Assembly (NCBI RefSeq): GCF_022346945.1 | Contig: NZ_JAKRNI010000001.1 | Coordinates: forward strand, 248,001 to 312,000 | Direction of reading: 5' to 3' | DNA: 64,000 nt | Origin: Microbacterium sp. ACRRU | GTDB taxonomy: Bacteria > Actinomycetota > Actinomycetes > Actinomycetales > Microbacteriaceae | Shown: in pieces, positions 1-64,000 of the stretch | How the letters are laid out: the number at the start of each line of letters is the position of its first letter | Numbering within the stretch: the first letter of the stretch is position 1 | Notes under the pieces: generated by a model | What the model saw: the letters and a program-made list of their open reading frames with translations, nothing else | The model's database searches: none | Told to the model about the DNA's origin: nothing | Position numbers and translations under genes: made by a program

Positions 1-439
1 GCGCGAGGCGATCACGGCGTCGGTCGCGCACCTGGACGGGGTCTGGATCGAGCCCAAGGAGTTCGGCGTGGGGGTACATACGAGGGTGGCGGACGCCGAG
101 ACCGCCCGGGAGGCGCGAGAGGCCGCCGACCGGCTGGTGGCGGCGGAGGCGCCCGGGTGGCGCCGACGTACCGGACACGACATCCTCGAGTTCGCTTTCC
201 GTCACGAGGGCAAGGACTCGGCGGTGGCACACCTCCGAGAACGGGTGGGGGCGACCGCGGTGCTTTTCGCGGGCGATGACGTCACGGATGAGGACGCCCT
301 CCGCGCGTTGCGGACGGGGGATCTCGGCATCCATGTGGGGGACGCCGAGACGGCCGCGACCCTCAAGGTCGCGGACATCGACGCGCTGGTCGACGTTCTG
401 GAGGCCGTCGCGCGTCAGCGTGTCGCTCGCGCGCAATAG
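1..439 (+). CDS. otsB: Trehalose-6-phosphate phosphatase, 3' part only
   Basis: C-terminal part of a HAD-superfamily trehalose-phosphatase, which dephosphorylates trehalose 6-phosphate in the cytoplasm as the last step of OtsAB trehalose synthesis. The open frame runs in from the left edge without a start (reading from base 2), so the N-terminus and the nucleophile Asp motif lie outside the window. Visible are the segment GKDSAVAHL and the late HAD metal-binding motif GDDVTDEDA (about nt 271-297), both typical of OtsB. The stop codon TAG at 437-439 forms the first three bases of the ilvD -10 box. Family assignment is fairly firm; exact specificity rests on the motif. Confidence 0.85.
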   Translation, partial: REAITASVAHLDGVWIEPKEFGVGVHTRVADAETAREAREAADRLVAAEAPGWRRRTGHDILEFAFRHEGKDSAVAHLRERVGATAVLFAGDDVTDEDALRALRTGDLGIHVGDAETAATLKVADIDALVDVLEAVARQRVARAQ

Positions 440-442
440 ACT
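437..442 (+). promoter_or_regulatory. -10 box of ilvD, leaderless spacing
   Basis: TAGACT ends 6 bases before the ilvD ATG, and no Shine-Dalgarno lies between them. The TAG of the box is also the otsB stop codon. Transcription is inferred to begin at or next to the start codon. Confidence 0.6.
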
Positions 443-448
443 GCGAGA

Positions 449-2167
449 ATGCCCGCTCCGCAGAATCCGAACACCGGCGAGTTCGACATCAAGCCCCGCA
501 GTCGCGTCGTCACCGACGGCATCGAAGCCACGACCTCCCGTGGCATGCTCCGCGCCGTCGGCATGGGCGACGAGGACTGGGACAAGCCCCAGATCGGCAT
601 CGCGTCGAGCTGGAACGAGATCACGCCCTGCAACCTCAGCCTCGACCGTCTCGCTCAGGGCGCCAAAGAGGGCGTTCACGCCGGTGGCGGATACCCGCTG
701 CAGTTCGGCACCATCTCCGTCTCGGACGGCATCTCCATGGGTCACGAGGGCATGCACTTCTCGCTCGTCTCCCGCGAGGTCATCGCCGACTCGGTCGAGA
801 CCGTGATGATGGCCGAGCGCCTCGACGGATCGGTGATGCTCGCCGGCTGTGACAAGTCGATCCCCGGCATGCTCATGGCATCCGCTCGCCTGGATCTCTC
901 CAGCGTCTTCCTGTACGCCGGGTCCATCGCACCCGGCTGGGTCAAGCTCAGCGACGGCACCGAGAAGGACGTCACGATCATCGACTCCTTCGAGGCCGTG
1001 GGAGCGTGCCTCGCCGGCAAGATGAGCGAGGCCGACCTCAAGCGCATCGAGTGCGCGATCGCGCCGGGCGAGGGCGCGTGCGGCGGCATGTACACCGCCA
1101 ACACGATGGCCTCCGTCGCCGAGGCGCTCGGGCTGAGCCTCCCAGGCTCTGCGGCTCCGCCTTCGGCCGACCGCCGTCGCGACTACTTCGCCCACCGTTC
1201 GGGCGAGGCCGTGGTGAACCTGCTGCGCCAGGGGATCACCACGCGTGACATCCTGACGAAGGAGGCGTTCGAGAACGCCATCGCGCTGGCCATGGCCCTC
1301 GGGGGCTCGACCAACGTCGTGCTGCACCTTCTCGCCATCGCGCGTGAGGCCGAGGTCGAACTGACGCTCCACGACTTCAACCGCATCGGCGACAAGACGC
1401 CGCACGTCGCCGACATGAAGCCTTTCGGCAAGTACGTGATGAACGACGTCGACCGTCACGGCGGCATCCCCGTCGTCCTGAAGGCCATGCTCGATGAGGG
1501 CCTCCTGCACGGCGACGCGCTCACGGTGACCGGCAAGACGCTGGCCGAGAACCTCCGCGACCTCGAGCCCGACCCGGTCGACGGCGACGTCATCCACCGC
1601 TTCGACGACCCGATCCACGCCACCGGCGGAATCACGATCCTTCACGGCTCGCTCGCCCCCGAGGGCGCCGTCGTCAAGACCGCCGGCTTCGACGCGTCGG
1701 TGTTCGAGGGCCCGGCCCGCGTGTTCGAGCGTGAGCGCGCGGCCATGGACGCCCTCGAGGCGGGAGACATCAACGCGGGCGACGTCATCGTCATCCGTTA
1801 CGAGGGCCCCAAGGGCGGCCCCGGCATGCGCGAGATGCTCGCCATCACCGCGGCCATCAAGGGCGCGGGGCTCGGAAAAGATGTACTACTGTTGACGGAC
1901 GGTCGATTCTCAGGCGGCACAACCGGCCTCTGCATCGGCCACATAGCTCCCGAAGCGGTGGACGCAGGTCCTATCGCCTTCGTGCGCGATGGTGATCTGA
2001 TACGGGTCGATATCGCCGCTCGCACTCTCGACTTGATCGTCGATGACGCCGAGCTGGGCTCTCGCCGCGACGGCTGGGAGCCGCTTCCCCCGCGCTATAC
2101 CCGTGGCGTTCTGGCCAAGTACTCCAAGCTCGTGCACTCCGCCGCGGAGGGCGCGGTCACGGGCTGA
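449..2167 (+). CDS. ilvD: Dihydroxy-acid dehydratase
   Basis: Iron-sulfur dehydratase that converts 2,3-dihydroxy-isovalerate and 2,3-dihydroxy-3-methylvalerate to the 2-keto acids of valine and isoleucine synthesis. At 572 residues it is full length for the IlvD/Edd family. Cluster ligands are recognisable as Cys61 (ITPCN), Cys134 (GCDK, with the metal-binding Lys136) and Cys211 ([10 protein letters not shown]). It heads an ilvD-ilvB-ilvN-ilvC run with a 44 bp gap to ilvB. The start gives the family N-terminus and has a -10 box at leaderless distance. Odd: nt about 1872-2046 (residues about 475-533) use codons unlike the rest (AAA, GTA, CTA, ATA, TCA, ACA, GCA) without disturbing the protein, suggesting a recombined tract. 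Confidence 0.96.
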
Positions 2168-2211
2168 CGGCCGTCCCCTTCTCACCCCCCACCTGGTTCC
2201 GAGGTTCCACC

Positions 2212-4017
2212 ATGTCCGCCGAATCCGCCACGGCCGTTCCCCGGCCCCCCGCTCGCACCGCCCCGGCGCCCGTGCTCTCGGGCGCTCAGGCGGTCGTCCG
2301 TTCGCTCGACCTGCTCGGCGTCACCGACGTGTTCGGTCTGCCGGGCGGCGCGATCATGCCCGTCTACGACCCGCTCATGGACGATGAGAACGTCCGGCAC
2401 ATCCTCGTCCGTCACGAGCAAGGCGCCGGCCACGCGGCCGAGGGCTATGCCGCCGCGTCGGGTCGCACCGGCGTCGCGATCGCGACGTCCGGCCCGGGGG
2501 CGACGAACCTCGTAACCGCGATCGCCGACGCCTACATGGACTCGGTGCCGTTGGTGTGCATCACCGGCCAGGTCTTCTCGACCCTCATGGGAACAGATGC
2601 CTTCCAGGAGGCCGACATCGTCGGCATCACGATGCCCATCACCAAGCACTCGTTCCTGGTGAAGACGGCGGAGGAGATCCCGGGCGCGATCGCGGCGGCG
2701 TTCGAGATCGCCTCGACCGGACGCCCCGGCCCGGTGCTCGTCGACATCACGAAGGACGCCCAGCAGGCGGAGGCCCCGTTCATCTGGCCGCCGAAGATCG
2801 ACCTGCCCGGCTACCGGCCGGTGACCAAGGCCCACGGCAAGCAGATCCAGGCCGCGGCCCACCTCATCGCGAACGCGAAGAAGCCCGTGCTCTACGTCGG
2901 TGGCGGCGTGATCCGCGCGAAGGCGTCGGCCGAGCTCAAGACCTTCGCGGAAGCCACCGGCGCGCCGTTGGTGACCACGCTCATGGCGCGCGGGGCGTTC
3001 CCGGACTCGCACCACCAGCACCTCGGCATGCCGGGTATGCACGGCACCGTCCCCGCGGTACTCGCGCTGCAGGACAGCGACCTCATCGTGTCGCTCGGCG
3101 CGCGCTTCGACGACCGCGTCACCGGCAAGGCTTCGCTCTTCGCACCGAACGCCCAGGTGGTGCACGTCGACATCGATCCCGCCGAGATCTCCAAGATCCG
3201 CACGGCCGACGTCCCGATCGTCGGCGACCTCAAAGAGGTGCTCGTCGACCTGGATGCCGCGTTCCGCCAGGCCGCGTCCGAGACCGAGGTCGACTACTCC
3301 GAGTGGTGGTCCTTCCTGAACGGTCTGCGCGAGGAGTTCCCCCTGGGATACACCCCGACCAGTGACGGACTGCTGTCGCCCCAGCACGTGATCCAGCGCA
3401 TCGGCGAGCTCACCGGACCCGAGGGCATCTATGCCGCGGGCGTGGGACAGCACCAGATGTGGGCCGCGCAGTTCATCAAGTACGAGCGCCCCAACGCGTG
3501 GCTCAATTCCGGCGGCGCCGGCACCATGGGGTACTCGGTGCCCGCGGCGATGGGGGCGAAGGTCGCCGAGCCCGACCGCGTGGTGTGGGCGATCGACGGC
3601 GACGGCTGCTTCCAGATGACCAACCAGGAGCTCGCGACCTGTGTCATCAACGACATCCCGATCAAGGTCGCGATCATCAACAACTCGTCGCTCGGCATGG
3701 TGCGACAGTGGCAGACGCTGTTCTTCGACGGCCGCCACTCGAACACGGACCTGAACACCGGGCACGGCACCCGTCGCATCCCGGACTTCGTCAAGCTCGC
3801 CGAGGCCTACGGGTGTCTCGCGATCCGGGTGGAGAAAGAAGACGAGATCGACGCCGCGATCCAGCTGGCGCTGGACACGGACGACCGCCCCGTCGTGATC
3901 GACTTCGTCGTGAGCGCCGACGCGATGGTGTGGCCGATGGTCCCGCAGGGCGTCAGCAACAGCTACGTCCAGTACGCCCGCGATCACTCGCCGGCCTTCG
4001 CCGAGCAGGAGGACTGA
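2212..4017 (+). CDS. ilvB: Acetolactate synthase, large catalytic subunit
   Basis: Thiamine-diphosphate enzyme condensing pyruvate with a second pyruvate or 2-ketobutyrate, the first common step of valine, leucine and isoleucine synthesis. The 601 residues carry the ThDP N-domain with the catalytic Glu69 ([14 protein letters not shown]), the central FAD-associated domain, and the C-terminal ThDP-binding motif starting GDG at about residue 463 and followed by [12 protein letters not shown]. The first 20 residues are a Pro/Ala-rich extension common in actinobacterial AHAS. The stop is one base from the ilvN ATG, so expression with the regulatory subunit is likely coupled. Confidence 0.97.
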
Positions 4018-5664
<1,647 letters not shown>

Positions 5665-5696
5665 CCGTCGTCGACGGTGATCGTGTATCCCGTGTC

Positions 5697-5730
5697 GAAC
5701 GCCCCGGAACCTGAGTGTTCCGGGGCGTTC
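5697..5730 (+). terminator. Hairpin terminator after ilvC
   Basis: A perfect 14 bp stem (GAACGCCCCGGAAC, 5697-5710, pairing with 5717-5730) with a 6-base loop, followed by CCCGTTT. Its position 33 bp after ilvC suggests the end of the ilvDBNC transcript. Confidence 0.85.
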
Positions 5731-5772
5731 CCCGTTTCGGCGGGGCATCGCCGCGCTGCGGACGCGCGGCGC

Positions 5773-5778
5773 TAGCGT
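5773..5778 (+). promoter_or_regulatory. -10 box of the 5785 membrane-protein gene, leaderless spacing
   Basis: TAGCGT ends 6 bases before the GTG start and no Shine-Dalgarno is present, so the transcript probably starts at the initiation codon. Confidence 0.6.
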
Positions 5779-5784
5779 GGACGC

Positions 5785-6366
5785 GTGAGCACACCGCGCG
5801 ACGACGACGCCCTGTCCTGGGACGGTGACGACGACCCGACGCTCGACGTCGGCGAGAAGCGTGCCCCCGAGCGCGCCGCGGAGGCCGAACACGCACCCGG
5901 GCAGCCGGACGGCGATCCCGAGCCGCTGCGACCCGATTCGGCCCCCGAGCCGCTGCGGCCCGAGGACGGTCCCGAGCCGTTGCGACCCGAGCAATCGCGC
6001 GAGGCATCGAGCTCGCGGCATCCCGAGACCGCCGCCGTCGACGCGGACGCGGACACGGATGCCGACCACGCGGCACCCCTCGGCAACGTCGGCCTCGTCG
6101 GCATCGGTATGGTGGCGGCGACGTTCCTGCTCTTCGCGATCGGGTGGCTGGTGGCGGGGTTCCGTCTGCGCGATCTGGGCCTTCCGATTCCCGACGTGAC
6201 ATTGCTGGCCCTGACCGTCGGCGCGGCCCTCGCCCCGCTCGTCTGGTTCGTGACGGTCCTCGCCCTCACCCGCGCATGGCGTACCTGGCAACGGTTCCTG
6301 ATGCTCATCCTCGGGATCGTCCTGCTCGTTCCGTGGCCGTTCCTGTCGTTGGGAGCTTTCGTATGA
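5785..6366 (+). CDS. Membrane protein with acidic repeat-bearing N-terminus, unknown function
   Basis: I do not recognise a functional family. The 193 residues split into a charged, disordered N-terminal region (1-95; Asp/Glu/Pro-rich) and a C-terminal membrane part with three hydrophobic segments at about 98-122, 135-157 and 168-190. The N-terminal part contains three tandem copies of a 9-residue unit with core PEPLRP. The gene overlaps the next small membrane protein by 4 bases (ATGA), so they are probably translated together and may work together. The GTG start has a -10 box 6 bases upstream. It resembles the small accessory membrane proteins often found beside ilvC/serA in this family of bacteria, but no role can be stated. 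Confidence 0.75.
   Translation: MSTPRDDDALSWDGDDDPTLDVGEKRAPERAAEAEHAPGQPDGDPEPLRPDSAPEPLRPEDGPEPLRPEQSREASSSRHPETAAVDADADTDADHAAPLGNVGLVGIGMVAATFLLFAIGWLVAGFRLRDLGLPIPDVTLLALTVGAALAPLVWFVTVLALTRAWRTWQRFLMLILGIVLLVPWPFLSLGAFV
5914..5994 (+). repeat. Three tandem 27-bp units inside a coding region
   Basis: Units at 5914-5940, 5941-5967 and 5968-5994 each encode nine residues with core PEPLRP. Copies differ at few bases, so copy number may vary between strains by slippage. Confidence 0.85.
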
Positions 6367-6701
6367 GCACCGCCGCACGCGCACGCCGGCTGCCCACGTG
6401 GGTGGTGGTCACGATCGCCGGCATCTTCGGCCTCTTCTACGCGTTCGTCGTGTGGAGTTCGATCGCCCTGCTCATCCAGCAGGTCAACGGCCCCCTGGGA
6501 CTGAACGGCCTGGGCTGGTTCGTCTACATCCTTCCGATCGTCTTCCCGCTCGCGGCCTTCGGCGCGGCGTTCGCGATCGGCGCGCGTCGCCGCGCGGGGG
6601 AGTTCTCGCTCGCCATGCTCGCGGGGCTCACTCTGTCCGCCGCGTTCTGGCTCGCGATCGTCGGATACGGCGCCACCTCCTTCGGTCTCTACGGCGGCTG
6701 A
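6363..6701 (+). CDS. Small three- to four-helix membrane protein, unknown function
   Basis: A 112-residue hydrophobic protein with membrane segments at about 11-35, 47-70 and 80-105 and short basic loops (RARRLP, GARRRAGE). The ATG at 6363 overlaps the upstream stop in an ATGA arrangement, which argues for translational coupling with the three-helix protein before it and against longer in-frame upstream starts. No catalytic motif is visible. Function unknown. Confidence 0.75.
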   Translation: MSTAARARRLPTWVVVTIAGIFGLFYAFVVWSSIALLIQQVNGPLGLNGLGWFVYILPIVFPLAAFGAAFAIGARRRAGEFSLAMLAGLTLSAAFWLAIVGYGATSFGLYGG

Positions 6702-6833
6702 GCTCCCGTGTTCCCCTTCGCAGGACGTCATCGCGCCCACAACTCCCACGCACACTGCCGCCGGTTCGGCCGGCTCGGGCGGTTTCGCGGGTCGGGGACA
6801 CGTCACACGGTCGGGAGCGAGCCGGGGCCGCGC

Positions 6834-6839
6834 TAGGCT
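6834..6839 (+). promoter_or_regulatory. Candidate serA promoter -10 and leader hairpin
   Basis: The 232 bp gap before serA holds TAGGCT at 6834-6839 as the only good -10 candidate; no convincing -35 is seen. A 6 bp hairpin with a 4-base loop (CGGCCC/GGGCCG, 6846-6861) lies just downstream in what would be a leader of about 90 bases. Weakly supported. Confidence 0.35.
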
Positions 6840-6933
6840 GACAGACGGCCCGCACGGGCCGCGCGCCCGGTTCGCGCCGGTGGTGCGTGGAGGTGCGCGC
6901 TGATCCCGTGCACCGTTCCGAAGGACCGCATCC

Positions 6934-8538
6934 GTGACGAAGCCCGTCGTGCTCATCGCCGAAGAACTCTCTCCCGCCACGATCGACGCCCTCGGGCCCG
7001 ACTTCGACGTGCGCCACGTCGACGGGACCGATCGCCCCGCGCTGCTGTCGGCTCTCACCGACGCGCACGCGGTGCTCGTGCGCTCGGCGACCAAGATCGA
7101 CGCCGAAGCCATCGCCGCGGCGCCGGTTCTCAAGGTCGTCGCCCGTGCGGGGGTGGGCCTCGACAACGTCGACATCAAGGCGGCGACGGCTGCGGGCGTG
7201 ATGGTCGTCAACGCGCCGACGTCGAACATCATCTCCGCCGCCGAGCTCACGGTCGGCCACGTGCTCAGCCTCGCTCGACGCATCCCGGCGGCACACGCCT
7301 CCCTCGCTCAGGGGCTCTGGAAGCGCAGCTCGTTCACCGGGACCGAGCTGTTCGAGAAGACGATCGGCATCATCGGCCTCGGACGCATCGGCGCCCTGAT
7401 CGCCGCACGCCTGCAGGCGTTCGACATGCGCGTCATCGCGTACGACCCCTACGTCACGGCGACGCGCGCCCAGCAGCTTGGTGTGCAGCTCGTCTCGCTC
7501 GACGAACTGCTCGAACAGAGCGATTTCGTCACCATCCACATGCCGAAGACGCCCGAGACCACCGGCATGATCGGCGCGGAACAGCTGCGCCGCATGAAGA
7601 AGAGCGCGTACGTCATCAACGTCGCCCGCGGCGGGCTCATCGACGAGGTCGCCCTGTTCGATGCGCTCACCTCGGGCGAGATCGCCGGTGCAGGGCTCGA
7701 CGTCTTCTCCACCGAGCCTCCGGCCGAGGACGGCCCGGCCCGTCGGCTGCTCGACCTCCCCAATGTCGTCGTGACCCCCCACCTCGGCGCCAGCACCGAA
7801 GAGGCGCAGGAGAAGGCCGGAGTGTCGGTCGCGCGGTCCGTGAAGCTCGCCCTCGAGGGCGACCTCGTCCCGGATGCCGTGAACGTGGCCGGCGGCGCGA
7901 TCGACCCGTTCGTGCGCCCGGGTATCGCTCTGGTCGAGATGCTCGGACAGTTCTTCAGCGGCCTCGCCGACAGTGCGCTGTCGAGCCTCGACATCGAGGT
8001 GCGCGGCGAGCTGGCGGAGTACGACGTCAGCGTCTACCGCCTCGCGGCCCTCAAGGGCATCTTCAGCCGCATCGTCAGCGAGACGGTGTCGTACGTCAAC
8101 GCGCCGCTCTTCGCCGAGCAGCGTGGCGTCGAGACGCGGTTGATCGTCGAGTCGGACAGCCCGATGTACCGCAACATCACGATCCTCCGCGGAACGCTCG
8201 CCGACGGGTCCACGCTCGAGGTCGCCGGGACGCTCGCGGGCACCCGCATGGTGCCGAAGGTCGTCGGCATCAACGGGTACGAGATCGAGGTTCCGATCGA
8301 GACGCACCACCTCGTGATGCGTTACGCCGATCGCCCCGGCATCGTCGCGATCTATGGTCAGAAGCTCGGCGAAGCCGGCATCAACATCGCCGGACTCCAG
8401 GTCGCCCGACCGGATGCCACGGGCCGCGCGCTCTCGGTTCTCACGGTCGACTCGCCCGTTCCGGACGCCATCCTCGGCGCGATGCGCGAGGCCGTGAACG
8501 CCGACCTGTTCCGTCAGATCGAGATCGTCGAGAGCTGA
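6934..8538 (+). CDS. serA: D-3-phosphoglycerate dehydrogenase
   Basis: Oxidises 3-phosphoglycerate to 3-phosphohydroxypyruvate, the committed step of serine synthesis. At 534 residues this is the long actinobacterial form (as in Mycobacterium SerA): substrate domain, Rossmann NAD domain with GLGRIG at about residue 149, an allosteric-substrate-binding (intervening) domain at about 310-455, and a C-terminal ACT domain starting at about 463 (HHLVMRYADRPGIVAIYGQ) that senses serine. The GTG start follows GAAGGA. A GAAA-loop hairpin 17 bp after the stop probably ends the transcript. Confidence 0.96.
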   Translation: MTKPVVLIAEELSPATIDALGPDFDVRHVDGTDRPALLSALTDAHAVLVRSATKIDAEAIAAAPVLKVVARAGVGLDNVDIKAATAAGVMVVNAPTSNIISAAELTVGHVLSLARRIPAAHASLAQGLWKRSSFTGTELFEKTIGIIGLGRIGALIAARLQAFDMRVIAYDPYVTATRAQQLGVQLVSLDELLEQSDFVTIHMPKTPETTGMIGAEQLRRMKKSAYVINVARGGLIDEVALFDALTSGEIAGAGLDVFSTEPPAEDGPARRLLDLPNVVVTPHLGASTEEAQEKAGVSVARSVKLALEGDLVPDAVNVAGGAIDPFVRPGIALVEMLGQFFSGLADSALSSLDIEVRGELAEYDVSVYRLAALKGIFSRIVSETVSYVNAPLFAEQRGVETRLIVESDSPMYRNITILRGTLADGSTLEVAGTLAGTRMVPKVVGINGYEIEVPIETHHLVMRYADRPGIVAIYGQKLGEAGINIAGLQVARPDATGRALSVLTVDSPVPDAILGAMREAVNADLFRQIEIVES

Positions 8539-8555
8539 GCCGCGCGGGCGTGCGA

Positions 8556-8585
8556 GTGAGGGGGTCGCGAAAGCGACCCCCTCAC
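8556..8585. terminator. GAAA-tetraloop hairpin between serA and the tetR gene
   Basis: A perfect 13 bp stem (GTGAGGGGGTCGC) closed by a GAAA tetraloop lies between convergent genes. There is no T-run, so it may act as a bidirectional hairpin terminator or as a 3' end stabiliser. Confidence 0.75.
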
Positions 8586-8677
8586 GGCGTCCCCGACGTC
8601 TGGCGGCTCGCGGTCGGGACGGGGTTCCTCATCACGGGGATCGTCGACACCGTGCGGGGCGCTGGTCGGGGGTGAGA

Positions 8678-9220
8678 TCAGGTCGTCGCGGCGACCACGG
8701 CCGAGATGAGGGCGTCGAGGTCTGCGCCGTCGAGGGTGGGCCCTGGAACGGCGTTGAGGTCGAGCACCGCGTTGAAGTACAGGCCGTCGCTGACCAGGAG
8801 CACGATCCGCAACGCGGTCTCGTCGCGCGTGTGCGGCCGGAGGCTGTCTTCCCAGAGTTCGCGCACGCGACGCAGTGAGGCCGAGGCGGCGTCGCTGCCG
8901 TTCTGCGCGAGCCGGGAGACCGCGAGGATCGTCACGTCCAGCGGCGAGCCGGTGTTCTGCGACGAGCGCAGGTGCGCGGCGACGACCCCCTCGGATGATT
9001 TCTCGATCTCGTCGACGTCCTGCTGGGCGAGCGTCTCGAGGCGCTTCACCAGCGCCTCTTCGAGAGCGCTCTTGGAGTTGAAGTGGTAGAGCAGTCCCCC
9101 CTTGCTGACTCCGGCGGCGCGGGCCGTGGCATCCATGGTGGCCGCGCGTTCGCCTTCGTCGACGAGGATGCGCGTGAACGCGTCGAGGACGGCTTCGCGG
9201 GCAAGGGGAGGGCGGCTCAT
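8678..9220 (-). CDS. TetR-family repressor of the adjacent MFS efflux gene
   Basis: A 180-residue TetR regulator. The N-terminal helix-turn-helix (about 8-52) includes ATMDATARAAGVSKGGLLYHF, typical of the family. The C-terminal ligand/dimer domain is variable, giving no ligand prediction. The gene is divergent from a 14-helix MFS drug-efflux-like transporter, and a partial palindrome lies in the 79 bp gap, the standard layout for a repressor controlling its pump. Start at 9220 (ATG) has GAGGAG upstream on the minus strand. Confidence 0.88.
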   Translation of the reverse strand: MSRPPLAREAVLDAFTRILVDEGERAATMDATARAAGVSKGGLLYHFNSKSALEEALVKRLETLAQQDVDEIEKSSEGVVAAHLRSSQNTGSPLDVTILAVSRLAQNGSDAASASLRRVRELWEDSLRPHTRDETALRIVLLVSDGLYFNAVLDLNAVPGPTLDGADLDALISAVVAATT

Positions 9221-9260
9221 GGCTCCTCGATCGTAATGGCCGGATGGCGGCGGTCCGTGA

Positions 9261-9280
9261 TACTATACCGGCTGGACGGT
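9261..9280. promoter_or_regulatory. Promoter and probable TetR operator before the MFS gene
   Basis: TACTAT (9261-9266) can serve as -10 for the MFS gene. Directly after it, ACCG-N6-CGGT (9267-9280) is an interrupted palindrome at the expected transcription start, so a bound repressor would block initiation. Confidence 0.55.
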
Positions 9281-9299
9281 TAAGAAACGGAACGGAAGA

Positions 9300-10838
9300 A
9301 TGCTCACCTCGTCGTTGCCCACTCAGGAGATCAACGCCCCGCGCGCCGGATGGCGCGGGTGGTTCGCGCTGGCCGTGTTGATGCTGCCCGTGCTTCTCGT
9401 CTCGGTCGACAACACCGTGTTGAGCTTCGCGCTGCCCGAGATCGCCCTGTCGCTGCAGCCGTCGAGCATCGAGCAGCTGTGGATCATCGACGTCTACCCG
9501 CTCGTGCTCGCCGGACTCCTGGTAACGATGGGCACGCTCGGTGACCGGTTCGGTCGTCGGCGGCTCCTGCTGATCGGGGCCACGGGCTTCGCCGTCGTGT
9601 CAGCGCTCTCGGCGTTCGCGCCCACGGCGGCCCTGCTGATCACGGGTCGTGCGCTCATGGGTGTCTTCGGGGCGATGCTCATGCCGTCGACGCTCTCGCT
9701 GCTGCGCAGCATCTTCCGTGACCGCGACCAGAGGCGCCTGGCGATCGCGGTCTGGGCATCTGGCTTCTCCGCGGGTGCTGCCCTCGGTCCGATCGTGGGC
9801 GGCATCCTTCTCGAGCACTTCACGTGGGGCTCGGTCTTCCTCATGGCGGTGCCGGTGCTGGTACCGCTGCTCGTGCTGGCACCATTCTTCGTCCCCGAGA
9901 GTCGCGACCCCGCGCCGGGTCGCTTCGACCCGCTGAGCGTCGTGCTCTCGCTCGCGACGATGGTTCCCGTCGTCTACGGCATCAAGAAGCTCGCGGTCGA
10001 CGGCCCGACGGCCCTCGTCGCAGCGCTCTTCGTCACCGGCGTGGTGTTCGGTTGGCTGTTCGTACGCCGTCAGCGCACCGTGCCGGCGCCGATGCTCGAC
10101 ATGTCGCTGTTCCGTCGAGGGACGTTCTCGGGTGCGATCCTCGTCAACCTCCTCAGCGTCGTCGGACTCGTGGGGTTCCTCTACTTCGTCGCGCAGCACC
10201 TCCAACTCGTCGTGGGGCTCACACCGATGGTGGCCGGGTTCGCCCTGCTGCCCGGTCTGGTCCTGATGATCGTCTCGGGTCTGGCCGTGGTGCCCGTCGC
10301 ACGGCGTCATGCCCCCCGCATCGTCGTGCCGGCGGCGCTGGCGTTCTCGGTGGTCGCCTACGTCCTCGTCGCGATCTCGACGGCCGACCTCGCCCTGCTC
10401 ATCATCGCGTTCGGTCTCCTGGGCATCGGGATCGGAGCCGCTGAGACGGTCTCGAACGAGCTCATTCTCTCCAGTGCCCCGCCGGCGAAGGCCGGCGCCG
10501 CCAGCGCGGTGTCCGAGACGGCCTACGAGGTGGGCGCGGTGCTCGGCACGGCCGTGCTCGGTGGCATCCTGGCCGCGTTCTACCGCGCGCAGCTCGTCCT
10601 TCCGGCGGGGCTCCCGGATGCCGCGGCGGATGCGGCCCGCGAGACGCTGGCCGGCGCTGTCGCGGTGTCGCAGACGCTCGACGATCCGACGCTCGCCGAG
10701 TCCTTGCGTCTCGCCGCCGCACACGCGTTCGACTCCGGTGTCGTGGTCACCGCGTTGATCGGCGCGGTCCTGATCGTCATTGCCGCGCTCATCGCTGCCA
10801 CTACCCTGGGAGGAACCCGCGGCGCGTCGACGAAGTGA
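9300..10838 (+). CDS. MFS drug/H+ antiporter, DHA2 (14-helix) family
   Basis: Integral membrane exporter of 512 residues. The first helix carries the DHA2-type motif LLVSVDNTVLSFALPEI, followed by LGDRFGRRRLLLIG (MFS motif A at about 80-93) and the antiporter-type motif around GAALGPIVGGILLEHFTWGSVF (motif C region, about 160-182). Length and hydrophobicity fit 14 helices, as in QacA/LfrA-type pumps. Substrate cannot be read from sequence. It is divergent from a TetR gene and ends 25 bp before leuB, with no terminator between, so some read-through into leuB is possible. Confidence 0.9.
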   Translation: MLTSSLPTQEINAPRAGWRGWFALAVLMLPVLLVSVDNTVLSFALPEIALSLQPSSIEQLWIIDVYPLVLAGLLVTMGTLGDRFGRRRLLLIGATGFAVVSALSAFAPTAALLITGRALMGVFGAMLMPSTLSLLRSIFRDRDQRRLAIAVWASGFSAGAALGPIVGGILLEHFTWGSVFLMAVPVLVPLLVLAPFFVPESRDPAPGRFDPLSVVLSLATMVPVVYGIKKLAVDGPTALVAALFVTGVVFGWLFVRRQRTVPAPMLDMSLFRRGTFSGAILVNLLSVVGLVGFLYFVAQHLQLVVGLTPMVAGFALLPGLVLMIVSGLAVVPVARRHAPRIVVPAALAFSVVAYVLVAISTADLALLIIAFGLLGIGIGAAETVSNELILSSAPPAKAGAASAVSETAYEVGAVLGTAVLGGILAAFYRAQLVLPAGLPDAAADAARETLAGAVAVSQTLDDPTLAESLRLAAAHAFDSGVVVTALIGAVLIVIAALIAATTLGGTRGASTK

Positions 10839-10863
10839 CGCGCCCTGAGCGCTGAGGAGTGCG

Positions 10864-11916
10864 ATGTCGCGCGTCGTGAAACTGGCCGTCATCCCCGGCG
10901 ACGGCATCGGTCCCGAGGTCGTCGCGGAAGCCGAGAAGGTTCTCGAGGCTGCCACCGCGGCATCCGATGTCACGTTCGAGAAGACGCCCTTCTCGCTCGG
11001 GGCGGGTCGCTTCCTCGACACCGGCGACACACTGATCGACGACGACCTCGCGGCCATCGCCCAGCACGATGCGATCCTCCTCGGGGCCGTCGGCGGCGTG
11101 CCCGGTGACCCACGGCTGAAGGACGCCAACATCGAGCGCGGTCTGCTGCTGAAGCTGCGCTTCGAATTGGATCACTACGTCAATCTGCGACCCTCGAAGC
11201 TGTACCCCGGAGCGGCCGGCCCGCTCGCCGATCCCGGCGACATCGATTTCGTCGTCGTGCGCGAGGGAACAGAGGGCCCCTACGTCGGCAACGGCGGCGC
11301 CATTCGCCGCGGCACCCCGCAGGAGGTCGCGAACGAGACGTCCGTCAACACCGCCTTCGGCGTCGAGCGTGTCGTGCGCTATGCGTTCGCGCTGGCGGAA
11401 CGGCGCCGCCGCAAGCTCACCCTCGTGCACAAGACGAACGTGCTCGTGCACGCCGGCGGGATGTGGAAGCGCATCGTGGATGCCGTCGCGTCGGAGCACC
11501 CCGGGGTCGACGTAGACTACCTGCACGTCGATGCGGCCACCATCTTCCTGGTCACGAACCCGAGCCGCTTCGATGTGATCGTCACCGACAACCTCTTCGG
11601 CGACATCCTGACCGACCTGGCCGGCGCCGTCACCGGTGGCATCGGCCTCGCCGCATCGGGCAACATCAACCCCGACGGCGCGTTCCCCTCGATGTTCGAG
11701 CCCGTCCACGGATCGGCGCCCGACATCGCGGGCACCCAGAAGGCCGACCCCACGGCAGCGATCCTCTCCGTCGCCCTCCTGCTCGATCACCTCGGGCTCG
11801 GCGACGAGGCCGCCCGCGTCACCCGCGCGGTCGAGGACGACATCGCGGCCCGGGATGCCACTCCCCGAACCACTGCGCAGATCGGCGACGCCATCGCCGG
11901 ACGCGTCCGGGCGTAA
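10864..11916 (+). CDS. leuB: 3-isopropylmalate dehydrogenase
   Basis: NAD-dependent oxidative decarboxylation of 3-isopropylmalate to 2-ketoisocaproate precursor in leucine synthesis. 350 residues, standard for the actinobacterial short form. Features: [11 protein letters not shown] near the start, substrate-binding arginines in [30 protein letters not shown], the metal-site aspartates in [16 protein letters not shown], and [14 protein letters not shown] in the NAD site. Good GAGGAG ribosome site before ATG. ilvE follows after 58 bp on the same strand, so the pair supplies the last two enzymes of leucine formation. Confidence 0.96.
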
Positions 11917-11974
11917 CCTGGACCGATCGGCACGCGCCGTCGCTCGCGCCCCCCGACACCGTGTGAAAGAGACC

Positions 11975-13081
11975 ATGACGACCATCGACACCGACCCCGA
12001 CACCGGACTCGACCCGCTCGAGTTCGCCGTCACCCGCAACCTCGCCGCCAAGAACGCCGCTCAGCGCGACGAGATCCTCGCCAACCCGGGCTTCGGGCAG
12101 AACTTCACCGACCACATGGTCGACATCTGCTGGTCGGTCCGCGGCGGGTGGCACCGCCCGCGCGTCTCGCCCTACGGCCCCATCTCGCTCGATCCGGCGG
12201 CCGCCGTGCTCCACTACGGCCAGGAGATCTTCGAGGGCATCAAGGCCTACCGCCACGCCGACGGGTCGATCCACACGTTCCGCCCCGACCAGAACGGTCG
12301 ACGGCTGCAGCGCTCGGCTCGGCGTTTGGCGCTGCCCGAGCTGCCCGTCCCGTACTTCCTGCAGTCGCTGCGCGAGCTGATCGCGGTCGACGGCGCGTGG
12401 GTGCCCTCGGGCGCCGATCAGAGCCTCTATCTGCGTCCGTTCATGTTCGCCAAGGAGGCGTTCCTCGGCGTGCGTCCCGCGCACAAGGTCGCCTACTACC
12501 TGATCGCGAGCCCCGCGGGCGCCTACTTCAAGGGCGGAGTGCAGCCGGTGTCGATCTGGCTGAGCGAGGACTACTCCCGCGCCGGCAAGGGTGGCACTGG
12601 AGCGGCCAAGACGGGCGGCAACTACGCCGCGAGCCTGCTGCCGCAGTCGGAGGCCTACGAGAACGAGTGCGACCAGGTCGTGTTCCTCGATCAGGACCGC
12701 AACGTCGAAGAGCTCGGCGGAATGAACGTCGTGTTCGTCTACAAAGACGGCACGATCGTGACGCCGCAGTCCGACTCGATCCTCGAGGGCATTACGCGCG
12801 ACTCGCTGCTGCAGCTCGCGCGCGACCGCGGCCACCACGTCGTCGGACGCAACGTCTCGCTCACCGAGTGGCGCGAGGGCGTGGCATCCGGTGACATCGT
12901 CGAGGTGTTCGCGTGCGGAACCGCGGCCGTCGTCACCCCGATCGGCGTTCTCAAGGGGCGCGACTTCATCGACGAGCAGCCCACCGGGACGCTCGCGCTC
13001 GAGCTGCGCGAAGAGCTGACGAACATCCAGTACGGTCGCGCCGAAGACAGGCACGGCTGGCTGTACCGTCTCGACGCCTGA
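11975..13081 (+). CDS. ilvE: Branched-chain amino acid aminotransferase
   Basis: Fold-type IV PLP enzyme that makes leucine, isoleucine and valine from their 2-keto acids with glutamate as amino donor. 368 residues from the ATG at 11975, which follows GAAAGAGA; longer in-frame upstream starts would run into leuB and are rejected. The PLP lysine is Lys212 in AAKTGGNYAAS; the substrate loop EELGGMNVVFV and the cofactor-phosphate region GITRDSLLQLA are present. It is co-oriented with leuB 58 bp upstream. Confidence 0.96.
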   Translation: MTTIDTDPDTGLDPLEFAVTRNLAAKNAAQRDEILANPGFGQNFTDHMVDICWSVRGGWHRPRVSPYGPISLDPAAAVLHYGQEIFEGIKAYRHADGSIHTFRPDQNGRRLQRSARRLALPELPVPYFLQSLRELIAVDGAWVPSGADQSLYLRPFMFAKEAFLGVRPAHKVAYYLIASPAGAYFKGGVQPVSIWLSEDYSRAGKGGTGAAKTGGNYAASLLPQSEAYENECDQVVFLDQDRNVEELGGMNVVFVYKDGTIVTPQSDSILEGITRDSLLQLARDRGHHVVGRNVSLTEWREGVASGDIVEVFACGTAAVVTPIGVLKGRDFIDEQPTGTLALELREELTNIQYGRAEDRHGWLYRLDA

Positions 13082-13149
13082 CCGCGTCTCGCACGGAGGG
13101 GTTCCCGGATGCCGGGGCCCCTCCGTTCGCGTTTGCCCCGGTGCCCCCT

Positions 13150-13220
13150 ACGCATAAACGCGATCGGCGCGCAGAAACACGCGTAGAGCGCGTTTATGCG
13201 CGCCGATCGCGTTTATGCGT
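13150..13220. repeat. 71-bp intergenic inverted repeat with 23-bp perfect arms
   Basis: Arms 13150-13172 and 13198-13220 are perfect reverse complements over 23 bp, starting ACGCATAAACGCGATCGG. The 25-base middle contains another GCGTTTAT word. AT-richer than its surroundings, it lies between ilvE and the next co-oriented gene. Could terminate ilvE transcription or be a dispersed extragenic repeat. Confidence 0.85.
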
Positions 13221-13285
13221 GAGAGGCCGGGACGGGCATGGCGCCGCCCCGTCGCCCGGGCCCGACGGATGGCGGATGGCCTGGA

Positions 13286-13291
13286 TAGGCT
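13286..13291 (+). promoter_or_regulatory. -10 box of the fumarylacetoacetase-family gene, leaderless spacing
   Basis: TAGGCT ends 6 bases before the GTG start; no ribosome binding site is visible in the interval. Confidence 0.6.
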
Positions 13292-13297
13292 GAGACG

Positions 13298-14065
13298 GTG
13301 AAGATCGCTCGATTCAGCTACCAGGACACCCTTCGCTACGGAATCGTCGACGACGCCGAACTCGTCGTGCTCGGGGGCGACCCCCTGTTCGCCGGCTTCG
13401 ACACGACAGGGGAGCGGATTCCGCTGTCCGAGGTGACCCTGCTCGCGCCGGTCATTCCGCGGTCGAAGGTCGTGTGCATCGGCAAGAACTACCACGATCA
13501 CGCGGCCGAGATGGGCGGTGAGGCCCCGGCCGAGCCCCTCATGTTCCTCAAGCCCAACACGTCGGTGATCGGCCCCGACGACGCGATCGTCCGGCCCACC
13601 GCCCTCAGCTCTCGCACTGACTACGAGGGAGAGGTCGCGGTCGTCATCGGTCGCGTCGCGAAGAACGTCCCGGCCGAACGTGCCGACGAGTACATCTTCG
13701 GCTACACCGTCGCCAACGACGTGACGGCGCGAGACCTGCAGAAGCGCGACGGTCAGTGGACCCGGGCCAAGGGGTTTGACACGTTCTGCCCCGTCGGGCC
13801 CGTCATCGAGACCGAACTCGACACGGATGCCGCGACGATCACGACGCGCGTCAACGGCGAGGTGCGACAGAACGGGCCGATGTCCGACATGATCCACTCC
13901 GTGCCCGAGCTCATCGCGTACGCCTCGTCGGTGTTCACGCTTCTCCCGGGCGACCTCATCCTCACCGGGACCCCTGCGGGGGTCGGGCCGTTCGAGGCGG
14001 GCGACACCGTCGAGGTCGAGGTGAGCGGGATCGGAGTGCTGCGCAACACCGTGCGCGATGCCTGA
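13298..14065 (+). CDS. Fumarylacetoacetate hydrolase-family protein
   Basis: A 255-residue enzyme of the FAH superfamily (YcgM/FAHD1-like), which includes acylpyruvate hydrolases, oxaloacetate decarboxylases and homoprotocatechuate-pathway isomerases. Family signatures: [13 protein letters not shown], the metal-binding segment [37 protein letters not shown] and [11 protein letters not shown]. The true substrate cannot be read from sequence, as no aromatic-degradation genes are nearby. It overlaps the following MFS gene by 8 bases, so the two are probably co-translated. Confidence 0.9.
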
Positions 14066-15353
14066 CACCGGGCCGGGCGCTGCCGGTCGGCCCGGTGCCG
14101 GACCCTCCGCTGCCACGCCCGATGGTTCGCGCGCGGGCGCGGTCGGAATCGCGCACGTGCAGCGGCGCTCGGTCCGGGTGCTGGCGGCGGGGCAGGTGCT
14201 CACGGGTGTCGCGTTCGGTTCCACACTTTCGCTCGGCGCTCTTCTCGCGGCCGACCTGTCGGGCCAGGAGGAGCTGTCGGGTTTCGCGACGGCGGCGGTG
14301 ACCCTCGGCGCGGCGCTCACCGCGATCCCCCTGGCGCGGCTGGCTTCGGCCCGCGGCCGGCGATTCGCTCTCAGTACCGGCAACATCGCCGCCCTGGCGG
14401 GTATCGCGGTGGTCATCCTCGCGGCATCGACGCGCGCGTTCCCTCTGCTGCTGGCGGGCATCGCGCTCATCGGCGCCGGCAATGCCGGAACGCTGCAGGC
14501 CCGCTTCGCGGCGACCGATCTGGCGAGCACCGCGCGCCGTGGCCGTGACCTCGCGACGGTCGTGTGGGCCACGACGGTCGGCGGAGTGGTCGGTCCTCTA
14601 CTCCTGGCTCCCGGCGAGGTGCTCGGCGCGGGGATCGGGATGCCACGGCTCACCGGCGCCTACCTGTTCTCGTTCGCGGCGCAGGCGTGCGCGCTGGCGC
14701 TGTACGTTCTGCTTCTTCGTCCCGACCCGCTGTTGCTCGCGCAGCGCCGCGCGCGCGAAGACGCGGCGGCGGCCATTGCCGATACGGTGACCGACCGTCC
14801 CGCGCTCGCCCGGTACGCGATGTTCGCGGTGGCCGCATCGCACGTGACGATGGCGGCCGTCATGGCGATGACACCCGTGCACCTGTCGCACATCGTCGCT
14901 CCGGATGCCGTGACCTGGGCGGTCGGCGTCACCATCGCGCTGCACGTGTTCGGCATGTACGGGCTGTCGCCGGTGTTCGGCATCCTCGCCGACCGCGTCG
15001 GGCGCCTGCCCACCGTGCTGCTCGGGCAGGCGCTGTTCATCGCCGCGCTCACGATCGCGGCGTCGCTGTCGTGGTCGCAGGCCGGGGTGCTGGTGGCACT
15101 GGTTCTTCTCGGACTCGGGTGGAGCGCCTCGACGGTGGCCGGCTCTGCTCTGCTCACCGAGGCGACGCCGCTGACCGCGCGGCCGAGGCGGCAGGGCCGC
15201 AGCGACACGCTCATGACCGCGTCGGCCGCGGTGGGCTCGATCGTCGCTGGGCTCATCCTCGGCGCGGCTGGTTACGGCGGGCTGGCGCTGTGGGCGCTCG
15301 TCCCGGTTGGTGCCGTCTGCCTCGGCGCGGCGTGGGTCAGGACACGACGGTAA
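14058..15353 (+). CDS. MFS transporter, 12-helix, substrate unknown
   Basis: A 431-residue major facilitator with a poorly conserved 30-residue Pro/Gly/Ala-rich N-terminus. Motif-A-like sequences are [15 protein letters not shown] (first half) and [17 protein letters not shown] (second half), and there are about 12 hydrophobic segments. The ATG at 14058 overlaps the FAH-family stop; an internal start further in would shorten only the disordered tail. Its 3' end overlaps the convergent aminotransferase gene by 17 bases. Substrate unknown. Confidence 0.85.
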
Positions 15354-16404
15354 GCATTGGCGACCGCTCCGCGCGCAACGCCGAGACGGCGCGATCGACG
15401 TCGTCCTCGTCGTTGAAGACGTGGAAGGCGACGCGCGCCCGCCCGGCGCGTCCCGAGGCGGTGATCCCGGATGCCGCGAGCTGGGCGAGCGCGGTGCCCT
15501 CGGCATCCGGCCACGTCACGATCGCCGAGGGGCGCACCGGTTCGGTGAGCTCCAGGGCCGCGCGGAAGCGAGTCGCCAGCTGTGTGGCGTGCGCATGGAG
15601 GGCGTCGGCATCGGCAGAGGCGAACAGCGCGAGGGCTGGCGCGGCACCGACGAAGGCCTGCCAGGCGGGGGACACGTCGAAACGTCGCGCGTCGGCGGCC
15701 AGCCGCGCCTCCGCTCCGTAGCAGGACGCCCACGGGTCGTGGCCCGAGTACCAGCCGGCCTGCACGGGACGAAGCCGTGCGGCAAAGCCGGGAGAGAGGG
15801 TGAGGAACGCTACTCCGCGGGGGGCGCACAGCCACTTGTAGGCGTGGCACACCGTGGCGTCGAACACCGTGGCATCCACGGGAAGCCACCCCGCGGCCTG
15901 GGTGAGGTCGCACAGCGTCCGTGTTGCGGTGCGCGCCGCGGCGGCCACGATGGCGGCGGCGTCGGCGACCTCGCCGGTGGCGGACTGCACGAGAGAGAAG
16001 GCCACGAGCCACGTGTCGGCGGTGATCTCCTCGGCGAGGTGTTCCAGGGGCGCGCACCGCAGGCGTACTCCGCGGCCTGCCTGGGCGAACGGCGCGACGA
16101 GTGAGGCGAAATCACCCGCGGCGCAGAGGACCTCGGCCCCGTCCGGCACGCTCGCGGCGATCAACGACACCGCAACGGACGTCTGCGCCGCGATGGCGAC
16201 ATCCGACGTCGGCGCGTGGACGAGACGGGCGTACGACCGGCGGGCGTCCTCGACGGCGCGGGAGGCCGCGGCGATGTCCGGGTGCCCGGATGCCGCGGCG
16301 TCGAGGTCGGCAGTGAGAGCTGCGACCGTCGCACGCGGGGGGAGCCCGAGCGTGCAGGCTGCGAGGTAGTCGCGGCCTCCGGTGAAGTGACGGGCGAGGG
16401 TCAT
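15337..16404 (-). CDS. Class V aminotransferase-family PLP enzyme
   Basis: Fold-type I PLP enzyme of the class V family (cysteine desulfurase, kynureninase and phosphoserine aminotransferase relatives), 355 residues. The Schiff-base lysine is Lys190 in HAYKWLCAPRG, preceded by the cofactor Asp in LCDLTQAAGWLPVD. The active-site Cys loop of true NifS/SufS desulfurases is not apparent, so a desulfurase role is unlikely; kynureninase-like or isopenicillin-epimerase-like activity is possible but unproven. It is divergent from a LysR regulator 80 bp away, which probably controls it. Confidence 0.8.
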   Translation of the reverse strand: MTLARHFTGGRDYLAACTLGLPPRATVAALTADLDAAASGHPDIAAASRAVEDARRSYARLVHAPTSDVAIAAQTSVAVSLIAASVPDGAEVLCAAGDFASLVAPFAQAGRGVRLRCAPLEHLAEEITADTWLVAFSLVQSATGEVADAAAIVAAAARTATRTLCDLTQAAGWLPVDATVFDATVCHAYKWLCAPRGVAFLTLSPGFAARLRPVQAGWYSGHDPWASCYGAEARLAADARRFDVSPAWQAFVGAAPALALFASADADALHAHATQLATRFRAALELTEPVRPSAIVTWPDAEGTALAQLAASGITASGRAGRARVAFHVFNDEDDVDRAVSALRAERSPMLTVVS

Positions 16405-16450
16405 GGGTCCAGGGTGCCCGGCTCTGCGTCATTGCACTACAGGAGGCTTT

Positions 16451-16465
16451 GCATGAAAAACATGC
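16451..16465. promoter_or_regulatory. Inverted repeat in the aminotransferase/lysR gap
   Basis: GCATG-AAAAA-CATGC is a 5 bp inverted repeat with an A5 spacer between two divergent genes. Size and position fit a LysR-type binding site. Confidence 0.5.
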
Positions 16466-16484
16466 CTCGTGCTTATGTATGGGA

Positions 16485-17465
16485 ATGACCCACGGGCTCA
16501 CCGACGACATCCTCGACGCGCACTCCCTGCGCGTGGTCAAGACGATCGCCGATACGGGATCGATCACGGCGGCCGCACACGCCCTCGGCTACAGCCAGCC
16601 GGCGGTTAGCCAGCAGCTGCGGCGGTTGGAGCGGCGAGCCGGGCTCCCCATCGTCGAGCGGGTGGGGCGAGGGGTACGCCTGACCGAAGCCGGGTGGGTG
16701 CTCGCGCGCCACGCGGCGGCGGTGACGACGGCGCTCGACGCGGCCGCCGGTGATCTCGCCGAACTGCGGGGGATGCGGGCCGGGCGTGTTCGCATCGCGG
16801 CGTTCCCTTCGGCGTCGTCGACGGTCGTGCCGAAAGTGATCGCGTCGCTCACGGCCCGTCGGCCAGGTATTGCGCTGAGCTTCGTCGAGACGGAGCCTCC
16901 GGAGGCGATCGCCGCCGTCCGGGAGGACCGTGCCGACATCGCGCTCGTGTACAGCTTCCCCGGCGACCGCTCCGAACGGGGCGCGCCCGCCGCGCCGGGC
17001 CTGTCGGTGCGGACCGTGGGCGCCGACGACACGGTGGTGGTCGTCCCCTCGGGGCATCCTGCCGCCGGCGACGAGCCCTTCGACCTGTCGCTCCTCGCGG
17101 GGGAACGGTGGATCGCGGGGTGCCCGCAGTGCCGCGGCCATCTCCTCGAAGCGTGCGGTCGCGCCGGCTTCGCCCCCGACATCGCGTTCGAGACCGACAA
17201 CTACGTCGCCGTCGAGAACCTCGTCGCCCAGGGGGTGGGAGTCGCGATCCTGCCGCGGATGGCGGTGGCATCCCTCCCGCTCGTCGCCGGGATCGCGGTG
17301 CCGCGCCTCCCCGCGGCCGAGGCCCGCACGCTGCAGGTCGTCACGGCCCGCGGCGCCCACCGCGTGCCGGCGGTCGGGGCGGCGCTGCGCGCCGTCGACG
17401 AGGTGCTCGCCGACTATCCGGGTCCGCGCTCCACCGGCCCCGGATTCGAAGGCGCCCCCGAGTAG
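16485..17465 (+). CDS. LysR-family transcriptional regulator
   Basis: N-terminal winged HTH (about residues 9-68) with [23 protein letters not shown], then an effector-binding domain to residue 326. An in-frame ATG lies 6 bases upstream (16479) and a longer frame opens at 16449; the chosen start matches the usual LysR N-terminus. Divergent from the class V aminotransferase with an inverted repeat in the gap, so its likely target is that gene. The effector is unknown. Its 3' end lies immediately before the gltX -10 box. Confidence 0.88.
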
Positions 17466-17468
17466 GAT
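17463..17468 (+). promoter_or_regulatory. -10 box of gltX, near-leaderless spacing
   Basis: TAGGAT overlaps the LysR stop (TAG at 17463-17465) and ends 7 bases before the gltX ATG. Confidence 0.55.
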
Positions 17469-17475
17469 CGAGGGG

Positions 17476-18990
17476 ATGTCTGCCACGCCCGATCCCCGCA
17501 CTACGACCGCCACCGGCGCCGACGTCCGCGTCCGGTTCTGCCCGTCTCCGACGGGCCTTCCGCATGTCGGTCTCGTCCGCACGGCCCTGTTCAACTGGGC
17601 CTACGCACGTCACCACGGCGGCACGCTCGTCTTCCGAATCGAAGACACCGACGCCGCGCGCGACAGCGAAGAGAGCTACCAGCAGCTTCTCGAGGCGCTG
17701 CGCTGGATGCGCATCGACTGGGACGAGGGCGTCGAGGTGGGCGGTCCGCATGCGCCCTATCGGCAGTCGCAGCGCCACGACATCTACCGCGAAGTCCTCG
17801 GCAAGCTGATCGCCGCCGGCGCGGTCTACGAGAGCTACTCGACGGCGGAAGAGATCGACGCACGCAACGAGGCCAACGGCCGTGCCAAGCAGCTCGGCTA
17901 CGACAACTTCGACCGCGACCTCACCGAGGAGCAGAAGGCGGCGTTCCGCGCCGAGGGCCGCGAGCCCGCGTGGCGGCTCCGCGTCCCCGATGAAGACCTC
18001 ACGTTCGTTGACCTGATCCGCGGCGAGGTCACCTTCCCCGCCGGGTCCTTCCCCGACTTCGTCATCGTGCGGGCCGGCGGCGTCCCGCTCTACACGTTCG
18101 TCAACCCCGTCGATGACGCGCTCATGGGCATCACCCATGTCATCCGGGGCGAAGACCTCATGCCGTCGACGGCTCGCCAGCTCGCGCTCTACCGTGCTCT
18201 GATCGACGCGGGGGTCACCTCCTACGTGCCGCGTTTCGGTCACATGCCCTTGGTGCTGGGCGAGACCGGCAACAAGAAGCTCTCCAAGCGCGACCCGCAG
18301 GCCGACCTGTTCCTGCAGCGCGAGAAGGGCTTCGTCCACGAGGGTCTCCTGAACTACCTGGCGCTGCTCGGATGGTCGATCGCCCCCGACCGTGACGTGT
18401 TCACGCTCGACGAGCTCGTCGCGGCCTTCGACATCGCCGACGTCAACCCCAACCCGGCGCGCTTCGACCAGAAGAAGGCCGAGGCCATCAACGGCGACCA
18501 CATCCGCATGCTGGATGCCGACGACTTCGCCGCGCGCATCGTGCCGTATCTCGCGGGCGCGGGGTACATCGCCGAGGAGCCGTCCGAGGAGCACCGCGCG
18601 CTCATCGCCGCCGCGGCGCCGCTCGTGCAGGAGCGCGTGCAGCTGCTGGGCGAGGTGCCGGGGATGCTGGGCTTCCTCTTCGTCGACGACGTGTCGTACG
18701 CCGAGGACGCGCTGAAGGGTCTGCCCGCGAACGCGGGCGAGGTGCTGGTGGCGTGCGTGGGCGCGCTCGAGCTCGTCCCCGAGGGGGAGTTCTCCGCGGC
18801 TGCCGTGCAGGACGCGCTCTCGCGCGCTCTCGTGGAGGAGCTGGGCCTCAAGCCCCGCGTGGCCTACGGGCCGCCGCGCGTCGCGCTCACCGGCCGCCGC
18901 GTGTCGCCGCCGCTGTTCGAGTCGATGGAACTTCTCGGCAAGGCCTCGACGCTCCGCCGCCTCGACGCCCTGGTGCAGCACCTGGGCTGA
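17476..18990 (+). CDS. gltX: Glutamyl-tRNA synthetase
   Basis: Class I aminoacyl-tRNA synthetase charging tRNA-Glu (and, in organisms without GlnRS, tRNA-Gln for later transamidation). 504 residues. The HIGH motif appears as PTGLPHVG (about 25-32) and KMSKS as KKLSKR (267-272). The discriminating C-terminal anticodon-binding domain follows from about 330. The ATG at 17476 is supported by a -10 box 7 bases upstream; longer frames run into lysR. tRNA-Gln lies 409 bp downstream. Confidence 0.96.
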
Positions 18991-19062
18991 GCCGCTCGGG
19001 GTCGCGCCGCGGCCGGGCGGCTGGGGGTTCTTCGCGCGTGCGGTTTCCGCGTGCGTCCGGTT

Positions 19063-19190
19063 CCGCGTCCCGCGCCCGCACGGGTTCCGCACGCGCGCGT
19101 GCGCGTGCCCGCCTCCGCGCCCGCGTGGTCCGCGTCCCGCGCCCGCGCGGAACACGCATGCGCGCGTGCGGGTTCCGCGTCCCGCGCCCG
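19063..19190. repeat. GC-only degenerate repeat cluster after gltX
   Basis: The 408 bp between gltX and tRNA-Gln opens with a low-complexity stretch (about 19020-19220) almost devoid of A/T. CCGCGTCCCGCGCCCG occurs exactly three times (19063, 19130, 19175), with GGTTCCGC words and CGCGCGTGCG palindromes between. I see no plausible gene in it. Confidence 0.75.
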
Positions 19191-19237
19191 TGCGGGTTCC
19201 GCGTGCGTCGGCGTCCGGACTCGCCGCCGATCTTCTG

Positions 19238-19296
19238 TTCAGTGTCCAAGACACGCGGATGCCAGGTCCCGGCGTCGGCGTGTCTTGGACACTGAA
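19238..19296. repeat. Intergenic inverted repeat with 19-bp perfect arms
   Basis: Arms 19238-19256 and 19278-19296 are perfect reverse complements; the right arm begins GCGTGTCTTGGACACTGAA. The 21-base spacer carries GGATGCC. Fifteen bases of the right arm recur before ilvC (4584-4598). Confidence 0.85.
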
Positions 19297-19337
19297 GCGC
19301 GGAGGGCTGGGCGCGACGCGCGCGGGAGGGCGCCGGT

Positions 19338-19366
19338 TTGGCGCTCGGCGCCGCGTCACGTAAGCT
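19338..19366 (+). promoter_or_regulatory. tRNA-Gln promoter
   Basis: TTGGCG (19338-19343) and TAAGCT (19361-19366) are separated by 17 bases and lie about 33 bases before the tRNA 5' end. Confidence 0.65.
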
Positions 19367-19398
19367 TGATCCTCGGCACGAACTCCGGTTCTGCGCCT

Positions 19399-19470
19399 TG
19401 GGGTATGGTGTAATTGGCAACACGGCTGATTCTGGTTCAGTTGTTCTTGGTTCGAGTCCAGGTACCCCAG
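19399..19470 (+). tRNA. tRNA-Gln (anticodon CUG)
   Basis: A 72-base cloverleaf: acceptor TGGGGTA/TACCCCA, D arm with GTGT/ACAC, anticodon stem GCTGA/TCAGT around loop TTCTGGT (anticodon CTG), T arm CTTGG/CCAGG with TTCGAGT, discriminator G. CCA is not encoded. It has its own promoter and a hairpin terminator just downstream. Confidence 0.93.
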
Positions 19471-19478
19471 CAAGAGAG

Positions 19479-19516
19479 AAAGTCCGGAATTATCGCTTCG
19501 CGATGACCGGGCTTTT
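19479..19516 (+). terminator. Rho-independent terminator of tRNA-Gln
   Basis: AAAGTCCGG pairs with CCGGGCTTT (one G-U) around an inner stem ATCGC-TTC-GCGAT and runs into TTTT, starting 9 bases after the tRNA. Confidence 0.85.
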
Positions 19517-19673
19517 GTCATTCCTGGGCGCATTCTTCGCGCAATTCCTCTCCGGAATCAGATTCGTGCTCGCGCCCCGCCTCGGCGATCTGCTTTACTG
19601 CGGTGAATCACGTGACCGGGGGGGCATCGTCGTGAGCTTCCGGTCGTTCGCCCTGTCGTCCCGGAGCCGCCCG

Positions 19674-22600
19674 ATGTTCACTCGCCCCCGGCGTCGCCGC
19701 CTGGCCGTCGTCTCGATCCTGCTTCTGCTCTTGACGGGAATGGCCGCCGCTCCGGCATCCGCGCTCTCGCCCGACGACGTCGTCGTGGCATCGGGGGAGA
19801 ACTGGACGGTGGAGAGGGCCCCGGCGGGGTACACCGTCACCCTGCGGCTGACGGAGCCCCTGCCGGTCGTCAGCGACGCTCCGACGATCGTGGTCGATGG
19901 CGAACCGGTGGGCATCGCGCGGACGACGGACGGCGGGCGCACGCTGACCCTGACCACACCGGACCAGCGCGTCGCCTCGGCGGAGGAGGTCGTGAGGGGC
20001 TGGGCTTCAGGATCCGGCCCCAAAGCGGGGGAGGACGGCGCGGGGCAGGACGATCAGCGTCGAGCGCCGACCCCGCGGGGTGACGAACCGCAGGAGCGGG
20101 ACGCTCCTGCCCCCACCATTCCGCTCGCCGACCCGTCCGAGACGGGTCCTCACGCCGTCCGTGAGGCGGAGTACGACTTCGGCGATCGCAGTGTCGCCCT
20201 CGCCGGCTACACCGACATGCGGGGCGAAGTCGCCGGCAAGCTGTACCTGACGACCGCCGCCGGCGCGCGCCCCGTCGTGCTTCTGCAGCACGGTCGTCAC
20301 GTCACCTGCGGGGATGCCGGATCGGGCGAGGCCGGCCTGGTCTGGCCGTGCGACGGAGACGACATGGTCATCCGGTCCTACCTCGGCTACGAGAAGACAG
20401 CGCGGTCCCTCGCGTCCCACGGGTACAACGTCGTCTCGATCTCCGCGAACGCGATCAACGCGACGGATGCCGAATTCACCCTGGACCAGGGGGCGCAGGC
20501 GCGCGGCCGGCTCGTGCTCGACACTCTGCGGATGCTCGAGCGGCTGAATCGCGGCGAGGCGGTGGTCTTCGAGGATCGCCCGGACGACGGCGGCGCCGCC
20601 TCGCGTACGTTTGACGACGCCCTGACCCGCGCGACCGAGCGCGCGGATCACCCCGCGGCACCTGCCGGTCTGACGTCGGACGACCTCGAGGGCCGCTTCG
20701 ATCTGTCCCGCGTCGGTCTCATGGGTCACTCCCGCGGCGGAGAGGGCGTCGTCACCGCCGCGCAGCTCAACGCCGCCGCGGCCGAGCCGATCGGCATCCG
20801 GTCGGTGCTTCCGCTGGCGCCGACGGATTTCGCCCGGCGCACGCTGTCGGACGTCACGACGATGGCGGTCCTCCCGTACTGCGACGGCGACGTCGCCGAC
20901 CAGCAGGGGCAGAAGTACATCGACGACTCGCGCCGCGCCTTCGGCGACGACGTCCTGCGTTCGGCGGTCTGGGTGATGGGCGCCAACCACAACTTCTTCA
21001 GTTCGGTGTGGACGCCGGGGGAGTACCCCGTGGGCGGATCCGACGATTGGAGCACCGACGACACGACGTCCGCGTGCGCGACGACCGACCCCACGCGCCT
21101 GACCGCTGCCGAGCAGTACCAGGTCGGCGCGACCCTCATGACGGGGTTCTTCCGCCTGACCCTCGGTGATGAAGCCGGCTACCAGGGTTTCGTCGACGGC
21201 ACGGTGGCCCCGTCGACGAACCTCACGACCTTCGCCGACATCCGGGTGATCGCGACGCAGCCGCGATCGGCGAGCGATCTCGTCACCGACTTCGCCGGCG
21301 GGGGAGCCCCCGTGATCCTCGACGGAGACGCCACCGCGGAGGTGTGCGAAGGCGCCATGGTCATGGCATCCCGCCCGTCCTGCTCGGGGCGCTCCGACGC
21401 GCAGGTTCCGCACTGGAACCCGTCGTTCCTGGCCCCGTACGTCCCCCTGTTCCCGGCCACGCGCTTCGAGTGGGAGATCGCCGGCGCCACCGCCCTGCGC
21501 ATCCCCCTGCCGGAAGGACAGCGCGATGTGCGCGACCGCGCGGCACTCACCGTCAAGATGGCGCCGGGAGACCGCGTCGACGTCGGTACGGACCTGCTGA
21601 TCACCCTCGTCGACGGCACTGGTGCCGAGTTCGCGACGACGGCGTCGTCGCTAAATCTTCGGGCGGTCCAGCGGATGCCGGCGGGGGCGTTCCCGTTGGA
21701 CAAGGTCGTGCTGCAGCAGGTCACGCTTCCCCTCGACGACGTCGTCGGCATCGACCTCGGTGATGTGCGCGAGGTCCTCCTGGAGCCGCAGGTCGGTGTC
21801 GACGGCGTGCCGTGGGGTGAGCTGTACCTGTCGGATCTTGCGTTCGAGTCCCCTTCCACGGGGGCACCGACGGTGGTGGCACGCTCCTCGGTGAACATGG
21901 CCGAGACGCGGGTGGAGGAGAAGGCGGAACCGTGGACGGCTGCTGTCGCGGTGTGGCTCGACCGTCCGTCGGATGAACCGGTCAGCGCCTACGTCGGCAT
22001 CGGCTCCGGGCCGGGTGGCGAGGCGCCGCCCGCAGGGCTGGGCGCCGAACGTGTCACCTTCGCACCCGGCGAGACGTGCCTCGCCGTTCCCGTCACCATC
22101 GTCGGGAACCAAGACCCATCAGGTGAGCCTGTCTCCATCGCGGGGACGGCGGCCACCACCAGCGAGACGGCGGTCTCGGGGTCGAGCGACTTCTCCGGCA
22201 TCCTGGTCCGCGAGGACGACGGGGTCGAGAGTGCACCGTCCGTTCCCGCGTTCGGCGTGCAGGGTGACGTGTGCGCGGAACTGTCGGCCTCGCGTACCCC
22301 CGGTGTTCTCCTGACCTCCGAGAACGAGCCCGCACGCGGCGAGCCGGTCTCGTTCACGGCCACCGGGTTCCGCAACGGCGAGGCGGTGGTGGTGACCCTC
22401 GGCGGTACGGCCCTTCCCGCCGTGATCGCGAACGCGGCCGGAACAGCCGTGATCGAGACGGTGGTGTCGACGGATGCCGTGCTCGGGTCGATGCTCGTGA
22501 GGGCGGAGGGCGCCGGCTCGGCGCGCGTCCAGGAGGCAACCGTCCGCGTGCAACCTGCGGCACCGACCCCGACGCCCACGCCGACCCCCGTTCCGACCTT

Positions 22601-22769
22601 CACGGCGACGGTGACACCGACGGCCACTCCCGCGGCCTCGGACGGCGGCCGGCTGGCACGCACCGGCGTGGACGGCCAGATGTGGCTGTTCGCGGTCATC
22701 GGAGGAGTCCTTCTCGCCGCTTCCGGGGTCACTGCCGTAGCGGTCAACCGGCGCCGGCGCGGTCAGTGA
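19674..22769 (+). CDS. Large secreted alpha/beta hydrolase with LAxTG sortase signal
   Basis: A 1031-residue surface protein. A basic n-region and hydrophobic core end in APASALS (Sec signal, about 1-31). The alpha/beta-hydrolase domain spans about 165-480: oxyanion region VVLLQHGRH, nucleophile Ser353 in GHSRGG, probable acid Asp404 in YCDGD and His439 in ANHNFF. Beta-rich segments with few Cys follow (about 520-950), then a Pro/Thr linker (about 965-985) and the sorting signal LARTG (994-998), a hydrophobic helix and RRRR tail. LAxTG is the class E sortase motif, so wall anchoring is inferred. A GTG at 19632 is an alternative start; the frame further upstream overlaps tRNA-Gln and is not coding. 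Substrate (ester, polyester or amide) unknown. Confidence 0.8.
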   Translation: MFTRPRRRRLAVVSILLLLLTGMAAAPASALSPDDVVVASGENWTVERAPAGYTVTLRLTEPLPVVSDAPTIVVDGEPVGIARTTDGGRTLTLTTPDQRVASAEEVVRGWASGSGPKAGEDGAGQDDQRRAPTPRGDEPQERDAPAPTIPLADPSETGPHAVREAEYDFGDRSVALAGYTDMRGEVAGKLYLTTAAGARPVVLLQHGRHVTCGDAGSGEAGLVWPCDGDDMVIRSYLGYEKTARSLASHGYNVVSISANAINATDAEFTLDQGAQARGRLVLDTLRMLERLNRGEAVVFEDRPDDGGAASRTFDDALTRATERADHPAAPAGLTSDDLEGRFDLSRVGLMGHSRGGEGVVTAAQLNAAAAEPIGIRSVLPLAPTDFARRTLSDVTTMAVLPYCDGDVADQQGQKYIDDSRRAFGDDVLRSAVWVMGANHNFFSSVWTPGEYPVGGSDDWSTDDTTSACATTDPTRLTAAEQYQVGATLMTGFFRLTLGDEAGYQGFVDGTVAPSTNLTTFADIRVIATQPRSASDLVTDFAGGGAPVILDGDATAEVCEGAMVMASRPSCSGRSDAQVPHWNPSFLAPYVPLFPATRFEWEIAGATALRIPLPEGQRDVRDRAALTVKMAPGDRVDVGTDLLITLVDGTGAEFATTASSLNLRAVQRMPAGAFPLDKVVLQQVTLPLDDVVGIDLGDVREVLLEPQVGVDGVPWGELYLSDLAFESPSTGAPTVVARSSVNMAETRVEEKAEPWTAAVAVWLDRPSDEPVSAYVGIGSGPGGEAPPAGLGAERVTFAPGETCLAVPVTIVGNQDPSGEPVSIAGTAATTSETAVSGSSDFSGILVREDDGVESAPSVPAFGVQGDVCAELSASRTPGVLLTSENEPARGEPVSFTATGFRNGEAVVVTLGGTALPAVIANAAGTAVIETVVSTDAVLGSMLVRAEGAGSARVQEATVRVQPAAPTPTPTPTPVPTFTATVTPTATPAASDGGRLARTGVDGQMWLFAVIGGVLLAASGVTAVAVNRRRRGQ

Positions 22770-22876
22770 TTCCGCCGGGCACGGGGCGCGCGGTATCAAC
22801 GTCGGGGCATCGACGGGCCGCGCGGTAGCATCCGAATCGGCATCCGCTTCCGGCCTCGCCCCGAGAGAAGGTTCCC

Positions 22877-23296
22877 GTGACTCGTACCTGGTTCGCCGCG
22901 ACGGCTGTCGTCGCGCTCGCGTTCGTCATCAGTGGCTGCGCGTCGCCGACCACCCCCACCGCGCCCGCCGGAGCGTCGCCGTCTGCCAGCGTCAGTGCGG
23001 ACGGAGGGCCGCAGGCGCTGCCCCCGACGATCGTCTCTCCCGGGGAGCTGGACGGCACGGACGTGGCCGTGATCGTCGGTACCGCCCTCGTGGTCGCGGT
23101 CGACGACGGCACGGAAGATCAGTGGCGTGGCACGACCACCGACCCGGCGATCGCGGAGTTCTCCGCGGGCGGGGCCGAGGGCGGGGCGACCTTCCGCCCC
23201 GGCTTCGAGGCGCGCGAGATCGGCACGACGCAGGCGACCCTCACCGCACCGGACGGGCGCGAGATCGCGTTCACGATCTCGGTCGTCGCACCCTGA
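22877..23296 (+). CDS. Small lipoprotein, unknown function
   Basis: A 139-residue protein with a lipoprotein signal: basic start, hydrophobic stretch and lipobox VISGC with the lipid-attached Cys21. A Thr/Pro/Ser-rich linker (about 22-45) leads to a compact beta-rich domain (about 48-139) that looks Ig/BIG-like (EFSAGG, ATFRPGFEAREIGTTQATLTA). Likely anchored outside the membrane. GTG start with GAGAGAAGG upstream. The 3' end overlaps the convergent response regulator by 26 bases. Function unknown. Confidence 0.8.
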   Translation: MTRTWFAATAVVALAFVISGCASPTTPTAPAGASPSASVSADGGPQALPPTIVSPGELDGTDVAVIVGTALVVAVDDGTEDQWRGTTTDPAIAEFSAGGAEGGATFRPGFEAREIGTTQATLTAPDGREIAFTISVVAP

Positions 23297-23963
23297 CGAC
23301 GGACGACGCCCCCCGGACGGCGCTCCGCGTGAGTGATCGTCGTCGAGGCAGGGCGACGTGGCCGCCGGCCAGGGCGAGTGCCACCGCCTCGAGCTGGGAC
23401 CGGGCACCCAGAGCGTCGCGCAGGGCCTTGATGTGGTCGCGGACGGTGTGCGGTGACAGACCGAGCTCGGTCGCGATCTGAGCGGGACGGCATCCCCGGC
23501 AGAGGAGCTCGAGGATGTCGCGCTGCCGCGGGGACAACGTGTCGAACGGGGTGATCGCGAGCCCCGCGGTGATGCGTGGGTCGTCGGGGGTGGCGTGATG
23601 GATCGCGTCGACGAGGTCGTCGAGGCGCGTGTCTTTCGCGAGGTACGCCGATGCGCCGCCGCGCAGCGCACGCGCCGCCGCCCCGACGGTGGGATGAGCG
23701 GTCAGCAGGAGGATGCGCGTCCCGGGGGAAACGGCGGCGAGTGACCGGACATCGACCTCGTCTCCGACCGGCACGTCGATGACGGCGGCACCGACGTCGC
23801 AGGCCGCGAGCTTTCGGCATCCCTCGTCGAGCGTGCTCGCCGTGGCAGCGCACGAGAGGGCCGGGGAGGCATCGAGCGCGAACGCGAGGAGGTCAGCGTG
23901 GACGCGCTGATCGGTGATGACGAGCACCCGCAGAGGTGGGGCGGCCGGGCTGACGGCGGGCAT
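23271..23963 (-). CDS. Orphan LuxR-type (NarL-family) response regulator
   Basis: 230 residues: receiver domain (about 11-125) and a C-terminal LuxR HTH (about 145-205) with LSPRQRDILELLCRGCRPAQIATELGLS split over its helices. Receiver residues present: phospho-acceptor Asp63, Thr88 and Lys110; the usual acidic pair is reduced to Asp18. The C-terminus adds a basic tail. No histidine kinase is nearby, so the partner is unknown or the protein acts without phosphorylation. It is divergent from the iron ABC operon with an iron box in the 93 bp gap; whether it is also iron-controlled is open. Confidence 0.85.
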   Translation of the reverse strand: MPAVSPAAPPLRVLVITDQRVHADLLAFALDASPALSCAATASTLDEGCRKLAACDVGAAVIDVPVGDEVDVRSLAAVSPGTRILLLTAHPTVGAAARALRGGASAYLAKDTRLDDLVDAIHHATPDDPRITAGLAITPFDTLSPRQRDILELLCRGCRPAQIATELGLSPHTVRDHIKALRDALGARSQLEAVALALAGGHVALPRRRSLTRSAVRGASSVVRVRRPRS

Positions 23964-23993
23964 GACTCCCTCACTTTGGGGGGAAGGGGCGAT

Positions 23994-24012
23994 ATAGGTA
24001 AGGCTAACCTGA
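23994..24012. promoter_or_regulatory. DtxR/IdeR-type iron box
   Basis: ATAGGTAAGGCTAACCTGA matches the 19-bp DtxR/IdeR consensus (TTAGGTTAGSCTAACCTAA) at most positions. It lies 45 bp before the iron-transport substrate-binding protein, so Fe(II)-loaded repressor would shut the operon in iron-replete cells. Confidence 0.85.
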
Positions 24013-24056
24013 TCTTGTGGCGATCACGACCGTCCACATCGAAGTCCAGGAGCAGC

Positions 24057-25097
24057 ATGTCTCGTCGTCGTTCCGCCCTCAGCGCGCTCGCACTCGCCAT
24101 CGTGGGCACCATCGCCCTCACCTCGTGCGCCACCGGCGCCCCTCAGGCCGTTCCCTCCCCGCCTGAGCAGGAAACGTCGCTCGTCGTCTACTCGGGTCGA
24201 GACGAGAAACTCGTCGCCCCTCTCATCGCGCGGTTCGAAGAGGCATCCGGGATCGACGTCGAGGTGCGCTACGCCGGCTCCACCGAACTCGCTGCGCAAC
24301 TGCTCGAGGAGGGGGATCGGACACCCGCGCAGGTGTTCCTCTCCCAGGACTCCGGGTCGCTCGGGGCGGTGGAGGCCGAGGGTCTCCTCAGCACTCTCCC
24401 CGACGTTGTCACGTCGGCCGTGCCCCCGGAGTACTCGTCCGCGAACGGCTCCTGGGTGGGGCTCACCGGTCGTGCGCGCGTCATCGCCTACGACAGCCAG
24501 ACCTACACGGCCGATCAGGTCCCCGGCGACGTGTTCGCGCTGACGGAGCCGGAATGGAAGGGCAAGGTCGCCATCGTGCCCTCGAACGCCTCCTTCCAGG
24601 CTTTCCTCACGGCGCTGCGCGTCGAGGAGGGCGAGGAGCGTGCGCGCGAGTGGCTGGAGGGGATGGTCGCGAACGAGCCGCAGATTTATGCGAAGAACGG
24701 AGAGGTGCTCGAAGCCGTCAACAACGGCGCCGTTCCTCTCGGGCTCATCAACCACTACTACTGGGCACGCTCGGAGCAGGATCCGTCAACGCTGCGAGCG
24801 CAGCTGAAGTTCGGTGACCCCGGCACCGTGTCGGCCCTCGTGAACGTCACCGGTGCCGCAATCCTCGAAGGGGCCGCCGACTCGCGAGCTGCCCGGGATT
24901 TCGTGCAGTTCCTCGTTTCGGAGGACGCGCAGAGGTACTTCGCCGAGGAGACGTCGGAGTACCCCCTCGTCGCGGGCGTCCCCTCGCCGGCAGGTGTCCC
25001 CGAGCTGTCGGAGCTCGGGGGGCCCGACATCGACCTGTCGTCGCTCTCCTCCGTCCGGGAGACGGTCGCGATGCTGACGCAAGCGGGGCTGCTCTGA
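24057..25097 (+). CDS. Ferric iron ABC transporter, substrate-binding lipoprotein
   Basis: FbpA/FutA-type periplasmic-binding fold tethered as a lipoprotein. 346 residues with lipobox ALTSC (Cys24). The mature part starts with LVVYSGRDEKLVAPLIARFEE, typical of the iron(III) binding family, and a Tyr pair in LINHYYWAR is the expected iron ligand region. The ATG at 24057 follows AGGAG; upstream in-frame codons are in the promoter region. Permease and ATPase genes follow, and an iron box lies upstream. Confidence 0.92.
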   Translation: MSRRRSALSALALAIVGTIALTSCATGAPQAVPSPPEQETSLVVYSGRDEKLVAPLIARFEEASGIDVEVRYAGSTELAAQLLEEGDRTPAQVFLSQDSGSLGAVEAEGLLSTLPDVVTSAVPPEYSSANGSWVGLTGRARVIAYDSQTYTADQVPGDVFALTEPEWKGKVAIVPSNASFQAFLTALRVEEGEERAREWLEGMVANEPQIYAKNGEVLEAVNNGAVPLGLINHYYWARSEQDPSTLRAQLKFGDPGTVSALVNVTGAAILEGAADSRAARDFVQFLVSEDAQRYFAEETSEYPLVAGVPSPAGVPELSELGGPDIDLSSLSSVRETVAMLTQAGLL

Positions 25098-25135
25098 CGG
25101 TTCACGAACGCCACGGACACCGGGGGGCCGCCATC

Positions 25136-26662
25136 GTGCGAACGGGCCCCCCGGTGTTCGCGCTCGCCCTCGCCACCCTCGTCGCTGCAGCGGTCGCCGC
25201 CCCCCTCGTCCAGCTGGTGGTGCGGGTGGGGTCGGGTGATGTCGGGGCCGTTGCCGCCGTGGTGTTCCGTTCCCGGACCATGGACCTGCTGATCGCCACC
25301 GTCGGGATCGCTTTCGCAACCGCGGCGGGGGCTCTCGCTCTCGGCGTCGCCACCGCGTGGGCGCTCGTCCGCGTGCGCCTGCCCGCACGGGCGCTGTGGC
25401 GCGTGGTGGCGTGCGCACCGATGGCGCTCCCCAGTTACGTCGCGGCGTTCGGTTGGATCTCCGCGGTACCGGGGCTCTCGGGGGTCGGTCCTCTGGTCGT
25501 GCTCCTCGTGCTGGTCACCGCGCCCTACGTCACGGTGCCGACCATGGTGGCGTTCGCCCGAATGGACGCTTCGATCACCGACGCCGCTCGCACCCTCGGC
25601 AGCTCTCCGGCTCGTGCCTTCGTCGTCGGCACGCTGCCTCAGGTGATTCCGGCGGCTCTCGCCGGCACGCTTCTCGCCGCCCTGTACGCCCTGTCGGACT
25701 TCGGAGCGCCCGCCCTCCTGCGAGTGGATACGCTCACCACCGGAATCTACGCCCAGTTCACGGGCGGTTTCGATCGCGCGCTGTCCGCGGCCCTGGGGCT
25801 CGTGCTGGCCCTTCTGGGCGCGGTCTGCGTCGCCGCGGAGTCCGGCGCACGCCGCCGGGCCGGCGCCCGGGCCGGTGCGAGTACGGCGCCGCCCGCGCCA
25901 CTGGTCCTGAGCCGAGCGGCCACGGTCGGCGTCCTTGCCGCCCTGACGCTCATCGGTGCGGCGGCCGTGCTGGTCCCGCTGGGAGCCCTGGTCGCTCGGG
26001 CTCCGATGGCGGGCCGCTACGCCGCGACCGCGCAGGAGCTGGGGGATGCCGCGATGTCGACCCTCGCGTTGGGAGTGGGTGCGGCAGTGCTCACCGTGCT
26101 GGCCGCACTTCCCGTGGCCTGGCTCGGTGCGAGACATCGCACGCGACTCGTGCGGGTGCTCGAGACCGTCAGCTCGATGGGGCATGCACTGCCGGGCCTC
26201 GTCGCGGCGCTCGCCCTGGTGGCTCTCACGCTCGCGGTGGCGCCCGGCGCCTATCAGGGTGCGGGCGCCCTGGTCGCCGCCTACGCAGTGCTGTTCCTTC
26301 CCAAGGCGATCGTGTCGAGCAGAGCGGCCTTTGCCGGGGTGCCGCCGTCGCTCGAGGACGCCGCGCGCACCCTCGGCGATGGACCCTTCGTCGCGTGGTG
26401 CCGAGTGACGCTGTCCAGCGCGGGTCCCGGGATCCTGGCGGGGGGAGTGCTCGTCATGGCCGCGGTGATGAAGGAGCTGCCCGCTACCCTCCTGCTCCGC
26501 CCGATCGGGGTGGACACCCTCGCCACCGAGCTGTGGTCGGCCACGAGCGCGGGGGCCTACGGGGCGGCGGCGTGGCCCGCACTGCTCCTGGTCGCCGTCG
26601 GTCTCGTACCGGCGCTGGCGATGGCGCGCGGCATCCGTTCGCTGGGGGAGGCTGATCGATGA
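25136..26662 (+). CDS. Ferric iron ABC transporter, permease (fused two-domain)
   Basis: FbpB/SfuB-type permease of 508 residues made of two tandem six-helix halves, each with an EAA-type ATPase-contact loop: DAARTLGSSPARAF (first half, about 147-160) and DAARTLGDGPFVAW (second half, about 408-421). The halves are joined by an Arg/Ala-rich linker at about 240-258. GTG start; it begins 38 bp after the binding protein and overlaps the ATPase gene by 4 bases. Confidence 0.9.
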   Translation: MRTGPPVFALALATLVAAAVAAPLVQLVVRVGSGDVGAVAAVVFRSRTMDLLIATVGIAFATAAGALALGVATAWALVRVRLPARALWRVVACAPMALPSYVAAFGWISAVPGLSGVGPLVVLLVLVTAPYVTVPTMVAFARMDASITDAARTLGSSPARAFVVGTLPQVIPAALAGTLLAALYALSDFGAPALLRVDTLTTGIYAQFTGGFDRALSAALGLVLALLGAVCVAAESGARRRAGARAGASTAPPAPLVLSRAATVGVLAALTLIGAAAVLVPLGALVARAPMAGRYAATAQELGDAAMSTLALGVGAAVLTVLAALPVAWLGARHRTRLVRVLETVSSMGHALPGLVAALALVALTLAVAPGAYQGAGALVAAYAVLFLPKAIVSSRAAFAGVPPSLEDAARTLGDGPFVAWCRVTLSSAGPGILAGGVLVMAAVMKELPATLLLRPIGVDTLATELWSATSAGAYGAAAWPALLLVAVGLVPALAMARGIRSLGEADR

Positions 26663-27600
26663 CCCTCCGACTGCACGCGGTCTCCGGCGGCTATGGACGT
26701 GGGGCCGTGGTCGACGGTGTCGATCTCGACGTCTCTCGAGGCGAGATCGTGTCGGTGCTGGGCCCTTCGGGGAGTGGGAAGAGCACCCTCCTTCGAATGA
26801 TCGCGGGACTGCATCCGCTGACGTCGGGCGGTATCTCCTTCGACGGGCGCGACATCACGGCGGTGCCGACGCACCGTCGCGGGGTCGGTCTCGTTCCGCA
26901 GGACGGTGCGCTGTTCCCGCGTCGCACGGTCGCCGGCAACGTCGCTTACGGCCTGCCGGGAGTGTCGGCACGTCGCGCCGCCTCGCATCCGGAGGTGCGG
27001 CGACTCCTCGACCTGGTGCAGCTGTCGGACCTCGCCGATCGATTGCCGCATCAGCTGTCGGGCGGTCAACGGCAACGGGTCGCGGTGGCGCGGGCATTGG
27101 CCGCGCGGCCGGGGGTGGTGCTTCTCGACGAACCGTTCAACGCCCTCGACGCGGCTCTGCGCGCGGAGGTGCGGACGGGAGTGTGCGCGGTGCTGCGCGA
27201 GGTGGGTGTCGCCGCCCTGCTCATCACTCACGATCGGGCGGAAGCGTTCCTGGCCGCTGACCGGGTGGCCGTCTTCCGGGATGGCTCCATCGCCCAGATC
27301 GGCTCGCCGGGCGAGGTCTATCGTCACCCCGTCTCGGCCGAAGTCGCGTGTCTGACCGGCGACGTCGTCGATGTTCCGCCGGTGCTGCGTGGGGGCGCCC
27401 CGGACGGTGTGGTGCGTCCTTCTCAGATCTCTCTCGATCCGAAGGGCGGGGTCCGCGCGGTCGTCACTGCGGTGCGGGACGCGGGGGAGCGGCAGATCGT
27501 CTCGGTCAGGATGGCGGGCGGCGAGGTGCTCGACATCGATTGCTCCGCGTTCTCGCTTCCGCCTGAGGCGGGTTCCGAGGTGGGACTGCGGTTGGACTGA
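26659..27600 (+). CDS. Ferric iron ABC transporter, ATPase
   Basis: FbpC-type ATPase of 313 residues that powers iron uptake. Walker A GPSGSGKST starts at residue 35, the signature is LSGGQRQRVAVARAL, Walker B VVLLDEPFNALDA, and the H-loop is LLITHDRAEAF. After about residue 230 a C-terminal TOBE-like domain follows. ATGA overlap with the permease implies co-translation. An 83-base gap with a promoter separates it from the fructose regulator. Confidence 0.92.
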   Translation: MTLRLHAVSGGYGRGAVVDGVDLDVSRGEIVSVLGPSGSGKSTLLRMIAGLHPLTSGGISFDGRDITAVPTHRRGVGLVPQDGALFPRRTVAGNVAYGLPGVSARRAASHPEVRRLLDLVQLSDLADRLPHQLSGGQRQRVAVARALAARPGVVLLDEPFNALDAALRAEVRTGVCAVLREVGVAALLITHDRAEAFLAADRVAVFRDGSIAQIGSPGEVYRHPVSAEVACLTGDVVDVPPVLRGGAPDGVVRPSQISLDPKGGVRAVVTAVRDAGERQIVSVRMAGGEVLDIDCSAFSLPPEAGSEVGLRLD

Positions 27601-27637
27601 AGCGCATCCTTCTCGGCGATCCGCACCGACCGGGGTG

Positions 27638-27666
27638 TTGCTTCTTGTTGTTTTGCGTTGTAACGT
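27638..27666 (+). promoter_or_regulatory. Promoter of the fructose operon with T/G-rich direct repeats
   Basis: TTGCTT (27638-27643) and TAACGT (27661-27666) are 17 bases apart. The spacer is unusually T-rich, with TTGTTG and GCGTTGT words that could be DeoR-type operator repeats. GAAGGAG (27680) precedes the GTG start. Confidence 0.65.
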
Positions 27667-27690
27667 GTGGGAATCTTCGAAGGAGATTCC

Positions 27691-28476
27691 GTGTACGCAA
27701 TGGAGCGCCAACAGCTCATCGAGCGCGAACTGCGCGAGATCGGCCGAGTCAGCGTCGTCGACCTCGCCCGACGTTTCGACGTCACCACCGAGACCGTGCG
27801 TCGAGACCTCGACCGCCTGGAGCGCACCGGTTCGCTGCGCCGCGTGCACGGTGGCGCGGTCGGCATCGACCGCGCGAGCACCACGGAGGTGTCACTCTCC
27901 GAGCGTCGGCTGCGGCAGGGGGAAGCGAAGCGAGCGATCGCTATCGAGGCCACGCGCCTGCTCACTCCCGGCTTCCGCGGCTCGATCTTCATCGACGCGG
28001 GCACCACCGCAGCCGCCGTCGCAGCCGAACTGCCGCAGGTGTTGGCAGAGGGCGGGGCCGAGGTCGAACTGGTGACCCATTCCCTCGAGGCGGCACATCT
28101 CCTCGCCGGAGACGATCGCGTCTCCCTCACGGTCATCGGTGGGAAGGTCCGCGGGGTCACCGCTGCGGCTGTCGGCGCGCACACCGTGCGAACGATCGGC
28201 GAGTTGCGCCCCGACATCGCGTTCATCGGGACCAACGGCGTGAGCGCCGGATTCGGACTCAGTACACCCGACCCCGAAGAGGCGGCCGTGAAGACCGCGA
28301 TCATCCGGGCCGCACGTCGGGTCGTGGTCGTCGCCGACACCGCCAAGTTCGGCGAGGAGCTGCTGGTGCGTTTCGCCCGACTCGATGAGATCGACGTGCT
28401 GGTCTCCGACGGAACGCCGCCCGAGGACCTGGCCGCGGCTCTCGCCGAAGCCGACGTGGAGGTGCGCGTCGCATGA
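27691..28476 (+). CDS. fruR: DeoR-family regulator of the fructose operon
   Basis: 261 residues. N-terminal DeoR HTH (about 5-60) with ISVVDLARRF-like recognition region VSVVDLARRFDVTTETVRRD; the C-terminal sugar-phosphate sensor domain (about 80-235) has the DeoR motif IFIDAGTT and FIGTNGVSAGFGLSTP. GTG start chosen because of GAAGGAG 5 bases before it; an upstream GTG (27667) lacks one. It is first in a four-gene operon with fruK, fruA and ptsH, so it probably represses the operon until a fructose phosphate binds. Confidence 0.88.
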   Translation: MYAMERQQLIERELREIGRVSVVDLARRFDVTTETVRRDLDRLERTGSLRRVHGGAVGIDRASTTEVSLSERRLRQGEAKRAIAIEATRLLTPGFRGSIFIDAGTTAAAVAAELPQVLAEGGAEVELVTHSLEAAHLLAGDDRVSLTVIGGKVRGVTAAAVGAHTVRTIGELRPDIAFIGTNGVSAGFGLSTPDPEEAAVKTAIIRAARRVVVVADTAKFGEELLVRFARLDEIDVLVSDGTPPEDLAAALAEADVEVRVA

Positions 28477-29438
28477 TCGTCACTCTGACCGCCAACCCGT
28501 CGGCGGACCGCGCGGTTCACCTGACGGAGCCCCTCGTGCCCGGGGAGGTCCAGCGGGCGGCGTCGTCCCGCGAGGATGCCGGAGGCAAGGGCGTCAACGT
28601 CGCCCGTGTCGTGTCCGCCGCCGGCGCGCCCGCACGCGCCGTCGTCCCGGTCAACGATCACGATCCTTACCGGCTGCTGCTCGACGACGCGGGAGTGCCG
28701 TTGCAGATCGTGCCGGTCGCGGGCCGCGTTCGCGCCAATCTCACCATCACCGACCCGACGGGGGAGACGACGAAGCTCAATCTTCCCGGTGCGCAGCTCG
28801 CGCCGGCCGAGGTGCGAGCCCTCACCCAAGGAGTCGTCGACGCGGCGGAAGGGGCCACCTGGCTCGTCCTCGCCGGCTCGATCCCGCCCGGTGTGCCGGA
28901 GACGTTCTACGCCGACCTCATCGCCGCCGTCCGCGACCGCTGGGGCGCCGCGGCGCCCCGCATCGCCGTCGACGCCTCGGGGGCCGCCCTGGCCGCCGTC
29001 GTCGCCACGGCCCACCCCGACCTCATCAAGCCCAACCACGAAGAGCTCGCCGAACTCCTCGGCGAGGATGCCTTGGGCGACGGTGACATCGTCGCCGACG
29101 CGACAAGACGAGCCTCGGCTCTCGTGCCCGATCGCGTGGCATCCGCTCTCGTGACCCTCGGTGCCGATGGCGCGCTGCTGTTCGATGCCGACGGCGCCTG
29201 GCGCGGACGCGCTCCCCGGATTCGGGTCGCCAGCACGGTGGGCGCGGGCGACAGCTCGCTCGCCGGGTACCTGCTCGCCGATCTCGAGGGGGCCCCGGCC
29301 CCCGAACGCCTCGCCCGCAGCATCGCGTACGGCGCCGCTGCGGCGACCCTGCCGGGGACACAACCCCCGACACCGGCCGACCTGCCCGACGGGCCGATCG
29401 CCGTGACCGTCCTCTCCACACCCACCGCAACATCCTGA
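28473..29438 (+). CDS. fruK: 1-phosphofructokinase
   Basis: PfkB-family kinase converting fructose 1-phosphate to fructose 1,6-bisphosphate. 321 residues, normal for FruK. The N-terminal motif TLTANPSADRAVHL and DAGGKGVNVARVV (substrate site), KPNHEELAELLG and the C-terminal PfkB signature VGAGDSSLAGYL with the catalytic Asp are all present. ATGA overlap with fruR and direct succession by fruA identify the substrate as the fructose 1-phosphate made by the PTS. Confidence 0.93.
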   Translation: MIVTLTANPSADRAVHLTEPLVPGEVQRAASSREDAGGKGVNVARVVSAAGAPARAVVPVNDHDPYRLLLDDAGVPLQIVPVAGRVRANLTITDPTGETTKLNLPGAQLAPAEVRALTQGVVDAAEGATWLVLAGSIPPGVPETFYADLIAAVRDRWGAAAPRIAVDASGAALAAVVATAHPDLIKPNHEELAELLGEDALGDGDIVADATRRASALVPDRVASALVTLGADGALLFDADGAWRGRAPRIRVASTVGAGDSSLAGYLLADLEGAPAPERLARSIAYGAAAATLPGTQPPTPADLPDGPIAVTVLSTPTATS

Positions 29439-29458
29439 CCACGAAAGGTCACAAGACA

Positions 29459-31525
29459 ATGTCCGACATCATCACACCGGAGCTCGTCAGTCTCGACGCG
29501 CCCCTGGGAGCCGACAAGCAGTCGGTGATCCGTGCTCTGGCCGAGCGGGTCGTCGCGCAGGGCCGCGCGACGAGCGCCCAGGAACTCTTCGACGATGCGT
29601 GGGCCCGCGAACAGAAGGACGAGACGGGCCTGCCCGGGGGCATCGGCATCCCGCACGCTCGCAGCGCCTCGGTCACCGAGCCGACGCTGGCCTTCGCGCG
29701 GCTGTCTCCCGGCGTCGATTTCGGTGCGCCGGACGGTCCCGCCGACATCGTGTTCCTCATCGCCGCGCCCTCCGGCGCCGACGAGGCCCATCTCGCCGTG
29801 CTGTCGCAGCTGGCGCGCAGCCTCATGAAGCCCGAGTTCACGGGCGGTCTGCGTGCCGCGGCGACTCCGGCCGACGCGGTGCGCATCATCACGGATGCCA
29901 TCACCCCCGCCGAGTCGCCCTCCGCGGCCGCGGCCACCCCGGTGCCCGCAGCGACGCGCGCCGAGGCGCGCACCGCCACCGCGACGAAGACGACGAAGAT
30001 CGTCGCCGTCACGGCCTGCGCGACCGGCATCGCCCACACGTTCATGGCGGCGGACGCCCTGACCGCGGCGGGCGCCGAGACGGACGGCGTCGAACTCGTC
30101 GTCGAGCCGCAGGGCTCGAGCGGCTACAAGGCGCTGCCGCAAAGCGTGATCGATGACGCCGACGCCGTGATCTTCGCCGTCGACGTCGACGTGCGGGAGC
30201 CGCAGCGGTTCGCCGGCAAGCCGGTCGTCCGCGCGGGTGTCAAGCGCGGCATCGAACAGCCGAAGCAGCTCATCGCCGAGGCGATCGCCGCTTCCGAGAA
30301 CCCGAACGCGGCGCGCGTGCAGGGCGGTGCCGCTGCGGCATCCGCGTCGGACGCTCCTGTCGCCCAGCAATCGGTCGGTCGCCGTATCCAGCGGTGGCTG
30401 CTCACGGGCGTCAGCTACATGATCCCGTTCGTCGCCGGTGGCGGTCTGCTCATCGCGCTCGGCTTCCTGCTCGGCGGGTACCAGGTCACGCAGAACGCGG
30501 CGAACGTGATCATCCAGAACTCGCTGTGGGATCTTCCCACCGACGACATCACGTCGCCGCTCGGACCCGTGGGCCAGTACCTCGGATCCGTGGCGTTCAT
30601 GATCGGTGCGACGTCGATGGGCTTCATCGTCGCGGTGCTCGCCGGATTCATCGCCTACGCGATCGCCGACCGCCCCGGTATCGCCCCCGGTTTCGTGGCC
30701 GGCGCCGTCGCGGTCCTCATGAACGCGGGCTTCATCGGCGGCATCATCGGCGGTCTGCTCGCCGGTTTCATCGCGTGGTGGCTCGGCCGGTTCGACGCCC
30801 CGCGGTGGCTGCGCGGCCTCATGCCCGTCGTGATCGTGCCGTTCCTGGGCTCGATCTTCGCCTCGGGTCTGATGATCCTGTTCCTCGGCCGCCCCATCGC
30901 CGCGCTCATGGCGGCGCTCACCGAGGGGCTCACCTCGCTCGCCGCATCCAGCGCGGGTGCCATCGTCCTGGGCGTCATCCTCGGCCTCATGATGTGCTTC
31001 GACCTCGGCGGACCGGTCAACAAGGTCGCCTACGTCTTCGCCACCACGGGGCTGGCCGCCGCGACCCAGACCAACACGGCTCCGTACCTCATCATGGCCG
31101 CCGTGATGGCCGCCGGCATGGTGCCGCCGCTGGCGATGGCTCTGGCATCCACCGTCCTGGCCCGGCCGAAGTTCACGCCCGTCGAGCGCGAGAACGGTGC
31201 GGCCGCGTGGCTGCTGGGCGCCTCGTTCATCTCCGAGGGCGCGATCCCGTTCGCGGCGGCCGACCCGCTGCGCGTCATCCCCGCGTCGATGGTCGGAGGT
31301 GCGATCACCGGTGGCCTGAGCATGCTCATCGGGGTGCAGTCCTTCGCCCCCCACGGCGGCGTCTTCGTGTTCTTCGCGATCAACCCGTTCTGGGGTTTTG
31401 CCCTCGCGATCGCTGCGGGTACCGTCGTGACGGCGCTCATCGTCGTCGCCCTGAAGGGCATCGGCCGCAGCACCAAGGACGCCGTCGTCGCCGAAGCTGC
31501 GCCGGCAGCCCAGGTCGCGGCCTAA
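29459..31525 (+). CDS. fruA: PTS fructose-specific EIIABC component
   Basis: Fructose phosphotransferase of 688 residues that imports fructose as fructose 1-phosphate. Domain order: EIIA (1-150) with phospho-His66 in GIGIPHARS; an Ala/Pro linker; EIIB (about 178-285) with phospho-Cys187 in AVTACATGIAHTF; a second linker; then EIIC (about 305-675) with eight or more membrane segments, starting TGVSYMIPFVAGGGLLIALG. ATG start preceded by CGAAAGG. Works with FruK (product) and HPr (phosphate donor) in the same operon. Confidence 0.95.
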   Translation: MSDIITPELVSLDAPLGADKQSVIRALAERVVAQGRATSAQELFDDAWAREQKDETGLPGGIGIPHARSASVTEPTLAFARLSPGVDFGAPDGPADIVFLIAAPSGADEAHLAVLSQLARSLMKPEFTGGLRAAATPADAVRIITDAITPAESPSAAAATPVPAATRAEARTATATKTTKIVAVTACATGIAHTFMAADALTAAGAETDGVELVVEPQGSSGYKALPQSVIDDADAVIFAVDVDVREPQRFAGKPVVRAGVKRGIEQPKQLIAEAIAASENPNAARVQGGAAAASASDAPVAQQSVGRRIQRWLLTGVSYMIPFVAGGGLLIALGFLLGGYQVTQNAANVIIQNSLWDLPTDDITSPLGPVGQYLGSVAFMIGATSMGFIVAVLAGFIAYAIADRPGIAPGFVAGAVAVLMNAGFIGGIIGGLLAGFIAWWLGRFDAPRWLRGLMPVVIVPFLGSIFASGLMILFLGRPIAALMAALTEGLTSLAASSAGAIVLGVILGLMMCFDLGGPVNKVAYVFATTGLAAATQTNTAPYLIMAAVMAAGMVPPLAMALASTVLARPKFTPVERENGAAAWLLGASFISEGAIPFAAADPLRVIPASMVGGAITGGLSMLIGVQSFAPHGGVFVFFAINPFWGFALAIAAGTVVTALIVVALKGIGRSTKDAVVAEAAPAAQVAA

Positions 31526-31552
31526 GACCCCGTCGGATCGGAAGGATTCACC

Positions 31553-31822
31553 ATGGCAGAACGTCAGGCCACCATCGCCAGCAGCTCGGGTCTGCACGCC
31601 CGCCCCGCGAAGCTCTTCGTGCAGGCCGTGCAGGAGAAGAAGGTGCCCGTCACCATTTCGGCCGCGGGCGGCCCCGACCTCAACGCGGGCAGCATCCTCT
31701 CGCTGATGGGTCTCGGCGCCGGTCACGGCACGGTCGTGACGCTGAAGGCCGAGGGTGAGGGTGCCGAGCAGGCGCTCGACGAGCTCGTCGCGCTCCTCGA
31801 GACGGACCTCGACGCGCAATAA
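31553..31822 (+). CDS. ptsH: Phosphocarrier protein HPr
   Basis: 89-residue phosphate carrier between Enzyme I and EIIA domains. The phosphorylated His15 is in SSSGLHARPAKLF; Ser47 in NAGSILSLMGLG aligns with the regulatory serine of Gram-positive HPr. GGAAGGA precedes the ATG. Last gene of the fructose operon, closed by a strong terminator. No ptsI (Enzyme I) is in the window. Confidence 0.95.
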   Translation: MAERQATIASSSGLHARPAKLFVQAVQEKKVPVTISAAGGPDLNAGSILSLMGLGAGHGTVVTLKAEGEGAEQALDELVALLETDLDAQ

Positions 31823-31838
31823 GCCGTATCTCCCGCAG

Positions 31839-31885
31839 AACACCGGATGCCACGGGCCGTAGGGCTCGTGGCATCCGGTGTTTTG
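31839..31885 (+). terminator. Intrinsic terminator after ptsH built from an inverted GGATGCC pair
   Basis: A stem of about 16 bp (31839-31854 with 31867-31882) and a 12-base loop runs into TTTTGTTCT. Each arm contains the abundant heptamer (GGATGCC at 31845, GGCATCC at 31870). Confidence 0.9.
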
Positions 31886-31938
31886 TTCTCTTGCCGAGGC
31901 AGCGTGTGCGGCGGTCAGTGACCGTCGGGCTGGGCCGG

Positions 31939-32007
31939 CACAACTCCTGCGGGATCGCCCACTATGGGCCCTGTGGGGGACGGCGTTCCGGTTCTGCCGG
32001 AGTTGTG
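31939..32007. repeat. Imperfect inverted repeat between ptsH and the MBL gene
   Basis: CACAACTCC (31939-31947) and GGAGTTGTG (31999-32007) are reverse complements, with further imperfect pairing inward. It lies in a convergent gap of 221 bp together with the ptsH terminator; nothing else is recognisable there. Confidence 0.5.
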
Positions 32008-32043
32008 GGGCGGCCTCCGCCCCGGTGCCGCCGAACGGCGGGG

Positions 32044-32682
32044 TCAGACCTCGGTGGAGTCGCCGGGGCCGAGGTCGACGAAGGATCCACCGTTCTGCTC
32101 GACGGCCCAGGTGAGGCGGGCGTCGCCCATCTGCTTGCCGGCAACCGACAGGGTCATGTCGTGTGTGGCGAAGGCGCGCTCCGGCTTGACCGCCAGCACG
32201 TAGTCCATCGCGTCGGCGATCCTCAGCCAGGGCGCTCCGACGGGAGCGGCGAGGAGCTTGACGGAGGTGTGCTTCGGGACCGTGTAGGAGTCGCCGGGGT
32301 AGAAGAACGCATCGTTGACCAGGACGCCGACGTTGTCGACCACCGGGATGGACTCGTGGATCACCTCGTGCCGTCCGCCGAAGAACTCGAGGTGGAAGGG
32401 TCCGAGGTCGAGAGTGTCGCCCGGGTGGACCGCGGTGACATCGAATCCCGCCGCGGCTTTACGAACACCCTCGGGGCCGTAGATCGGCAGGCCCGGGTGC
32501 GCCTTCTGCACGCGGGTGAGATGCTCGGGCGTCCAGTGGTCGGGGTGCTCGTGCGTGATGACGACGCCGACGAGGCCGGTGAGATCCTCCAGCGGCGAGG
32601 TGAAGGTGCCGGGGTCGATGACCAGGGAATGACCGGCCTCGGTGAGCACCAGAGCCGCGTGTTCGTGTTTGGTGACCTGCAT
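32044..32682 (-). CDS. Metallo-beta-lactamase-fold hydrolase
   Basis: UlaG/YcbL-like MBL protein of 212 residues. The metal motif HEHPDHW (His44, His46, Asp48, His49) and later metal ligands in FYPGDSYTVP and ATHDMTLS are intact, so it should bind two metal ions. The family hydrolyses phosphodiesters, lactones or thioesters; the substrate is not evident. Single gene on the minus strand, convergent with the fructose operon; tRNA-Glu and its promoter lie behind it on the other strand. Confidence 0.85.
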   Translation of the reverse strand: MQVTKHEHAALVLTEAGHSLVIDPGTFTSPLEDLTGLVGVVITHEHPDHWTPEHLTRVQKAHPGLPIYGPEGVRKAAAGFDVTAVHPGDTLDLGPFHLEFFGGRHEVIHESIPVVDNVGVLVNDAFFYPGDSYTVPKHTSVKLLAAPVGAPWLRIADAMDYVLAVKPERAFATHDMTLSVAGKQMGDARLTWAVEQNGGSFVDLGPGDSTEV

Positions 32683-32852
32683 GGGTGCGAGTCAACCCTC
32701 CGGTAGGGGAGCGTGCAACCGCTGGACGCGAGGCGCTCGGGATGCCACGGGTGAACGAGTGGTGTGGGATTCGCCCCGGATCTTCCCCCTCGGGCCCTCG
32801 CGCGGTACCGTGGGCGGGACACGCCCGGGCTGCGAGTCATTCGCGGCCCGAT

Positions 32853-32882
32853 TTGTCGTGCGCGGCATCCGTGGTGCATACT
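32853..32882 (+). promoter_or_regulatory. tRNA-Glu promoter
   Basis: TTGTCG (32853-32858) and CATACT (32877-32882), spacing 18, end 16 bases before the tRNA. The spacer contains GGCATCC. Confidence 0.55.
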
Positions 32883-32898
32883 TGAACGGTTGCGACGC

Positions 32899-32974
32899 GG
32901 CCCCATCGTATAGCGGCCTAGTACGCCGCCCTCTCACGGCGGTAACGCGGGTTCGAATCCCGCTGGGGTCACCA
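32899..32974 (+). tRNA. tRNA-Glu (anticodon CUC)
   Basis: 76 bases including encoded CCA. Acceptor GGCCCCA/TGGGGTC, D arm GTA...TAC, anticodon stem CCGCC/GGCGG with loop CTCTCAC (anticodon CTC), T arm GCGGG/CCCGC with TTCGAAT. Confidence 0.95.
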
Positions 32975-32975
32975 A

Positions 32976-33015
32976 CGAGAAGAAGCCTCGACCGAATGGT
33001 CGGGGCTTCTTCTCG
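32976..33015. terminator. Terminator after tRNA-Glu
   Basis: 18 bp stem (32976-32993 with 32998-33015, one G-U pair) and loop GAAT, starting one base after the CCA. Also faces the convergent DUF4349 gene, so it may work both ways. Confidence 0.88.
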
Positions 33016-33092
33016 TTCTGGCGGGGCCGCTCAGCGGAGAGCCGAAGGGCGAAGCAGGGCGGCGCCCGTGCGGTCTCGGCAGCCCCACCGCC

Positions 33093-34160
33093 CTACGCCT
33101 CGTGCGCCCCCCGACGTGCACGCACGATGCGTCGAACGCCCCACACGATCAGCAGCAGAACTCCCGCCACGGCGATCCACGGCAGCAGGAAGCCGAGGCC
33201 GATGACGACGCCGTTGAGCGTGGCGATCAGACCGTTCCATCCGGCGACGAGGCCGTCGCCGAAGCCCGCCGGGTCGGCGACGACGGTCTCTGACCGGACG
33301 TTCAGCTGAACGCTGAGCGACGACATCGCCACCTGTGACTCGAGCGACTGCAGCACCTGCCGGTCGGAGTCCAGCTGCGCCTGCCGCTCGGCGAGCGCGC
33401 TCTCGGCCGCGATGAGGTCGGCCACCGACCCGGCTTGCGTCATCAGCTCGGTGAGCCGGGCGACGGATGCCTCGCCGGCGGCCACACGGGCTCTCAGGTC
33501 GACCGTCTGCTCGGTGACATCCGAGCGCGTCACGCTCGTCGCGGTGACCTCGCCGACCTCTGAGAGGCCGTCCATGACCGAGGCGAGAGCGTCGGCCGGC
33601 ACGCGGACCGTGATCCATCCCGAGGAGACCGTGGTCGATTCCGGCGCCGCGCCGTCCAGGGGAACGACACCCCCGCCGCCCCCGACCTGCGACGATTCGA
33701 CGTAGCCGCCCGCCGCGGCCGCGGCATCCGACACGCGGTCGATCGCGGCGCGGACGTCGTCGACCTCGATCGTGCTGGAACCGGTGGCGATGATGTCGCG
33801 CCCGGCAGGTGTCGCGGTCGAGGAGTCCGCCGCGCCCCCGGCCGACATCTCCGGGAGGGCCTGACCGCTGACGTCGCGGAGTCCCTCGTCGGGGGCGTCG
33901 ACACCGAGGCCGGGGTCAACGGCACCGCCGGCTTCGCTGACGCCGGAGATGCTCGATCCGGATGTCCCGGTCGGCGTCGAAAGCGCCGGACCGATGACGG
34001 CGGCGACGACGAGCACGGCCGCGGCGGCCCCGATGCCCGTCCATACGCCGCGTCGGCGTCGACGCCGGGTCACGCGCTCGTCGGCGATGCGTGCGAAGAC
34101 CGCGGACTCGATGGCATCCACGCGGTCGTCGCGGAGAGGGGGAAGGGTGGGCGTGGTCAT
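33093..34160 (-). CDS. DUF4349 membrane protein, probable partner of the ECF sigma factor
   Basis: 355 residues. N-terminal cytoplasmic stretch (1-37) rich in charged residues, a membrane helix at about 40-60, a low-complexity Gly/Ser extracytoplasmic linker, then the DUF4349 domain (about 115-300) with TGSSTIEVDDVRAAIDRV, GWITVRVPADALASVM and a predicted coiled coil (ESALAERQAQLDS). A second hydrophobic segment near 315-340 and a basic tail close the protein. The start at 34160 overlaps the sigma gene by 4 bases; the longer in-frame reading is the shadow of the sigma gene. Its position suggests an anti-sigma or sensor role, but no zinc-binding anti-sigma motif is seen. Confidence 0.8.
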   Translation of the reverse strand: MTTPTLPPLRDDRVDAIESAVFARIADERVTRRRRRRGVWTGIGAAAAVLVVAAVIGPALSTPTGTSGSSISGVSEAGGAVDPGLGVDAPDEGLRDVSGQALPEMSAGGAADSSTATPAGRDIIATGSSTIEVDDVRAAIDRVSDAAAAAGGYVESSQVGGGGGVVPLDGAAPESTTVSSGWITVRVPADALASVMDGLSEVGEVTATSVTRSDVTEQTVDLRARVAAGEASVARLTELMTQAGSVADLIAAESALAERQAQLDSDRQVLQSLESQVAMSSLSVQLNVRSETVVADPAGFGDGLVAGWNGLIATLNGVVIGLGFLLPWIAVAGVLLLIVWGVRRIVRARRGAHEA

Positions 34161-34711
34161 GGGGTCTCCGTCTCCATCGCGGTGGCGCGCACCCGGGAAC
34201 GGATGCGGGAGAGGCGGTTGCGCACGGTGCCGTGCGAGACGCCGAGGGAGTCGGCGGCGGCCTGGTAGCCGTAGCCCTCGGCGGCGCACAGCCGGAAGAT
34301 CTCGCGGTCGAGCTCGCCGAGACCGTCGACGGTCGCGAGGATCGTTGCCACGGTCTCGGCCTCGACGACCTGGTTCTCGACGTCGACGAGCGCGGGGATC
34401 CGTTCGTCGAGTTCCGCGGTCGTCCCGCGGCGGTGGCGGGACCGCAGGCGATTCTGCGCCTGCAGTCGGCACACGGTCGCCAGCCAGGGCAGGAGCGACG
34501 TCCCCTCGAGCGTCAGCTTCGGAAGCTTCCGCCACGCGACGACGAACGTCTCTTGCGCGACGTCCTCCGCATCGGCCTCGTCGTGCACCAGGCCGTAGGC
34601 GATCCAATAGACCGGGCGCACGTACGCGCGATAGAGCGACCGGAACGCCGCCTCCGACCCGCCGGCGGCGCGCGCGACCAGCGCCCTGTCGTCGATCACG
34701 TCGTCGGTCAT
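34157..34711 (-). CDS. ECF-type RNA polymerase sigma factor
   Basis: 184 residues. Region 2 (about 8-75) with RSLYRAYVRPVYWIAYGLV and the DAEDVAQETFVVAW signature, region 4 HTH (about 120-175) with GYGYQAAADSLGVSHGTVRNRLSR. The ATG at 34711 is preceded by GAGGGA and gives the family N-terminus; an upstream GTG in frame (34756) lacks a site. Translationally coupled (ATGA) with the DUF4349 membrane gene. Target promoters cannot be deduced. Divergent from terC 153 bp away. Confidence 0.9.
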   Translation of the reverse strand: MTDDVIDDRALVARAAGGSEAAFRSLYRAYVRPVYWIAYGLVHDEADAEDVAQETFVVAWRKLPKLTLEGTSLLPWLATVCRLQAQNRLRSRHRRGTTAELDERIPALVDVENQVVEAETVATILATVDGLGELDREIFRLCAAEGYGYQAAADSLGVSHGTVRNRLSRIRSRVRATAMETETP

Positions 34712-34830
34712 GGCATCCGTTCCCTCTGTCCGGTACCCGTGCGAGCACTCTCTCACCTAGAGGTGTCCGCGCGTGCGGCATCGTCTCACGCGTGTTCCGT
34801 CCGATGACCCCGGCGCGGGGCCGAGGTCGA

Positions 34831-34836
34831 TAGACT
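34831..34836 (+). promoter_or_regulatory. -10 box of terC
   Basis: TAGACT, followed by a short leader of about 20 bases with GAAAGG as ribosome binding site before the ATG at 34865. Confidence 0.5.
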
Positions 34837-34864
34837 TCAGCGTTTCCCCCGACGAAAGGCCCTC

Positions 34865-35929
34865 ATGGAGCTGCAGCTGGACCCGGTGTTCCAGACGGTG
34901 ACCCTGGTGGTGCTGGTGCTGATCCTCGCCGCGGATCTTCTCCTCATCCTCAAGCGCCCCCACATCCCCTCGCCCAAGGAATCGACCCTGTGGGTGGTCT
35001 TCTACGTCACTCTCGCGTTGATCTTCGCCGGGGTCCTGTGGGCCGCCGCCGGGGGAGAGGTCGCGGGGCAGTTCGTCGCCGGGTGGCTCACCGAGTACAG
35101 CCTGTCGATCGACAACCTGTTCGTGTTCGTCCTGATCATGGGGCAGTTCGCCGTGCCGCGCCGCTACCAGCAGGAAGTGCTGATGGTGGGCATCATCATC
35201 GCCCTGGTCCTGCGCGGTGCGTTCATCCTCGTGGGCGCGACGATCATCGAGAACTTCAGTCCGATCTTCTACGTCTTCGGCGCATTCCTCATCTACACGG
35301 CCGTCCGCCAGGCCTTCCCCGGCGACGATCACGACGATGACGAACGCAAAGAGAGCTTCATCGTCCGGATGCTGCGCCGCGTGCTGCCCATCAGCGACTC
35401 CTACGACGGCAAGAAGGTGCTGACCCGCATCGACGGCAAGCGCGTGTTCACGCCCATGATCATCGTCTTCGCGGCGATCGGTGTGACCGACCTCCTCTTC
35501 GCGATCGACTCGATCCCGGCCATCTTCGGCATCACGCAGAGCCCGTTCATCGTCTTCACCGCCAACCTCTTCGCCCTCATGGGACTGCGGCAGCTGTACT
35601 TCCTGCTCGGCGATCTGCTGGAGCGTCTGCGCTACCTGCACTACGGCATCGCCTTCATCCTCGCGTTCATCGGCGTGAAGCTCATCCTCCACGCGATGCA
35701 CGTCAACGAGCTGCCCTTCCTCAACGGCGGAGAGCCGATCGAGTGGGCGCCCGAGATCTCGACGTGGGTCTCCCTCGCCGTCATCGTGCTGTCGATGGCC
35801 GTCGCGACGATCGCGAGCCTCGTCGCGTCGCGTCGTGAACCCTCCACCGCGGGACCGCAGGATGCGGCCGCACAGGTCGCCGACGAGAAGGGAACCCCGC
35901 CGACGGTGGAGCAGCCTCGACGCGATTGA
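34865..35929 (+). CDS. TerC-family integral membrane protein
   Basis: 354 residues with about nine membrane segments. TerC signatures: TEYSLSIDNLFVFVLIMGQF and TDLLFAIDSIPAIFGITQ, with membrane-buried aspartates that are thought to bind metal ions; current knowledge links the family (Alx, YceF relatives) to Mn2+ export or metal loading at the translocon. No ter stress-operon partners are nearby, so a manganese-related role is more likely than tellurite resistance. A hydrophilic tail follows residue about 320. Confidence 0.88.
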   Translation: MELQLDPVFQTVTLVVLVLILAADLLLILKRPHIPSPKESTLWVVFYVTLALIFAGVLWAAAGGEVAGQFVAGWLTEYSLSIDNLFVFVLIMGQFAVPRRYQQEVLMVGIIIALVLRGAFILVGATIIENFSPIFYVFGAFLIYTAVRQAFPGDDHDDDERKESFIVRMLRRVLPISDSYDGKKVLTRIDGKRVFTPMIIVFAAIGVTDLLFAIDSIPAIFGITQSPFIVFTANLFALMGLRQLYFLLGDLLERLRYLHYGIAFILAFIGVKLILHAMHVNELPFLNGGEPIEWAPEISTWVSLAVIVLSMAVATIASLVASRREPSTAGPQDAAAQVADEKGTPPTVEQPRRD

Positions 35930-35948
35930 CGTCTGCGCCCGGCATCCG

Positions 35949-35998
35949 TGTCCCACTTTGTGCAGGATGCGGCGTCGAGATTTGCACAAAGTGGGACA
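35949..35998. repeat. Intergenic inverted repeat with 16-bp perfect arms
   Basis: TGTCCCACTTTGTGCA (35949-35964) and its reverse complement (35983-35998), 18-base spacer. It fills most of the gap between convergent terC and the monooxygenase gene. Confidence 0.85.
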
Positions 35999-36030
35999 TG
36001 CACCACCTGTGGAGCGAGGTGCGCCGGCGG

Positions 36031-37344
36031 TCAGAACGCGCGGAGGTTCGCTCCGAGTCCGCCGTCGACGTACTCCTCGCGCAGGATGCCACGGCGGCGG
36101 AGGATCGGCACGAGATCGTCGAGCAGCCGGTGCACCGTAACCGGGTGCAGGTCGCCCCACAAGAGCACCCCGTCGTTGCCCCACTCGCCGAGCTCCTCGA
36201 TGCGGTCGGCGAACTCGCTCGCCGTGCCGACGAAACCGGAACCGTCGGTCAGTCGTCCCAGACGCGCGTGGGATGCCAGGATTGCGCGCAGGGGAGCGTC
36301 CGGCTCGTGCTTTCCGACGAGGCGGCGAATGCTCCCTTCCGACACGTGTTCGCCGAAGATCGCACGATCCAGCGGGCGATCGAGGTCGAGACCGGTGAGA
36401 TCGGTCTCGAGGTCGCTCGATTGCTTGCAGGCGATGGTCAGCAACGCGGCGTCGTCGGGATGGGCCGATGCGGCCACGAGCCGATCGGCTTCCTCCGGCG
36501 ATGAGACGAGCACGGGCTGGATGGCGAAGAGGATCTTCACGTCGCTCGGTGCGCGTCCGGCTGCCTCGGCGGCGGCGTGGATGCGCCGCCGGTAGGCGCG
36601 GATGCTCTGCTCGTCGAGCGGCGCGAGAGCCAGTTGCACGTCCGAGTTCCGCCCCGCGAAGGCGAGGCCGCGACCGGATCCCCCGGGCGAGACGATCGCC
36701 GGTTCCCCGTCGGTGAAGGGCACCGCGTTGAGGGGGCCGTCGAATCCGAAGTACTCGCCGCGGTGCGACGTCGCAGTCAGGAGGTTTCCGTCGGCGTACA
36801 CGCCGGTCTCTTCGTCCTCGACGAGCGCACCGTCGCCCCAGCTGCGCCACAGCGAGCGCAGACCGTCCACCCACTCCTCGGCGCGGTCGTACGCGGCGTC
36901 GTGTCCGAGCTGAGGCGCGGTCGAGAAGTGCCTCGCGCTGCCGGTGTCGGTGACGACGTTGAGACCCAGCCGGTGACCGCTCAGGTGCTGCAGCGTCGCG
37001 AACTGCCGAGCCGCGGTGTAGGGGAGGTAGGCCGCCGGGTTGACGGTGGGCACGACGCCGAGGTGCCGGGTCGCGGCGAAGAGGTAGGGGGCGAGCAGGA
37101 GCGGATCGTGCTTGGGCCCGCCGAACGCGTGCCGCACCCGCAGGTCGATCGTCTCGGCGCTGCCGAGCGAAGGCGCGTCCTCGATGATGAGCAGGTCGAA
37201 GCCCGCCTGTTCGAGGGTCCGCGCGGAGTCCTGGTAGAGCCCGGGCTCTGTCCAGCGGTGGTTCCACCGCAGGTAGGGGTGACCCCAGCCGTGCGGTCCG
37301 AACCCGCGCGCGAGGAACCACCCGAAGTGCTGCGGGCGCGTCAC
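36031..37344 (-). CDS. LLM-class flavin-dependent monooxygenase (NtaA/SnaA/DszA-like)
   Basis: 437 residues of the bacterial luciferase-like family; this branch includes DszA, NtaA and SsuD-like enzymes using FMNH2 and O2. Conserved stretches: GHRLGLNVVTDTGSARHF, DRAEEWVDGLRSLWRSW, the flavin-phosphate loop IVSPGGSGRGLAFAGRN and GTASEFADRIEELGEWG. A flavin reductase is not present beside it. GTG start overlaps the stop of the upstream PLP sulfhydrylase by 4 bases (GTGA), so the two act together, probably releasing sulfite or sulfide from an organosulfur compound for assimilation. Exact substrate unknown. Confidence 0.85.
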   Translation of the reverse strand: MTRPQHFGWFLARGFGPHGWGHPYLRWNHRWTEPGLYQDSARTLEQAGFDLLIIEDAPSLGSAETIDLRVRHAFGGPKHDPLLLAPYLFAATRHLGVVPTVNPAAYLPYTAARQFATLQHLSGHRLGLNVVTDTGSARHFSTAPQLGHDAAYDRAEEWVDGLRSLWRSWGDGALVEDEETGVYADGNLLTATSHRGEYFGFDGPLNAVPFTDGEPAIVSPGGSGRGLAFAGRNSDVQLALAPLDEQSIRAYRRRIHAAAEAAGRAPSDVKILFAIQPVLVSSPEEADRLVAASAHPDDAALLTIACKQSSDLETDLTGLDLDRPLDRAIFGEHVSEGSIRRLVGKHEPDAPLRAILASHARLGRLTDGSGFVGTASEFADRIEELGEWGNDGVLLWGDLHPVTVHRLLDDLVPILRRRGILREEYVDGGLGANLRAF

Positions 37345-38693
37345 AGTACGACCACCTCTCGCTCGGAGCCCCGGGTGCCGGCATCCGTTCGCCGACCGCC
37401 GGTGGCGACGGATGCCACGCTGTCGAGGGCCTGGTCGAGGTCGGCCACGAGGTCGTCGACGTCTTCGATCCCGATGGACAGACGCACAGTGCCCGGGAAG
37501 ACCCCCGCGAGTTCGCGCTCGGCCACGGTCCGGCCGGAGTGGCTCGTGCTCTGCGGGTGGAGGATGAGGGAGCGGACGTCACCGAGGTGCGTCATGTGCG
37601 TGATGAGCCGCACCGACTGCACGACGTGTCGTGCCGCATCGAGCCCGCCGCGGAGCGTCACGGTGAACACCGACCCACTGCCGCGCGTGAGGTAGCGGCG
37701 TCCGAGCGCGTGGTGCGGATGCGAGGGGAGACCGACGTAATCGACCCGCTCGACCTCGGGGCGGGCCTCGAGCCAGCGCGCGACCGCGAGCGCGTTGGCC
37801 GACTGCCGCTCCATGCGCAGGCTGAGGGTCTCGACGCCCTGCCCGATGAGGAAGGCGTTGAGCGGCGAGGGGGACGGACCGAAGCGCGGCGCGACGCTTT
37901 CACGCAGGTACTGCCCGCGCGCGCGGCGACCGTACTTCTCGGCGTAGCTCGGCCCGCCCAGGCGGTCGCTGTGGGCGAGGTGCGGAAAGAGGTGACCGGA
38001 GGCGGCGGCGTCGAAACGCCCGTCGTCGATGATCACGCCGCCCAGGACAGCACCCTGCCCGGCGAGGAACTTGCTCGCGGAATGCACGACGACCGCCGCA
38101 CCGTGCTCGAGCGGGCGGAGGAGATACGGGGTGGTGAACGTGCTGTCCACGACCAGTGGGATGCCGCGCTCGGCACCGATCGCGGACACCGCGGCGACGT
38201 CCAGGACGTCGTTGCGGGCGTTGGAGAGGGTCTCGGCGAAGAGCGCTTTCGTGCGCGGGGTGATGGCGTCTCGCCACGCGTCGAGGTCGGACGTGTCGAC
38301 GAAGGTCGTCTCGATGCCCAGGCGGGCGAGGTTGTCCAGGAGCAGTCCCCGTGTGCCCTCGTAGATGTGTTCCGAGACCACGAGGTGGTCACCGGCTCCG
38401 GCGAGACCCAGGAGCGCCACGGTGACGGCCGCTTGCCCGCTCGAGACGAGGATCGCCTGGTCGCCGCCTTCGAGCGACGCGATCCTCTCCTCGACCGCGT
38501 GCACCGTGGGGTTGCCGGTCCGGCTGTAGCCGAACCCGCTGCCGGTGGCGAAGTGCGCGGCCGACTCGTCGAGATCCGAGAAAGTGAAGCCTGCGGTCAG
38601 GTAGATGGGCGTCGCTCGCGGCGAGGCGGTCGCGGTCGACGCGCCCACGTGCACCTGCCGGGTCGAGAATCCGGCGTCTTCCTGCGCGCCCAT
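37341..38693 (-). CDS. metY: PLP-dependent O-acetylhomoserine (thiol)-lyase-family enzyme
   Basis: 450 residues of the Cys/Met metabolism PLP family. PLP lysine is Lys208 in VVHSASKFLAGQG; GFGYSRTGNPTVHAVEERIA, SSGQAAVTVALL and TTPYLLRPLEHGA are typical of MetY sulfhydrylases; cystathionine gamma-synthase is the main alternative. Good site AAAGGAGAG before ATG. The translationally coupled monooxygenase downstream suggests that sulfide liberated from organic sulfur is captured here to give homocysteine. Divergent from leuCD. Confidence 0.82.
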   Translation of the reverse strand: MGAQEDAGFSTRQVHVGASTATASPRATPIYLTAGFTFSDLDESAAHFATGSGFGYSRTGNPTVHAVEERIASLEGGDQAILVSSGQAAVTVALLGLAGAGDHLVVSEHIYEGTRGLLLDNLARLGIETTFVDTSDLDAWRDAITPRTKALFAETLSNARNDVLDVAAVSAIGAERGIPLVVDSTFTTPYLLRPLEHGAAVVVHSASKFLAGQGAVLGGVIIDDGRFDAAASGHLFPHLAHSDRLGGPSYAEKYGRRARGQYLRESVAPRFGPSPSPLNAFLIGQGVETLSLRMERQSANALAVARWLEARPEVERVDYVGLPSHPHHALGRRYLTRGSGSVFTVTLRGGLDAARHVVQSVRLITHMTHLGDVRSLILHPQSTSHSGRTVAERELAGVFPGTVRLSIGIEDVDDLVADLDQALDSVASVATGGRRTDAGTRGSEREVVVL

Positions 38694-38799
38694 GCGGCAC
38701 TCTCCTTTCGTCGGCGTGGCGACAGGCTCGCACGGGGGTGGCCCTCCCGCCCAAATGTGCGGCGTCGTGTTACGCGGGAGGGTGTCGGCGGCCCGGTGG

Positions 38800-38805
38800 T
38801 ATCGT
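38800..38805 (+). promoter_or_regulatory. -10 box of the leuC leader ORF, leaderless spacing
   Basis: TATCGT ends 6 bases before the GTG of the leader ORF at 38812. Confidence 0.55.
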
Positions 38806-38811
38806 GGCGAC

Positions 38812-38862
38812 GTGCGGATCGTCGGCCTCCTCCTTAGCGGCCGCGACGAGACCTTGTTCTAG
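38812..38862 (+). CDS. Candidate leucine leader peptide of leuCD
   Basis: A 16-residue ORF (VRIVGLLLSGRDETLF; the GTG start would be read as Met) with three consecutive leucine codons (CTC CTC CTT, 38827-38835) and a fourth Leu codon (TTG) near its end. It lies 63 bases before leuC, in the leuC sense, and has a -10 box at exact leaderless distance. A hairpin starts inside it. The pattern fits ribosome-stalling attenuation, in which scarcity of charged tRNA-Leu halts translation and alters downstream folding; leucine leader peptides of this kind are known upstream of leuA in actinobacteria. Whether this one acts is inference. Too short for gene finders. Confidence 0.55.
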   Translation: MRIVGLLLSGRDETLF

Positions 38863-38890
38863 GCCTTTCTCGTCGCGGAGTTCGTCGCGG
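38841..38890 (+). promoter_or_regulatory. Candidate attenuator hairpins before leuC
   Basis: CCGCGACGAGA (38841-38851, within the leader ORF) can pair with TCTCGTCGCGG (38868-38878) over 11 bp. A second copy of TCGTCGCGG (38882-38890) could pair with the same arm over 9 bp. A ribosome halted on the Leu codons would cover the left arm. Confidence 0.5.
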
Positions 38891-38925
38891 GCCTCACATC
38901 CCATCCGAGGAGAAACGCAAGTCTC

Positions 38926-40407
38926 ATGAGCACGACATCGATGGACGGCATCCACGTTCCGGATCGTCCCCGCACCCTGGCCGAGAAGGTCTGGGACGAC
39001 CACCTGGTGGTCAAGGGCGAAGACGGTCAGCCCGACCTCATCTACATCGACCTCCACCTGGTGCACGAGGTCACGAGCCCGCAGGCGTTCGACGGCCTGC
39101 GTGCCGAGGGGCGTCCCGTCCGCCGTCTCGACCTCACCATTGCGACGGAGGACCACAACACCCCGACGCTCGACATCGACAAGCCGATCGCCGATCTCAC
39201 CAGCCGCACGCAGATCGAGACGTTGCGCCGCAACGCCGAGGAGTTCGGCGTCCGCATCCACTCGCTTGGTGACAAGGAGCAGGGGATCGTGCACGTCGTC
39301 GGTCCTCAGCTCGGTCTCACGATGCCCGGCATCACGGTGGTCTGCGGCGACTCCCACACCTCCACGCACGGCGCTTTCGGCGCGATGGCCTTCGGCATCG
39401 GCACCAGCGAGGTCGAGCACGTCCTGGCAACGCAGACGCTGCCGCTCAAGCCCTTCAAGACGATGGCGATCACCGTTGAGGGCGAGTTGAAGCCCGGCGT
39501 GACCGCGAAAGACATCATCCTGGCCGTCATCGCCAAGATCGGCACGAACGGCGGTCAGGGCTATGTGCTCGAGTACCGCGGCAGCGCCATCCGATCCCTC
39601 TCGATGGAGGGCCGGATGACGATGTGCAACATGTCGATCGAGGCCGGTGCCCGCGCGGGCATGGTCGCGCCCGATAACACCACGTTCGAGTACCTGAAGG
39701 GCCGCCCGCACGCGCCCCAGGGGCAGGACTGGGACGACGCCGTCGCCTACTGGCGGACGCTGCCCAGCGACGAAGGCGCCGTGTACGACGCGGAAGTGTT
39801 CCTGGATGCCGACGAGCTCGAACCTTTCGTCACGTGGGGCACCAACCCGGGTCAGGGCGTTTCGCTCTCCGACGTCGTGCCGACCCCGTCCGAGATCAGC
39901 GACGCGAACGAGCGTGCCGCCGCCGAGCGGGCTCTGGAGTACATGGACCTGCGGCCGGGGACGCCGATGAAGGACATCCCGGTGGATGCCGTCTTCATGG
40001 GATCGTGCACCAACAGCCGCATCGAAGACCTTCGCGCTTTCGCCTCCGTCATCCGCGGTCGTTCGAAGGCCGAGAACGTCCGCGTCATGGTCGTGCCCGG
40101 GTCCGCGCGCGTCCGACTCGAGGCCGAGGCCGAGGGGCTGGACAAGGTGTTCACCGAGTTCGGCGCGGAGTGGCGTTTCGCGGGGTGCTCGATGTGCCTC
40201 GGGATGAACCCCGACCAGCTGGCGCCGGGGGAGCGGTGCGCCTCGACGTCGAACCGCAACTTCGAGGGCCGGCAGGGCAAGGGCGGGCGAACGCACCTCG
40301 TCTCTCCGTTGGTGGCCGCCGCGACCGCGGTCCGAGGGACGCTGTCCAGCCCCGCGGACCTCGATCCGCTGCCCGCCGAGACCGTCGCGACCGGGGCGGA
40401 GGCCTGA
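38926..40407 (+). CDS. leuC: 3-isopropylmalate dehydratase, large subunit
   Basis: Aconitase-family [4Fe-4S] subunit isomerising 2- to 3-isopropylmalate in leucine synthesis, acting with LeuD. 493 residues. Cluster cysteines: Cys361 in [11 protein letters not shown] and Cys421/Cys424 in [12 protein letters not shown]; substrate-binding motifs [19 protein letters not shown] and [22 protein letters not shown] precedes the ATG. leuD begins 1 base after the stop. Upstream sit a leucine-rich leader ORF and hairpins. Confidence 0.97.
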
Positions 40408-40408
40408 C

Positions 40409-41005
40409 ATGGAGAAGTTCACCACGCACACCGGCGTCGTCGCCCCGCTGAAGCGGTCGGCGGTCGATACCGACCAGATCATCCCCGCCGTCTACCTCAA
40501 GCGCGTGACCAAGACCGGGTTCGAGGATGCGCTCTTCGCCAACTGGCGTCAGGACCCCGACTTCGTCCTGAACCAAGAGGCCTTCCGCGCCGCGTCGATC
40601 CTCGTCGCCGGCCCGGACTTCGGTACCGGCTCCAGCCGTGAGCACGCCGTCTGGGCGCTGCGGGATTACGGGTTCAAGGTCGTCCTGAGCCCGAAGTTCG
40701 CCGACATCTTCCGCGGCAACTCGGGCAAGCAGGGCCTGGTGACGGGCGTCATCACCGAGGACGACGTCGAGCGCATCTGGGCCGCGGTCGAAAGTAATCC
40801 CGGGGTCGCGATGACGGTTGACCTGGATGCCAAGACGGCGACGCTCGGCGACCTCCGGGTTTCGTTCGAGATCGACGATTACACTAGGTGGCGGCTTCTC
40901 GAAGGGCTCGACGACATCGGGCTCACTCTGCGCGACGAAGACAAGATCGCGCAGTTCGAGGCGCGCCGCGAGGCATGGCGGCCGCGGACCCTCCCGGTCC
41001 GCTAA
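40409..41005 (+). CDS. leuD: 3-isopropylmalate dehydratase, small subunit
   Basis: Swivelling-domain partner of LeuC, 198 residues as usual. Motifs: [19 protein letters not shown] near the N-terminus and the substrate-binding [17 protein letters not shown] (about 69-85). ATG start one base from the leuC stop. A 63 bp gap with a 16-bp palindrome separates it from murA. Confidence 0.96.
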
Positions 41006-41012
41006 GCCCGGC

Positions 41013-41028
41013 CGGCCCGATCGGGCCG
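41013..41028. repeat. 16-bp perfect palindrome between leuD and murA
   Basis: CGGCCCGATCGGGCCG, self-complementary without a loop. May be a weak terminator after leuD or simply GC-rich spacer. Confidence 0.5.
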
Positions 41029-41068
41029 CTCCGCCGCCCCTCGTCCACGAAGTGAGGTCCACCCCCCT

Positions 41069-42442
41069 ATGAGCACACTCGTCACCGATTCCGGAGACCG
41101 ATTCCCCGGACAGCCGGACTGGGAGGCGGCCGAGACGCTGTCGATCCGCGGCGGACGCCCGTTGCGCGGAACGGTCGAGGTCAAGGGGGCGAAGAACCTC
41201 GTCACCAAGGCGATGGTGGCGGCCCTCCTCGGCGAGACCACCAGCACGCTGCGCGACGTCCCCAGCATCAGCGACGTCAAGGTCGTGCGGTCCCTCCTCG
41301 AGGTGCACGGCGTCACCGTCACCGAGGGCGAGGAGGAGGGCACCCTCCACCTCGACCCGTCCGGCGCGGTCGCGGCGCACTTCGAGGAGATCGACGCGCA
41401 CGCCGGCGCTTCGCGCATCCCGATCCTCTTCTGCGGGCCGCTCCTGCACCTTCTCGGTGAAGCGCTCATCCCCGACCTGGGCGGATGCCGCATCGGCGAC
41501 CGCCCGATCAACTTCCACATGGATGCGCTGCGCGCCTTCGGCGCCGTCGTCGACAAGAGCTACGAGGGCATCCGCATCACGGCGCCCAACGGTCTGCACG
41601 GGGCGAACATCACGCTGCCCTACCCGAGCGTCGGGGCGACCGAGCAGGTGCTGCTGACGGCCGTGCGCGCGAAGGGCGTCACCGAGCTGCGCAACGCCGC
41701 GATCGAGCCCGAGATCATGGATCTCATCGCCGTCCTTCAGAAGATGGGCGCGATCATCTCGTACGAGCCCAACCGCGTGATCTTCATCGAAGGCGTCGAC
41801 CGTCTGGTCGGCTACGACCACCGCGCGATCTTCGACCGCAACGAGGCCGCCTCGTGGGCGTGCGCGGCGCTGGCCACCGATGGCGAGATCTTCGCCAAGG
41901 GCGCCCGGCAGCAGGACATGCTGACCTTCCTCAACGTGTTCCGCAAGGCCGGGGGATGGTTCGACGTCCGTGAGGACGGCATCCTCTTCCGCCGTGGGGA
42001 TGCGCTCAAGCCCGTCATGGTCGAGACCGACGTGCACCCCGGATTCATGACCGACTGGCAGCAGCCCCTCATCGTGGCGCTCACCCAGGCACCGGGCACC
42101 TCGGTCGTGCACGAGACGGTCTACGAGAACCGCCTCGGATTCACGCAAGCCCTGAACAAGATGGGGGCCGACATCGTCGTGCACCCCAAGGGCATCGCGA
42201 GCCCCGATCGCCGAGTGCCGCGTCGCGACCTCGAGCAGGCGGCTGTCATCAACGGTCCCACGCCGCTGCACGGCGCGGACGTCGAGGTGCCCGACCTGCG
42301 CGGTGGCTACAGCTACGTGATCGCGGCTCTGGCGGCCGAGGGCGAGTCGACGGTGCGCAACATCGGCATCATCCGCCGCGGGTACGAGAAGTTCCTCGAG
42401 AAGCTCACCGCTCTCGACGCCGACTTCGACGTCGTGGGCTGA
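41069..42442 (+). CDS. murA: UDP-N-acetylglucosamine 1-carboxyvinyltransferase
   Basis: First committed enzyme of peptidoglycan synthesis: transfers enolpyruvate from PEP to UDP-GlcNAc; target of fosfomycin. 457 residues. UDP-sugar-binding KGAKNLVTKAMVAALL (Lys42, Asn43) and the catalytic loop GGCRIGDRP with Cys140 (the residue alkylated by fosfomycin, so Cys-type and expected sensitive). Compared with short MurA proteins it has an N-terminal extension of about 20 residues. The GC in GGCR is written GGA TGC, placing the heptamer GGATGCC in the active-site codons. plsC-like gene follows after 3 bases. Confidence 0.95.
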   Translation: MSTLVTDSGDRFPGQPDWEAAETLSIRGGRPLRGTVEVKGAKNLVTKAMVAALLGETTSTLRDVPSISDVKVVRSLLEVHGVTVTEGEEEGTLHLDPSGAVAAHFEEIDAHAGASRIPILFCGPLLHLLGEALIPDLGGCRIGDRPINFHMDALRAFGAVVDKSYEGIRITAPNGLHGANITLPYPSVGATEQVLLTAVRAKGVTELRNAAIEPEIMDLIAVLQKMGAIISYEPNRVIFIEGVDRLVGYDHRAIFDRNEAASWACAALATDGEIFAKGARQQDMLTFLNVFRKAGGWFDVREDGILFRRGDALKPVMVETDVHPGFMTDWQQPLIVALTQAPGTSVVHETVYENRLGFTQALNKMGADIVVHPKGIASPDRRVPRRDLEQAAVINGPTPLHGADVEVPDLRGGYSYVIAALAAEGESTVRNIGIIRRGYEKFLEKLTALDADFDVVG

Positions 42443-42445
42443 GCG

Positions 42446-43186
42446 GTGGCCGCCTCTCCCGAGAAGAGCCGGCCGAGCGCCTTCTGGCCCCTCGCGGCGG
42501 TCGTGGTGCCGCTGGTCGGCGTGTTCGCCCGCATCGAGCTGCGGGGCGTCGAGAACCTTCCTCGCGAGGGGGCCTACGTGCTGGCGCCCAATCACAACTC
42601 CGAGTTCGACCCGCTCGTCGTCGCGGTGGCCGTGTGGCGGGCCGGGCGCGCGCCGCGCTTCATGGCGAAGGAGAGCCTGTTCAAGGTTCCCGTGCTCGGG
42701 GCGGCGCTGCGTGCCACCGGCATGGTCCCCGTGCCGCGCACCTCGACGAGCGCCACCCAGTCGATCACGGCGGCGCAGGACATCGCCCGCGACGGTCGCG
42801 GGGTCATCGTCTACCCCGAGGGCACCCTCACGCGCGACCCGGACCTCTGGCCGATGCGCGGCAAGACCGGCGCCGTGCGACTCGCCCTCGGCGGCAACCT
42901 GCCGCTCATTCCCATGGCCCAATGGGGCGTGCAGCAGATCCTGCCGCGCTACGGGAAGCTGCGCTTCCCGCGTCGTTCGAAGGTGATCGTCGAGTTCGGT
43001 CCGGCTCTCGATCTCTCGGCGCACACGGCGACGGCAACGCAACCCGCGACCCTGACGCGCGCGACCGATGAACTGATGGCGCGCCTCGCCGAGATGCTGT
43101 CGGGCCTGCGGGGCCTGTCGGCCCCCGCCGAGCGCTGGAACCCCGCGCAACACGGGCAGAACGAGACGGGCCGCCTTGAGTCGTAA
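42446..43186 (+). CDS. Lysophospholipid acyltransferase family protein (PlsC-like)
   Basis: 246-residue membrane-associated acyltransferase. The catalytic HX4D motif is NHNSEFD (His50, Asp55); the phosphate-binding block VIVYPEGTLTRD and a hydrophobic N-terminal anchor (about 12-30) are present. Probably 1-acyl-glycerol-3-phosphate acyltransferase of phospholipid synthesis, fitting the adjacent gpsA that supplies glycerol 3-phosphate. GTG start 3 bases after murA; its end overlaps gpsA by 11 bases. Confidence 0.87.
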   Translation: MAASPEKSRPSAFWPLAAVVVPLVGVFARIELRGVENLPREGAYVLAPNHNSEFDPLVVAVAVWRAGRAPRFMAKESLFKVPVLGAALRATGMVPVPRTSTSATQSITAAQDIARDGRGVIVYPEGTLTRDPDLWPMRGKTGAVRLALGGNLPLIPMAQWGVQQILPRYGKLRFPRRSKVIVEFGPALDLSAHTATATQPATLTRATDELMARLAEMLSGLRGLSAPAERWNPAQHGQNETGRLES

Positions 43187-44312
43187 GCACGAGGCCCCCG
43201 CACCCAAGGTCGCCGTCGTCGGTGCCGGCAGCTGGGGCACGACGTTCGGCAAGATCCTCGCCGACGGTGGCGCATCGGTCGTCATGTGGGCTCGCCGGCC
43301 GGAGCTGGCCGCCGAGATCACCGAGTCCAAGCGCAACAGTCGGTACCTCTCGGGCATCAACCTGCCTCGCACGATGACCGCGACGACGAGTCTCGCCGAG
43401 GCTCTCGACGGCGCGGAGCAGGTGTACCTCTCCATCCCCAGCCAGGCGTTGCGCGAGAACCTCGCCGACGTCAAGCCGCTCGTCGAGAACACCGGCGCTC
43501 CGATCGTGTCCCTCATGAAGGGCGTCGAGAAGTCGACGGGCCTGCGCATGAGCCAGGTCATCGAGCAGGTGCTGCTGTGCGATCCGTCGCGCATCGCGGT
43601 GGCATCCGGTCCCAACCTGGCCCTCGAGATCGCGCGCGAACAGCCCACGGCCGCCGTGATCAGCTCGCTGAGTCCCGAGACGGCCGAAGCGGTCGCCCGG
43701 CGCGCACGCAACCGCTACTTCCGGTCGTTCGTCAACACCGACGTGATCGGAACCGAGTTCGGCGGCGTGCTGAAGAACCTCATCGCGGTGGCGATCGGCA
43801 TCGTCGACGGCGTCGGCTACGGAGAGAACACGAAGGCGTCCATCATCACGCGCGGCCTCGTCGAGATGACCGACTTCGCCGTCGCGCAGGGCGCGCAGCC
43901 CGAGACGCTGCAGGGCCTGGCCGGCCTCGGTGATCTCATCGCCACGTGCCAGTCGCCGTTGAGCCGCAACAACACGGCCGGGCGCCTGCTCGGTCAGGGC
44001 TTCGGCTACCAGGACGTGGTCAAGCAGATGCAGCAGACGGCGGAGGGCTTGGCATCCGTCGCGCCCGTCCTCCAGCTGGCGCGGGAGGTCGGCGTCGACA
44101 TGCCGATCGTGCGCCAGGTGAAGATGGTGCTGGACGGCACCATGGATCCGCGCGACATCGCGCCCCATCTCACGACCGACGACGACCAGCCGCAGGGCGA
44201 GAGGACGCAGAATGACCAGACCGGCGGTGGTGGTGCTCTTCGGCGGGCGCTCCAGCGAGCATTCGATCAGTTCCGCCACGGCGGGCGGGGTGCTGCGGGC
44301 GATCGACCGTGA
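43176..44312 (+). CDS. gpsA: Glycerol-3-phosphate dehydrogenase [NAD(P)+]
   Basis: Makes sn-glycerol 3-phosphate from dihydroxyacetone phosphate for lipid synthesis. The NAD motif VVGAGSWGTTFG is at about 14-25; catalytic Lys region is NLIAVAIGIVDGVGYGENTKAS, and GLAGLGDLIATCQSPLSRNN is typical. TTG start overlapping the plsC-like gene. Odd: after the normal end of homology (about residue 345) the frame continues for 33 residues into ddl, giving a 101-base overlap and a Gly/Arg-rich tail that does not look conserved. This may be a small indel that removed the original stop. Confidence 0.93.
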   Translation: MSRKHEAPAPKVAVVGAGSWGTTFGKILADGGASVVMWARRPELAAEITESKRNSRYLSGINLPRTMTATTSLAEALDGAEQVYLSIPSQALRENLADVKPLVENTGAPIVSLMKGVEKSTGLRMSQVIEQVLLCDPSRIAVASGPNLALEIAREQPTAAVISSLSPETAEAVARRARNRYFRSFVNTDVIGTEFGGVLKNLIAVAIGIVDGVGYGENTKASIITRGLVEMTDFAVAQGAQPETLQGLAGLGDLIATCQSPLSRNNTAGRLLGQGFGYQDVVKQMQQTAEGLASVAPVLQLAREVGVDMPIVRQVKMVLDGTMDPRDIAPHLTTDDDQPQGERTQNDQTGGGGALRRALQRAFDQFRHGGRGAAGDRP

Positions 44313-45297
44313 CCGTTTCCGGGTGATCCCCGTCGGCATCACCCGTGACGGCGCTTTCGTCCTGGAGGCCGACGACCCCGACAAGTTCGCTCTCCGCCCC
44401 GAGAAGCTCCCCGAGGTCGTCGACAACGGCACGCGGGTGCGGCTGCCGGACTCCGTCCTATCCCGCGAGTGGACGGTGACGGATGCTGAGGGGGAGCGGT
44501 CGCTCGGCGAGGTCGACGTCGTGCTCCCGATCCTGCACGGGCGCTTCGGTGAGGACGGGACGGTGCAGGGGCTCCTCGAGCTCCTCGGCATCCCGTACGC
44601 GGGCGGCGGCGTGCTGATGTCGGCGATCGGGATGAACAAGAACGTCACCAAGAGGGTGCTGCGCTCGGCGGGAGTGCCGGTGGTGCCGTGGGTGGCCGTG
44701 ACCCGCGCCGATCTCGAGTGTGACCGCGAGCTGTGGGAGCGGCGAATCCGCGCGCTCGACCTGCCCGTGTTCGTCAAGCCCAATGAGGCCGGGTCGAGCG
44801 TCGGCGTGACGAAGGTCTCGCGCTGGGAAGACCTGGACGCCGCCCTCGAGACGGCGTTCGCCGAAGACCGTCTCGCCCTCGTCGAGCAGGCGATCGTCGG
44901 TCGCGAGCTGGAGTGCGGTGTGCTGCCGGGCCGCAACGGCGGACCTGTGCGCGTCAGCGTCGCCGGTGAGATCGTCGTCACCGGGCGCGAGTTCTACGAC
45001 TTCGAGGCCAAGTACCTCGACGCGCCGGGCGTCGACCTGGTGTGCCCCGCCGACCTCCGCGAGGGCGAGCTGTCCGAGATGCAGCGCATCGCGGCGCACG
45101 CCTTCGAGGCGCTGGGAGGCGAAGGGCTCGCGCGCGTCGACTTCTTCTACACGGGCACCGAGTTCTACGTGAACGAGGTCAACACCATGCCCGGCTTCAC
45201 CCCGATCTCGATGTTCCCGACGTGCTGGATCGCGTCCGGGCTGTCGTATCCCGAGCTCATCAGCGACCTGCTCGACGCCGCGCTCGACCGCGTCTAG
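44212..45297 (+). CDS. ddl: D-alanine--D-alanine ligase
   Basis: ATP-grasp enzyme that makes the D-Ala-D-Ala dipeptide of peptidoglycan. 361 residues. N-terminal VVVLFGGRSSEHSIS, the ATP-binding KPNEAGSSVGVTKVS, and the metal-binding EVNTMPGFTPISMFP are intact. The ATG at 44212 is set by the canonical N-terminus, even though it lies within the gpsA frame; GAGAGG precedes it. Its placement beside murA makes this a small cell-wall cluster. Confidence 0.96.
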   Translation: MTRPAVVVLFGGRSSEHSISSATAGGVLRAIDRDRFRVIPVGITRDGAFVLEADDPDKFALRPEKLPEVVDNGTRVRLPDSVLSREWTVTDAEGERSLGEVDVVLPILHGRFGEDGTVQGLLELLGIPYAGGGVLMSAIGMNKNVTKRVLRSAGVPVVPWVAVTRADLECDRELWERRIRALDLPVFVKPNEAGSSVGVTKVSRWEDLDAALETAFAEDRLALVEQAIVGRELECGVLPGRNGGPVRVSVAGEIVVTGREFYDFEAKYLDAPGVDLVCPADLREGELSEMQRIAAHAFEALGGEGLARVDFFYTGTEFYVNEVNTMPGFTPISMFPTCWIASGLSYPELISDLLDAALDRV

Positions 45298-45312
45298 GGT
45301 CGCGGACCGCGG

Positions 45313-45810
45313 TCAGGGGGTCGGCGCGGGGCTCGCGTCGGCGGGCGACGTGCACACCTGTCCCGTGGCCGGGAGATAGTCGCGGATGAGGGGCGCCAGG
45401 GCCTGCGCGACGTCGGCGCTACTCGCCTCGGCGTAGTCGAGGTAGACCTGGACGGCGGGCTCGCGGCCGAACGTCGTCAGCGTGTAACGGTTCTCGGCGG
45501 CCTGCGACTCGTCGACGAGCCAGTCGACGCCGTCGAAGGGACGGCAGGGCAGCGTCGACGGGCCGGGAGCCTCGAGCCCGCACGTCAGCAGGATGCTCGC
45601 GGGGGTGCCCCACGCGCCCGTGGCCTGTGCGTCGGTCCACCGACGCTCCTGACCGGAGATGCTCTGCGGCAGGCGGGAGATGACCTGCGCGCACGCGGGA
45701 TCGTTCGCGCCTTCCGCGGGCTGCATCGCCACGGTCGTGCTGCACGCGGCGAGCCCCGGAAGCAGGGCGAGTACAGCGAGCAGCGCGAAGAAACGACGGG
45801 AGCGGGACAC
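45313..45810 (-). CDS. DUF3515 lipoprotein
   Basis: 165 residues with a lipoprotein signal (hydrophobic LLAVLALLPGLAACS; Cys at about 23) and a domain resembling DUF3515 (TCGLEAPGPST, CRPFDGVDWLVDES), an actinobacterial family of unknown function commonly found between ddl and thiL, as here. Convergent with ddl (15 bp gap) and divergent from thiL. GTG start with a -10 box 6 bases upstream. Conserved placement suggests a cell-envelope role, but nothing in the sequence defines it. Confidence 0.83.
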   Translation of the reverse strand: MSRSRRFFALLAVLALLPGLAACSTTVAMQPAEGANDPACAQVISRLPQSISGQERRWTDAQATGAWGTPASILLTCGLEAPGPSTLPCRPFDGVDWLVDESQAAENRYTLTTFGREPAVQVYLDYAEASSADVAQALAPLIRDYLPATGQVCTSPADASPAPTP

Positions 45811-45816
45811 CCCTCC

Positions 45817-45829
45817 AGGCTAATAGCGT
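45817..45829. promoter_or_regulatory. Back-to-back -10 boxes of the DUF3515 gene and thiL
   Basis: On the minus strand TAGCCT (45822 to 45817) ends 6 bases before the DUF3515 GTG at 45810; on the plus strand TAGCGT (45824-45829) ends 6 bases before the thiL GTG at 45836. The whole 25 bp gap is filled by the two boxes, so both mRNAs are predicted leaderless and their polymerases would compete. Confidence 0.6.
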
Positions 45830-45835
45830 GGGGGA

Positions 45836-46828
45836 GTGACCGACGCCGAGCCGACCGTGGGAGACCTGTCCGAGGGACAGGTGCTGCGCGGCATCCTGGA
45901 CCGTCTTCCCGCCTCGACCGCGCCCGTCGGGCCTGGCGACGACGCCGCGGTGCTGGCGGTGCCCGATGGCAGGGTCGTCGCCACCACCGACACGCTCGTG
46001 CACGGTCCGGACTTCCGGCTCGCGTGGTCGTCCGCGGTCGACCTGGGGTACAAGGCCGCGGCGGTCAACCTCGCCGACGTCGCGGCGATGGGTGCCCGAC
46101 CCATCGCGCTGCTCGTGGCGCTGGCCATGCCCGACGAGACCCCGATCGCGTTCGTGCGCGGTCTCGCCGACGGGCTCGCGCAGGCGTGCGCCGAACTCGC
46201 GCCGGGCTGCGCCGTCGAGGGCGGTGACCTGACCGCCTCCGACACCCTGACGATCGCCGTCACGGCCCTGGGCAGCCTGGAAGGTCGCGCGCCCGTGCGC
46301 CGCTCCGGGGCGCGGCCCGGGGATGCGGTCCACGTCATCGGGGAGCTCGGTGTGGCGGCTCGGGGCCTGGATCTGCTGTTCACGCGATTCACGGATGCCG
46401 CGGGCTCACCGGTGGCGGTGACCCCGGAGGGTCGGGCGGCCCTCGACCCCGCAGACTCTTACGCGCTCGATCGACAGTTGCGCCCCCGCCCTCCGATCGC
46501 CGACGCGCTGCGGGCGGCGGACGCCGGTGCGACGGCGATGATGGACGTCTCCGACGGTCTCGCGCTGGATGCCACGCGCCTCGCGGACGCGTCGATGGTG
46601 ACGATCGCGTTCGACGCGGGGGCGCTGGGCGAGGACGTCGCGCTCGCGCTGGGCGGGGGAGAGGACCACGGCTTCCTCGCGACGTTCCCCGAGGGCGTCG
46701 TCGCCCCCGGGCGGCGTGTCGGGACCGTGCACCCGCGGGGCGAGGTCGCGGTCACGGTCGACGGTCGGCCCTGGACCGGCCACGCAGGCTGGGATCCCTA
46801 TCGCGACTGGGACGCCGGCCGCGGCTGA
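45836..46828 (+). CDS. thiL: Thiamine-monophosphate kinase
   Basis: Phosphorylates thiamine monophosphate to the active cofactor diphosphate. 330 residues of the PurM/ThiL fold: GDDAAVLAVPDGRVVATTDTL split in two parts (metal-binding GDDAA), KAAAVNLADVAAMGA, EGGDLTASDTLTIAVTALG and the late MDVSDGLALDATRLA motif are typical. The diphosphate is needed by the IlvB enzyme elsewhere in this window. GTG start at leaderless distance from TAGCGT. Convergent with rsmD; a large palindrome lies between. Confidence 0.94.
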   Translation: MTDAEPTVGDLSEGQVLRGILDRLPASTAPVGPGDDAAVLAVPDGRVVATTDTLVHGPDFRLAWSSAVDLGYKAAAVNLADVAAMGARPIALLVALAMPDETPIAFVRGLADGLAQACAELAPGCAVEGGDLTASDTLTIAVTALGSLEGRAPVRRSGARPGDAVHVIGELGVAARGLDLLFTRFTDAAGSPVAVTPEGRAALDPADSYALDRQLRPRPPIADALRAADAGATAMMDVSDGLALDATRLADASMVTIAFDAGALGEDVALALGGGEDHGFLATFPEGVVAPGRRVGTVHPRGEVAVTVDGRPWTGHAGWDPYRDWDAGRG

Positions 46829-46840
46829 CGTCCCCCTAGG

Positions 46841-46904
46841 GCGCGAGTCGCCAGGTTTTGTCGCCTGCCGCGCGCGGCAAGCGACAAAACTTGGCGACTC
46901 GCGC
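46841..46904. repeat. 64-bp near-perfect palindrome without spacer
   Basis: Two 32-bp halves (46841-46872 and 46873-46904) are reverse complements at 30 of 32 positions and abut directly. The AT-rich core GGTTTTGTCGC/GCGACAAAAC stands out. It lies between convergent thiL and rsmD. Confidence 0.88.
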
Positions 46905-46919
46905 GCGGCAGGACGGTGG

Positions 46920-47483
46920 TCAGCGGGACGGTCGGCCCCACCAGAGCGTCGTGTCGCCGTAGGTGCGATCGCGCTCGGGCTCGAGGCCGGCGGCCGCCCA
47001 GTCGGGGGCATGAGATCGTTTGGCGCGCTCGACGACCACCGCGGCGTCCGGGCTCAAGCGCGGAGCGAGGCTCGTGAGGACCCGAGCGATCTCGTCATCG
47101 GTGGCGTCGTAGGGCGGGTCGAGGAACACGAGGTCCCACTCCGCGGTTGCCGCCTCGACGTAGGTCGACGCGTTCGCGCGATGCACGCGCGCCACTCCTC
47201 CCACACCCGCAGACCGCAGGCGGTCGGCGTTCTTCCGGATGAGGGCGGCGGCCGGCGCGGACAGTTCGACGAGGTCGGCGGTGTCGGCGCCCCGGCTGAG
47301 GCTCTCGAGGCCGAGCGCGCCGGACCCCGCGTACAGGTCGAGCACGCGCGCGCCGGCGATGAGGTCGGCCGACTCCAGCGCGCCGAACAGCGACTCGCGC
47401 ACGCGGTCGCTGGTGGGCCGCGTGCCCTTGGCCGGGACGTCGAGGACCGTGCCGCCCGCGCGGCCGGAGATGATGCGAGTCAC
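46920..47483 (-). CDS. rsmD: 16S rRNA (guanine(966)-N2)-methyltransferase
   Basis: SAM-dependent methylation of G966 in 16S rRNA of the 30S subunit. 187 residues. N-terminal MTRIISGRAGGTVL is characteristic of RsmD; SAM motif VLDLYAGSGALGLESLSRG and catalytic DPPY in DLVFLDPPYD are present. GTG start preceded by GAGGAG and, at 6 bases, TAGGGT, so either leaderless or leadered initiation is possible. Divergent from recG; recG-rsmD-coaD clustering is common in bacteria. Confidence 0.94.
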   Translation of the reverse strand: MTRIISGRAGGTVLDVPAKGTRPTSDRVRESLFGALESADLIAGARVLDLYAGSGALGLESLSRGADTADLVELSAPAAALIRKNADRLRSAGVGGVARVHRANASTYVEAATAEWDLVFLDPPYDATDDEIARVLTSLAPRLSPDAAVVVERAKRSHAPDWAAAGLEPERDRTYGDTTLWWGRPSR

Positions 47484-47489
47484 CTCCTC

Positions 47490-47526
47490 ACCCTACAAAC
47501 CGTGTGTCCGGGGGGATGCCTAGACT
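47490..47526. promoter_or_regulatory. Divergent -10 boxes of rsmD and recG
   Basis: Minus strand TAGGGT (47495 to 47490) ends 6 bases before the rsmD GTG. Plus strand TAGACT (47521-47526) ends 6 bases before the recG ATG at 47533. The gap between genes is 49 bp. Confidence 0.55.
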
Positions 47527-47532
47527 CGGTGC

Positions 47533-49695
<2,163 letters not shown>

Positions 49696-49699
49696 TCGG

Positions 49700-49705
49700 T
49701 AGGCT
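49700..49705 (+). promoter_or_regulatory. -10 box of coaD, leaderless spacing
   Basis: TAGGCT ends 6 bases before the ATG and starts 4 bases after the recG stop, so coaD can be expressed separately from recG. Confidence 0.55.
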
Positions 49706-49711
49706 GGCGAT

Positions 49712-50209
49712 ATGAGTCCGCGGATCGCCGTCGTACCCGGTTCCTTCGACCCTCCGACGCGGGGGCACCTCGACGTGATCCGCCGGGCCGCCGGTCTGTT
49801 CGATCAGTTGCACGTGCTGGTCGTCCACAATCCCGGCAAAGAGGCGATGCTGCCCATCGCCCAGCGTCAGGCTCTCCTCGAGCAGTCGATCCAGGAGGAG
49901 GGCATCGAGGGCGACGTCATCGTCGCGGCGTGGAGCATGGGCCTGCTCGTCGATTACGCCACCGACGTGGGGGCACAGGTTCTCGTCAAGGGCATCCGGT
50001 CCCAGGTCGACGTCGCTTACGAGACTCCCATGGCGATCGTGAACCGCGACCTCGCGCACGTCGAGACGGTGTTCCTCCTGCCCGACCCTTCGCACGCGCT
50101 TGTCTCCAGCTCGCTCGTGCGTCAGGTCGCCGCGCTCGGCGGCGACGTCTCGCCCTACGTGCCGGGCCCGGTTGCTCGGTTCCTCGACACCGGCGCGCGC
50201 GGGCTCTGA
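49712..50209 (+). CDS. coaD: Phosphopantetheine adenylyltransferase
   Basis: Penultimate step of coenzyme A synthesis: adenylates 4'-phosphopantetheine. 165 residues. Nucleotidyltransferase motif [14 protein letters not shown] (T/HxGH-type at the start), [12 protein letters not shown] and the C-terminal [16 protein letters not shown] are family signatures. Sits between recG and the yceD-rpmF pair, as in many bacteria. Confidence 0.95.
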
Positions 50210-50248
50210 GCCCTCGTTCCGCACGGCCCCCGTTCAGGGCCGCGCGGG

Positions 50249-50254
50249 TAGCAT
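50249..50254 (+). promoter_or_regulatory. -10 box of the yceD-rpmF-rnc-mutM group
   Basis: TAGCAT ends 8 bases before the GTG of the yceD-like gene, without an intervening Shine-Dalgarno. Confidence 0.5.
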
Positions 50255-50262
50255 GGACGACC

Positions 50263-50823
50263 GTGAGAACCCACCGCCCCGGCCCCTTCCAGCTCCCCGT
50301 GCGCGATATCGAGCGCAAGCCGGGCGAGATGCGCGAGCACGAGCTCGACATCCCCGCTCCGGAGAAGTGGGGCGAGGGCCTCGTGTCCGTCGCCGCCGCG
50401 GAACCGCTCGAGATCGACGTGCGCCTGGAGTCGGTGCACGAAGGCATTCTCGCGTCGGGAACCGTCGACACCACGGCGACGGGAGTGTGCGGCCGTTGCC
50501 TCACCGACATCACCGAGCCTGTCGAAGTCGAGTTCCAGGAACTTTTCGCGTATCCTGGGGACGAAGCGAACGACTTCGAAGTTCAAGACGACCACGTGGA
50601 TCTTGAAAATCTGGTCCGGGATGCCATTGTCCTCTCGCTTCCGTTCCAGCCGGTGTGTCAGCCGGATTGCCTCGGGCTCGACCCGGTCACGGGTGAGAAG
50701 CTGACGGAGAGCGCCGGTGACACGGAGCAGACGCCTGTCGATCCTCGGTGGGCCGCGCTCCAGCAGTACACCCCAGACGACGGCGATGCGCTCCGCGCCG
50801 CCCCCAAGACAGAGAAGAGCTAG
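50263..50823 (+). CDS. YceD-family (DUF177) protein, ribosomal large-subunit linked
   Basis: 186 residues. The DUF177/YceD domain includes [20 protein letters not shown] in its centre and a Cys pair in VCQPDC; four cysteines in a C-X2-C / C-X3-C arrangement may bind zinc. Homologues sit before rpmF across bacteria and plants, and the plant protein is linked to 23S rRNA accumulation. GTG start is chosen from the -10 box and family N-terminus; the longer frame is a shadow of coaD. rpmF begins 2 bases after its stop. Confidence 0.88.
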
Positions 50824-50825
50824 CC

Positions 50826-51035
50826 ATGGCAGGTAACCCCCCGAAGCGGAAGGTCTCCCGCTCCAACACCCGCTCGCGTCGCGCGCAGTGGAAGGCCGAA
50901 GCCCCCGCGCTGGTCAAGACCATCGAGAACGGCAAGGTCGTCTACAGCCGCCCCCACCAGGCGAAGGTCGTCACCGACTCGCAGGGCACCGAGCTCTTCC
51001 TCGAGTACAAGGGCCGCAAGGTCGCCGACGTCTGA
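50826..51035 (+). CDS. rpmF: 50S ribosomal protein L32 (zinc-free form)
   Basis: Ribosomal protein of 69 residues. [20 protein letters not shown] at the start is typical of L32. There is no cysteine at all, so the zinc-ribbon of C+ L32 proteins is absent and this is the zinc-independent (C-) type. Two bases after the yceD-like gene and 10 bases before rnc. Confidence 0.95.
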
Positions 51036-51045
51036 TCAACGTCCG

Positions 51046-51726
51046 GTGACGCGTAACGCTGCGCTCATCGAGAAGCTCGGGGTCGACATCGACCCCGAGC
51101 TTCTTTCTCTTGCGCTGACCCATCGCTCGTTCGCTTACGAGAACGGCGGCATTCCGCACAACGAGCGCCTCGAGTTCCTCGGCGACTCGGTCCTCGGCCA
51201 AGCGGTGACGGTGCGTTTGTACACCCGGCATCCGGAGCTCGACGAGGGGAGCCTCGCCAAGCGACGCGCGAGCGTCGTGTCGACCGTGGCCCTCGCGGAG
51301 GTCGCGCGGGCCATCGGGCTCGGCGATCATGTGCGCCTCGGGCGCGGGGAGATCCTCACGGGCGGCCGTGACAAGGACTCGATCCTCGCCGACACGATGG
51401 AGGCGGTGATCGGGGCGACGTACCTGTCTGCGGGTCCTGACGCCGCGACCGGTCTGGTGCTGCGCCTGGTCGAGCCGCTGCTGGCGGATCCGGACCGTTA
51501 CGGCGCGGCGATGGATCCGAAGACCAGCCTTCAGGAGATCGCGGCGCGCCTCGCGCTCCCGGCGCCCGTGTACTCGGTGGCGGCGGCCGGTCCGGACCAC
51601 GATCGGCGTTTCACCGCGACGGTCGTCGTCGGCGACGTCACGGCCCAGGGGCTGGGGTCGAGCAAGAAGCACGCCGAGATGGCTGCGGCGCTCACGGCAT
51701 GGCGCGAGTTGAGCGCGCGTGCCTGA
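51046..51726 (+). CDS. rnc: Ribonuclease III
   Basis: Double-strand-specific endoribonuclease for rRNA processing and mRNA decay. 226 residues. Catalytic signature HNERLEFLGDSVLG with Glu40, Glu43 and Asp47, the second acidic patch DTMEAVIGATYL, and a C-terminal dsRNA-binding domain (about 155-225) ending in GLGSSKKHAEMAAALTAW. GTG start. Its stop overlaps the mutM start by 8 bases. Confidence 0.95.
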   Translation: MTRNAALIEKLGVDIDPELLSLALTHRSFAYENGGIPHNERLEFLGDSVLGQAVTVRLYTRHPELDEGSLAKRRASVVSTVALAEVARAIGLGDHVRLGRGEILTGGRDKDSILADTMEAVIGATYLSAGPDAATGLVLRLVEPLLADPDRYGAAMDPKTSLQEIAARLALPAPVYSVAAAGPDHDRRFTATVVVGDVTAQGLGSSKKHAEMAAALTAWRELSARA

Positions 51727-52609
51727 ACTCCCCGAGGTCGAGGTGGTCCGCGCCGGCCTCGAGCCGGCGGTCAGCGGCGCCCTCATCGTCTCGGTCGACG
51801 TGCGCGACGCCCGAGCGCTGACGCGACACACGGGCACGGCGGAGCACTTCGAGGCGGAGCTCACCGGTCGGCGGATCTCTGCCGCGGTGCGGCGCGGCAA
51901 GTTCCTGTGGATGCCGGTCGGAGACGACGAGGCGATCGTCGCCCACCTGGGGATGAGCGGTCAGATGCTTCTGCGCGTTCCCGGTGCGCCCGAGGAACGG
52001 CACGAACGTATCCGTGTCGAGCTGGAGAACCCGGTTCACGGAGATCTCTCCCTCGTCTTCGCCGACCAGCGCACGTTCGGGTCGCTCGCTCTCGATCGGC
52101 TCATCGACACGCCGGATGCCGCGCCCGCCGGTCGTGGCTCGCCGCTGTCGCGCGTGCCGACGCAGGTGGCCCATATCGCCCGTGACCCGCTCGATCCGGC
52201 TTTCGACGACGCGCGATTCCGGGCGCGGTTGGCGCGGACATCGTCGGGCATCAAGCGCGTGCTGTTGGATCAGACCGTGGCCAGCGGCATCGGCAACATC
52301 TACGCCGATGAGTCGCTGTGGGCCGCGCGCATTCACCCCGAGACCGCGGCATCCAATCTTCCGACCCGCTCGGTGAACCGCCTGCTGGCCGAGATCCGGG
52401 CGGTGCTCGAGAAGGCTCTCGCCGAGGGTGGGACGAGCTTCGACGCGCAGTACGTCAACGTCAATGGGCAGGCGGGGTACTTCGCGCACTCTCTGAACGC
52501 GTACGGCCGCACCGGTCAGCCGTGTCCGCGCTGCGGCCGGCCGATCGTGCGGGTGTCGTTCATGAACCGTTCGAGCCACTTCTGCCCGCGCTGCCAGCGC
52601 ATGCGCTGA
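51719..52609 (+). CDS. mutM: Formamidopyrimidine-DNA glycosylase
   Basis: Excises 8-oxoguanine and other oxidised purines and cleaves the abasic site. 296 residues. Pro2 is the catalytic nucleophile and Glu3 the acid in the N-terminal PELPEVEVVR; Lys61 in RRGKFLW contacts the phosphate. The H2TH region (VASGIGNIYADESLWAA) and C-terminal zinc finger (CPRCGRP ... FCPRCQ) are complete. GTG start, set by Pro2, overlapping rnc. Confidence 0.95.
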   Translation: MPELPEVEVVRAGLEPAVSGALIVSVDVRDARALTRHTGTAEHFEAELTGRRISAAVRRGKFLWMPVGDDEAIVAHLGMSGQMLLRVPGAPEERHERIRVELENPVHGDLSLVFADQRTFGSLALDRLIDTPDAAPAGRGSPLSRVPTQVAHIARDPLDPAFDDARFRARLARTSSGIKRVLLDQTVASGIGNIYADESLWAARIHPETAASNLPTRSVNRLLAEIRAVLEKALAEGGTSFDAQYVNVNGQAGYFAHSLNAYGRTGQPCPRCGRPIVRVSFMNRSSHFCPRCQRMR

Positions 52610-52638
52610 CCGGTTTCGCTGCTCGGCCGTTCGGGCGT

Positions 52639-52703
52639 GAGACCGCATCCCGCCGACGAATCCGCCGCGGGAAGCGGGACAGATGTCGGCGGGATGCGGT
52701 TTC
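52639..52703. repeat. Intergenic inverted repeat with 16-bp perfect core arms
   Basis: ACCGCATCCCGCCGAC (52642-52657) and its reverse complement (52685-52700), extendable to about 19 bp with wobble pairs; 27-base spacer. Between convergent mutM and the GNAT gene. Confidence 0.85.
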
Positions 52704-52726
52704 GGCGAAGTGCGTACGGCGTCGGA

Positions 52727-53809
52727 TCACGCGAGCGTCTTCTGCCACGCCCCCTCGTACGACGTCGGCACGAAGCCGATCGCCTCGTTGATCGACAGCA
52801 TGGGCCGGTTCTCCTCGGCGTTGTACGTCATGACGCGCGGCGACTCCGGGACCGCCTCGCGCCACGCGAGCAGCCCGGCGCACTTGACGAGCATGCCCAG
52901 GCGGTGGCCGCGGTGGGCAGCGACGACCAGGGTGTCCTCCTGGCTGGTCACGGTCGTCGGGTCCTTGCCGATGGCCAGTTCGTTGAACGCCGCGAGCTCG
53001 CCCGTGTCGACGTGCTGCGCCACGGTCACGAGGACGTGACGTTCGGCATCGGTGTACGTCCGTTCCCACTCGAGCACGCGGTTGGCGTCCCACTGCTCCT
53101 CGTCGTAGTCGAGACCCGCCGATGGTGCGTCGGTGACCATCCGTGACTTCATCGCGGCGTAGGCCTCGACGAACTCCGGGGGAGTGGGGAGGATCCACTG
53201 GATGACGCGGTATCCCGCGGCCGCCTCCTCCGCCTCGGCGAGAAGGCGGCGCAGATGGGGCTCGGCGCCGGTCAGGTCGAGGTAGCTCTGACGGACGATC
53301 TGCTCGAGCCGATATCCGGATGCCAGGAAGAACCGGGCCGCGTGGTCGAGGGGAATGTGGCCGAAGCCCGTCGGCGCGTCCAGCTGCGGACCGGCGACGG
53401 CGGGGTGCTCCGCCCACGACTGCAGGACGGTGCGACCGTGTTCCCGCGCGGTGCGCTCGATGAGGTCGTGGGCGGCACGGCCGATGCCGCGCCCCCACAC
53501 GTTGCGGCGCAGTTCGATGAGCCAGAAGGCCGTGCGTGCGCCCTCCTCCTGGGGGAGGTCGAGGCCGACGCGCCCCACCACCTCGCCGTCCACGACGGCC
53601 AACCACAGAAGGCGGATCTGCGAAGCGGTCGGCCGGTATGCGGGAAGGAGCTCGTCGGCGGGCATGGCGTGGTCGTCGTGTCCGGCGATCTCCGCGTAGA
53701 CGATGTTGCGTACGCGGGTCATCTCGCGGAAGTCGGCGGCGTCGGCGTCGTCGATGGAGGCGGGTATGCGGAGGGGGCGCAGCTCGAGGCCGGCCGGGAG
53801 GGTGATCAT
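52727..53809 (-). CDS. Tandem-GNAT acetyltransferase family protein
   Basis: 360 residues with two GNAT-like domains. The first (about 1-165) has the acetyl-CoA loop as NVWGRGIGRAAHDLIE; the second (about 190-360) has VVAAHRGHRLGMLVKCAGL and the tail NRPMLSINEAIGFVPTSYE. Such double-GNAT proteins are common in actinobacteria (mycothiol synthase is one member, but these motifs do not single it out), usually of unknown substrate. ATG at 53809 is chosen at the start of homology; a longer frame runs through non-coding sequence. It is last in a minus-strand run with a 93-residue gene and a 32-residue small ORF. Confidence 0.82.
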   Translation of the reverse strand: MITLPAGLELRPLRIPASIDDADAADFREMTRVRNIVYAEIAGHDDHAMPADELLPAYRPTASQIRLLWLAVVDGEVVGRVGLDLPQEEGARTAFWLIELRRNVWGRGIGRAAHDLIERTAREHGRTVLQSWAEHPAVAGPQLDAPTGFGHIPLDHAARFFLASGYRLEQIVRQSYLDLTGAEPHLRRLLAEAEEAAAGYRVIQWILPTPPEFVEAYAAMKSRMVTDAPSAGLDYDEEQWDANRVLEWERTYTDAERHVLVTVAQHVDTGELAAFNELAIGKDPTTVTSQEDTLVVAAHRGHRLGMLVKCAGLLAWREAVPESPRVMTYNAEENRPMLSINEAIGFVPTSYEGAWQKTLA

Positions 53810-53864
53810 GTCGGTTCTTTCGTCGGAGGGGAGAAGGGGTGGGGCCGGGGGTGGCCCCACCCGA

Positions 53865-54146
53865 TCAGAAGGGTCGGTGCGCGTGCATCGCGAGCCGCTG
53901 CCAGTCGGCCTCGCGCTGCTGACGTTCGAGGGCATTGTGGCGCGCCAGGTGCGCGGTCTCGGCGGACCGTGCGGCGCGGCGGGCCGCTTCATCGGCGCGG
54001 GCGGCGGCGCGCACCAGCAGCCAGACGCCGAGGCGAAGGGACAGGCGGTCGAGGGGGCCGAGGCGGCGCTCGGCCGAGGGCTCGACGACGGGGACAGAGA
54101 ACGCGGATGCCGTGTGCTGCGGCGCGCGCGTGAGCGAAGTGTTCAT
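53865..54146 (-). CDS. Small protein with one hydrophobic segment, unknown
   Basis: 93 residues. The centre (about 31-50: GPLDRLSLRLGVWLLVRAA) is a short amphipathic or membrane-associated stretch, followed by an Ala/Arg/Glu-rich helix (ARADEAARRAARSAE) and a Gln/Arg-rich end. GGAG precedes the ATG. Its place between a strongly promoted small ORF and a GNAT gene on the same strand suggests one operon. No family recognised. Confidence 0.65.
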   Translation of the reverse strand: MNTSLTRAPQHTASAFSVPVVEPSAERRLGPLDRLSLRLGVWLLVRAAARADEAARRAARSAETAHLARHNALERQQREADWQRLAMHAHRPF

Positions 54147-54211
54147 GCGGAGGCTCCGGTGGAGAGAGGCGAGGAAGAGGCCGAGTCCGGCGTGGCCGGG
54201 ACGGGCGAAGA

Positions 54212-54226
54212 GGGCTTAAGAAGCCC
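54212..54226 (-). promoter_or_regulatory. Small hairpin between the 32-residue ORF and the 93-residue gene
   Basis: On the minus strand GGGCTT-CTT-AAGCCC forms a 6 bp stem with a 3-base loop, followed by TCTTCG. Possibly a partial terminator or processing site that reduces expression of downstream genes. Confidence 0.4.
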
Positions 54227-54294
54227 GGGAGCACGGCATCCGATGATCAGATGACGGTGCGGGTGCGGAGACGCGAAGTCTCAACGCGGCAAGG

Positions 54295-54393
54295 TCACGC
54301 GCGACGCGCTGGCATGCCGACGGCGGTGGTCACTCCACGCAGGGGTGCAGACAGCACGGGGGTGGCGATGAAGCCGGTGGTGTTGCGAATCAT
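54295..54393 (-). CDS. 32-residue small ORF with near-perfect Shine-Dalgarno and strong promoter
   Basis: A 32-codon ORF starting ATG at 54393; the peptide begins MIRNTTGFIATPVLSAP and ends MPARRA. AAAGGAGGT lies 7 bases before the ATG and matches the 16S anti-Shine-Dalgarno, the best site in the window. A consensus-like promoter (TTGACA, 18 bases, TAGCGT) stands about 40 bases further up. The product is hydrophobic in the middle and basic at the end, without Cys or obvious fold; no precise function can be given. It could be a small protein in its own right or a translated leader for the two genes behind it. Too short for usual gene prediction. Confidence 0.6.
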   Translation of the reverse strand: MIRNTTGFIATPVLSAPLRGVTTAVGMPARRA

Positions 54394-54429
54394 GGTGTGA
54401 CCTCCTTTCGACGTCGGTTGCGACCCCCG

Positions 54430-54459
54430 ACGCTAGCGGTGTCGTTCAGCGAATGTCAA
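54430..54459 (-). promoter_or_regulatory. Strong promoter of the small-ORF/93-residue/GNAT operon
   Basis: Minus strand: TTGACA (54459 to 54454), an 18-base spacer, TAGCGT (54435 to 54430). This is the only exact TTGACA paired with a TANNNT that I find in the window. It drives away from smc. Confidence 0.75.
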
Positions 54460-54545
54460 GCGAAGATCCAGAAACGGGTGACATCCGGGCGCGTCGAACG
54501 CGCGACCAATCGGCCAGCCACCGCGGGATTCCGCGGGTCGTCGGG

Positions 54546-54551
54546 TAGCGT
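54546..54551 (+). promoter_or_regulatory. -10 box of smc
   Basis: TAGCGT, about 36 bases before the ATG at 54588, giving a leader of roughly 30 bases with GGGAAGG as ribosome site. Confidence 0.5.
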
Positions 54552-54587
54552 GAAGCGGAATTCCACCTGTCGGGAAGGCGCATCCGT

Positions 54588-57500
54588 ATGCACCTGAAGA
54601 GCGTCACGCTGAAGGGCTTCAAGTCCTTCGCGCAGTCGACGACGTTCGCGCTGGAACCCGGGGTCACATGCATCGTCGGCCCGAACGGGTCGGGCAAGTC
54701 CAACGTCGTCGACGCGCTGGCCTGGGTCATGGGGGAGCAGGGCGCGAAGACCCTCCGCGGCGGCAAGATGGAGGACGTCATCTTCGCGGGAACCTCCACG
54801 CGCGGTCCGCTCGGTCGCGCCGAGGTGCAGCTCACCATCGACAACTCCGACGGCGCGCTGCCCATCGAGTACAGCGAGGTGACGATCAGCCGCACCCTGT
54901 TCCGCACCGGTGCCAGCGAGTACGCGATCAACGGACAGACGTGCCGGCTCCTGGACGTGCAGGAGTTGCTCAGCGACTCCGGTCTCGGACGCGAGATGCA
55001 CGTGATCATCGGGCAGGGGCGCCTGGACAGCGTGCTGCAAGCGTCGGCGGAGGAGCGCCGTGGCTTCATCGAGGAGGCCGCGGGAATCCTCAAGCACCGT
55101 CGTCGCAAAGAGAAGACGGTCCGCAAGCTCGAGGCGATGGAAACCAACCTCACGCGGCTGAGCGACCTCGCGGGTGAGCTGCGTCGTCAGTTGAAGCCGC
55201 TCGGCAAGCAGGCGGAGATCGCCCGGGAAGCGGCGACGATCGCCGCGATCGTCCGAGACGCCAAGGCCCGTCTCTTCGCCGACGAACTCGTGCGACTCCG
55301 GCATGAGCTGCGAGACGCCGCCGCCGCCGAGAGCGAGCGACACACCGAGCGCCTCATGCTGCAGGATCAGGCGGACGGCATCCGGCGGAAGGTCGAACGC
55401 CTCGAGGAGGAACAGCGGTCGGAGGCGGTGGACCGGGCTCGACGGGTGGCCTTCTCGCTCGAGCAGGTGCAGGAACGGTTGCGGGGCCTGTACACGCTCG
55501 CCGGTCAGCGCCTCACCCTGCTCGCCGACGATGAGGGTGACGCGTCGACGGTGGCACCGACGGTGACCCAGGCCATGATCGACGACCTGCGCACCGAGAT
55601 CGACGAGATCGCGGCGGGCCTGGGTGATGCGCAGGATGCCGCGTCGGAGGAGGCCCGCGGCGTCGCGCGGGCACGGGCGGAGCTGGACGCTCTCGACGCC
55701 GACATCGCGGCGCAGAGCGCGCTCGTGTCGGAGCATGACATGAAGCTCACGGCGCTGCAGGGATCGGCTGACGCCGCGGCCTCCGGCCTCGCGGCGGTGC
55801 GCGCCGCGGTCGAACGGCAGCAGCGGGCGCTCGACGCGGCGCTCGAACGACGCGCCGAAGCGGAGGAGGCCCGCGCGGCGCTCGACCCCGACGTCACCCC
55901 GGAGGAGTCCACGGCCGAGCACGCTGCGGCCTACGAGCGCGCTCAGCGTGAGACCAACGACACCGAGACAGAGGTCGCGCAGCTGCGGGACCGCCTCCAC
56001 GCCGCCGAGCGTGAACGCGACGCGTTGACGGCGCAGACAGCCGCGCTCGGGCGCGCGCTCGACGTGCGCAACGCGGCGGCGGACCTCGTCGCGAGTGGGA
56101 CCGATGGCATCCGGGGTCTGGTCGGCGATGCCGTCAAGGTCACGTCCGGGTATGAGGCGGCGATCGCCGCGGCGCTGGGGTCACTCGCCGAGGGGCTTCT
56201 CGTGGAAGACGGCGCGGCGGCGTTCGCTGCCGCCCACGCGGCCCGCGACGGCGAACTCGGCGTCGTCGAGATCGCGATCGCCGATGCCCCCGATGCCGAC
56301 GGCGCCGCCGCGATCGACGGGGGAGTGCGTGCGGTCGACGTCGTCACAGCCCCGCCCGGGGTGCGGGGAATCCTGTCGGGCGTCGTCATCGTCGACGACA
56401 TGTCGTCGGCCGAGGCACTGCGCCCGGTCCTCGCGTCGGCTCAGCCGGGAACGGCCGTCGTCACGCGCGACGGAGCGGTCCTCACCGCGCGCACGCTGCG
56501 GGCCGGCTCGGGGTCGGGGCGTTCGCGTCTCGAGCTGGCGGCCGAGCGCGACGCAGCGGCGGAAAGGCTGTCGGAGATCTCGGGGGTCGCAGATTCCCTG
56601 CGGGAGGCCCTCTCGGAAGCTCAGGGGAAGCTCACCGCTGCCCGTGCGCGCACGAAGGAGACCCTCGCGACACTGCGCGCGCACGACGCCGCGCTGGCCG
56701 CGCACGCGGAGAAGCTCAATCGCGTGACCGTTCGGCACGAGGCGGCCGTCGCCGAGTGCGAGCGTCTCGCGGCGGGTCTTGTTCAGGCGCAGGCGGCGGT
56801 CGCCGACGCCGAAGAGACCGCACGCGTGGCCGACGAGGCCCTCGCCCGCGCGCGAGAGGCGCCCCGTCCGATGTTGGATGCGTCAGCGAGGGAGGGGATG
56901 CTCGCCGACCTCGAGACCGCGCGCGAGAGGGAGATGCGCGCGCGCCTCGACATCGAGACGCTCCGCGAGCGCGTGCGTGCCGGTGAGGTCCGCATCGTTC
57001 AGCTGGAGCAGCAGCGCGAGCGTGAGCGTGCCGCGGCGGCCGCCGCTGCGCGCCGAGCCGTCATCCGGCGGGCGCAGCGCGAAGTCGCGGCCGATGTCGC
57101 CGCGGCGCTGCCCGCGCTGCTGGATTCGGTCGACAGGTCGGTCAGCCAGGCGCGGGTCGAGCTCGCCGCGGCAGAGACGGCCCGTTCGGCCGTCACCGCT
57201 GATCTGAGCAAGGCCCGCGCCGAGGAAGCGGCGGTGCGCGATCGACTTGCTCGTCTCACCGAGAGCGTCCACGGACTCGAGCTGCAGATGCACGAGAAGA
57301 AGCTCCACGTCACGAGCCTGCTCGAACGCGTGCAGTCCGAGCTGTCGCTGGACGAAGACATCCTCGTCTCCGAGTATGGTCCCGACCAGGACGTTCCCCG
57401 CGCGGACGGCGAGGGCTCCGAGCCGTTCGACCGTTCAGCGCAGAAGCGCCGCCTGCAGGAGGCGGAGCGCAAACTCGCTCAGCTCGGGCGCGTGAACCCG

Positions 57501-58115
57501 CTCGCGCTGGAGGAGTTCGCCGCGCTCGAACAACGGCACGCCTTCCTGACCGAGCAGCTCGCCGATCTCCAGCAGACGCGGGCTGATCTGCAGACGATCA
57601 TCGCGGAACTCGACGAGCGCATGCAGACGATCTTCGTCGCCGCCTTCGAGGACACCCGCACGGCGTTCGGTGAGATCTTCCCGATCCTGTTCCCCGGTGG
57701 TGCCGGCAGCATTGCGCTGACCGACCCCGAGAACCCCCTCACCACGGGCATCGAGGTGGCCGTACGCCCGGTCGGCAAGAAGATCGAGCGGCTGTCGTTG
57801 CTCTCGGGCGGAGAGCGCTCGCTCGCGGCCGTCGCCTTCCTCACGGCGATCTTCACGGCACGGCCGAGTCCGTTCTACATCCTCGACGAGGTCGAGGCCG
57901 CTCTCGACGACGCCAACCTGGGCCGGCTCCTCGGGGTGTTCGAGAAGCTGCGCGAGAGCAGCCAGCTCATCGTCATCACGCACCAGAAGCGGACGATGGA
58001 GATCGCCGACGCGCTCTACGGCGTGTCGATGCGCCAGGACGGTGTCTCGGCGGTGGTGGGACAGCGCGTCGGCGACCGTGCCCGCACCGCGCCGGAACCG
58101 GCCCCCGTAAGCTGA
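54588..58115 (+). CDS. smc: Chromosome segregation protein SMC
   Basis: ATPase of the SMC-ScpAB condensin. 1175 residues: N-terminal head with Walker A GPNGSGKSN (31-39), coiled coil (about 165-500), hinge (about 500-630), second coiled coil, C-terminal head with signature LSGGERSLAAVAFLTAIF near residue 1073 and Walker B YILDEVEAALDDANLG. scpA and scpB are not here. ftsY starts 4 bases after the stop, as is typical in actinobacteria. Confidence 0.97.
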   Translation: MHLKSVTLKGFKSFAQSTTFALEPGVTCIVGPNGSGKSNVVDALAWVMGEQGAKTLRGGKMEDVIFAGTSTRGPLGRAEVQLTIDNSDGALPIEYSEVTISRTLFRTGASEYAINGQTCRLLDVQELLSDSGLGREMHVIIGQGRLDSVLQASAEERRGFIEEAAGILKHRRRKEKTVRKLEAMETNLTRLSDLAGELRRQLKPLGKQAEIAREAATIAAIVRDAKARLFADELVRLRHELRDAAAAESERHTERLMLQDQADGIRRKVERLEEEQRSEAVDRARRVAFSLEQVQERLRGLYTLAGQRLTLLADDEGDASTVAPTVTQAMIDDLRTEIDEIAAGLGDAQDAASEEARGVARARAELDALDADIAAQSALVSEHDMKLTALQGSADAAASGLAAVRAAVERQQRALDAALERRAEAEEARAALDPDVTPEESTAEHAAAYERAQRETNDTETEVAQLRDRLHAAERERDALTAQTAALGRALDVRNAAADLVASGTDGIRGLVGDAVKVTSGYEAAIAAALGSLAEGLLVEDGAAAFAAAHAARDGELGVVEIAIADAPDADGAAAIDGGVRAVDVVTAPPGVRGILSGVVIVDDMSSAEALRPVLASAQPGTAVVTRDGAVLTARTLRAGSGSGRSRLELAAERDAAAERLSEISGVADSLREALSEAQGKLTAARARTKETLATLRAHDAALAAHAEKLNRVTVRHEAAVAECERLAAGLVQAQAAVADAEETARVADEALARAREAPRPMLDASAREGMLADLETAREREMRARLDIETLRERVRAGEVRIVQLEQQRERERAAAAAAARRAVIRRAQREVAADVAAALPALLDSVDRSVSQARVELAAAETARSAVTADLSKARAEEAAVRDRLARLTESVHGLELQMHEKKLHVTSLLERVQSELSLDEDILVSEYGPDQDVPRADGEGSEPFDRSAQKRRLQEAERKLAQLGRVNPLALEEFAALEQRHAFLTEQLADLQQTRADLQTIIAELDERMQTIFVAAFEDTRTAFGEIFPILFPGGAGSIALTDPENPLTTGIEVAVRPVGKKIERLSLLSGGERSLAAVAFLTAIFTARPSPFYILDEVEAALDDANLGRLLGVFEKLRESSQLIVITHQKRTMEIADALYGVSMRQDGVSAVVGQRVGDRARTAPEPAPVS
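58108..58113 (+). promoter_or_regulatory. -10 box of ftsY inside the 3' end of smc, leaderless spacing
   Basis: TAAGCT overlaps the last codons of smc and ends 6 bases before the ftsY ATG. Allows ftsY expression independent of smc. Confidence 0.5.
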
Positions 58116-58119
58116 GGGA

Positions 58120-58992
58120 ATGGCTGAGAACTCCTGGTCGCTCGGCCGCGCGCTGCGCGGGCTGTTCGTCAAACCCACGATCGACGAGACCACGTGGGAC
58201 GACCTCGAGACGGCGCTGCTGACCGCCGACTTCGGCCCCGACGTCACCGAGCGGCTCATCGACGAGTTGCGCGAGAAGGTCGAGCGCTACCGCACCACGG
58301 ACCCGCGCGACCTGCAGCGCATGCTGCGCGAGACGCTCGAGGAGCATTTCGCCAAGTTCGACACGACGCTGCGCCTCACCGAGCGTCCCGCGGTAGTTCT
58401 CGTCGTGGGCGTGAACGGCGTCGGCAAGACCACGACGATCGGCAAGTTCGCCAAGTTCCTGCAGCGGTACGGACGTTCCGTCGTGGTCGGTGCGGCCGAC
58501 ACGTTCCGCGCGGCCGCCGTCGACCAGCTGGCGACCTGGGCCGAGCGTGGGGGAGCCACGATCGTGCGCCCGCAGCACGAGGGTCAGGATCCGGCATCCG
58601 TCGCCTTCCAGACCGTCGCGCACGCGAAGGAGACGGGAACCGAGATCGTGCTCGTCGACACCGCGGGCCGCCTGCACACCAAGGGCGGTCTGATGGACGA
58701 GCTCGGCAAGATCAAGCGCGTGATCGAGAAGCAGGCGCCCATCAGCGAGGTGCTTCTCGTTCTGGACGCCACCACGGGGCAGAACGGCCTCATGCAGGCC
58801 CAGGCCTTCCTCGACAGCGCCGGCGTCACGGGCCTCGTGCTCACCAAACTCGACGGCTCGGCCAAGGGCGGATTCGTGTTGGCGGTTCAGGAGCGCACCG
58901 GTATCCCGGTGAAGCTCCTGGGGCAGGGCGAGGGGATCGGCGACCTCACGGGCTTCACGCCGCACGTGTTCGCCGCGTCGCTGGTGGACTGA
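58120..58992 (+). CDS. ftsY: Signal recognition particle receptor FtsY
   Basis: GTPase docking SRP-ribosome complexes to the membrane. 290 residues, with a short N domain (1-85) and the G domain: G1 GVNGVGKTTT (97-106), DTFRAAAVDQL, DTAGRLHTK (G3) and TKLDGSAKGG (G4 onward). It lacks the long acidic A domain of E. coli FtsY, as is common in Gram-positives. Its partner Ffh is in the same window at 62.4 kb. Confidence 0.95.
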   Translation: MAENSWSLGRALRGLFVKPTIDETTWDDLETALLTADFGPDVTERLIDELREKVERYRTTDPRDLQRMLRETLEEHFAKFDTTLRLTERPAVVLVVGVNGVGKTTTIGKFAKFLQRYGRSVVVGAADTFRAAAVDQLATWAERGGATIVRPQHEGQDPASVAFQTVAHAKETGTEIVLVDTAGRLHTKGGLMDELGKIKRVIEKQAPISEVLLVLDATTGQNGLMQAQAFLDSAGVTGLVLTKLDGSAKGGFVLAVQERTGIPVKLLGQGEGIGDLTGFTPHVFAASLVD

Positions 58993-59062
58993 CCCCATAC
59001 CGCATGCGTCGCGGCGGGCGGGTCGCCTTCCGCGATACCGGTCGGGCTGGTTTCATGGGGGA

Positions 59063-59563
59063 ATGGCGATCGAGCACGACTTCTTCGGACTCCTCGAGTC
59101 AGGGCCCGACGGGTCGATCTTCTGGTCAGAGAACGTGGAGTTCGGCGATCAGAGTGTCACCGTCGACCTCACGGCGCCCGATCAGGACGACGTGTCCGTC
59201 GACGCGCTCGACGTCGCCGCAGCGATGATCTCGTCACTGGAGGCCATCGACCTCGCCGCGCGCAACGCCATGGTGAACGAGCTGGACGACCGCACGAGCG
59301 AGGTGACGGAGTACATCCTCCAGCAGCAGGCGACCCTGGGCGATGAGTTGGAGGATCTGCTCGTCGACCCCTCCGGCGACACCCACATCGACGTGATCAA
59401 GTCGCTGCAGCTCATGAGCATGACGATCCTCGCCGATGAGCACGGGGGAGCCGACCCGTTCGCCGTCCTCGAGTACGCGCTCGATCCGGACGCCACGGAC
59501 GACGTGCTGCTGGTCAATCTCGCGTCCGACGGACAGGTGCAGTCGGTCACGAGCGCCGACTGA
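59063..59563 (+). CDS. Conserved hypothetical protein, DUF2004-like
   Basis: 166-residue acidic cytoplasmic protein without signal or membrane segment. It opens with HDFFGLLESGPDGSIFWSE and contains an alpha-helical middle with LLVDPSGDTHIDVIKSLQL. This resembles DUF2004-type proteins, of unknown function; I hold that assignment loosely. It ends 1 base before the next gene's start, so the two are likely co-translated. Confidence 0.75.
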   Translation: MAIEHDFFGLLESGPDGSIFWSENVEFGDQSVTVDLTAPDQDDVSVDALDVAAAMISSLEAIDLAARNAMVNELDDRTSEVTEYILQQQATLGDELEDLLVDPSGDTHIDVIKSLQLMSMTILADEHGGADPFAVLEYALDPDATDDVLLVNLASDGQVQSVTSAD

Positions 59564-59564
59564 C

Positions 59565-59993
59565 GTGCAGACCTTCCTTCCCTTCCCCTCGTTCGTCGAT
59601 TCGGCTCGCGCCCTCGACAGCCGCCGCCTCGGCAGACAGCGCGTCGAGACGTTTCAGCTGCTGAGGGCTCTCACGGTGCCGGACCACGGATGGCGTCATC
59701 ATCCCGCGGCCAAGATGTGGGACGGGCACCTGCCCGCTCTGGTGTCGTACGGGCTGGTGATGACGGATGAATGGGTGGCGCAGGGCCGCGCCGACACCGT
59801 GCGCGAGAAGATCCGCGTGTTCGCCCCGGAGGTCGACGGGATGCCGCAGGATGCCCTGGAGCTGCCGCCGTGGCTCGGCGACGAGGCGTTCCACCTCGCG
59901 CACCGCTCCAATCTCGTCCGCAAGGACGCGGAGTTCTACCGTCTGCGCTTCGGCGACGTGCCGGACGACCTGCCCTACATCTGGCCGGTCTGA
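59565..59993 (+). CDS. Pyrimidine dimer DNA glycosylase-like protein (MSMEG_6728 family)
   Basis: 142 residues. FLPFPSFVDSARALDSRRLG, QRVETFQLLRAL and HHPAAKMWDGHLPALVSYG are characteristic of the actinobacterial MSMEG_6728 family, related to the T4 endonuclease V-type Pyr_excise domain. Endonuclease V uses an N-terminal Thr; here translation begins V(M)-Gln-Thr, leaving Thr at position 3, so catalysis would need N-terminal trimming or a different mechanism. Convergent with lipA, 1-base gap. DNA repair role is inference from the family. Confidence 0.8.
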   Translation: MQTFLPFPSFVDSARALDSRRLGRQRVETFQLLRALTVPDHGWRHHPAAKMWDGHLPALVSYGLVMTDEWVAQGRADTVREKIRVFAPEVDGMPQDALELPPWLGDEAFHLAHRSNLVRKDAEFYRLRFGDVPDDLPYIWPV

Positions 59994-59994
59994 G

Positions 59995-61029
59995 TCAGAC
60001 CGCCTGGGCGAACCCGGCGTCGGCCGCGGCGATGTCCTTGGCCAGGTGGGCCAGGTGCGGGGGGATGTCGCGTCCCTTCGACATCATCGACTGCGCCCAC
60101 AGGCGTCCGGCGCGGTAGGACGAGCGCACGAGCGGCCCCGCGAGAACACCGAGGAATCCGATGCGCTCCGCCTCCTCCTTGAACTCCACGAACTCCGCGG
60201 GCTTGACCCAGCGCTGCACGGGCAGGTGCCGCGGGCTCGGACGAAGGTACTGGGTGATCGTGATGATGTCGGTACCGGCTTCACGCAGATCCTGCAGTGC
60301 CTGAACGACTTCCTCCGGCTCCTCGCCCATGCCGAGGATGAGGTTCGACTTCGTGATGAGTCCCGCGTCGCGTGCGGCCGTGAGGACGCCGAGCGAACGC
60401 TCGTACCGGAAGGCGGGACGGATGCGCTTGAAGATGCGCGGGACGGTCTCGACGTTGTGCGCGAACACCTCGGGCCGCGACGAGAAGACCTCCTCCAGCA
60501 GGCTCGGGTTGCCGGAGAAGTCCGTCGCGAGGATCTCCACTCCGGTGCCGGGGTTGTCCGCATGGATGCGGCGCACCGTCTCGGCGTGCAGCCACGCGCC
60601 CTCGTCGGGGAGGTCGTCTCGCGCGACGCCGGTCACCGTGGCGTATCGCAGCTGCATGCGGGACACGCTCTCGGCGACGCGGCGCGGTTCGTCGCGGTCG
60701 TAGTCGGCGGGCTTGCCCGTGTCGATCTGGCAGAAGTCGCAGCGCCGCGTGCACTGGGAACCGCCGATGAGGAACGTCGCCTCGCGATCCTCCCAGCACT
60801 CGAAGATGTTGGGGCAGCCGGCCTCCTGGCAGACCGTGTGCAGTTCCTCGGTCTTCACGAGGTTCTGCAACGCGGTGTACTCGGGCCCGAGGCGTGCCTT
60901 GGTCTTGATCCATTCGGGCTTGCGCTCGATGGGGGTCTGCGCGTTGCGGACCTCGAGGCGCAGCAGCTTCCGACCACCCGGGGCGGTGGATGCCGAACCA
61001 CCGGTGTTGCCGCTCCCGCACGCGCTCAC
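59995..61029 (-). CDS. lipA: Lipoyl synthase
   Basis: Radical-SAM enzyme inserting two sulfurs into octanoyl groups to form lipoate on carrier domains. 344 residues. The auxiliary [4Fe-4S] cluster ligands are Cys67, Cys72 and Cys78 ([12 protein letters not shown]) and the SAM cluster is Cys93-X3-Cys97-X2-Cys100 (CTRRCDFC). The first 20 residues are a Gly/Ser-rich extension. The GTG start at 61029 overlaps the lipB stop by 4 bases, and the far longer open frame upstream is a lipB shadow. Followed by a 1-base convergent gap to the glycosylase-like gene. Confidence 0.96.
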
Positions 61030-61664
61030 GCCGCGACCGCCGTGTACTCGGCGCGGAAGGCGTTCTCGACGCTGGCGACGATGTCGGCGGGGGAGACGTC
61101 GGCACCGACGACCTCGCTCACCGTCGTGACACCGGCATCCGTGATCCCGCAGGGGACGATGCCTCGGAATCCGGCCAGGGAGTTGTCGCAGTTGACTGCG
61201 AACCCGTGCATGGTGACACCTTTCTCGACGCGCACGCCGATCGCCGCGACTTTGTCGACACCCAGTGGTCGGCGTACCCATACGCCGCTGCGGCCGTCGA
61301 CGCGGAGGCCCTCGACGCCGTGCGCGGCGAGGGCGGAGATGAGCAGGGACTCGAGGCGGCGGACGTGGGCCACGACGTCCATCGGCTCGGGGAGGCGCAC
61401 GATCGGGTAGCCCACGAGCTGGCCGGGGCCGTGCCAGGTGATCTTCCCCCCGCGATCGACATCGACCACCGGCGTGCCGTCGGTCGGGCGCTCGTGAGCC
61501 TCGGTGCGCTTGCCGGCGGTGTAGACGCTCTCGTGCTCGAGGAGGAGCAACGTGTCGCGTCGGGCGCCGGCCACCACGTCGGCGTGCACCGCGCGCTGCA
61601 GCGCCCACCCGTCGAGGTAGGGCACGTAGTCGGGGGCGAGCCCCACGTGCTGAATGTCGAGCAT
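61026..61664 (-). CDS. lipB: Octanoyl-[ACP]:protein N-octanoyltransferase
   Basis: Transfers octanoate from ACP to lipoyl domains, the step before LipA. 212 residues from the ATG at 61664, preceded by GGGAG. Family residues: [35 protein letters not shown], the catalytic lysine in [11 protein letters not shown] and Cys in VNCDNSL. An alternative start at 61703 would place the operator inside the gene and lacks a site. lipB-lipA form one operon; the TetR gene on the opposite strand shares the regulatory gap. Confidence 0.95.
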
Positions 61665-61677
61665 CGCCGCTCCCGCC

Positions 61678-61698
61678 TTGTTGGATTGCGTCCAACAA
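61678..61698. promoter_or_regulatory. Perfect inverted-repeat operator between lipB and tetR
   Basis: TTGTTGGA-N5-TCCAACAA, 8 bp arms. On the minus strand its end coincides with TATTGT, a plausible lipB -10 box, so a bound regulator would block lipBA. Likely the binding site of the divergent TetR protein. Confidence 0.75.
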
Positions 61699-61717
61699 TA
61701 CACGGTGGCACGCGTTC

Positions 61718-61723
61718 TAGGCT
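61718..61723 (+). promoter_or_regulatory. -10 box of the 61730 tetR gene, leaderless spacing
   Basis: TAGGCT ends 6 bases before the ATG at 61730. Confidence 0.6.
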
Positions 61724-61729
61724 GTCTGC

Positions 61730-62275
61730 ATGGCCACCGAATCTCGCAGCGGTCGCCCTCGCGCCTCGTCCCGCGAGGTGCTCTCCGAGGCGGCGTGCGA
61801 GCTGTTCCTGGAGCAGGGATACGACGCCACGTCCGTCTCCGACATCACGCGGCGCGCCGGGGTCAGCCGGTCGAGCTTCTTCAACTACTTCTCGGCCAAG
61901 AGCGATGTCCTGTGGTCGGGCTTCGACGCGCGGGTCGACGCGGCGGTCGCCGAGCTGCGCGACGGCGGGGCGATCGACGCGGTGCTGTGCGGCATCGGCG
62001 ACGGGCTCGCGCCGGACGCCCTCGCCCTCGCGATCGTCAACGCGGATGCCATGGGTATCGCCGCCGAACTGGACCGCGACCGTGCCATCCGGCAGTTCCG
62101 CCTGCAGCGGGAGGCCGCCGCACGTCTGGTGCGCGACGGCGCCGAGCCTCTCGCGGCCCAGGTCCGCGCCGGGGCGTTGTCGGCCGCCGTGCTCGCCGCG
62201 GTCTGGGCCTGGGCCGACCACACCGCCGGTCGTTCGCTGACCCAGACGCTGTCGGAGGCCCTGTCCGCGGCGTGA
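61730..62275 (+). CDS. TetR-family regulator divergent from lipBA
   Basis: 181 residues. N-terminal HTH (about 10-55): LFLEQGYDATSVSDITRRAG and VSRSSFFNYFSAKSDVLW. The C-terminal domain is Ala/Leu-rich and gives no ligand hint. Its 66 bp gap to lipB contains a perfect 8+8 bp palindrome over the lipB promoter, so it may regulate lipoate synthesis, a linkage I cannot confirm from known systems. The stop is followed by 148 bp before ffh. Confidence 0.85.
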   Translation: MATESRSGRPRASSREVLSEAACELFLEQGYDATSVSDITRRAGVSRSSFFNYFSAKSDVLWSGFDARVDAAVAELRDGGAIDAVLCGIGDGLAPDALALAIVNADAMGIAAELDRDRAIRQFRLQREAAARLVRDGAEPLAAQVRAGALSAAVLAAVWAWADHTAGRSLTQTLSEALSAA

Positions 62276-62408
62276 GGGGGCGTCATCCGCTGTTCCCGTT
62301 GACCGCACACCCTCCGCCCCGCCGACCGGGGAGGGTCGAGGTCCGCCGGATCGCGGGGGTCACGCGACGGCCCCGACCGGCGCGGCGGCGTCCCGCGTCG
62401 GCTCCGCG

Positions 62409-62414
62409 TAAACT
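62409..62414 (+). promoter_or_regulatory. -10 box of ffh
   Basis: TAAACT ends 9 bases before the ATG at 62424, slightly more than the usual leaderless spacing. No Shine-Dalgarno is visible between. Confidence 0.45.
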
Positions 62415-62423
62415 CTTCCCATC

Positions 62424-63968
62424 ATGGCGACTTTCGGCACCCTCTCCGACCGGCTCACAGAGACCTTCCGCAATCTGCGCAAGAAGGGGCAGCTGACCCC
62501 CGCTGACGTCGACGGGACGGTCCGAGAGATCCGGCGTGCCCTGCTCGACGCCGACGTCGCGCTGCCGGTGGTGAAGGAGTTCACGCAGTCGGTGCGCGAG
62601 CGCGCCCTCGGCGACGAGGTCAACCGCGCCCTCAACCCGGCGCAGCAGGTCGTCCAGATCGTCAACGACGAGCTCATCGGCATCCTGGGCGGACAGCAGC
62701 GTCGCCTGCAGTTCGCCAAGAACCCGCCGACGGTCATCATGCTCGCGGGCCTCCAGGGGTCGGGCAAGACCACGTTCGCGGGCAAGCTCGCCAAGATGCT
62801 CGAGAAGGACGGCCACACGCCGCTCCTCGTCGCCTGCGACCTCCAGCGTCCGAACGCCGTGAACCAGCTGCAGGTCGTCGCCGAGCGCGCCGGCGCCGCG
62901 ATCTACGCCCCCGAGCCCGGCAACGGCGTGGGCGACCCGGTCAAGGTCGCTCGCGACGGCGTCGCGTACGCCACGCGCCAGCAGCACGACATCGTCATCA
63001 TCGACACCGCCGGCCGTCTCGGCGTCGACGCCGAGCTCATGAAGCAGGCCTCCGACATCCGTAAGGCGACGCAGCCCGACGAGGTGCTCTTCGTCATCGA
63101 CGCGATGATCGGTCAGGATGCCGTGAACACGGCGAAGGCGTTCCAGGACGGCGTCGACTTCACCGGCGTCGTGCTGTCCAAGCTCGACGGCGATGCCCGC
63201 GGTGGCGCGGCGCTGTCGGTCGCCTCGGTCACGGGCCGGCCCATCATCTTCGCGTCCACCGGCGAGGGGCTGGACGACGTCGAGCCGTTCCACCCCGACC
63301 GCATGGCATCCCGCATCCTCGACCTCGGTGACATCCTCACCCTGATCGAGCAGGCGCAGCAGGCGTTCGACGAGGCCGAGGCGATGAAGGTCGCCGAGAA
63401 GCTCGCGACCGAGACCTTCACGCTCGAGGACTTCCTCGAGCAGATGCAGCAGATGAAGAAGATGGGCTCCATGAAGAAGATGCTCGGGATGCTCCCGGGC
63501 ATGGGGTCCATGAAGCAGCAGCTCGAGGACTTCGACGAGCGCGAGATCGACCGCACCGAGGCCATCATCCGCTCGATGACTCTGGCCGAGCGACGCAACC
63601 CCAAGATCCTCAACGGCTCGCGGCGTCTGCGCATCGCGCGCGGTTCGGGCATGACCGTGACCGACGTCAACCAGCTCGTGCAGCGCTTCGAACAGGCCGC
63701 CAAGATGATGAAGACCGTCGCACGGGGCGGTGTGCCCAACATCCCCGGCATGGGTCCGGTGGGGGGCAAGCCCGGCGCCTCGTCGAAGCGCGGCAAGCAG
63801 CAGAAGGCGAAGGGCTCGCGCTCGGGCAACCCCGCCAAGCGTGCCGCCGAGAACGCCGGGGTGGCCGCGGCCGCTCCCGCCACGGGGTCGGGCTTCGGTC
63901 TCGGCGGTCAGAAGGCGCCGAGCGAGGCCGACCTCGCGGAGCTGCAGAAGCTGCTCGGACGGGGCTGA
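62424..63968 (+). CDS. ffh: Signal recognition particle protein Ffh
   Basis: GTPase core of the SRP that recognises signal sequences and delivers ribosomes to FtsY. 514 residues: N domain (1-95), G domain with G1 LAGLQGSGKTTF (108-119), DTAGRLGVD and SKLDGDARGG, then the Met-rich M domain (about 330-435) with clusters MQQMKKMGSMKKMLGML that bind signal peptides and 4.5S RNA (region RRLRIARGSGMTVTDV). A Lys/Ala/Gly-rich tail follows. Standard actinobacterial length. Confidence 0.97.
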   Translation: MATFGTLSDRLTETFRNLRKKGQLTPADVDGTVREIRRALLDADVALPVVKEFTQSVRERALGDEVNRALNPAQQVVQIVNDELIGILGGQQRRLQFAKNPPTVIMLAGLQGSGKTTFAGKLAKMLEKDGHTPLLVACDLQRPNAVNQLQVVAERAGAAIYAPEPGNGVGDPVKVARDGVAYATRQQHDIVIIDTAGRLGVDAELMKQASDIRKATQPDEVLFVIDAMIGQDAVNTAKAFQDGVDFTGVVLSKLDGDARGGAALSVASVTGRPIIFASTGEGLDDVEPFHPDRMASRILDLGDILTLIEQAQQAFDEAEAMKVAEKLATETFTLEDFLEQMQQMKKMGSMKKMLGMLPGMGSMKQQLEDFDEREIDRTEAIIRSMTLAERRNPKILNGSRRLRIARGSGMTVTDVNQLVQRFEQAAKMMKTVARGGVPNIPGMGPVGGKPGASSKRGKQQKAKGSRSGNPAKRAAENAGVAAAAPATGSGFGLGGQKAPSEADLAELQKLLGRG

Positions 63969-64000
63969 CACCGCCCGCACGGCCGCGCACGCCGAGAAGC

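Follow-up and report, generated by a model that had tools for sequence, protein, structure and literature searches.

The element at 54295–54459 on the minus strand of the window (i.e., of the whole 64,000-nucleotide stretch of Microbacterium sp. ACRRU DNA analysed here) is, in our judgement, probably a cis-acting translated leader, an upstream open reading frame (uORF) attenuator, for an operon encoding a small arginine-rich protein and a tandem-GNAT acetyltransferase. Namely, comparison between genomes shows that its promoter, Shine-Dalgarno sequence (SD) and reading frame are conserved and that a pairing of its initiation region with late codons of the same uORF covaries; the helix itself, which we call a clamp, is predicted to form. 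By analogy with known leaders, the element would act as a sensor of translation initiation governing the downstream genes. A preliminary description of this DNA had suggested either an abundant small protein or a leader that acts on the two genes behind it through a hairpin at 54212. The leader is supported in kind, by the conserved ATG, frame and stop, by reduced synonymous change and by the maintained RNA pairing, whereas the control itself we infer.

The short frame with a strong promoter and SD that had been described at 54295–54459 of the minus strand is confirmed, in its coordinates as well as in its signals. In particular, the promoter (54430–54459, minus strand) consists of TTGACA at 54459–54454, an 18-base spacer and TAGCGT at 54435–54430, as judged from the sequence and from the -10 spacing across leaders, and the pattern TTGACA-N17/18-TANNNT occurs on both strands of the 64-kb window only this once. 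The SD, AAAGGAGGT (54400–54408, minus strand), is likewise the only copy on either strand of the window, and AGGAGG-N5-9-ATG occurs there three times. The 7-base gap between SD and ATG given in the preliminary description holds when counted from AGGAGG and becomes 6 bases when counted from AAAGGAGGT. The uORF, assigned from the open reading frame list, conservation and frame, starts with the ATG at 54393 and comprises 32 codons and a TGA (MIRNTTGFIATPVLSAPLRGVTTAVGMPARRA; 54295–54393, minus strand). It is followed on the same strand by the gene for a 93-residue arginine-rich protein (53865–54146), taken from the open reading frame list, and by the 360-residue tandem-GNAT acetyltransferase gene (52727–53809), recognised by family match; the neighbours on the two sides are, by context, the divergent smc (54588–58115, plus strand) and mutM (51719–52609, plus strand). 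A generic promoter scan of 45000–64000 gave nothing at the uORF promoter because it required a TATAAT-like -10, and TAGCGT fits the relaxed TANNNT. Across the organism's own genome the combined promoter and SD pattern has 8 matches, as opposed to 3 for a reversed control, and only the uORF copy is convincing by eye. Upstream of the -35 (about 54495–54460 in the window) there is also a weakly conserved box, CGCCCG ... GAATCTG ... GCTTGAC, seen in the 121 leaders discussed below, which is possibly an activator site or an smc promoter element.

The preliminary description had made its case depend on conservation among relatives, and the ATG, frame and stop are indeed conserved in them. Among 198 genus genomes, 21, the window's own included, gave matches to the uORF peptide (E < 2e-4), weaker matches looking like chance; ATGATTCGC, AGGAGG and TTGAC are kept in all 21 loci and the position of the stop in 20 of the 21. 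In the remaining locus, L008, a one-base deletion abolishes the stop and fuses the uORF in frame with the small gene, giving 179 codons. Upstream of more distant GNAT genes the peptide is different, and the promoter, SD and short ORF stand in the same place in 9 of 9 loci inspected. Using a strict rule that set no ORF length, we found that promoter, SD and uORF precede this tandem-GNAT gene at 51 of 60 additional genus loci, smc being detected in 58 of these 60 stretches; a relaxed rule, applied afterwards and without a chance control, recovers 8 of the 9 misses. In a set of 121 strict-rule leaders, TANNNT lies 17 or 18 bases past the -35 hexamer in every case (18 in 113 leaders, 17 in 8), whereby it should be noted that the set was chosen by TTGAC and AGGAGG, so that the strict rules shape the sample, with the -10 not a criterion, and that the species are related and the leaders hence not fully independent. 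The uORF is 28–45 codons long in 81 of 83 leaders, and a residue pattern finds the small gene after at least 56 of the 83. The GNAT gene is present in 179 of 196 genus genomes (E <= 1e-60), with smc, mutM or both beside it in all 30 GNAT loci examined. A literature search restricted to open-access full texts found nothing on the locus or the element, and this absence carries little weight given that restriction.

The pairing that we consider central joins GGUNNCC, i.e. the end of the SD and the spacer, with GGNNACC in late codons of the same uORF. Folding of the leaders of the window's clade places the SD and spacer opposite late uORF codons. In the window, the 5' arm of this helix (54394–54417, minus strand; CCGACG...GGAGGTCACACC) was located by folding and comprises the SD end and the spacer up to the ATG, plus an outer CCGACG; the 3' arm, GGAGTGACCACCGCCGTCGG (54317–54336, minus strand), located by folding and by genus-wide pairing, occupies codons 20–26, and elsewhere lies 44–104 bases past the ATG. 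In a duplex test of 81 leaders against codon-shuffled uORFs, the mean z is -1.95 and 53% of leaders are individually at p < 0.05, the window's own duplex being better than shuffled at z -2.3 (p 0.017). Defining a heptamer as the seven bases that start at the last GG of AGGAGG, and seeking its complement from codon 9 on with G-U allowed, we find that 60 of 83 leaders hold a full 7/7 complement within their uORF, compared with 15.8% when the uORF is taken from a leader whose heptamer differs; the 83 show 20 distinct heptamers. The window's own leader belongs to the 23 lacking a full match and pairs 6 of 7 bases, and the others in this group carry bulges or mismatches. Leaders that were not used to form the idea behave in the same way, with full matches in 31 of 38 vs. 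17.8%. Note that these 38 are the new ones from 80 loci, of which 32 were identical to earlier loci and 10 had no strict leader (6 of these on contigs that start at most 409 bases from the GNAT gene), and that some of the 38 are closely related to earlier leaders.

A further test avoids circularity by locating the 3' arm through GGNNACC alone and only then comparing its NN with that of the 5' arm. Among the 121 leaders, 69 have GGTNNCC, and leaving out 16 without a GGNNACC site and 3 with several gives 50 single-site leaders; in 49 of these the NN are complementary, while 5000 permutations give a mean of 21.9 and a maximum of 34. Moreover, GGNNACC is found in 50% of uORFs vs. 20% of codon-shuffled ones. 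That said, the case for pairing rests on the genus-wide set, because the signal inside the window's clade is weak, and the idea of strong covariation within that clade was rejected. Namely, 89.8% of cells are paired there as opposed to 88.3% in shuffles, five pairs show double changes vs. 4.5 (256 of 500 shuffles reach five), cells with double changes number 16 vs. 9.3, and an arrangement slid by one column scores as high in covariation (0.088 vs. 0.084).

Partition-function models of 117 of the 121 leaders predict how the clamp would behave as the RNA grows. In particular, the probability that GGUNNCC is unpaired falls from 0.53 with 12 codons made to 0.05 with the complete uORF; with codon-shuffled uORFs it stands at 0.39, and 115 of the 117 leaders lie below their shuffled counterparts. 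In other words, the initiation region of the uORF is predicted to pair with the uORF's own codons. AAAGG, the 5' half of the SD, on the other hand stays open (0.57 to 0.54; 0.42 with shuffled uORFs), the openness of the AUG is unchanged in the models (0.48), and that of the whole SD hexamer is 0.33 vs. 0.30 for shuffled sequences, being lower in just 44 of 117 leaders. The idea that the uORF buries the SD completely was thus rejected, as shuffled uORFs bury it just as much, and we speak of a spacer clamp instead of SD sequestration because, relative to shuffled sequences, only the spacer is specifically closed. Taken as a whole, the uORF region gains only modest folding stability over shuffled sequences (mean z -1.11).

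Is the uORF actually translated? Counted from the ATG, the 3' arm keeps to a single frame in all 60 matched leaders, over 13 distances, and in all 31 held-out matched leaders, over 10 distances. Since the arm is locked in frame in spite of the varied distance, the uORF, which has a strong SD of its own, appears to be read. The open frame by itself was not used as evidence because the +2 frame is also open for at least 28 codons in 80% of 83 leaders. The synonymous-site comparison that had been proposed for this frame shows reduced change, with a pS of 0.21 in the uORF vs. 0.43 in the 93-residue gene (20 clade sequences). In the same sequences the dN/dS of the uORF is 0.67 overall, exactly as in the +2 control frame, and 0.49 in the neighbouring gene; by part it is 0.85 for codons 4–16, 0.51 for codons 17–23, 0.98 for codons 24–32, i.e. 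the arm, and 0.42 for codons 33–37. Codons 2–3 are invariant in the clade and second codon positions are as variable as third ones. This pattern fits a translated but weakly constrained peptide lying over a constrained RNA.

These numbers also bear on the view that the product is a functional, abundant microprotein. The conserved start, SD and frame would agree with it, as would the 66–88% identity of the 19 other clade peptides to the window's copy and the lower dN/dS of codons 17–23 and 33–37. However, the overall dN/dS equals that of the +2 frame, the peptide diverges almost completely across the genus and is unrecognisable between species groups, and a family search with the uORF returned no match, so that across the group we do not see purifying selection on the amino acids. 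The abundant small protein of the preliminary description is therefore little supported, and we consider it very unlikely. A motif that does recur in the peptide, GTVSFGA, is the reading of GGGGACCGTCTCCTTCGGC, that is, of the arm itself, together with CUCCUU opposite the SD in many species; what looks like a peptide motif can thus be the imprint of an RNA helix. Much the same applies to an amino-acid attenuator or a nascent-peptide arrest leader. The peptide is threonine-rich in the window's clade, but inspection by eye finds neither a genus-wide residue run or motif, except where the RNA arm dictates one (GTVSFGA), nor a conserved run of one codon type, and the downstream genes are not those of amino-acid biosynthesis; we would give this reading only the slightest chance.

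For the translated leader that we favour, one can envisage the following sequence of events. Early in transcription the strong SD would be free. Once transcribed, the late codons would pair through GGNNACC with the GGUNNCC formed by the SD end and the spacer before the AUG, and this helix would close the initiation site, except when a ribosome has loaded beforehand and goes on melting these codons. Behaving in this way, the clamp would let the leader report whether ribosomes initiate and flow quickly: prompt, continuing initiation would be told apart from delayed or blocked initiation, as an elongating ribosome would melt the helix and the clamp would otherwise close. The open or closed state would then decide whether transcription gets to the downstream genes, probably by way of premature, Rho-dependent termination behind the uORF, where the sequence is C-rich and contains hairpins. 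Poor translation would raise downstream expression, if the analogy with the S. meliloti duf1127 and whiB7/wblC leaders, as described in the available parts of the respective reports (PMC12218461, PMC11550727), applies. One could also argue that the clamp merely tunes the yield of a constitutively strong leader, by mRNA protection or insulation, and senses nothing. This would also agree with stable structures and with a promoter that looks strong and constitutive, but a frame-locked uORF whose late codons track changes in the spacer exceeds the needs of a stabiliser, and for this reason we regard mere tuning of yield as unlikely.

The stretch in which an initiation-sensing leader would be read out has a hairpin directly 3' of the uORF stop (GCG-TT-GAGAC...GTCTC-CGC; 54265–54287, minus strand), found by folding. 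The second hairpin, GGGCT-TCTTA-AGCCC (54212–54226, minus strand; sequence and folding), is the one to which the preliminary description had assigned control. It does exist and partly covaries in close relatives (as helix 4, with 66.9% of cells paired and three pairs changed on both sides), whereas the element conserved throughout the genus is the pairing of SD and spacer with late codons. Between the uORF and the small gene there are 127–250 bases with 44% C and 26% G (56 leaders), whose hairpins have a mean z of about -1.3. C exceeds G in all 56 stretches, which is weak evidence for Rho because it does so on average in coding parts too. About 10–18 bases past the uORF stop, e.g. in L055, L061 and L223, there is a partly conserved motif resembling AGGRGAACTCYGYCC, accompanied by a GGGC hairpin, and a loose pattern, used without a chance control, finds this motif in 36 of 62 non-clade leaders. 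Its ungapped form, CAGGGGAGAASTCYGYCC, is a poor probe, given that in a class sample it matched 1 of 394 genomes and 0 of the 12 genus genomes included, the sole match sitting within a long ORF. No U-tract terminator turned up in a generic scan of the window's leader.

In erm and cat attenuators, a leader ORF with a 5' helix precedes a resistance gene. The present element resembles these and the ARE-ABCF leaders (as presented in the available part of PMC10201436) in its leader ORF with a 5', or 1:2, helix and in a possible resistance enzyme encoded next; a drug-stalled ribosome on the uORF would, in such a scheme, free segment 2 for segment 3 and so release the SD of the next gene. The difference is that 2:3 and 3:4 helices were not detected here. 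Namely, in 56 leaders the 3' arm has no partner downstream (mean z +0.5, 0/56 below -2), the SD of the next gene is not sequestered by upstream sequence (mean z 0.09, 3/56 below -2), and the 5' arm leans only slightly towards downstream pairing (mean z -0.49, 5/56 below -2). An erm-type switch is for these reasons quite improbable, the more so as the peptide is too variable for one conserved stall motif.

We file the leader under uORF-mediated attenuation, as a new form. Closest to it in working, with no homology claimed, is the S. meliloti duf1127 leader (PMC12218461). According to the available part of that report, the uORF of the duf1127-1 leader has a ribosome-binding site that pairs with C-rich codons belonging to the uORF itself, termination before a small arginine-rich gene depends on uORF translation, and the leader has been proposed to monitor ribosome availability. 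A uORF before a small arginine-rich gene and an initiation region paired with its own codons are therefore common to both, while the partner differs, being the first ten codons, with a C-rich Rho-type element, in S. meliloti and late codons here. Furthermore, the present case is one of Actinobacteria, of an acetyltransferase operon and of genus-wide covariation, the last of which is not reported for duf1127 in the available part. The actinobacterial whiB7/wblC leader has a uORF whose translation is said to suppress the next gene and whose disturbance by antibiotics is said to induce it (PMC11550727, available part). That leader, as described there, uses an intrinsic terminator and antiterminator and serves a transcription factor; here, neither a U-tract terminator (in the scan of the window's leader) nor an antiterminator (in the 3' arm pairing of 56 leaders) was found, and the genes that follow encode a GNAT and an arginine-rich protein instead of a WhiB-like one. 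In M. tuberculosis, the pe20 Mbox leader with Rv1805A combines a small uORF, translational control and Rho-dependent termination (PMC12810186), and in the ppe2 B12-switch uORF translation is needed for the next gene (PMC11260477). Both, in the available parts of these reports, have ligand-binding aptamers, whereas Rfam covariance models gave 0 matches at E <= 5 over 53700–54700.

More speculatively, the spacer clamp may represent a distinct actinobacterial class of initiation sensor, a possibility that we put forward tentatively. In such a class, late codons would be selected to pair with the spacer and the 5' half of the SD would be left open, so that the 30S subunit could dock without accommodating; each elongating ribosome would open the clamp for the next, yielding an all-or-none switch that tunes a drug- or stress-modifying GNAT operon to the translational state, and the leader would be exchanged between Microbacterium and Propionibacteriaceae along with the GNAT gene. 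Leader ORFs that measure translation usually come to light singly, by experiment, and here 121 strict-rule leaders share one element; there is enough compensatory change to tell the selected features, frame and spacer pairing, apart from the peptide, which is not selected. What is more, the proposed sensing predicts translation inhibitors as a possible class of inducer and a physiological role for the tandem-GNAT family, which is so far unassigned.

Outside the genus, five contigs (L218, L221, L223, L237 and L238), filed as Micropruina, Propionicimonas or unplaced Actinomycetota, carry the SD, a short uORF and the post-stop motif ahead of the GNAT gene, with a small ORF between uORF and GNAT in L237; neither mutM nor the smc start was detected beside GNAT in the five. 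Their host is uncertain because they are metagenome bins. L223 and L237 have all 7 clamp bases matched, L238 has 6 and L221 has 5; L218 failed the strict rule, and GGTGACC was noticed by eye at its codons 5–7. In a family sample, the GNAT gene was found in 140 of 299 genomes and 45 of 85 genera (E <= 1e-50), and the uORF near it in 0 of the 25 family loci outside the genus among the 30 loci listed for these 140 genomes, its own included; in a distant family it was found in 0 of 10 loci.

As for the downstream genes themselves, the 93-residue protein has family matches only below the cut-off, and its two weak matches in the own genome are not convincing as paralogues. Between its gene and the GNAT gene, folding predicts a GC-rich, terminator-like hairpin without a U tract (53837–53862, minus strand), which in relatives is very stable and GC-rich, though variable in sequence (mean z -3.6, 78% of 54 below -2). 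This suggests that leader and small gene form a unit with read-through into GNAT. The family assignment of the GNAT protein was confirmed by a family search; among solved structures, the one closest to it in sequence is that of ORF14 from the clavulanic acid cluster (2wpw, E 2.8e-16), and its closest match among named records is from M. testaceum FXH-28 (88%). One to three tandem GNAT copies lie between mutM and smc, varying by Microbacterium species (L051, L053–L060, L121–L123; G864). Finally, a record filed as Planococcus sp. APC 4015 (L214) contains a Microbacterium-like GNAT-mutM segment and is probably misnamed or contaminated.
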